Counted from the stretch's first letter, positions 1-33,785 are shown. The stretch is DNA of 33,785 bases from an uncultured Flavobacteriaceae bacterium (GCA_937923735.1 CALDUJ010000150.1:1-33785), one strand, 5' to 3'. The notes: generated by a model not told the origin, from the letters alone. A program made the numbers and translations.

Positions 1-76
1 TAAGGCTTTCAATTATCAAATTATCAATTAATTATACTAATAAATCATTTCAAAAAAATAAATCAAATTAAAACCT

Positions 77-1783
77 ATGAATTTAGATCAAGAATTTGAT
101 GCCATAGTTGTCGGTACTGGTATAAGCGGTGGTTGGGCAGCTAAAGAGCTCTGCGAGAAAGGACTCAAGACTTTAGTACTGGAACGAGGTAGGATGGTAA
201 AACATCGTGAACATTATCCTACTGCGCACTTAGACCCATGGGACTTACCAAATGGTGGCAGGCCTACTGCTGAAACGATAAAGAAAAAGTTTAAACAAAA
301 CCGTACAGGATATACAACTCACGAAGCACGACAACATTTTTTTGTTGATGACTTAAAGCACCCTTATAACGAAGACAGAAGATTTGATTGGATGCGAGGC
401 TATCATGTCGGTGGGAGATCGCTAATGTGGGGAAGACAGAGTTATCGACTTACAGATATGGATTTTGAGGCTAACAAGAAGGAAGGTATTGCCGTTGATT
501 GGCCTGTAAGATATAAAGATGTTGAACCCTGGTATGATTATGTTGAGGAGTATATTGGTGTGAGTGGAGAAAATTTGGGTTTAAAACATTTTCCAGATCA
601 AAAACTACTTAAGCCAATGAACCTCAATTGTGTTGAGGAGCATTTAAAAGAAAAAATTACTGAAAATTTTGATGATGGACGTGTACTAACTATTGGCCGT
701 ACTGCCCATATTACTGAAGGCACAAAGCCAGGAGACGGTAGAAGCACGTGCCAATACAGAAACAGATGTATGCGAGGTTGTCCGTTCGGTTCATATTTTA
801 GTAGTAACTCCTCTACATTACCTGCAGCAGAAGCTACTGGTAAAATGACATTGAGACCAAACTCGATTGCTTATGAAGTAGTTTATGACGATACAACAAA
901 ACAGGCCACGGGAGTAAAAATTATTGATGCAGAAACAAAAGAAAAAATAGAGTATAAAGCTAAAGTTATTTTTCTTTGTGCCTCTGCTATAGCTTCTACA
1001 GCAATCTTGATGCAATCTAAATCAGAGCGTTTTCCTGATGGTTTAGGTAATGATAGCGGTGAGTTAGGTCACAACCTAATGGATCACCATTTTCATGTTG
1101 GTGCTACTGGAGAAGCAGAAGGATTTGATGACAAATATTATAAAGGAAGAAGAGCCAATGGCATTTACATTCCAAGATTTAGAAATATTGGTGGTAAAAC
1201 CAATACAGATAAATTTAAGAGAGGTTATGGTTACCAAGGTGGTGCCTCAAGAGGAACAGGTTCAGAATTAGTTGCAGAATTAAGATATGGCCCTCAACTT
1301 AAAGAAGAAATTTTGAAACCTGGTAAATGGCGCATGAACTTACTCGCATTTGGTGAAGCCTTGCCAGACCATAGCAATAAGATGTATCTAGATTACGATA
1401 AACTTGATGAATGGGGATTACCAACAGTAACATTTGATGCTGCTTTTGGAGAGAATGAAATCGCAATGCGAGAAGATATGAAAAATCAAGCTGTTGACAT
1501 GCTTACTAAAGCTGGATTCAAGAATGTAAGAGGATATGATAATAGAGATCGTTTTGCAATGGGATTAGGTATTCATGAAATGGGAACTGCAAGAATGGGA
1601 AGAGACCCAAAAACGTCTGTTCTTAATGAATGGAATCAAGTACACGCATGTAAAAACGTATATGTAACAGATGGTTCGTTTATGACCTCTGCGGCATGCC
1701 ACAATCCATCCCTAGGCTATATGGCATTTACAGCGAGAGCGGCTAATCGTGCTGCTGAAGAATTTAAAAAGAATAACGCTTAA
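77..1783 (+). CDS. GMC family oxidoreductase (putative glucoside 3-dehydrogenase large subunit)
   Basis: 568 aa ORF; N-terminal FAD-binding Rossmann motif 'DAIVVGTGISGGWAAKELCEKGLKTLVLERG'; C-terminal GMC motifs 'GIHEMGTARMG' and 'VTDGSFMTSAACHNPSLGYMAFTARAA'; followed 11 bp later by a gluconate-2-dehydrogenase-subunit-3-like gene. Confidence 0.9.
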   Translation: MNLDQEFDAIVVGTGISGGWAAKELCEKGLKTLVLERGRMVKHREHYPTAHLDPWDLPNGGRPTAETIKKKFKQNRTGYTTHEARQHFFVDDLKHPYNEDRRFDWMRGYHVGGRSLMWGRQSYRLTDMDFEANKKEGIAVDWPVRYKDVEPWYDYVEEYIGVSGENLGLKHFPDQKLLKPMNLNCVEEHLKEKITENFDDGRVLTIGRTAHITEGTKPGDGRSTCQYRNRCMRGCPFGSYFSSNSSTLPAAEATGKMTLRPNSIAYEVVYDDTTKQATGVKIIDAETKEKIEYKAKVIFLCASAIASTAILMQSKSERFPDGLGNDSGELGHNLMDHHFHVGATGEAEGFDDKYYKGRRANGIYIPRFRNIGGKTNTDKFKRGYGYQGGASRGTGSELVAELRYGPQLKEEILKPGKWRMNLLAFGEALPDHSNKMYLDYDKLDEWGLPTVTFDAAFGENEIAMREDMKNQAVDMLTKAGFKNVRGYDNRDRFAMGLGIHEMGTARMGRDPKTSVLNEWNQVHACKNVYVTDGSFMTSAACHNPSLGYMAFTARAANRAAEEFKKNNA

Positions 1784-1794
1784 AACAATATCTC

Positions 1795-2433
1795 ATGGAC
1801 AGAAGAAAAGCGCTTAAAAATATTGGATTAGCAACAGGTTTTATGGTTGCAACTCCATCGATGATTAGTTTACTACAAGGTTGTAAATCTGGGTCCGAGA
1901 AATGGGTTCCAGCTTTTTTGAATACAGATGAAGAAGTTTTTGTAAATAACTTTGTGGATATTTTATTGCCAAAAACAGAGGGACTTCCTGGAGCTTCTGA
2001 TTTAAATGTAACGCAATTCCTTGATACCTTTATGAAAGAGGTATTAGCACCAGAAGAGCAAAAGCTCTTTAGAGGTACTTTATCTGAAATGATTTCGGAA
2101 CTTAAAGGTGAAGCTAAAGATTTGAATGAAAAAACACCTGATGATTTTAAAAGCATCATAGACAAATATATGTTAGTAAAAGGTGAAATAGATGAGGAAC
2201 GTAAAGCAAATCCCAGACCTCCCTACAATGAAGCAAATGCCATTAGTGGTAATTTTGTTTACACCAAACCAACAAAAAATGAAGCTTTAAATCATCTCAA
2301 GTGGTTGACTATAAGTGCTTATCGTTGGAATGAGCAAATAGGCGAAAACGTGATGCCGTATGATCCAATTCCTGCAACTTATGAATGCGGAGATCTTCAA
2401 GAATTAACGGGAGGAAAGGCTTGGTCTATATAA
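1795..2433 (+). CDS. Gluconate 2-dehydrogenase subunit 3 family protein (GMC partner subunit)
   Basis: 212 aa; twin-arginine-like N-terminus 'MDRRKALKNIGLATGFMVATPS'; 'TDEEVFVNNFVDILLPKTEGLPGASDLNVTQFLD' typical of the family; directly follows the GMC gene. Confidence 0.85.
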   Translation: MDRRKALKNIGLATGFMVATPSMISLLQGCKSGSEKWVPAFLNTDEEVFVNNFVDILLPKTEGLPGASDLNVTQFLDTFMKEVLAPEEQKLFRGTLSEMISELKGEAKDLNEKTPDDFKSIIDKYMLVKGEIDEERKANPRPPYNEANAISGNFVYTKPTKNEALNHLKWLTISAYRWNEQIGENVMPYDPIPATYECGDLQELTGGKAWSI

Positions 2434-2477
2434 TGACATAACAATTGATCAATAGCAATACCTAGTGTTAATTGTTG

Positions 2478-2514
2478 AAAGCCCGTCCTAAATAAATTTA
2501 AGACGGGCTTTTTT
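2478..2514 (+). terminator. Rho-independent terminator downstream of the GMC pair
   Basis: Inverted repeat aaagcccgtc...gacgggcttt (2478-2487 / 2502-2511) followed by a T-run. Confidence 0.85.
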
Positions 2515-2525
2515 AAACCATAAAA

Positions 2526-3326
2526 ATGAAAAAAATCATCCTAGCCTCAATTGCTTTAACATTTCTATTTAGCTGCAAAAGAATGAATAATTCAAAAAAG
2601 CAAGAAGTAAATGAAAAATGGGTTTCTCTTTTTAACGGAAAGAACCTAAATGGATGGGTAGTTAAAATAAATGGCTATCTCCTGAACGACAATATCCACA
2701 ATACATTTAATGTCAAAGATGGCGTTATGAGTGTCTCGTATAAAGACTATGATACGTTCAACAATAATTTTGGTCATATCTTCTACGAAAAACCCTTTTC
2801 AAGTTATAGGCTAAAAGTAGATTATAGATTTAAAGGGGAACAAGTACCAGTTGGAGCCGAATGGGCTCTTCGTAATAGTGGTATCATGCTACATTCTCAA
2901 TCACCAGAAAGTATTGGCCTTAATCAAGCGTTTCCCCTGTCTATTGAAGCGCAAATGCTTGGCGGAGTAGAGAAAGGGATATCTAGATCTACAGGAAATT
3001 TATGTACTCCTGGTACTAACGTCGTAATGGACAATAAACTGATAACCGAACATTGCATTAATTCAACTGCCGATACATATTATGGTAAAGAATGGATACA
3101 TATGGAGGTTATGGTAATTAGAGATTCAATTATAACACATTCTATTAATGGTAAAGAGGTTATGCGTTATTACCAGCCACAAATAGGAGGTGCTGATATA
3201 AATAATTATAATGGCAATTGGGAAGATAGAATAGGTGAGCCATTAGAAAGAGGTTATATTGCTTTACAAAGCGAAAGTCATCCCATAGAGTTTAAGAATA
3301 TAAAAATACTTGAACTTGATTATTAA
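2526..3326 (+). CDS. DUF1080 (3-keto-disaccharide hydrolase-like) lipoprotein
   Basis: 266 aa; lipobox 'LTFLFSCKR'; 'WVSLFNGKNLNGWVVK...FNVKDGVMSV...IEAQMLGG...HIEVMV-like...YIALQSESHPIEFKNIKI' pattern of DUF1080. Confidence 0.88.
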   Translation: MKKIILASIALTFLFSCKRMNNSKKQEVNEKWVSLFNGKNLNGWVVKINGYLLNDNIHNTFNVKDGVMSVSYKDYDTFNNNFGHIFYEKPFSSYRLKVDYRFKGEQVPVGAEWALRNSGIMLHSQSPESIGLNQAFPLSIEAQMLGGVEKGISRSTGNLCTPGTNVVMDNKLITEHCINSTADTYYGKEWIHMEVMVIRDSIITHSINGKEVMRYYQPQIGGADINNYNGNWEDRIGEPLERGYIALQSESHPIEFKNIKILELDY

Positions 3327-3347
3327 TAGCTTGATATAGACACTATC

Positions 3348-4268
3348 ATGGAAAGAAGAAAATTCATTAAGAATACTGCATTAGCTGGCACATTAAGTGC
3401 TCTACCCCTTAATCAAGTATTCTCCAAGACCAATAATATGAATATACATAGATTCAATCTAAAATACGCTCCTCATATTGGCATGTTTAAACATCATGCT
3501 GGAGATAATGTAATAGATCAACTCAACTTTATGGCAGATCAAGGTTTTACTGCTTTTGAGGATAATGAAATGCGAAACAGACCTATTGATGAACAGGAAG
3601 CTATGGCAAAGGCCATGAAAGAAAGAGGACTTACAATGGGCGTGTTTGTAGCACACAAAATTTATTGGAAAGAACCAAATTTGGCTAGCGGTAAACAAGA
3701 ATGGCGCGACGAATTCCTAAATTATATTACATCCTCTGTTGATATTGCAAAACGAGTAAATGCCAAATGGATGACTGTTGTTCCTGGTCATGTAGACTTA
3801 AGACAAGATATAGAATACCAAACAGAGCATGTGATTGAAACTTTAAAACAAGCTTCAAAAATATTAGAACCGCATGGTATCATCATGGTTTTAGAACCAC
3901 TGAATTTTAGAGACCATCCCGGACTTTTCTTAACAGAGTCGCCACAAGCTTATCAAATATGTAAAGCCGTTGATTCTCCTTCTTGTAAAATCCTGTTTGA
4001 TATATATCACCAACAAATACAAGAAGGCAACTTAATACCGAATATTGAAAAATGCTGGGATGAAATTGCCTATTTCCAAATTGGAGATAACCCTGGTCGT
4101 AACGAACCAACTATAGGCGAAATTAACTATACTAATATATTTAAATATATTCACAGTAAAGGCTTTAATGGTGTATTAGGCATGGAACATGGTAACTCTA
4201 TGCCTGGTAAAAAAGGAGAAGAGAGGGTTATTAATTCGTATAAGAAAGTAGATAACTTCCTTTTATAA
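3348..4268 (+). CDS. Sugar phosphate isomerase/epimerase-type TIM barrel (hydroxypyruvate-isomerase-like) with Tat-like signal
   Basis: 306 aa; 'MERRKFIKNTALAGTLSALP' Tat-like signal; 'VLEPLNFRDHPGLFLTESPQAYQICKAVDSPSCKILFDIYHQQIQEGNL...IGDNPGRNEPTIGEINYTNIF' typical of AP-endonuclease-2/hydroxypyruvate isomerase-like proteins. Confidence 0.88.
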   Translation: MERRKFIKNTALAGTLSALPLNQVFSKTNNMNIHRFNLKYAPHIGMFKHHAGDNVIDQLNFMADQGFTAFEDNEMRNRPIDEQEAMAKAMKERGLTMGVFVAHKIYWKEPNLASGKQEWRDEFLNYITSSVDIAKRVNAKWMTVVPGHVDLRQDIEYQTEHVIETLKQASKILEPHGIIMVLEPLNFRDHPGLFLTESPQAYQICKAVDSPSCKILFDIYHQQIQEGNLIPNIEKCWDEIAYFQIGDNPGRNEPTIGEINYTNIFKYIHSKGFNGVLGMEHGNSMPGKKGEERVINSYKKVDNFLL

Positions 4269-4304
4269 AAAAAGCCGTTTCACTATTGCGAAACGGCTTT
4301 TTAA
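4267..4304. terminator. Bidirectional intrinsic terminator between convergent genes
   Basis: A-rich/stem gccgtttc (4274-4281) ... gaaacggc (4290-4297)/T-rich; lies between the plus-strand 3348-4268 gene and the minus-strand 4336-5844 gene. Confidence 0.85.
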
Positions 4305-4335
4305 GCAGTTAGTTTAGGTTATGTAACCTAGGGGA

Positions 4336-5844
4336 TTATTGCTTTATTAATTTGATACTTTTTGTACCATTTTCTGAGCTTACTCTAGCAAAATACAATC
4401 CAGCTGGCAAATCAGTTGCATCAACTTCAATAGCATTTCTATTAGGTGTTAAGCTCATTACAGATTTTCCTAACATATCGAATACCTGTACAGATGTAAT
4501 ATCTTGACCGTTTGTCTTGATATTCCATTTGTCTGTAGACGGGTTTGGATATACTGTAAATTCAGACACATTAAAATTAGGGTCATTACTTAGAGTAAGA
4601 TTACTAAAAGTGATTCCTCCAAAGACTCTGCCAGCTAGCTCATCACCAGGGCTAGCAATTAGACCATAAACTGAATATCCGATTTGCATAACCTCATCAG
4701 TTGCTACAATTTCGGATAATGGGCTTGTGACAGAATGAGCTCCTGTAGAAGTTATAATAGTTTCATATGTTCTTGTATAACTAAAATCAGCTGGAAAAAC
4801 CTTGATAAAAGCCTTAACAACATAACCCGGTTCAGTTAATCCAAAAGCATCAACATTTCCACTAACTACAAAGTCTTCAGAGAAAAAGTCTGGATTATCT
4901 GTTTTAGTCTTTTGTATGAAAGAGTTCAATTCGACTTTCTTATTAGGACTACTTGCTAGAGCTGGGTCAGGATTTGGGTTATCAAACCATGCTGAATTAT
5001 TACTTTCGTTAGACCATATAGCGAAGTTTGGAAAACATGTTACTGTTCCATTAACATCATCAACATCTGTTCTCAAATCAGCAACTGGATAACCAAAGCC
5101 AAACGCAAAAGTATCATCAGAGGCATTAAAAGCATTAACATAACCAATCCACTCTTCTGGACAGTCATTCGGACAAGAGCCGCCACAGTCTATACCTGTT
5201 TCATCGCCGTTTTGAATTCCATCATCACAAGTCGGTGCTGCTAAGGAATCTCCGGCTATCCCTGTTACATTATCAACATAAGTGGTAGTATCTAGAGCAT
5301 TATTCTGACTACACCCATCACACCATCCGTTATTACTTATATCATACAATGGAAAAAAGACAATACTGGAAAATTGATCATTTGGGGGGTTGTACCCTGG
5401 TTGACTAGTATCAGCAGGAACATTAAAATCAAATGATAAAGTTTCCCAACCTGTTCCACCGTGGGCAGCAGCTGTTTTAGAATCTTTTGCTGGATCAGCA
5501 GCTGGGTCACCATCAGCGGCATCTGCATCACTATCAGATAGTTTAGCTAAGAACTCTCTTGGCGTATCAGAATATACAGAAACAGTCATAACTTTATTAG
5601 ATGTTGTCATATCTATTTTGTTATTCTGCATAATCAATTTAGCTCCTTGCCACGGCTGTCCTGAAGCAGCTGTTATCAGCTCCATGGACTTTTCGCTAGG
5701 AGTAGCAGGGTCAGCAGTGATAGCAGAGGTAATTCCATCAAAATCTGCAGTAGTTGGTTCAGCACCTTCAAAATCTTCTAACACAGTTTGAGAATACCCC
5801 AAAGTAGCTGTTAAAAGAAAAAACAGTAAAGTAATTTTTTTCAT
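4336..5844 (-). CDS. Secreted protein with type IX secretion system C-terminal sorting domain and carbohydrate-binding-like N-terminal domain
   Basis: ORF track runs to 5937, but the signal peptide 'MKKITLLFFLLTATLGYSQ' begins at 5844, the likely start. C-terminus 'FTVYPNPSTDKWNIKTNGQDITSVQVFDMLGKSVMSL...LPAGLYFARVSSENGTKSIKLIKQ' is a T9SS type A sorting signal; Cys-rich 'CDDGIQNGDETGIDCGGSCPNDC' motif. Confidence 0.87.
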   Translation of the reverse strand: MKKITLLFFLLTATLGYSQTVLEDFEGAEPTTADFDGITSAITADPATPSEKSMELITAASGQPWQGAKLIMQNNKIDMTTSNKVMTVSVYSDTPREFLAKLSDSDADAADGDPAADPAKDSKTAAAHGGTGWETLSFDFNVPADTSQPGYNPPNDQFSSIVFFPLYDISNNGWCDGCSQNNALDTTTYVDNVTGIAGDSLAAPTCDDGIQNGDETGIDCGGSCPNDCPEEWIGYVNAFNASDDTFAFGFGYPVADLRTDVDDVNGTVTCFPNFAIWSNESNNSAWFDNPNPDPALASSPNKKVELNSFIQKTKTDNPDFFSEDFVVSGNVDAFGLTEPGYVVKAFIKVFPADFSYTRTYETIITSTGAHSVTSPLSEIVATDEVMQIGYSVYGLIASPGDELAGRVFGGITFSNLTLSNDPNFNVSEFTVYPNPSTDKWNIKTNGQDITSVQVFDMLGKSVMSLTPNRNAIEVDATDLPAGLYFARVSSENGTKSIKLIKQ

Positions 5845-5902
5845 AATTTTTATCGGTTTAATTAATATTTGTTCACAATATCTAAATTTATTAGGTATAA
5901 TA

Positions 5903-5915
5903 GTGTTAATAACAC
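5903..5915. promoter_or_regulatory. Perfect 13-nt palindrome, candidate operator
   Basis: gtgttaataacac, about 60 bp upstream of the T9SS protein gene start. Confidence 0.3.
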
Positions 5916-5968
5916 CTATACAAAAACAATACAACAATAGAAAAACCTATAACTTCTAGCAAAAAAGG

Positions 5969-8900
5969 CTAACTTTTCTCGAAAATTGAAATTTCTGAGT
6001 CGTTGTTTGTTACAATAATCAGGTTCTTGTTTTCCTGTTGAAGTAGTTTTATATCTCTATTATCATACGGAACATAAAATCCACTTTTAATAGGAGATAC
6101 GAAGCTAAAATTATTATTACCATCTCCAAGTAAAACACCTCCGTAGCCAGCATCATAACGTGTTGTTTCTACCTCTACTCCATAATGATTACCTACAGTA
6201 ATTATATCTTGATGTCCGTCTTTGTTTAAGTCCATGACTAAGGTTGATTTGATTGGAGATACTTGGACTTCATTTGGAAGCGACCTTCTAACAAGGTTTC
6301 CGTTATCATTAATCAATATAATACTTTCAAAGCTCTTAATTTCGTAGACAACAGCATCATTAACTTTATCTTCAGGTAAGATTTCTACCAACTTAGAGGA
6401 AGCAAAACTATGATAGTCCTTAAATTTTTCTGAAACATATGGCATTTGCTGACTTGTACATTCTCTTCCCCTTACCGGAACATAACCATCCTTGTAAAAC
6501 TTTGCCAATACAACATCATTAGTACCATTATTATCAAAATCATTGGCATATACTTTAAAAGGGTGTTCTTCCGATGCTTTGAATTTATTATTCTTACCTA
6601 GGTTACCAACAATATAATCGTCATCACCATCACCATCTAAATCACTTGCGGTAATTGACCACCAAATTCCTCGGGTTTCCTTAAGGCCAAATTTCTCCGA
6701 GGCATCCTCAAAAAGACCTTTGTTATTGTTAAACAGCTTAATTTCCATCCATTCGCCTACAATCATTAAATCCTCATCGTTATCATTATCGACATCGGTA
6801 AAAACAGCATCAGTAACCATACCTATATTGTTAAATTCTGGAGCTACTTCTTGAGATGCTTTTTTAAAGTTTCCATTATCATTAATCAAGAAATAACTTG
6901 TTGCCGGAAATGTATATTTTCCTGGAATTAATCTTGTTCCCACAAACAAATCCAAATCACCATCATTATCAATATCTGAAGATTTAACACATTGAGTACT
7001 TTCGTAGATATTAGGTAAGGCTTTTTCGTTTAAAACAAAATTTCCTTTTCCATCATTAATATAAAGTCTGTCTTTGAGGTTAACATCTCCTCTTTTGAAC
7101 TCACTACCGCCACTGGCTATATACAAGTCTTGATCATTATCTCCATCTACGTCTAAGAACAAACATCCCAAATCTTCAGATTGCTTTTGCTTTTTCCATG
7201 GTTGGGTTAGGTTTTTGGTGAATTTTCCATTTGGATTTTGCAGATAAAGTAAACCACTTTGATTAACAGCTCCTCCAACAAACAAATCTTCTAATCCATC
7301 GCCATTAACATCAGCTTTAGCTGTAAATGGACCATTTTGAGATACATTATGAGGTAAGAGTACTTCTTCTTTAAACTCATCATAATTGTTCTCTTTGTGA
7401 GAATAATCTATACCAATATCCTTTGTACTGACTTTTGCTACTAAAGTCCCTTCTTCTTCAATATCACTGCTTTTTATTTTACTATTGGAGTGCTTTACAG
7501 AGACAATACGATTAGCTGCAATATTTTCAATAACATTTTGTTTACCATCTTGCCAGGTAACAACAATCTTCTCTACTTCCTCATCATTACCCAATCCAAA
7601 AAACAGGTTGTGTTCTACCGATGAGATAAAGCCTCTAGTCACAGTGTTTTCTGCTATTTGTTTTTTGCCATTATGATAAATAACAGCTTTTGCTCCGATA
7701 CCAAATTTATTCTTCTCAGGGCCTTCCAAGTTAATTTTTAAAAAGTTTCCTTTAGCTTTGTTATTGTATACAAATGCTGGAGCGTCGGTATTATTCGTAA
7801 CTACATCTAAATCTCCATCATTATCTAAATCTCCATAAGCCATTCCATTAGAAAAGCTAGGTGTATCAAAACCCCATTCTTTGGTCATTTTTTCAAACTC
7901 CAAATTTGATTTATTTCTAAAAACATAATTAGAAATAGGTATCGATGGAGTATCCTTACTCAATTGAAACAAATCTTCAGCTGTTGAACCCTTACTAAGA
8001 TTTTGAACCTTTTTTCTGTAATCATTATTATCTACATCCTTTTTTATACCATTGGAAACAATAATATCTTTCCAGCCATCATTATCTAAATCTACCATTA
8101 GGCTTGCCCAACTCCAATCGGTAAAAGAAATCCCAGCCATATTGGCTATATCAGAAAAACTTCCTAAGCCTGTGTTAATCTGCAAAGAATTGGTCATATA
8201 TTGATAATGCGCACCAGCATTAACCATATTTTGGAAAGCTTCCGTACTCATTGAAGCCATATTGGTTTTAGATCTGTAGTGATCTTCTGGAGTCATATCT
8301 GTTGTAATCAAATCAATTAACCCATCATTATTTATATCGCCTGTATCAGAGCCCATACTTAGTTGTGTGATATGCTTGAGTTTTTCATTAATAACATTGG
8401 TGAATGTGCCATCACCATTATTATAATACATGAAATCTGGTTCTGCGTAGTCGTTCGCTACATATAAATCTGTCCATCCATCGTTGTTAAAATCTGTGGT
8501 ATTAACACTTAAACCATAAGCTATATCTTTTGTAATACCTACTTCGTCTGAAACATCCTTAAATTTCCCGTTATCATTTCTATACAATCTATCCCTAAAG
8601 AATTTAAACTGGTCTCGAGGAATTTTATTAATCAATAATAATTTCTTATCAGCAACTTGATTAACTTGGTACATATCCAAATCCCCATCATTATCCATAT
8701 CGAAAAAAACAGCTTGTGTAGAAAACCCGTAATCTCCCAGACCATATCTTTGAGCAGATTCTGTAAATGTTAAATCTTGATTATTGATATATAATTGATT
8801 TCTTCTATCTTCAGGGTTAGCTGAATTTCCATTGCGGCTTACATAAATATCTAGAAAACCATCTCCATTAACATCTGCCATAGTAACACCCCAAGTCCAA

Positions 8901-9247
8901 CCGGAATTTTTTGCAGCTTTAGATTTTTTAGTAATATCCTCAAACTTAAAATCGCCCTTATTGAGGTATAATCTGTCCGCTACTTGATTTCCCCCAAAAA
9001 ATATATCTGATAAGCCATCATTATTTATGTCTCCAATGGCTACTCCTGAGCCAACATACATTTGGCTATAGTAATAGTGATTAAAATAAGTAGATTCTTT
9101 TATCGTATTACTAAAATCTATACCCGTTATATCAGGCGACAACAATTCAAGACCTCCAACTAATTCTCCAGAATGTAAATCTCTAAGTGGCTTATCACAT
9201 CCAACAAGTGAGAGAAAGATAATTATTACAAGTATTCTTTTTGTCAT
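5969..9247 (-). CDS. CRTAC1-like FG-GAP/VCBS repeat lipoprotein with ASPIC/UnbV domain
   Basis: Repeated Ca-binding loops (DINNDGLSD, DVNGDGFLD, DMDNDGDLD, DFNNDGWTD, etc.), 'GIGAKAVIYHNGKKQIAENTVTRGFISSVEHNLFFGLGNDEEVEKIVVTWQDGKQNV' = ASPIC/UnbV; lipobox 'IIFLSLVGC'. Start 9247 (MTKRILVI) preferred over 9268. Confidence 0.9.
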   Translation of the reverse strand: MTKRILVIIIFLSLVGCDKPLRDLHSGELVGGLELLSPDITGIDFSNTIKESTYFNHYYYSQMYVGSGVAIGDINNDGLSDIFFGGNQVADRLYLNKGDFKFEDITKKSKAAKNSGWTWGVTMADVNGDGFLDIYVSRNGNSANPEDRRNQLYINNQDLTFTESAQRYGLGDYGFSTQAVFFDMDNDGDLDMYQVNQVADKKLLLINKIPRDQFKFFRDRLYRNDNGKFKDVSDEVGITKDIAYGLSVNTTDFNNDGWTDLYVANDYAEPDFMYYNNGDGTFTNVINEKLKHITQLSMGSDTGDINNDGLIDLITTDMTPEDHYRSKTNMASMSTEAFQNMVNAGAHYQYMTNSLQINTGLGSFSDIANMAGISFTDWSWASLMVDLDNDGWKDIIVSNGIKKDVDNNDYRKKVQNLSKGSTAEDLFQLSKDTPSIPISNYVFRNKSNLEFEKMTKEWGFDTPSFSNGMAYGDLDNDGDLDVVTNNTDAPAFVYNNKAKGNFLKINLEGPEKNKFGIGAKAVIYHNGKKQIAENTVTRGFISSVEHNLFFGLGNDEEVEKIVVTWQDGKQNVIENIAANRIVSVKHSNSKIKSSDIEEEGTLVAKVSTKDIGIDYSHKENNYDEFKEEVLLPHNVSQNGPFTAKADVNGDGLEDLFVGGAVNQSGLLYLQNPNGKFTKNLTQPWKKQKQSEDLGCLFLDVDGDNDQDLYIASGGSEFKRGDVNLKDRLYINDGKGNFVLNEKALPNIYESTQCVKSSDIDNDGDLDLFVGTRLIPGKYTFPATSYFLINDNGNFKKASQEVAPEFNNIGMVTDAVFTDVDNDNDEDLMIVGEWMEIKLFNNNKGLFEDASEKFGLKETRGIWWSITASDLDGDGDDDYIVGNLGKNNKFKASEEHPFKVYANDFDNNGTNDVVLAKFYKDGYVPVRGRECTSQQMPYVSEKFKDYHSFASSKLVEILPEDKVNDAVVYEIKSFESIILINDNGNLVRRSLPNEVQVSPIKSTLVMDLNKDGHQDIITVGNHYGVEVETTRYDAGYGGVLLGDGNNNFSFVSPIKSGFYVPYDNRDIKLLQQENKNLIIVTNNDSEISIFEKS

Positions 9248-9265
9248 ACTAGAATGTTTATGCTT

Positions 9266-9298
9266 CAAAAATATTAATCGATACTCTTACACATGCAA
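9266..9298 (-). promoter_or_regulatory. Candidate Bacteroidota promoter (-33 TTTG / -7 TAnnTTTG)
   Basis: Minus-strand TATTTTTG (9273..9266) with TTG at 9298..9296, spacer 22 bp, immediately upstream of the CRTAC1-like gene. Confidence 0.35.
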
Positions 9299-9369
9299 AA
9301 AAATAGTTAAAATATGGGTCTCATGCTTATCCTAAAATCCTTCTTTTATCCGGCTCTTCTCTAATCTGG

Positions 9370-10779
9370 TTAGTGCTCTTTTCGTTTATCTAACTCAGTT
9401 CTAATTTCATTGGCACGGTCTTCACTTAAATCATAATTACGCATGACTAACATAGCAACAATCACTCCTACAATTGGGAGAAGAGAATAGAACATTCTAA
9501 TCCCTGTTACAGATGATGTTGTAACGTCCTCGGCTTGAAAGCCTACCAGCCACAAAATCGTACCACCGAGCAAAGCTGCAAATCCATATCCCACTTTTAC
9601 CATCCACCAATATACAGCTCCTAAAACACCTTCTCGACGTTTACCCGTATTTAATTCATCTAAATCACAAACATCCGCTGTCATAGACATCATTATTGTA
9701 AACAAACCACCAATGCCAAAGGAATGGAAAGGCAATGCATACAAAAATAAATGAGGCTTACCCTCAATAAACAAAAACCAAAATAATATGTATCCTATGA
9801 TTGATATAGATTGTGATATCATGAATGTTCTTTTCTTACCTATTTTTTTTGCCATATACGCCACAATAGGAATCACTAAAAAAGTTGTGCATAATGCCCC
9901 AATACTTCCGTGCATAGAAGGCCAAATTCCTGCTGCAGCTTGATTACTGTTAAACATATGATGCCATATTATTAACGGTGTAAATGATGCTATAACATTA
10001 AAGGAATTAAAGATTAAAAAGGTAGCAAGAGCTATTTTTCTGAACTGCTTAATTTTAAAGGCAGCAAATGCTGATTTAAATATTTCACCAATACTACCAA
10101 TAACATATTTAAAGCTTATAGGTAGAAAATCCGTTCGGTCTTTGGTTGATTTACTTTTAATAAAAATAGCTGGAATAACAGCAAATATTGTACAAGGTAT
10201 CGCTACCCAAATCGATAGCTCTCTAACACCATAATCTGCACCGTTAGGAAACCACTCTGGGTCGTATAAAATAACCCAAAACCATGGTGCTATTACCCAA
10301 GCCCACTGACCAATCCATTGCGCAACAGCCATAATCTGAGTGCGTTCATGAAAATCGTCACTCATTTCGTAACCCATAGCTACATAAGGTACACTAAAAA
10401 TAGTGAGCCCCAAATAAAACACTAAAGACCATAAAAAGAAATACCAAAAATTAAATGTTATTCCACTTTCCTTAAATATTTGCCACATTGCGACATAAGC
10501 TAAACCCATGATAACCCCACCAATCAGAACATAAACACGTCGTCTTCCATATTTGGATTTTGTATTATCTGAAATATAGCCCATAATAGGATCTGTTATA
10601 GCGTCAAAAATTCTTGGAGCAAATTGAATTACTCCCCAAAGAAATGGTGCAAACCTTAAATCTTGAACCAACACAATGATAAATACACCAAGTGCTGCAG
10701 GAAACATTTGATTGGCTAGCATACCAAACCCGAAGGCAACTTTTTGACCAAATGGTATTTTACTTATAGCTGTAGACAT
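9370..10779 (-). CDS. MFS transporter, GPH (glycoside-pentoside-hexuronide:cation symporter) type
   Basis: 469 aa polytopic; 'RIFDAITDPIMGYISDNTKSKYGRRRVYVLIGG' is the GPH/MelB-type signature; sits downstream of the GH genes. Confidence 0.9.
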   Translation of the reverse strand: MSTAISKIPFGQKVAFGFGMLANQMFPAALGVFIIVLVQDLRFAPFLWGVIQFAPRIFDAITDPIMGYISDNTKSKYGRRRVYVLIGGVIMGLAYVAMWQIFKESGITFNFWYFFLWSLVFYLGLTIFSVPYVAMGYEMSDDFHERTQIMAVAQWIGQWAWVIAPWFWVILYDPEWFPNGADYGVRELSIWVAIPCTIFAVIPAIFIKSKSTKDRTDFLPISFKYVIGSIGEIFKSAFAAFKIKQFRKIALATFLIFNSFNVIASFTPLIIWHHMFNSNQAAAGIWPSMHGSIGALCTTFLVIPIVAYMAKKIGKKRTFMISQSISIIGYILFWFLFIEGKPHLFLYALPFHSFGIGGLFTIMMSMTADVCDLDELNTGKRREGVLGAVYWWMVKVGYGFAALLGGTILWLVGFQAEDVTTSSVTGIRMFYSLLPIVGVIVAMLVMRNYDLSEDRANEIRTELDKRKEH

Positions 10780-10814
10780 AATTATGTTGTTTAGTTAGTG
10801 TTTTATTGTACTTT

Positions 10815-12311
10815 TTATTTCTGACTTGGGATTACGATGGTTTGAATGGCTTTGCCATTTATCTTTACATCAATAGATTTTTCTTGCAGTGTCAATCTAA
10901 ATTCTTTAGGCTCAGGATTTTCATTAAATGCAACAATTGCTATGGAACCATCTGGATTTTTGGCTGCTGTTATCATCAAGCTATCATCTTGATTATCTAA
11001 ACCAATTATTACTGCGTTTGGTCTTATGAATTTGCTAAAGTGACTCATTGTATAGTATAATGGTGTAAAATACACTTCATCATTTTCTGGGTCTACAATT
11101 ATTGGAGCAACACACCAATTCTTAAACCAGTTAGGCCCTCCTTGGCGGTCTAGAACCATGTTCCAATCTACCCAACCGTCTACCCAATTGTTAAGGCAGC
11201 CAATAATATCTCTCGCATAACGATTTACAGGGGCATATTTAGGATGTAGGTGTTTGTCCTTTTCAGGTGCCCAATCCCAACCCCAATCTGTAGCTCTTTT
11301 TTCCCAATACCAGGTATCTTCTTGCCATTTAGGGACTTCTGAATCCACACATGCTTCGGTCTGAATAAGTAGTTTATTAGGTGCTTTTTTATGTGCGTAT
11401 TGTAATTCCTCAGGAAATATTTCATACGTACTAGCATACCAATGTACCGCAGTACCATCGAAATATTTTGAAGTCTCTTCATTCTCATACATAACATCAA
11501 CCCATTGTTTTAGATGATCACGGTTTTGGTCATAACCTAATATTTTTAACTCATCCTTTCCATCTGCCTCTAACTTTGGCCCTAAATGATTCATTACGAA
11601 GTCGTTCTGCTCTTCAGCAGTAAAGTGCATACTTTCCCAATTATTGCCGTTGCCTAACGGTTCATTCTCAACTGTAAATCCCCAAATATCTATACCTTCG
11701 GCTTTGTAGGCATCTGCATATTTTGAGAAAAACAATGCCCAGGTATCGTAATACTCAGGAAGCAATTTGCCACCAACCCATTTGTTATTGTCTTTCATCC
11801 AAGGTGCTGCGGTCCATGGTGACCCAAATATCTTGAACCCATCTTCAGAGGAAGCCATCGCATCTTTTATCATGGGAATTAAATCGTCTTTATCTTCTTT
11901 TATGGAAAAATGCTTTAATTCTTTGTCACCTTCAACTGGAGTATATGAGTAATTGTTGAGTGAAAAATCACAAGAATTCATGTGTGTTCTTGCTAGAGAA
12001 TAGTTAGCTCCTTCTCTGCTGAAATAAGCATCTATCACTTTTTTACGATTCTCCTTTCCAAGTTTATTTAATAAATAGGCAGAAGATTCAGTAAAAGCAC
12101 CACCAAATCCAGTAATTGTTTGAAATTCTTTATTAGGAAAGATATTCACATTTAAAAGTGAATCTCCTACAGAAAACTCAGTAATCTTGTTAAGTTTATT
12201 GCCATTGGCAGATGTTTCGTAAACATCTACATGTAATAATGAATCATTATTACTACAATTGGTCACAGCTAAAAAGATGCACAGTGTAAAACAATACTTT
12301 AAGCATGTCAT
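10815..12311 (-). CDS. GH30 family glycosidase lipoprotein (beta-1,6-glucanase / glucosylceramidase-like)
   Basis: 498 aa; lipobox 'IFLAVTNC'; 'ITGFGGAFTESSAYLLNKLG'; acid/base region 'GFTVENEPLGNGNNWESM'; nucleophile region 'LLIQTEACVD'; C-terminal beta domain. Confidence 0.92.
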   Translation of the reverse strand: MTCLKYCFTLCIFLAVTNCSNNDSLLHVDVYETSANGNKLNKITEFSVGDSLLNVNIFPNKEFQTITGFGGAFTESSAYLLNKLGKENRKKVIDAYFSREGANYSLARTHMNSCDFSLNNYSYTPVEGDKELKHFSIKEDKDDLIPMIKDAMASSEDGFKIFGSPWTAAPWMKDNNKWVGGKLLPEYYDTWALFFSKYADAYKAEGIDIWGFTVENEPLGNGNNWESMHFTAEEQNDFVMNHLGPKLEADGKDELKILGYDQNRDHLKQWVDVMYENEETSKYFDGTAVHWYASTYEIFPEELQYAHKKAPNKLLIQTEACVDSEVPKWQEDTWYWEKRATDWGWDWAPEKDKHLHPKYAPVNRYARDIIGCLNNWVDGWVDWNMVLDRQGGPNWFKNWCVAPIIVDPENDEVYFTPLYYTMSHFSKFIRPNAVIIGLDNQDDSLMITAAKNPDGSIAIVAFNENPEPKEFRLTLQEKSIDVKINGKAIQTIVIPSQK

Positions 12312-12333
12312 GCCATATTAATTTAAATTAAAC

Positions 12334-13614
12334 TTAGTTATGCTTCATAATTTCCATTTCAGTAGGTGGTACAGATACATCTTTCATTAGGGCGTCTTTA
12401 TTTCCTTCGTAAGTTTTTGTAATTGGGTTTCCATTTCTAGTGAGTCCATCAAATATGCCTTTATCTACCATATCCCAAAGTGCATATTTTGCTTTTCCTT
12501 CAACCGTAAACAGACCAAAATGATTTTCTGAACCGCCTGGGTTTTGTGCATCTTTCCATGGCTCGTTAAAGGCTTCAAAATAAAAACAGGAAATGTTATT
12601 CTTATTTGTCCACTCTCTTATCAGTTCATGGAATAAAGCTTCTTTATACTCGTCAGTGGCTTTTGATGCTTTAGGCCCATAAAAACCATTAGATGAAGTT
12701 GCCCAACCTGTTTCTCCAATATGTATTGGTTTGTCTGCGCCTACGGACTTCATATAGTTAACAACTGCTTGATATTGCGATACGGCATAGTTGAATGACC
12801 TTTGCATAGCTGCATCAATTTTTTCGATATCAGAAAGCGCTTGCTCTGTTTCAGGAACTCCCCAAAATTCTGGGTTATAATGCGTGTCATGCATAGGATA
12901 GGTATGCATAGAGATAAAGTCTACAGCATGAATTAGTTTATTTAAATCTTCTACATGATATTGGTTTTCGCCTCCACCCCAAGAGGCAAAATTATCTGAG
13001 CTAGTTATCCAAACATCCTCAGGTAGCTTTTCAGCTTTCTTAAGTTCTTGTAAATGGTTTACCCACTTTAATATAATCCTAGGATCCACAAAATAACCCG
13101 CCTGCCATTTTACCATCGCTTCGTTACCAACGGCAATAACTTTTACGATATCTGGGTACTCGTTAGCCAATTTAACCGCAGATGCAATTTCAAAGGCATT
13201 TCTTTCGCTTTCCTCATGATGTACCAGTGGTTGGTCCGTCCAAGCATTTTTACAATCTATCCATGCTCCTAACATCACATACATCTCAAAATCAGGGTTT
13301 TCCTCTTTAAGCGTTTTTATAGCCTTAACCAAATTAAATGCATGGGGCAAATGGAGTTTATAGGTCCTTACGATGCCAACACCCATAGCCGACAGGAGCT
13401 TCATATCCTCTTTTAACTCAGCTATTGTTGGTTCGATATCATGATTTTTATCTCGATAGCCGCCATAAGACATGGCTAAATACTTTGGATTTCCTAAAAT
13501 ATCCTTCGCTGTTAGATTTGGTCTTTTTTTCACGGTCTTATTATTTGAACCGTTACATGAAAACATAATCATAGCTAAAAAAAGATAAGCGACTATTTTT
13601 ATGTATCTCTGCAT
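12334..13614 (-). CDS. GH17-like endo-beta-1,3-glucanase lipoprotein
   Basis: 426 aa; lipobox 'LAMIMFSC'; acid/base 'VIAVGNEAMV'; nucleophile 'PIHIGETGWATSSNG'; 'YFEAFNEPWK'. Confidence 0.9.
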   Translation of the reverse strand: MQRYIKIVAYLFLAMIMFSCNGSNNKTVKKRPNLTAKDILGNPKYLAMSYGGYRDKNHDIEPTIAELKEDMKLLSAMGVGIVRTYKLHLPHAFNLVKAIKTLKEENPDFEMYVMLGAWIDCKNAWTDQPLVHHEESERNAFEIASAVKLANEYPDIVKVIAVGNEAMVKWQAGYFVDPRIILKWVNHLQELKKAEKLPEDVWITSSDNFASWGGGENQYHVEDLNKLIHAVDFISMHTYPMHDTHYNPEFWGVPETEQALSDIEKIDAAMQRSFNYAVSQYQAVVNYMKSVGADKPIHIGETGWATSSNGFYGPKASKATDEYKEALFHELIREWTNKNNISCFYFEAFNEPWKDAQNPGGSENHFGLFTVEGKAKYALWDMVDKGIFDGLTRNGNPITKTYEGNKDALMKDVSVPPTEMEIMKHN

Positions 13615-13625
13615 GTTGTTTCTTT

Positions 13626-16600
13626 TTACTTTTTGAGTGATACTTCTATATGGTTAATATTTCCTGTTCTTTCAAAAACTGCACTACTAGTTCCTTTATC
13701 GAGCTCCAAATTTTCAAAATTCACTTCAGAACCGTCATTATTAATAACTCTAATAAAACTGTCATTACTCAATTTGTATACGATTGGAATCTGACAATAG
13801 GTAAAGCATAGAGAATCCTTTTCTACTTCAATTTCTTCTAGTTTATTTTTAAGATTTACATATTTGAATGTACTTGAAGATTTAAGAAATTCTTCTCCCC
13901 TTAATAGTCTTGGGTTAAACTGAAGTAAGCCATCTTTCACTATAATTCCAAGCTCTCCGAATCTTGATAAAATATCTTCTTTTACTTGACCTGTCATTCC
14001 TGGTTGTTGTGCTCCTTTTCCTCCTGGTGTATGCGAGTAGGCATCCGTAGGAAAAGCACCATACAATTCAGGTGATTTATGTACACCAATACCTTCATTT
14101 ATTTCGTAATAATGATCTAGCAATCCTCCAATTGTAATTTCGCTTTCTCCATCGTTTACGGCTTTTAGACTAGTTTCCTGAACACTCAGTAATAATTTAG
14201 ATACCATGTGCCAATAAATAGATCCTAATCCTTCGTAACCATAAAAAGTACCTGATCGGCCTGTGAATGATTTATGATTAAACATATCTTCGAATACTTC
14301 CAGAAGATACTTAGTTTCCTTTTCTGCACGGGGTTGATATTTTGTGCCTGACAATTTTGAAAGTGCTTCTTTTAGGCTCTTAGCATTGTTAAAGTTTCCG
14401 TTGAAGTGATAATTACCCAACATATCCTTTTCGATAATTTGAGAATCTCCATCTTCGGATAACTGCTTCAATAATTCTGATTTTGCCACAGCAGGTGCTG
14501 GAATATTATTTCGGTCCACAAATTGTGGCAACTGCTTGTCTGGATAGAGTATGTAACTGTATTGATCAGGACGGAATAGAGCACTACTCTTTAAAGCATT
14601 TAATAATTCCAATGATGCTTTACCAGATATATAACCTGAGCTTAAAACTGCTACCTGTCCTTCTAGCATTTCTGGCAAATACGAAATTGAGACTTCTAAA
14701 TCGCTTTGTACAGTCATCAAATTATAAGCATGGTATAATTTATCCTGCCTCTTATTGGCTCTAATGGAATGCTCTAAATAGTTATTGGTCAGCTCTAAAA
14801 ACTGAAGCATATCTGCTTTAGTAAGTGTTTTCTTTTGTCCTGTAAAACCTTTTTCATAAATCGCCCAGCGATAATCGCTACCTGCATTACCAAGGCCATC
14901 CATAACTGTTTTTCTATCTGTATCGGAAATTTTACCAGAAAGTATTTGTTTATTAGAAGCAAGTGCAAATACAGTTTTTTCAAAAAATTCTGATAACTCT
15001 TCAGAAATTTGATAGTCTTCATTCGAAGCATCTTTTACAACATCATTAAAAAATGCTAAGAAGCGTCTCAGATAATAAAGCGTTACCATTGATACTCCAT
15101 TTCCTACCAGTGCATTGTTAGCATCATTCCATTCCGGACGCTGGGTATTCATCCAAATACCAGCTTCTGGAATAAAGTTCGACACTTTTGCCAATACCGT
15201 AGCAAGTAACTTTTCTATTAAGTTAACCGTGTAAATCGAGGCATTCTTGTCGGTCATTAAAACACCATCTGCACCTATTACTTCTCTTTTTTCATCTATT
15301 TTCTCATTGAGTCTGTAATCAAAATCAATAGTGTCTTTAGGGTTAGCTAGTGTCTCTTCGTAGGTTTTTATTTTGTATGGTACATTGGAATACACAAACA
15401 TATCCTGATTAAAATAACTCGCTAACTTACTTGGATAATAGTTTTCCATAAACTCCAAGAACTTTAGTAAGTAGATTATTTGATGATCTCCCCAATACCC
15501 TATGTAAGACCATGGATCATCTTCTTCAATAACCTCCCAATCTATACCTCCTTTTGTTACACGATAAGGGTTATAACCATCAAAAGTTGTAGCATTTAAG
15601 AATTTATGAATCATACTCTCTATAAACCCTGGATAAGAATGTGCCAAAGCCTCCCAATTCTGGAAAATATCTCGCCAATTACCTTCGTAATCTAGAATTT
15701 TAGAGCCATCAACCTCACTTTTTGTGTTAATCGAAAACTTATTCCAAGGTCTACTCGGGTCACCATGTCTTCTACTGAATTTTAATGGTAGATATTCAAA
15801 ACATAGTCTTTTGAAGTTTGTATCGCCATCATTCTCGGCAATAGATTGTATAAAGTTTAAATCAAACTCTTCAGGGAGTTTTGCTAGTATATTTTGTTTC
15901 TCTTTGAAGGTGTTTTTATTGGCATTAAAAATGTAATTAACAAAATCTTCTTTTTCAATTTGGTAGCCATTATCAAAAATACCACCACGCATTATGTTAA
16001 ATAATGTATTTGAAAAATGCCTTGTATTCCTGAGCTGATCACTACTCAATTGTAGAGCGTCTGAAGCTGCTGCAAGTTCAATTAAATTCTTTGTACCTAA
16101 TTCAATGTCATTATTTATGGCTGAGTCTAAATCAGATTCATTTTTAATTGTTTCAATAATCTCAGTAACTGCTGTCATTGATTTATTAACATCAGTAACA
16201 AACTGCCAAATACTATGAGATTCAGGAGAAAGTTTTAATTCTGCACTAATAAAATAAGCACCTTTCTCAGCTCTAATATCTGTTTCTTCGTGAATATCCT
16301 TTCCTCTTCTAAAATCGTCTAACTGCAATGAGGACAGCAAATATTTAGGATTATCTAATCCTTTAGACCATACAACGTTAGTTTTTAAAGCTTCACTAGG
16401 TTCTGCTTTATCTACTATAATAGCGCTTAATGAATACAATCCTAAGCCAACGCTTTTTTCAAGCTCCGTCTTTTTGTAAGCATCCACTAAATTACTACTG
16501 GCATTTTGTAAATCAGGATTTACACCATGAGGCATAATATTTTGTAGACCATCTAATAAATTAATGTTTACATCTGATGTGCTGTGATTAATCAATTTTG

Positions 16601-17087
16601 ACTTCTTTACAAAACCAAATCGATCGCTAGAATTCCATTGATATCGGAATGTCAGATTTAAATCCTCATTGATTTCTTCAAAAATGACTTTATTACCGTA
16701 CTCGTTTTTATAAAGATTTCTTTTAATCTTATAAATTCCTTTATAACGGTCGGAGAAAGGCTCCCATAAGTATGTCTTTTCCTTTTTATGAACTTGTAAA
16801 ATGGTTTTACTTCCTGTTATTTCAGAAGATTCAGTTATTTTATCATCTGTGTAATAAGGGAATAATGCATAATTAGAATTTTTTCTACCTGCTGTTAACC
16901 CTCCATTACTGGATATAAACATCCAGTGATTGGAATCGCTCACGAGACTCATAAAAAAGGGTCTCATGTTATCACTATTAGAGATTTTATAATACACTTC
17001 ATTCTCAAAGGTTATCAATTCTCCTTTAATTTCGTTTTCATAAAAAGAAGCGATATTACTTCCTATGTATATTTGGTTGTCAGTCAT
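13626..17087 (-). CDS. GH94-like glycoside phosphorylase of about 1150 aa (candidate GH149/GH161 beta-1,3-glucan phosphorylase), cytoplasmic
   Basis: 1153 aa, no signal peptide; 'SYIGYWGDHQIIYLLKFLEFME', 'GVHKSPELYGAFPTDAYSHTPGGKGAQQPGMTGQVKEDILSRFGELGI' are clan GH-Q-like phosphorylase motifs; neighbours are GH16/GH17/GH30. Confidence 0.82.
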   Translation of the reverse strand: MTDNQIYIGSNIASFYENEIKGELITFENEVYYKISNSDNMRPFFMSLVSDSNHWMFISSNGGLTAGRKNSNYALFPYYTDDKITESSEITGSKTILQVHKKEKTYLWEPFSDRYKGIYKIKRNLYKNEYGNKVIFEEINEDLNLTFRYQWNSSDRFGFVKKSKLINHSTSDVNINLLDGLQNIMPHGVNPDLQNASSNLVDAYKKTELEKSVGLGLYSLSAIIVDKAEPSEALKTNVVWSKGLDNPKYLLSSLQLDDFRRGKDIHEETDIRAEKGAYFISAELKLSPESHSIWQFVTDVNKSMTAVTEIIETIKNESDLDSAINNDIELGTKNLIELAAASDALQLSSDQLRNTRHFSNTLFNIMRGGIFDNGYQIEKEDFVNYIFNANKNTFKEKQNILAKLPEEFDLNFIQSIAENDGDTNFKRLCFEYLPLKFSRRHGDPSRPWNKFSINTKSEVDGSKILDYEGNWRDIFQNWEALAHSYPGFIESMIHKFLNATTFDGYNPYRVTKGGIDWEVIEEDDPWSYIGYWGDHQIIYLLKFLEFMENYYPSKLASYFNQDMFVYSNVPYKIKTYEETLANPKDTIDFDYRLNEKIDEKREVIGADGVLMTDKNASIYTVNLIEKLLATVLAKVSNFIPEAGIWMNTQRPEWNDANNALVGNGVSMVTLYYLRRFLAFFNDVVKDASNEDYQISEELSEFFEKTVFALASNKQILSGKISDTDRKTVMDGLGNAGSDYRWAIYEKGFTGQKKTLTKADMLQFLELTNNYLEHSIRANKRQDKLYHAYNLMTVQSDLEVSISYLPEMLEGQVAVLSSGYISGKASLELLNALKSSALFRPDQYSYILYPDKQLPQFVDRNNIPAPAVAKSELLKQLSEDGDSQIIEKDMLGNYHFNGNFNNAKSLKEALSKLSGTKYQPRAEKETKYLLEVFEDMFNHKSFTGRSGTFYGYEGLGSIYWHMVSKLLLSVQETSLKAVNDGESEITIGGLLDHYYEINEGIGVHKSPELYGAFPTDAYSHTPGGKGAQQPGMTGQVKEDILSRFGELGIIVKDGLLQFNPRLLRGEEFLKSSSTFKYVNLKNKLEEIEVEKDSLCFTYCQIPIVYKLSNDSFIRVINNDGSEVNFENLELDKGTSSAVFERTGNINHIEVSLKK

Positions 17088-17103
17088 TGAATTAATTTTT
17101 CCT

Positions 17104-17124
17104 CAAAAGAGTTAAGCTCTTTTG
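17104..17124 (-). other. Intercistronic hairpin (proximal to the phosphorylase start)
   Basis: caaaagag/ctcttttg 8-bp inverted repeat with a 5-nt loop, 17 bp upstream of the start at 17087. Confidence 0.5.
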
Positions 17125-17144
17125 TTTCAGGGAATTTTCGAGTA

Positions 17145-17178
17145 AAAGACTAGCTAGTTTAATACTAAGCTAGCCTTT
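17145..17178 (-). terminator. Intra-operon hairpin / attenuator-type terminator
   Basis: Minus strand AAAGGCTAGC ... GCTAGTCTTT(T): 10-bp stem with one G-U pair followed by a short T run, downstream of the 772-aa lipoprotein gene. Confidence 0.5.
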
Positions 17179-17221
17179 TCAGTATTGAAATATGGTTAAT
17201 TATATTTCTATAAGGTTTATC

Positions 17222-19540
17222 TTACTCTAATCTAATATCATCAAAATAATAAGTTTCGCTAGTACTGGTAACTTCACCATCTGTACCATCTGGATTATCA
17301 GGCTTAATAACAAATTGATTTAATCCTGTGTTACTTGGAGGTATTCCCGTAAATACGATTTCTACCTCTGTCCAAGTGTTAGCTTGAGTAATGGTTGCAT
17401 ATTGTGGCCCTGGATTTCCAGAACCTGGAGATTGTGGGTCACTATTAACTTCAAATCTCATTACGACATTAGCCTTAGTAGAATATATTTTAACTTTAAA
17501 TGTCTTTGTAGCATCAAAATTACTTGGGAATGCGTTTTGGAAACCTGCCCATCTATTCGTTCCAGAACCTTTATCAACTTTCAATACATAATCAGAGGTG
17601 TTTATACCTGACATTGATGGATTATCAGCTAGCACTGTAGTAATGCTTCCAACATCATTAAACGTACTAAGGAATGACTCGCAACTCTCAAAGTTTATTG
17701 GGAAAGCAGTTGCAGCAACAGCATCTCCTGCACAGCCTCCGCCACCTGTACCAGTACCAGTATCGCAATCATCGCAGAATAGAGATACGTTGTCAATAAC
17801 CACTACACCAGTAGCTGCTCCCATATCAAAAAGAACGCGACTATTGGCGCTACCAAAATCAGCTGATGATAGATTTAGCTCAAATGTCTGAGTAGTAGTT
17901 GTTAAATTAACTTCCTCTGTTGCGGCAGTCCAAGGGTTTTCATTAAGACCAATGCCTGCAACCAATGTACGGTTACCATCGGATGAAGCATCAAAGGTCA
18001 AAGTATAGTTCTTGCCCTGCTCAATTTCTACTACTTGGCTTAAATTAACATCAAATGGATTTCCGGCGGCCATAACATTTGCGAAGTTAAATGAGTTTCC
18101 ACCATCTTCTTGGAGGTTAGCGGCATTTCCAAACCATGGATCTATTGATCCAGACTCGAAATCTCCATTGGTTAAAAGCCCATCATCAAAAGTTCCTCCA
18201 CCTCCACCACCAGTGCCGTAAACCATTAAATCATCAAAATAATAAGTACTACCATCTGCAACATTAAAATTGAAGAACAACACAATTTTATTAAACTGTG
18301 GTGTAGCAGTAGGTGCAAAATCAAACGTTAATTCTTCCCAACTATTGGCCGCTGTTGTATTTTGCAGAATTTCAACAAAATTTCCAGCATTTCCTATTTC
18401 CTCCAATTTCAATAGAACAGGTGTATTTGCAACAGGAGACCAAATCTTGATTTTTAGACCCTCAACAGCATTAAAATCTAACTTATCGGCCAAATCAATT
18501 TGAAGATTATCGAAAGGTGAATTATTGGCTCTAGTAGCCTCACCAACTTTACACGAAGTATTCACTGATCCAGAATCATCCGGATTGTCTATCCATGCAA
18601 ATGTTGTATTATCTTGAATAAAAGTAGGTGTATTACTTTGGAAAGTAATATTTAAATCGGCCGCAGCAATGGACTCTGCAGTTTCAGGAACACAAGTTCC
18701 ACCACCACCGCCTCCGGTGCCATAAACCATTAAGTCATCAAAATAGTAAGTACTCCCATCAGCAACATTAAAATTGAAAAACAATACTATCTTGTTAAAT
18801 TGTGGTGTTGCAGTAGATTCAAAATCAAAGGTTAACTCTTCCCAAGTATTTGCAGCTGTTGTGCTTTGCTGAATTTCAACAAAATTTCCAGCATTCCCTA
18901 TCTCCTCTAACTTTAAAAGTACAGGTGTATTTGCAACAGGCGACCAAACCTTAATTTTAAGACCCTCAACTGTACTAAAATCTAACTTATCAGCTAAATC
19001 TATTTGTAAATTATCAAAGGCTGAATTATTTGCTCTTGTCGCTTGACCAACTTTACATGATGTATTAATTCCTGAAGCATCCGGATTATCTATCCATGAA
19101 AATGTCACATTATCTTCAATAAAAGTCGGTGTATTACTTTGGAATGTAATGTTTAAATCCGCAGCGGCAATCGATTCTGTGGTTTCTTCAGTACAATCAC
19201 CACCACCTGTATTTGAACCATTGATGGTAATGGTATCAGTAAATGTTATAAAAGGGCTTGCTACATTTCTAGCAGATAATACAACTTCGTATGTTCCAGG
19301 TTGATATACATGCGAAGGGTTTATCTCAGTGGACTCTTCGTCATCACCAAAATCCCAGTGATAAACATTTGCATTCTCAGATGTATTTATAAAACTCACT
19401 ACGCCTGTTTCTTGATTTATAGTATATGTAAAATGAGCTACTACCTCTGGAAGTATTACATCATCTTCTTCACAATTAACCATAGCCATACCAATGAATA
19501 GCACCGATAGGATTTTAATAGATTTTAATATGGTTTTCAT
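17222..19540 (-). CDS. Surface glycan-binding-like lipoprotein: PKD domain + tandem duplicated CBM-like domains + CBM4/9-like domain + C-terminal CBM-like domain
   Basis: 772 aa; lipobox with acidic stretch 'GMAMVNCEEDDVILPE'; PKD 'YHWDFGDDEESTEINPSHVYQPGTYEVVLSA'; two near-identical ~165-aa units separated by GGGGGGT linkers; 'LLTNGDFESGSIDPWFGNA...VVIDNVSLF' CBM4/9-like. Confidence 0.85.
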   Translation of the reverse strand: MKTILKSIKILSVLFIGMAMVNCEEDDVILPEVVAHFTYTINQETGVVSFINTSENANVYHWDFGDDEESTEINPSHVYQPGTYEVVLSARNVASPFITFTDTITINGSNTGGGDCTEETTESIAAADLNITFQSNTPTFIEDNVTFSWIDNPDASGINTSCKVGQATRANNSAFDNLQIDLADKLDFSTVEGLKIKVWSPVANTPVLLKLEEIGNAGNFVEIQQSTTAANTWEELTFDFESTATPQFNKIVLFFNFNVADGSTYYFDDLMVYGTGGGGGGTCVPETAESIAAADLNITFQSNTPTFIQDNTTFAWIDNPDDSGSVNTSCKVGEATRANNSPFDNLQIDLADKLDFNAVEGLKIKIWSPVANTPVLLKLEEIGNAGNFVEILQNTTAANSWEELTFDFAPTATPQFNKIVLFFNFNVADGSTYYFDDLMVYGTGGGGGGTFDDGLLTNGDFESGSIDPWFGNAANLQEDGGNSFNFANVMAAGNPFDVNLSQVVEIEQGKNYTLTFDASSDGNRTLVAGIGLNENPWTAATEEVNLTTTTQTFELNLSSADFGSANSRVLFDMGAATGVVVIDNVSLFCDDCDTGTGTGGGGCAGDAVAATAFPINFESCESFLSTFNDVGSITTVLADNPSMSGINTSDYVLKVDKGSGTNRWAGFQNAFPSNFDATKTFKVKIYSTKANVVMRFEVNSDPQSPGSGNPGPQYATITQANTWTEVEIVFTGIPPSNTGLNQFVIKPDNPDGTDGEVTSTSETYYFDDIRLE
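18217..18705 (-). repeat. Tandem intragenic repeat, unit 2
   Basis: Encodes 'AESIAAADLNITFQSNTPTFIQDNTTFAWIDNPDDSGSVNTSCKVGEATRANNSPFDNLQIDLADKLDF...YYFDDLMVYG'; near-copy of unit 1 offset by about 501-504 bp. Confidence 0.9.
18721..19206 (-). repeat. Tandem intragenic repeat, unit 1
   Basis: Encodes 'TESIAAADLNITFQSNTPTFIEDNVTFSWIDNPDASGINTSCKVGQATRANNSAFDNLQIDLADKLDF...YYFDDLMVYG'. Confidence 0.9.
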
Positions 19541-19561
19541 AATATATTTGTTTAATTATAA

Positions 19562-20395
19562 TTAATAGTTTCTTTCGTATACTCTTACGTAGTCAACCAA
19601 CATGGTTTGTGGAAATACTGTTTCTGCATTAGGCGCGCCTACATAGTTGCCTCCTACGGCCACATTCATTATTATAAAGAATGGACCATTGTCAAAAACC
19701 CACTCACCAGTTACATCTTCTGGTGTAATCTGGTTATATAGTACATCATCTACATAAAAGTTGATATACTCTGGACCCCATTCGATACCAAAAATGTGAA
19801 ACCCAGTATCAAATCGATCGTTAACCAAATCGTAAGATTTACCGATAGACAGTCCTGCATTATAACCTGGCCCGTGAACAGTACCACTCATTAAAGTAGG
19901 CTCTTGCCCTCTGTTTTCCATAATATCTATCTCTCCACATTGAGGCCATGAAACTTCATCTATATTAGATCCAAGCAACCAAAATGCTGGCCATAGACCT
20001 TGCCCATATGGCAGTTTGATTCTTGCTTCAAAACGCCCATATTTTTGCTCAAACAGTCCTTTTGTTAACATTCGAGCAGAGGTATAATTAGCACCTTGAT
20101 AGTCTTCTCTATCTGCCGTTATTATTAAATACCCATTTTGAACAGTCACATTTTCTGATCTATCTGTATAGTATTGTAATTCATTGTTACCCCAACCATT
20201 TTGACCGCGACCGATGTTATAAGTCCATATATTACTGTTTGGCGCTCCATTTTGGTCAAATTCATCTTGCATAGAAATTTGAGTAAATGTTGCAACGGTC
20301 TGTTGTTCGCTAGTTGAACATCCAGATATAATAAACATCACCAAAAACAGCACAGCTTGTGGAAACGTTTTTTCTATTTTAATTTTTATTCTCAT
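19562..20395 (-). CDS. GH16 family laminarinase-type lipoprotein (endo-beta-1,3-glucanase)
   Basis: 277 aa; lipobox 'MFIISGC'; catalytic 'CGEIDIMENRGQEP' (ExDxxE); 'YGRFEARIKLPYGQGLWPAFWLLG'; 'FHIFGIEWGPEYINFYVDD'. Confidence 0.95.
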   Translation of the reverse strand: MRIKIKIEKTFPQAVLFLVMFIISGCSTSEQQTVATFTQISMQDEFDQNGAPNSNIWTYNIGRGQNGWGNNELQYYTDRSENVTVQNGYLIITADREDYQGANYTSARMLTKGLFEQKYGRFEARIKLPYGQGLWPAFWLLGSNIDEVSWPQCGEIDIMENRGQEPTLMSGTVHGPGYNAGLSIGKSYDLVNDRFDTGFHIFGIEWGPEYINFYVDDVLYNQITPEDVTGEWVFDNGPFFIIMNVAVGGNYVGAPNAETVFPQTMLVDYVRVYERNY

Positions 20396-20422
20396 AATTT
20401 ATTTTTTTGAGTTCGTTCTTTT

Positions 20423-21853
20423 TTACTCTCTGTAGTAATAGATGTTGTCTACAAAAATGTTTGATATAGTAGCATCTGAAACAAAAAACAGAAGGCCTAA
20501 TTGATCTGTATTTGCTAGTCCAGTAAAATTGTTAAGAGGAATATCGTAACTAGCCCATCCATCTGATACCAATTGAGAAGAACTTAAAGTTACCGTCCCA
20601 GATGTTTCGTTATTTCCAACAGAATTAATTAATACTAATCGTATAAAATCTCCAGAATCTATAGCTTCTCTTACATTAATATCCACATGCAAATGTGTCA
20701 TTGTAGTAGCATTTATTGGGGCTACATTCAGAAAAGTTCCTACTCCTACAAAGTTTAACTCAGTGTAGTTTATTATCTGCTCACTACCAAAGGTTTCTGG
20801 AGGAGCTCCGCCCAATGTAGTTTGACCATCAGGAGTGAAAAAACCATTATAATAATCTACTGGAACATTAGTGTAAGCATCGCTAAAAATAGAAATGACA
20901 TCCTCAGGCGCTCTTGTGGGTGTTGGAGCGAAATCAAAAGAACCTGTTGAGGTTAACTCTAAAGAACCATGAGCAAGTACACCAGCAAGAGATGCTGTTA
21001 TTGTCGTTGTCCCTTCTGATACTATTGTAGCTACTCCAGACTCATTTACAAAAGCTACATCTTGGTTAGACGATTCAAAATCAAAATAGGCCGGTGCGGC
21101 ATTAACAGTTAAATTTTCGCCAGTACTTGTGTTGAAAGTTTGCGTAAAACCAAACAATGGAAAATCTATACCTGTAAAACCATTTGCTACCCGGTCTTCT
21201 CCGTTGAATATTGCTGGTTGCGGTTGCGCAAGTGTCCCTAATTTTTCAAATTTAACCTCATCTAACCAAAAAGTATAACCTACTTCACTTCCTAAAGGAC
21301 CAATGCCAGATGCAGCATATCTTAGCATACCTCTCTCTTGTATTAGCTTTGACGCGTCAGGAATAGGGATAATATACTTTACCCAGTTGGTGGTTAAATT
21401 AACGTTAGTCCTTGTAGCAATAAACTTATTCTCTCCGAAATCTTCACCAAATCCAAACTCGGCTATTGTAACAGCTTGAGAGGCTTTAGCCCAAAATGTC
21501 AAAGCATCAAAGCCAGATAAATTTCTTCCTGAGCCTTCTCCGTCAATTCTAAAAATTGCGCCAGCATAATTTCCTTCAGGATCGTCAGCATTCGGAACGT
21601 CGAACCTCATAGATGCTGACCCCATATAACTTTCCTCTTCATCTACAGACCAAGCTGTTGGTTTTGAACCTGCATAAGGAAAGTAAAAATTTGTTCCCAT
21701 CCCTATTGGTGTATCCGTGAAAATTTCTGCAGTTGCAGGAAATGTTGCAAAAACAGCATCCTCAGATATCTCTCTTTCACAACTTATTGTGATACTAAAC
21801 ACTAATCCTAAGAAAAGTGCAACTCTAAAATATTTAAAATCTATATTTTTCAT
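20423..21853 (-). CDS. Glycan-binding-like surface lipoprotein (CBM-like domains with central Ig-like BIG_2-type domain)
   Basis: 476 aa; lipobox 'FSITISCEREISED'; 'MGSASMRFDVPNADDPEGNYAGAIFRIDGEGSGRNLSGFDALTFWAKAS...YTFWLDEVKFEKLG' jelly-roll pattern; 'ESSNQDVAFVNESGVATIVSEGTTTITASLAG' BIG_2-like; second C-terminal beta-sandwich ending 'NIFVDNIYYYRE'. Confidence 0.75.
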   Translation of the reverse strand: MKNIDFKYFRVALFLGLVFSITISCEREISEDAVFATFPATAEIFTDTPIGMGTNFYFPYAGSKPTAWSVDEEESYMGSASMRFDVPNADDPEGNYAGAIFRIDGEGSGRNLSGFDALTFWAKASQAVTIAEFGFGEDFGENKFIATRTNVNLTTNWVKYIIPIPDASKLIQERGMLRYAASGIGPLGSEVGYTFWLDEVKFEKLGTLAQPQPAIFNGEDRVANGFTGIDFPLFGFTQTFNTSTGENLTVNAAPAYFDFESSNQDVAFVNESGVATIVSEGTTTITASLAGVLAHGSLELTSTGSFDFAPTPTRAPEDVISIFSDAYTNVPVDYYNGFFTPDGQTTLGGAPPETFGSEQIINYTELNFVGVGTFLNVAPINATTMTHLHVDINVREAIDSGDFIRLVLINSVGNNETSGTVTLSSSQLVSDGWASYDIPLNNFTGLANTDQLGLLFFVSDATISNIFVDNIYYYRE

Positions 21854-21865
21854 TTTCTAGCTTTT

Positions 21866-24800
21866 TTATTTTCCAATATTGATGTGTACATAAGTTCTAA
21901 TTTCCCATTCATTTCCATTATCAAACCCAACAGGACTGATTGTTGGCACTGGCGGAAATGTGTTGGGAGCTATAGCATTTGGCGAATACCTTGGAGAAAA
22001 TTGATCCAATGAACGCCAAGTTCCCCTGATTCCTATTTGAGTGCTAGGTAGTATAAACCAATCTGGCTTACCTAATGTTGTTGAAACATCTAACATTAAT
22101 TGAACTGGATAAGTAAGGTTAAAATCTCTATGGTAATCAAAAGGCCCCCAATCGTTAACTTTAAAAGAGTGAACAAATTTCATTTTCTTATAGATGACTC
22201 TTATATCACCACCAAAACGTTCAATCGTTCTTTCATCACTACCGTTAGCCTGTCCAGTTCCACCATAAATGTTGGCAATCAAACCAAGTTCTGGGCTAAC
22301 CTTAGAGACAATACGCGTGTGCGCTTCCCATAAATCTTTAGCTGGAGCCGAATTAGGAAAGGCAAATTGTGTACGGTCAGCTAAGAAACCAATAGCAGCG
22401 TCTTGCGCTGTTGGATGGTGACGATACACAAAGCCAAGATTAAAAGCTAATTTAGCATCTTCTTGTCTATCGTTATCCCATTCGTACATCCACGTTCCTG
22501 GTGTAGGATCGTAGGTAATTAAAAGTTCTCCAGCAGTGGTTTCTCTGTTACCAGCTCTTACCACAAAAGGATCATCTATAACATTTCTTAATCTTCCTGG
22601 CCCCTGAATATCGTTAGGCATTGCAGCAACTATAGGCTTTTGCCACATAAAGTTAGGCGCAATTTGTACATTCCCAAAGGAATAGGTGAAACCAGATAAG
22701 AGATTGGTCATATTACCACTACCACTATCTTTTAATCTCCAACCTGTAAATGTTCTGGTTTCATCAGACCCACCATTGGCGACCAAGCCTTGAACTGAAG
22801 CTAAACCATACCAATTGAAACGTCCTTTTTGGTAAGTGATTTTTGCTTTAGCACCCCAGTTATCTTCCCAATTAATTTTGTCTTCATAAATTGTATAGTT
22901 ACCTGATTCGCCTTCTGCTACTTGAAACGTTCTACCGTTTAACGGTTGGCCAGCCCAAATTCCTCCAACTTCAATTCCTAGGTTTCCAAATTTTCTAGCT
23001 ACATGTAATGTCGCTTTACGGGATCTCGGTGTAGGTACAGCAAATGAACTCACACCTTGGCCTTGGGAATCTATATCGTCTTGATAAATGGCCGAGATAT
23101 CATACTTTCCTAAAGTCTTACTATATTTTAGAAGCACAGCTGGGTTAGCACCCCACCATAATTGCGAACCAAAGGCCGCTTTTAAACCTGCAAATGATTT
23201 CTTACCATCGATTTCAATACCATTAATTTCACCTTGGTAGATATCTAAATTTGGTCCGTAATTAGCCTCTCTATACAATCCGAAAAAATCGCCTTCATAA
23301 CCCCAATGATAATGACCTGTTCTGAAAAACCCTCTCACATCAAAATCTTTGGTACTCCATTCGAATTCTGCATTATACACTTGCACCCTATTTGAATCGA
23401 AAATATCTACATCTCCTTCATCAGAGTTAAGAGAAATTGGACGCCCTCTGTTTTCATAAAAAATTTCGTCAATAGGATTAGCGGCTACATTACCAAGAAT
23501 ATTGAAATTAACACTGGCTCTCATATTTGGCGCCGGATTACCTTCTACTCCAATAAAATAAGATTGCATATGGTCGAACCCTAGCTCATCTGGATATGTG
23601 GTTTCATTTGGATTCGCATCATCTGGCGTTGTTAATAAACTACCTCCAGTGTTAAACGTTGTAAACTCAGCTCTAAGATTACTGATTTTTACTTTTTGAC
23701 TTTCTCCTTCCATAGCAGCTTTATCACCTCTAGCTCTCAAAACCGCGTCCGTTAATTGGATGTTTTTAAAATAATTACTTACAAAATCTGGTGTCACACC
23801 TTCTTCGTAAGGGTTTAATTGATGAGCTTCTTTTAGAGCGTAGTATGCTGCCCTTGGATATAGCGTGTACAGACCTCTGTCGTTAGTAGGTCCTTTGGCG
23901 CAGACACCAAACCACTCCTCATTCATGTTATTTTCGCCTGGAGCTAAATCTAAATAATACCCTCCGTTTGACCAAGAAGCATTGTTATCGTGGACATCCA
24001 AGTTCTTGGTTTGTCCAAATTTCCACCAACCATCACTGAATTGAAAGGTGAAACCACCAATAGAATTTTGAGCTTTCCCTAAACCTGCGGCATTCTCATA
24101 AATATCTTTCCAATTGTTTACCATGTAAAAGGCCTGAGATTTTTGGTCTTCGGCATTCTCTATAGCATTAAAAGCATCTGCACCGAACTCCGTTAGCATG
24201 ATAGGCATATCTAATTTTTGCTTGACCGTTTGGAACGCATCCGTAAATGACTTTCCGCGATACATATTAGTTCCGTATATATCTACATCTTTACATTCTT
24301 CTGCAACAATATCTATAAATAGTACATCACCATTACAAATAGCTACTGGATGAGAAGTACTAATTTCCTTCATTTTTATTGCAGCATCATTCATAAGTTT
24401 ATACATTGGTCTTCCACGTTTTTCCCCAACTTCTCTCCTTTTGTCCTCTTCATCAGGAAAGTCTTCGGTTTCTGCACCGGCCCAAAAAAGTCCATAGTTA
24501 TTTTCATTTCCCAGAAGAAACATCAACAGTCCAGGTGTGTCTTTGTAATCATGGGCGAGTTTAGTCACCTCAGATATTAATAATTCCTTTGTTGCAGCGT
24601 CTCTGTAATCTGTTACTGGAGTCCATACACCATCAATAGTAAGTCCATATCTCCCAAAAGAATGATTTAGCATGGTATAAATACCATAATTTTCATAGAT
24701 ATATTTAATCCATTTAGGCTGTACACCTGTGTACATTCTGACGGCATTTACACCCATATTTTTTAATAATCCCATCTCAGCGTCAAGCGCACCTCTAATA

Positions 24801-25006
24801 ATATCATCTGATTGATTCCATAAGCTGTAATTGTAATTAGTTCCTATCGGAAAATAGTCCCAATTCATTCCGTTGATTATAAAATCTTTACCATCAACTT
24901 TTAATCTCATCCCATCTGTACTCTTGTCAACAGATACTTTATTAGCTTGAGCAAAAATTGATGTCGTAAAGAGAAAAAGCAAAAGTTTTAGAAAATTGTT
25001 TCTCAT
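21866..25006 (-). CDS. Clan-A-like glycosidase (TIM barrel) fused to a C-terminal outer-membrane beta-barrel/porin-like domain
   Basis: 1046 aa; signal peptide 'MRNNFLKLLLFLFTTSIFAQA'; putative catalytic E168 ('LLGNENNYG') and E273 ('IMLTEFGADAF'); after about aa 405 many alternating amphipathic beta-strands ('DISAIYQDDI', 'LGIEVGGIWAG', 'LLSGFTYSFGNVQIAPNFMWQKPI') ending 'NEWEIRTYVHINIGK'. Confidence 0.8.
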   Translation of the reverse strand: MRNNFLKLLLFLFTTSIFAQANKVSVDKSTDGMRLKVDGKDFIINGMNWDYFPIGTNYNYSLWNQSDDIIRGALDAEMGLLKNMGVNAVRMYTGVQPKWIKYIYENYGIYTMLNHSFGRYGLTIDGVWTPVTDYRDAATKELLISEVTKLAHDYKDTPGLLMFLLGNENNYGLFWAGAETEDFPDEEDKRREVGEKRGRPMYKLMNDAAIKMKEISTSHPVAICNGDVLFIDIVAEECKDVDIYGTNMYRGKSFTDAFQTVKQKLDMPIMLTEFGADAFNAIENAEDQKSQAFYMVNNWKDIYENAAGLGKAQNSIGGFTFQFSDGWWKFGQTKNLDVHDNNASWSNGGYYLDLAPGENNMNEEWFGVCAKGPTNDRGLYTLYPRAAYYALKEAHQLNPYEEGVTPDFVSNYFKNIQLTDAVLRARGDKAAMEGESQKVKISNLRAEFTTFNTGGSLLTTPDDANPNETTYPDELGFDHMQSYFIGVEGNPAPNMRASVNFNILGNVAANPIDEIFYENRGRPISLNSDEGDVDIFDSNRVQVYNAEFEWSTKDFDVRGFFRTGHYHWGYEGDFFGLYREANYGPNLDIYQGEINGIEIDGKKSFAGLKAAFGSQLWWGANPAVLLKYSKTLGKYDISAIYQDDIDSQGQGVSSFAVPTPRSRKATLHVARKFGNLGIEVGGIWAGQPLNGRTFQVAEGESGNYTIYEDKINWEDNWGAKAKITYQKGRFNWYGLASVQGLVANGGSDETRTFTGWRLKDSGSGNMTNLLSGFTYSFGNVQIAPNFMWQKPIVAAMPNDIQGPGRLRNVIDDPFVVRAGNRETTAGELLITYDPTPGTWMYEWDNDRQEDAKLAFNLGFVYRHHPTAQDAAIGFLADRTQFAFPNSAPAKDLWEAHTRIVSKVSPELGLIANIYGGTGQANGSDERTIERFGGDIRVIYKKMKFVHSFKVNDWGPFDYHRDFNLTYPVQLMLDVSTTLGKPDWFILPSTQIGIRGTWRSLDQFSPRYSPNAIAPNTFPPVPTISPVGFDNGNEWEIRTYVHINIGK

Positions 25007-25218
25007 TAGATTTTTTTTAGTTTGTTTAAGTCTTCATTCTCTAATTATCTTTCAAATTAAAATATTGAAACACTAATTATCGAACTGAACTATGTAAATA
25101 TATATATATGAATTGAAGGATTGACAAAAGTTACCGCTACAAAAAACATACATCACAAAATATAATGCCAAAAATTCTTATTTACCCAATAATAACGAAC
25201 TTTTTAAAAGAATTAGGT

Positions 25219-25250
25219 AAACGAATCTAACAGGTAATAATTCGTTTTTT
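25219..25250 (+). terminator. Possible plus-oriented hairpin with T tract in the intergenic region
   Basis: aaacgaat (25219-25226) ... attcgttt (25240-25247) followed by Ts; no annotated plus-strand gene precedes it. Confidence 0.3.
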
Positions 25251-25309
25251 AATTACAAGTATTAATATGTATAGGAAATGTATAGGCAAAATTAACGTTT
25301 GTTGCAGCA

Positions 25310-28120
25310 CTAAACCTCTAGAATATAATTTGTTAAGCTAGTTTCATGTGGTAGAGACATCTTTTTTCTCAGACGATAACGCTTAACTTCTACACTTCTA
25401 GGAGAAATATTTAGAAGCGGGGCGATTTCTTTTGATGAAAGGTTAAGCCTAAGATAGGCACATAATCTTAAATCATTTGAAGTTAAAGTTGGATGAAGGT
25501 TTTTCATCTTTTTTAGGAAATCTTTGTCTGCATTATTAAAAGCTTCTTCAAAGAATTTCCAGTCGTCTGTATTGTTTAAATTTTTATCAATAATATTAAC
25601 TACGGATTTTAATCCTTGACTATTTTCCTTATTTGTCAACTCTTCCTTGATATTATTCAAGAACTCATTTTTCTTTATCAAACTCATTGTAGAGATGGCT
25701 AACTCTCGGTTTTTACTTTCAATATCTTTAGTTAATGCCTCATTCTCGTATTGCATTCTTTGTTGCTCATTCTCGAGCTGTTTCAATTCTAAATCCCTTT
25801 TAGATTTCTCAAGTAATTTTTCTTGCTCCTTTTTATAATATCGTTTATAGATATTGTGCATTAAGAAAGAGAACAGAAGTAAGCCCAATAGATAGAAGAC
25901 TATCATTGTATTGGATATGTACCAGGGCTTTTTTATTGTAAAAGTATAAGATGCCATTTCTCCTACTTCCTTGTCCCCAAATCTCGCTGAAACATTAAAT
26001 GTATAATCACCATAAGGAAGGTTTTTATAAAATACTTCCGACTCATCAGACCAGCCACTCCAGCTATCGTAAATACCTTCTAATTGATGTCTATATTCCA
26101 ATACAGAGTACTTGTTATATACGGGGACACTAAATGAAAATTCAATATTATTTTCGGGATTTTGAAATTCATTTTCTTCTTCCGTATTCACGTATATATC
26201 TGCAATACCGAGTTTTCCTTTCTTAACAGAATTAATAGTTACACTGTGCTGACTATCCTTTATATGATTTAAGTACATAAGCAAGTAACCATTGGAAGTT
26301 CCGAACAAGTAAGTCTCATCCTCTATTGCTCGAATATTCTCGAATCCAGTCATGCTCTTTCTCAAATCACTAGAGATAGAGATTTTATTAATTTCTGGGT
26401 TTGAACTTAGCTTCCCCGGATTGATATAACTAATATTTTTCTCACCAAAAATCCATAACCTGTTTTCTCTTTTATCTGCAACTAACTTTCCGGTAATATA
26501 ATCTTCACCTGAAAATACCGAGCTCAATAGAGAATCTTTAGAGAACTTTTTTTCAGTATAGTCGTACTTAAAAATTCCTTCTTTTACGGCATATAGCAAA
26601 TCATCATTATATTTAACCAAGCTAGAGTGCAAGCCTTTAGGAAGCTCAACAACCTTTGCTACATTGGTCACTTTAGTAAAATCCGCATTTACTCTGAGCT
26701 CATACACGCCTTTGTATTCGTGATTGACATAGATAGTATTATCATCTGGTTTTACCTCGAAGAACCTTGAAGAATTTTTGAATCCTTCAATAAAATTTTT
26801 GACACCCCACTTGCCATTTTTTTTCTCCAAGACATGGAGACCTTCATAATTACCTTGAAGGAGTTTATTTGGCATATTTGGAATGGACTTTATATCCCAA
26901 GTACCTGAAATATTGGAAACTAGTTTTGCTGCTCCATTATCAATAACAAAAGTCCCCTCGTTATGCCCACAAAAGAGTGTGCCGTTTAATTCCACTAAAC
27001 TCCAAACTTGACCTCTGGTGTTATTAATGAATTTAAATTTTTCTAGGCTATCCTTTGGCTTAAAAAATAGTCCTTGGTTTGTTCCGAGATAAAGATTACC
27101 ATCGTAGATTGCAGATGTATAGACAGTGCCGAGGTTACCCGCTTGATTACTAAATTCTCTAAAAGGAGATTTAATATTAATACAATTAATTCCTTCATCA
27201 AGACCCAACCACACATTCTGATCCATATCCTCGTAAAGAGACAAAACCGTGTTGTTACTCAAAGCATTTCCCTGGTTTATGATGTAGTTAATCTTTCCCT
27301 CTTCTGTTAAATGAATAAGTCCATTTGAAATAGTCCCGAGTAAAAAACTCTTATCGCTTAATCGAATACTATTATACACACTAGACCTTGTCAAAAGCTG
27401 ATTGGCTTCGATATCCCATTTATTAATTGATTCTGAATTCAAGATGTAAAAACCATCGTTAGCAAACTGAATTAAATACTTGCCCTGGTTTTCAAATATA
27501 TTAACAACACCTTTCTCCTTTAGCAATACATGGGCACTCACTAATTGCGAAATTCCATTTTCAATTTTAAAAATACCCTGATTTGTTTTTTGAAACATTA
27601 TCGTCTCATCTACCAAAAACATTTTGGTAATACCGCTTTCGGACTCAATAATTTTAAATGTTTCGTTAATTGTGTTGAACAAGTAGATTCTATCCAATGA
27701 TTGAAATACAATCCAATCATCTAATGGGATTATTTTCCAAATATGCTCATCTTCAACCATCTCTTCTTTCATCTTAGGTATGAGCGATGTATAATCCAAT
27801 AATCCAAATTGATTACGTTCCCAGTATCCAAACTCCATGTAACAACCAGTATATATTCTTTCACCGCTAACAGCAACTGCTCTTAATATAGTTTCGTTAG
27901 GAGAAGGGTATAATTGCCATTTGGCGCCATTAAATTCCAGAAGACCAATATTATTGGCTACGTAGATATGTTTATCATCAGATTGCGAAATTGCCCAGTT
28001 CTGGCTTTCCGCTCCATAAGCTTGAGGCGTATATACTTGTATTGGTGGCAATTCTTGTGAATAAGAATAAGCCCCGACCAGTAAAAACAATATGTATAGT
28101 ATAATTTTGGCTTTATACAT
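25310..28120 (-). CDS. Membrane-spanning one-component regulator: two-component-regulator-type beta-propeller, Y_Y_Y domain, TM helix, coiled coil, LuxR-type HTH
   Basis: 936 aa; signal peptide; 'VLSLYEDMDQNVWLGLDEGIN' propeller repeat; 'YRHQLEGIYDSWSGWSDESEVFYKNLPYGDYTFNVSA' Y_Y_Y; TM 'NTMIVFYLLGLLLFSFLMHNIY'; C-term 'LTSNDLRLCAYLRLNLSSKEIAPLLNISPRSVEVKRYRLRKKM' LuxR HTH; no histidine-kinase motifs. Confidence 0.88.
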   Translation of the reverse strand: MYKAKIILYILFLLVGAYSYSQELPPIQVYTPQAYGAESQNWAISQSDDKHIYVANNIGLLEFNGAKWQLYPSPNETILRAVAVSGERIYTGCYMEFGYWERNQFGLLDYTSLIPKMKEEMVEDEHIWKIIPLDDWIVFQSLDRIYLFNTINETFKIIESESGITKMFLVDETIMFQKTNQGIFKIENGISQLVSAHVLLKEKGVVNIFENQGKYLIQFANDGFYILNSESINKWDIEANQLLTRSSVYNSIRLSDKSFLLGTISNGLIHLTEEGKINYIINQGNALSNNTVLSLYEDMDQNVWLGLDEGINCINIKSPFREFSNQAGNLGTVYTSAIYDGNLYLGTNQGLFFKPKDSLEKFKFINNTRGQVWSLVELNGTLFCGHNEGTFVIDNGAAKLVSNISGTWDIKSIPNMPNKLLQGNYEGLHVLEKKNGKWGVKNFIEGFKNSSRFFEVKPDDNTIYVNHEYKGVYELRVNADFTKVTNVAKVVELPKGLHSSLVKYNDDLLYAVKEGIFKYDYTEKKFSKDSLLSSVFSGEDYITGKLVADKRENRLWIFGEKNISYINPGKLSSNPEINKISISSDLRKSMTGFENIRAIEDETYLFGTSNGYLLMYLNHIKDSQHSVTINSVKKGKLGIADIYVNTEEENEFQNPENNIEFSFSVPVYNKYSVLEYRHQLEGIYDSWSGWSDESEVFYKNLPYGDYTFNVSARFGDKEVGEMASYTFTIKKPWYISNTMIVFYLLGLLLFSFLMHNIYKRYYKKEQEKLLEKSKRDLELKQLENEQQRMQYENEALTKDIESKNRELAISTMSLIKKNEFLNNIKEELTNKENSQGLKSVVNIIDKNLNNTDDWKFFEEAFNNADKDFLKKMKNLHPTLTSNDLRLCAYLRLNLSSKEIAPLLNISPRSVEVKRYRLRKKMSLPHETSLTNYILEV

Positions 28121-28152
28121 ATGCCAATTAGATTAGTGTTTGTTGTGGCAAT

Positions 28153-28167
28153 ATACAAACTTTGTAT
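28153..28167. promoter_or_regulatory. Perfect 15-nt palindrome upstream of the regulator gene
   Basis: atacaaa-c-tttgtat, 33-47 bp upstream of the regulator start codon at 28120. Confidence 0.35.
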
Positions 28168-28212
28168 GGTAAATAATATGATGAAATGTATACCACTACA
28201 AAATAACAGAAA

Positions 28213-29172
28213 TCAGTTTGAGTGTTTAAGTACAAAATCTAAACTTCGAGATTCATTATAATAAATATTGTTTTTATTATAAAAACCAGCATGCCCTCCA
28301 TGTTTTGGCATTTCTAAGTTAAGTGATTTATTCTCCTTTGCTTCTTTAACTGGAAAACATTCGGCAGATAAAAAAGAATCATTAAGAGCATTAATGAGTA
28401 ATGTTGGCGTTTTTATATCTGGCAGAAAGTAAAGCGAACTACATTTTTCATAATAATCTAGAGCATCTTTAAAACCATGAGCTTTAGAAGTATAAACATC
28501 ATCAAAATCCTTTAAAGTCTTTATAGATTTGATTTGTTTGTCAGATATATATTCAGGAAACTGAATCTGCTTCTTCCTGAGGCTTTTAATTAGATGTTTT
28601 TTAAATCGGTTAGCATACAATATGTTCTCAAACTCATGCAACCTAAGCATACTATGGTACAAGCTACAAGGTACAGAAACAGCAATTATACTCTTTACTT
28701 CTGTATCTACATCACGTTCTCCAACATACTTTAAAGCCATGTTTCCACCCAGACTTACACCAATTATACTAATTTCAGTATACCCAATGCCTATGGCATG
28801 ATTAACTACATCATGTAAATCTTCTGTTGCTCCAGAATGATAGGTCCGATATTTGAGGTTTGGTGTATCGCTACAGTTTCTAAAATTAACAGCCACAGCA
28901 TCATAACTATTAGTATTGAAAAGCTTTGCTGTACCTAATATATATGGTCGTTGTGCGTTACCTTCAAGACCATGAAGAAGTATAACGAGCTTATTAGATT
29001 TGCTTTCGGAATAACTCCAATCCAAATCTAAAAAGTCATTATCAGATAATATTATTCTTTCTCTTTTTTGAATTACGCCATTAACACTCCTATACAATCC
29101 TGAATATACTGTAGAAACATGACCATTTCTAAATAAATATGATGGTTTATAATCAGATTCAATTACCGGCAT
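28213..29172 (-). CDS. YheT-like alpha/beta hydrolase
   Basis: 'LVILLHGLEGNAQRPYILGTAKLFNTNSYDAVAVNFRNCSDTPN...GVSLGGNMALKYVGE...PKHGGHAGF'. ORF extends to 29220 but MPVIESDYKPSYLFRNGHVSTVY at 29172 is the likely start (14-bp overlap with the upstream gene). Confidence 0.9.
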   Translation of the reverse strand: MPVIESDYKPSYLFRNGHVSTVYSGLYRSVNGVIQKRERIILSDNDFLDLDWSYSESKSNKLVILLHGLEGNAQRPYILGTAKLFNTNSYDAVAVNFRNCSDTPNLKYRTYHSGATEDLHDVVNHAIGIGYTEISIIGVSLGGNMALKYVGERDVDTEVKSIIAVSVPCSLYHSMLRLHEFENILYANRFKKHLIKSLRKKQIQFPEYISDKQIKSIKTLKDFDDVYTSKAHGFKDALDYYEKCSSLYFLPDIKTPTLLINALNDSFLSAECFPVKEAKENKSLNLEMPKHGGHAGFYNKNNIYYNESRSLDFVLKHSN

Positions 29173-31168
29173 CGAAAGACACATTGTTTGGGAAGAACTT
29201 CTCGAAATTCTCGATACCAACCTTTAACCAATCGGCATACTCATCAGCATCTGGTGTATACGCTATAGGATGATTTAGTAACTCCATGTCATTGTTTAGA
29301 AGTACATAATAAGGTTGAGAGTTATTATTAAAATTAAGTGTTTGTAAAGTTGCCCATTTATCACCAATGGTTCTTATATTTTTTATACTACCGTTAGGCT
29401 TTAAATATTTAAATTTTTCCGAGTCAGCTAATTCTCTTCTATCATCAACATATAGAGATATTAACACGTAATCCTCATTTAGCTGATTAAAAACCTTTCC
29501 TTTACTCCAGACATGCTCTTCCATTTTACGACAATTAACACAGGCCCAGCCAGTAAAATCCAACATTATCGGAAGATTTTTGGCTTTAGCAACCCGCAAA
29601 CCTTCATCTAAATCTTTATAACACTCTATTCCTAATGGACAGTTATTATCCTTATCATATACACTATAAAACATAGGAGGAGCAATACCGCTTAGTAGTT
29701 TTAAATTGGCATGCTCTGTATTAGTTAATCCAGGAATTAAATATATAACTATGGCTACAAAAAGAACACCAAAGGAAATTCTACTAAAACTTAACTTCTG
29801 TAATGGGCTATCGTGTGGAAATTTAATCTTACCAAATAAATAAATAGCTGTTAAGATTGAAATGATTACCCATATTCCAATAAAAACCTCTCGTTTTAAA
29901 AGACCCCAATGCTCTACTAAATCTGCATTTGACAAAAATTTAAATGCCAATGCTAATTCTATAAAACCTAAAACTACCTTGACTGTATTTAACCAACCTC
30001 CAGACTTTGGTAAAGAATTTAACCATTTAGGAAACATGGCAAATAAGGTAAATGGAAGTGCTAGCGCTAAACCAAAACCAGCCATACCCATTGTAAGTTT
30101 TGTTGCTATATCTCCCGTTGCTAAAGCTGTACTTCCTAGTAAAGTTCCTAATATTGGTCCCGTACAGGAGAACGATACAATAGCCAATGTTAACGCCATT
30201 AAAAACACACCTACAAGCCCGCCAATCTTTGTGGCTTTACTATCTAGCTTTGTTCCCCAAGAAGATGGTAAGGTTAATTCGTAGTACCCAAAAAACGAAA
30301 AAGCAAAGAATAAGAATACCAAGAAAAAAACGATATTCAATGTGACGTTAGTGGATATATTATTTAAAATTTCTGGGTCCAAAGAGTCTATTAAATGAAA
30401 CGGAAGACTTAGCAACACATAAATCAGAAAAATGAAAAAGCCATACATTATGGAGTTTGCCATTCCTTTTTGAGTATTCGCACCACTTTTCGTGAAAAAC
30501 GATACCGTTAGCGGAATCATAGGAAAAACACATGGCGTTAACAATGCTATCAAGCCACCTAAGAACCCTAATAGGAATATTGAAAAATTACTCTTTTTAG
30601 ACACCTCATCTTGCTCATAATTATCCCAACCTTTTACATTGAGATTAAGGGCACTACTCTTTTTTATATCATCAAGAGTTACAGCTCCTGCTTCAGATTC
30701 ATTATTTGCATCAGCATTTAGATAAAAAGTAAATTCTTGTGTTTCTGGTGCAAGACATCTTTGATCATCACATATTTGAAAAGACACTTCCGCCTTTACT
30801 GATGTGATATCATTATTCAATAATTTTATTTTCTGTTTAAACTCAGCCAAACCTCCAAAGTATCGGACATTCATTTGAAAGGCCTCTTCAAAAACAGGTT
30901 TCGTAGGCGGTTCTGTCGTTTTTCCTACTAAAGAATAATTACCATCAACATCCAAGAAAATAACTTCTGTCGCTATAGGACCATCATCCTTTATGTCAGG
31001 ATACTGTGTATAGATATGCCATCCTTCTTCCATATCTGCTTTGAACACCAACTCATATTCTTCGTCAGATAATTTAATGACCTCATGACTCCAATCTATA
31101 GGGTCTAACACTTGAGCATTCGAAGAAAATCCTATTAAAACAAGACAGGCAATTATTAAGTTCTTCAT
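29159..31168 (-). CDS. DsbD-like protein-disulfide reductase (DsbD_N/cytochrome c biogenesis TM region/thioredoxin domain)
   Basis: 669 aa; 'ALLTPCVFPMIPLTVSFFTKSG', 'VSFSCTGPILGTLLG', 'LDFTGWACVNCRKMEEHVW' thioredoxin-like CxxC. Confidence 0.92.
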   Translation of the reverse strand: MKNLIIACLVLIGFSSNAQVLDPIDWSHEVIKLSDEEYELVFKADMEEGWHIYTQYPDIKDDGPIATEVIFLDVDGNYSLVGKTTEPPTKPVFEEAFQMNVRYFGGLAEFKQKIKLLNNDITSVKAEVSFQICDDQRCLAPETQEFTFYLNADANNESEAGAVTLDDIKKSSALNLNVKGWDNYEQDEVSKKSNFSIFLLGFLGGLIALLTPCVFPMIPLTVSFFTKSGANTQKGMANSIMYGFFIFLIYVLLSLPFHLIDSLDPEILNNISTNVTLNIVFFLVFLFFAFSFFGYYELTLPSSWGTKLDSKATKIGGLVGVFLMALTLAIVSFSCTGPILGTLLGSTALATGDIATKLTMGMAGFGLALALPFTLFAMFPKWLNSLPKSGGWLNTVKVVLGFIELALAFKFLSNADLVEHWGLLKREVFIGIWVIISILTAIYLFGKIKFPHDSPLQKLSFSRISFGVLFVAIVIYLIPGLTNTEHANLKLLSGIAPPMFYSVYDKDNNCPLGIECYKDLDEGLRVAKAKNLPIMLDFTGWACVNCRKMEEHVWSKGKVFNQLNEDYVLISLYVDDRRELADSEKFKYLKPNGSIKNIRTIGDKWATLQTLNFNNNSQPYYVLLNNDMELLNHPIAYTPDADEYADWLKVGIENFEKFFPNNVSFDAGN

Positions 31169-32508
31169 TCTTGGAATGTGATTTTTATTATGTTTTTAGT
31201 CTTTTTCGTCACTTTAAATCGGTCATCTACTCGTCTTCCTATAACCCAAAGAATGTCATTACTTGAACATAATAATTGGGTTTTTTCTTTCTCCAGTAAA
31301 GATAGTTTTTCATCCTTAAAATACTTACTCAACTTCTTCTTCCCATTCATACCGAAAGGATAAAAATAGTCGCCTTCTTGCCAACCTCTTACAGTTAGAG
31401 GAAATTTTAACAAATCTTTATCAACAAAAATTGAATTGGAATATTTATCATGTGCGTCTTTTATATCAGTACGTTTACCAAAAAGCGCATCTGCCTCATC
31501 GAAAAATAAAATAGAATCATTCTCTAAAACTACTTTTTCTTGAATAGAATCTATCCTAGTTTCATCAAAGTGTTTTTTATTAATAGGACTTAATATCAGT
31601 TGTTTACGATTATTAACTAAACGATGCGTCGAAGAGGATATTTGTTTACCCGACTGCGCACTCAAAAGATTAACCACGTCATCCCATTTGGTGAATCCAT
31701 ATATTTTTAACATCTGGTAGAGATATGCTTTTGGATTTGATAGTTTTTTAAGCTCATTAATATCTAAATGAATTTCATTTTCTATCTCCGAAACAACATT
31801 CTTTTCAACCTGCTCTACCCTATCGCGAACAATATTTTTTGCGTCATCTAAATGCGATACCGTCTTTTCAAAATTCTGAAGCATCTGCGGATTCAACTCC
31901 TTCAACTTTGGTATAACATGATGTCTTAGAGCATTTCTCAGGTATTTATCTGAAGCATTTGATGCGTCTTCTCTCCATTGCAGTTTCTGTTCTTTAGCAT
32001 AGGTCTCAATATCATCTCTAGAAAACGATAACATTGGTCTAACTATCTTGTCATTCTGTTCAGGGATTCCTACTAATCCATCCAAACCTGAACCTCTAGA
32101 GAGATTAATCAAAAAAGTCTCCAAATTATCGTCAGCATGATGGGCTGTTAAAATATACTCAAATTGCAATTGCTCTGCTAGTTCATAAAACCAATCATAA
32201 CGTAATTCACGGGCTGCCATTTGAGTCGACACCTTATGTGTTTTTGCATAAGCATCCGTATCAAAATTCTGTACAAACACTTTTAAATCTAGATCATCTG
32301 CCAAATCCATAACAAACTGCTCATCATGATCACTTTCACTCTCACGAAGATTAAAATTACAATGCGCTAATGACATATCAAGCTTCAAATCATGGCATAA
32401 GTGGGTTAGTACAATACTATCTATACCACCAGATATGGCAATGAGTAGTTTGCTTTCTTTTAGGAAAGGGAATTTGTGGTTAATATGTTTTTCGAATTTT
32501 TCTAACAA
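31165..32508 (-). CDS. tilS: tRNA(Ile)-lysidine synthase
   Basis: 447 aa; PP-loop 'LLIAISGGIDSIVL'; 'LAHCNFNLRESESDHDEQFV'; 'ILTAHHADDNLETFLINLSRGSGLDGLVGI'. Confidence 0.95.
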   Translation of the reverse strand: MLEKFEKHINHKFPFLKESKLLIAISGGIDSIVLTHLCHDLKLDMSLAHCNFNLRESESDHDEQFVMDLADDLDLKVFVQNFDTDAYAKTHKVSTQMAARELRYDWFYELAEQLQFEYILTAHHADDNLETFLINLSRGSGLDGLVGIPEQNDKIVRPMLSFSRDDIETYAKEQKLQWREDASNASDKYLRNALRHHVIPKLKELNPQMLQNFEKTVSHLDDAKNIVRDRVEQVEKNVVSEIENEIHLDINELKKLSNPKAYLYQMLKIYGFTKWDDVVNLLSAQSGKQISSSTHRLVNNRKQLILSPINKKHFDETRIDSIQEKVVLENDSILFFDEADALFGKRTDIKDAHDKYSNSIFVDKDLLKFPLTVRGWQEGDYFYPFGMNGKKKLSKYFKDEKLSLLEKEKTQLLCSSNDILWVIGRRVDDRFKVTKKTKNIIKITFQE

Positions 32509-32538
32509 GTAAAAAGTTATTAGTTAAAAGGCATTAGC

Positions 32539-32886
32539 TTAAAATTTTTTGACTAAAGTATTTAGCATCTTTTCAACTTCTACTGAAAGGTCTAAACTAT
32601 CTTTTAAATCATTTTCATCAATGAATCTGAGGTTTACAGTTATTTGAAGTTGTGTCTGCATTTCAAATAAAGAGCCTCTAGCAATTTGCAAAAATCGAGC
32701 ATAATCTTTTGTATAATTCCTACCGTAACCTCCCGCAATATAAGAAGATACTGAAACAGAACTTCTTTTAATTTGCGATGTCAGTCCAAATTTTTCATCA
32801 TCTGGAAAAGCTTTCAATAATTCGTAGATAAGCGTCACCATGTTTACGGATTTCTGCCATACAATTAAATCTCGATAGCTTTTCAT
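32539..32886 (-). CDS. Four-helix-bundle protein (23S rRNA intervening-sequence-like / S23 family)
   Basis: 115 aa; 'YRDLIVWQKSVNMVTLIYELLKAFPDDEKFGLTSQIKRSSVSVSSYIAGGYGR'. Confidence 0.92.
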   Translation of the reverse strand: MKSYRDLIVWQKSVNMVTLIYELLKAFPDDEKFGLTSQIKRSSVSVSSYIAGGYGRNYTKDYARFLQIARGSLFEMQTQLQITVNLRFIDENDLKDSLDLSVEVEKMLNTLVKKF

Positions 32887-32916
32887 TTTACAAACTTACA
32901 ACTTTATACTTTTCAC

Positions 32917-33750
32917 TTATGCCTTATTACTCTGACCGTTTAACCAATCAAGTATGGTTTGTATAAATTCTTCTTTACATAGGTCATGATGCAACTCGTG
33001 ATATGCGTCTTCAAATGACTTAAACGTAATATTACTTGAACGGCTCGAAAATACTTCAGATGCCTTATGAGATGTAATACGATCGCTTGAGCCATGCAAA
33101 ACTAATGTTGGAATTTGAATCCATTTTGCCCAAGTCACAAGAAATTTTCCTGCTTCAATTACTGGAAATAAAAACATAGGACTTACTTTATCATGTACCA
33201 TTGCATCTTCCTCATAGCGTTTCACCTCATCCACATCACGAGAAATAGCGTCTACCTCCAACTCACTAGGTAATGTAATCGATGGCCATATTTTCAACAT
33301 TGCTTTTCCTAATGTCAGTTTCCATTTAGGCGGCTGAAATGCTAGTTCTAACAATGGGCTCGTTGCGATTACTCCTCTTAATTTGGGGTAATGACCAATA
33401 CTATAATTTAGCACCAAGTTACCTCCCATACTATGCCCATATAGGTATTTCGGTAAATTAGGAAACAATGAATCTGCTTTTATAATAGCTTGCTCTACAG
33501 ATGCCATCAATGCATCATAACTAGGGCAATGACCTCTCTTTCCTTTAGTTTTACCATGGCCAAAATTATCGTAAGCAAAAACGGAAAAACCAGCGCTTAA
33601 TAAGTGTGGGATAACGAAATTCTGATAGCGTAGAGCATGCTCGCCCACACCGTGCACGATGATAATGACAGCCTTGGGGTTTTGAGCTTCCCAATGATAG
33701 GATACTAAATCGGTATTATGTACAGTAAAGTTTGAGCAATGATGTTTCAT
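32917..33750 (-). CDS. Alpha/beta hydrolase, monoacylglycerol lipase-like
   Basis: 277 aa; 'VIIIVHGVGEHALRYQNFV...FGHGKTKGKRGHCPSYDAL...YGHSMGGNLVLNYS...ATSPLLEL...VLHGSSDRITSHKAS'. Confidence 0.92.
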   Translation of the reverse strand: MKHHCSNFTVHNTDLVSYHWEAQNPKAVIIIVHGVGEHALRYQNFVIPHLLSAGFSVFAYDNFGHGKTKGKRGHCPSYDALMASVEQAIIKADSLFPNLPKYLYGHSMGGNLVLNYSIGHYPKLRGVIATSPLLELAFQPPKWKLTLGKAMLKIWPSITLPSELEVDAISRDVDEVKRYEEDAMVHDKVSPMFLFPVIEAGKFLVTWAKWIQIPTLVLHGSSDRITSHKASEVFSSRSSNITFKSFEDAYHELHHDLCKEEFIQTILDWLNGQSNKA

Positions 33751-33785
33751 TGCTCAAATTTAATATTTTCAAATTGTTATTGAAT

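Follow-up and report, generated by a model that had tools for sequence, protein, structure and literature searches.

The window analysed here, a 33,785-nt stretch of DNA from an uncultured Flavobacteriaceae bacterium, contains a gene in which a glycosidase appears to be joined to an outer-membrane β-barrel, which raises the question of what such a protein does and on which side of the membrane its enzyme works. The gene is read directly as one unbroken frame of 1046 amino acids (aa) plus stop on the minus strand (25006..21866; coordinates below are on the same strand except where marked), starts with ATG and occurs once in the source genome (2.74 Mb, 87% complete). Its N terminus (MRNNFLKLLLFLFTTSIFAQ) has the form of a Sec signal peptide (SPI-like, aa 1–20, 24947..25006), in line with an earlier note made from this DNA, which had claimed a single ORF with a Sec signal. 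Homologues share this form, and a test for a lipobox was negative.

The same fusion is present in many genomes, which rules out a one-genome curiosity or an assembly join; lack of the fusion in relatives was among the outcomes that the earlier note had named as refuting its reading. Besides the source genome, a search at the level of the order found the full protein in 12 of 298 genomes, with 64–74% identity. A scan of GTDB representatives returned at least 598 relatives; among the best 80, which were inspected, all loci encode the same fusion and span the query almost entirely, barring copies cut by contig ends. Judging by sequence conservation, with homologues 57–81% identical over the full length across hundreds of genomes, a chance origin of the ORF is excluded. 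In a phylum sample of 399 Bacteroidota genomes, well-matched barrels were fused in 33 of 33 cases (frames of 1028–1084 aa), other matches being fragments or decayed copies; in this sample we found neither a barrel half without the enzyme nor a barrel joined as a mobile domain to other enzymes. The glycosidase half is fused in genomes that have the fusion and stands alone (346–480 aa) in ten. Distant glycosidase matches from the order-level search (L016–L027) are other GH-A proteins without a barrel. Carriers of the fusion are found in many Bacteroidota, mainly marine in the sample examined.

An AF2 model of the full protein (mean pLDDT 75) shows β/α alternation up to aa 394 and only long β hairpins for aa 439–1044; its pTM of 0.52 means that the relative placement of the two parts is not fixed by the model. 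The earlier note had drawn the border between them at aa 405. The two-part layout stands, but the border does not: natural stand-alone copies of the enzyme end mostly at positions equivalent to aa 419–435 and retain two helices (aa 406–425), which we therefore assign to the enzyme. The glycosidase domain thus includes these C-terminal helices and reaches ~aa 425–430 (aa 24–430, 23717..24937), the barrel extends over ~aa 439–1046 (21869..23692), and alignment of fused with stand-alone copies defines a short spacer between them (aa 426–438, 23693..23731). Since the enzyme helices end at aa 425, only ~10 residues span the distance to strand 1, which begins at aa 439.

The enzyme half is modelled as a β/α barrel, and Foldseek ranks GH158 endo-β-1,3-glucanases as its top matches (E 1.9e-13), followed by GH2 glucuronidases and galactosidases. 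Both glutamates singled out by the earlier note are where it had placed them, E168 within GNENN after β4 (24503..24505) and E273 within LTEFGAD after β7 (24188..24190), and neither is replaced in any of the 69 homologues aligned or in 25 additional, more distant copies. In a profile alignment, the GNE and TEFG motifs of the fusion fall on GNE and TEWG of BuGH158, so that E168, the putative acid/base, aligns with E137, and E273, the putative nucleophile, with E220. E137 and E220 are catalytic in BuGH158, and their mutation abolishes activity (PMC7157763). The enzyme half is therefore predicted to be a clan GH-A glycosidase, a (β/α)8 barrel with Glu after β4 and β7, as the earlier note had read it.

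Within the clan, neither GH158 nor GH2 can be assigned firmly: the sequence scores for either family are weak, and the fusion lacks the N-terminal domains of GH2. Matches to a GH158 sequence profile are weak (E 4e-4 to 6e-4). Pfam reports only a sub-threshold glycosidase match for the source copy, and the GH2 TIM-barrel domain (Glyco_hydro_2_C) in 32 of 36 relatives (best 6e-12). GH158 enzymes (BuGH158, 6pal; GH158(Pro), 9oro) share the TIM barrel, the GNE and TE(F/W)G motifs and the setting in a β-glucan cluster, but they are only ~13–14% identical over the aligned region, have an Ig-like domain and lack a barrel. GH2 glycosidases share the Pfam-matched TIM barrel but carry an N-terminal sandwich domain, whereas in the fusion Pfam reports GH2_C only, with no GH2 N-terminal sandwich or Ig-like domain, and the TIM barrel begins directly behind the signal peptide. 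From its fold and its cluster, we infer that the predicted enzyme would act on β-1,3-glucan.

For the C-terminal half, AF2 modelling of the barrel alone with 61 sequences gave a pLDDT of 78 and a pTM of 0.77. Without two hairpins that lie within long loops, our count is 24 membrane strands. Outer-membrane barrels make up essentially all of the 50 PDB matches listed by Foldseek (BtuB, MOMP, ZnuD, BenF-like, OccK, OmpF, AlgE, MtrB, and others). The TM-scores are low (0.22–0.43), so that strand count and closure are approximate and the protein is best viewed as an addition to the barrel class with no close relative in it. A known porin or TonB family was considered and rejected, there being no relative in Pfam, NCBIfam or PDB sequences. 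Neither Pfam nor NCBIfam reports a TonB plug domain or a SusC family match in the fusion; the glycosidase sits in the plug's place. The loops are strongly asymmetric, with a median length of 27 residues after odd strands versus 2 after even ones (Mann-Whitney p 2e-4), and length variation among homologues is nearly confined to the long-loop side. The Sec signal, the even number of amphipathic strands, the short turns and the C-terminal β-strand are those of an outer-membrane β-barrel protein, and the model thus agrees with the barrel that the earlier note had suspected from alternating strands. That note had also named soluble β-sandwiches as the outcome that would overturn its proposal. Such sandwich repeats might be considered for a region to which Pfam assigns no convincing family, but we reject them as highly improbable, since the AF2 hairpins have 2-residue turns confined to one side, and Foldseek lists outer-membrane proteins rather than sandwiches as matches.

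On which side of the membrane would the enzyme lie? In outer-membrane barrels, short turns mark the periplasmic side. The start of strand 1 and the end of strand 24 are both on the short-turn side of the modelled barrel, and the spacer has only ~10 residues, too few to carry the enzyme through the lumen to the outside; the glycosidase domain is therefore most likely in the periplasm, below the pore. If strand 1, whose hydrophobic alternation is weak, were not a membrane strand, the question would be reopened. Only one turn facing the periplasm is long (aa 833–853, DPTPGTWMYEWDNDRQEDAKL, 22448..22510); it is 84% conserved and may be where the enzyme domain docks.

The earlier note had favoured the opposite orientation, in which the glycosidase faces outward on its porin, cuts glucan on the cell surface and hands the oligosaccharides to the channel beneath. 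Some stand-alone relatives of the enzyme are lipoproteins, which could be surface-anchored, BuGH158, the closest fold, comes from a study of cell-surface glycosidases (PMC7157763), and of the modelled strands, strand 1 is the weakest. Several other stand-alone relatives, however, have a plain Sec signal, and Pfam found no POTRA, autotransporter or T9SS tail domain in the fusion. Together with the position of the barrel ends and the short spacer, this makes a surface enzyme unlikely, and import followed by cutting at the inner mouth fits better than cutting outside followed by import. The layout recalls type Vd secretion (PlpD/FplA), in which a hydrolase is N-terminal and an outer-membrane barrel C-terminal. 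Type Vd proteins, however, have a POTRA domain and a 16-strand barrel and export their enzyme, none of which is seen in the fusion, with its 24 predicted strands, ~10-aa spacer and lack of a POTRA match.

The genes around the fusion indicate what it might handle. Upstream lies a Reg_prop/Y_Y_Y/LuxR-type regulator (Pfam; 25310..28120), conserved in this position and a probable sensor for the cluster. A 476-aa partner lipoprotein with a Big_2-like middle (20423..21853) starts 12 bases past the fusion stop, and is followed by a short GH16 lipoprotein that is a putative surface endo-β-glucanase (19562..20395; Pfam 1.2e-26), a PKD/CBM_4_9 lipoprotein with C-EEDD at its lipobox, a putative glycan binder (17222..19540; Pfam), a GH149 β-1,3-glucan phosphorylase without a signal peptide (13626..17087; NCBIfam 1808 bits, cut-off 1150), GH17 (12334..13614) and GH30 (10815..12311) lipoproteins and an MFS_2 inner-membrane sugar transporter (9370..10779), the last three assigned by Pfam. 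This gene order recurs across Bacteroidota, and the partner lipoprotein comes directly after the fusion in essentially all loci. By its GH16, GH17, GH30, GH149, sugar transporter and regulator, the cluster is of the laminarin utilisation type. Behind the lipobox, the partner reads C-EREISED, and its family has acidic residues after the cysteine (C-E-R-D-x-S-D-D type), a pattern that we take to resemble the surface-export signals of Flavobacteriia.

At the far end of the cluster is a 1099-aa FG-GAP/UnbV_ASPIC lipoprotein (5969–9268), of which a 44%-identical relative adjoins a SusD-like gene on another contig of the same genome (C3), and the cluster ends with a 533-aa protein that carries a T9SS sorting domain at its C terminus (4336–5937). 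On the plus strand (77–4268) are a GMC oxidoreductase, a gluconate 2-dehydrogenase subunit 3-like protein, a 3-keto-disaccharide hydrolase (DUF1080) and a xylose-isomerase-like protein, which look like a 3-keto-glycoside oxidation pathway next to the glucan cluster.

A barrel with a periplasmic glycosidase could also serve traffic in the other direction, the enzyme trimming an envelope glucan on its way out through the barrel, in the manner of the PgaA/PgaB or AlgE systems. AlgE is indeed among the Foldseek matches, and 4 of 36 members match GH72 (glucanosyltransferase) weakly in Pfam. However, the cluster, with its sugar regulator, CBM lipoproteins, GH16, GH17, GH30, phosphorylase and MFS transporter, is catabolic, and no glycosyltransferase or synthase was found among the genes scanned in the window. 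We consider export very unlikely.

Comparison of fused and stand-alone enzymes ties the barrel to its neighbours. The partner lipoprotein adjoins 37 of 38 fused copies versus 0 of 10 stand-alone glycosidase copies (Fisher p 1.7e-9, without correction for kinship). An automatic count found it at 69 of 76 loci and missed ORFs with early start codons, where the gene map shows it to be present. At the ten stand-alone loci the short GH16 gene is also absent, and GH149 is usually directly next to the enzyme. On a tree of the glycosidase domain, the presence of the barrel changes six times, with at least four changes forced by supported branches. One locus is a recent natural barrel loss: in L195 (G405:C314, ~3456–3635), the enzyme ORF ends where the barrel would begin, and behind it lies the decayed remnant of a barrel start, interrupted by two in-frame stops. 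Two other barrel-less copies (L186 in G207, L189 in G391) lie in clusters with SusC, SusD and a different GH16. The barrel, the lipoprotein and GH16 behave as one outer-membrane module, a reading based on the recurrence of the same joint loss and not on any one event; the three genes are contiguous, and a single deletion could take all of them without a functional link.

How does this module relate to SusCD? The earlier note had taken it as established that Bacteroidota divide the work between lipoprotein glycosidases and SusCD transporters. This picture is incomplete, many fusion clusters being without an adjacent SusCD, and many Bacteroidota GH149 clusters have been reported to lack a susCD pair (Kuhaudomlarp et al., PMC5827456). 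Of 61 fused loci whose retrieved flank reached far enough upstream, 13 have SusC in that flank, as do 7 of 38 in a second set; where present, a cognate SusCD pair lies between the regulator and the fusion. Replacement of SusCD by the fusion is not supported as a clean rule, the two occurring together in some loci. The window has no susC-susD pair. In the source genome (87% complete), we found no close orthologue of laminarin SusC, the best matches being partial, with 33–47% identity, versus 49–75% for true laminarin SusC orthologues in other genomes. The two best SusCD loci of the source genome (L121 and L120, contigs C106 and C194) adjoin alginate lyases, and C194 also has SDR and PfkB kinase genes, as in alginate use. 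The genome's second GH16 (L235, G000:C8; 547 aa) has a C-terminal stretch that is T9SS-like by eye, and is possibly a secreted laminarinase encoded outside the cluster. Because most loci have no adjacent SusCD and the source genome no close laminarin SusC homologue, the fusion is the best candidate for the outer-membrane channel, and the only one in the β-glucan cluster of this genome (87% complete). Like SusCD importers, it is a large predicted outer-membrane barrel encoded beside a surface-type lipoprotein in a glycan cluster; it differs from them in having no plug and no SusC/SusD match, in its N-terminal enzyme and in a partner that is not SusD.

In the barrel model, residues that face the lumen are polar, and their conservation exceeds that of residues facing the lipid (0.79 versus 0.67), which hints at an open pore. 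Three long-side loops, L3 (aa 562–594, 23225..23323), L4 (LWWGANP, aa 616–622, 23141..23161) and L11 (aa 953–965, 22112..22150), are 91%, ~100% and 96% conserved, respectively, and this conservation points to inward folding or to binding of the partner lipoprotein. Loops conserved like an active site could instead fill the lumen, leaving a plugged barrel without transport, which only tethers a glucanase in the periplasm and may also dock the lipoprotein; the SusCD pairs that adjoin the fusion in some loci would also suit such a scaffold. Yet anchoring would need no more than a lipid tail or a single short barrel, in most loci no second outer-membrane channel is encoded close by, and the conservation is higher towards the lumen than towards the lipid. 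We therefore regard a pure anchor as fairly unlikely, and the transport role envisaged in the earlier note as plausible.

In the literature searched, whose coverage did not extend to subscription journals and preprints, we found no description of a glycosidase fused to an outer-membrane barrel. A 2026 study of Muricauda lists a 'GH2' gene between a LuxR regulator and GH16 in the laminarin cluster of M. lutaonensis (PMC13188888), which from gene order is probably an orthologue of the fusion. That paper treats the gene as a GH2 enzyme, and a search of its text found neither an outer membrane nor a porin mentioned; orthologues of the fusion appear to be annotated as 'GH2'. A close analogue is found in Formosa, where an inner-membrane MFS-GH17 fusion occurs in such a cluster and coupling of hydrolysis to transport has been proposed (Unfried et al. 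2018, PMC6246565). FORMB_24740 (FbGH17b) likewise joins a glucan hydrolase to a transporter in a flavobacterial laminarin cluster, but it is a helical MFS protein of the inner membrane with GH17 behind the transporter, whereas here a GH-A/GH2-like enzyme precedes an outer-membrane barrel.

We propose, as somewhat the better bet, that the fusion is an outer-membrane channel for β-glucan oligosaccharides with its own hydrolase at the inner mouth. Outside the cell, the 476-aa partner, the PKD/CBM lipoprotein and the short GH16 would bind and cut laminarin. The fragments would cross the plug-less 24-strand barrel, assisted by the partner lipoprotein, and the periplasmic GH-A domain would cut or transglycosylate them as they emerge, thereby preventing back-diffusion. 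GH17 and GH30 would finish degradation in the periplasm, the MFS transporter would take the products in and GH149 would phosphorolyse them. The broader idea, which we put a little below even chances, is that such proteins form a TonB-independent class of Bacteroidota glycan importers, in which a plug-less 24-strand channel, an attached periplasmic hydrolase that makes entry irreversible and a dedicated surface lipoprotein act as the laminarin gate of SusCD-less clusters.

What is new about the fusion is the way it is built and, possibly, a function as a gate independent of SusCD. For GH149 clusters without susCD, it is the obvious candidate for the route of glucan across the outer membrane. 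If the proposal is true, uptake would be driven in a simple way without TonB energy, the substrate being destroyed as it leaves the pore at its inner mouth, and PUL predictions that count SusCD pairs would miss such uptake systems.
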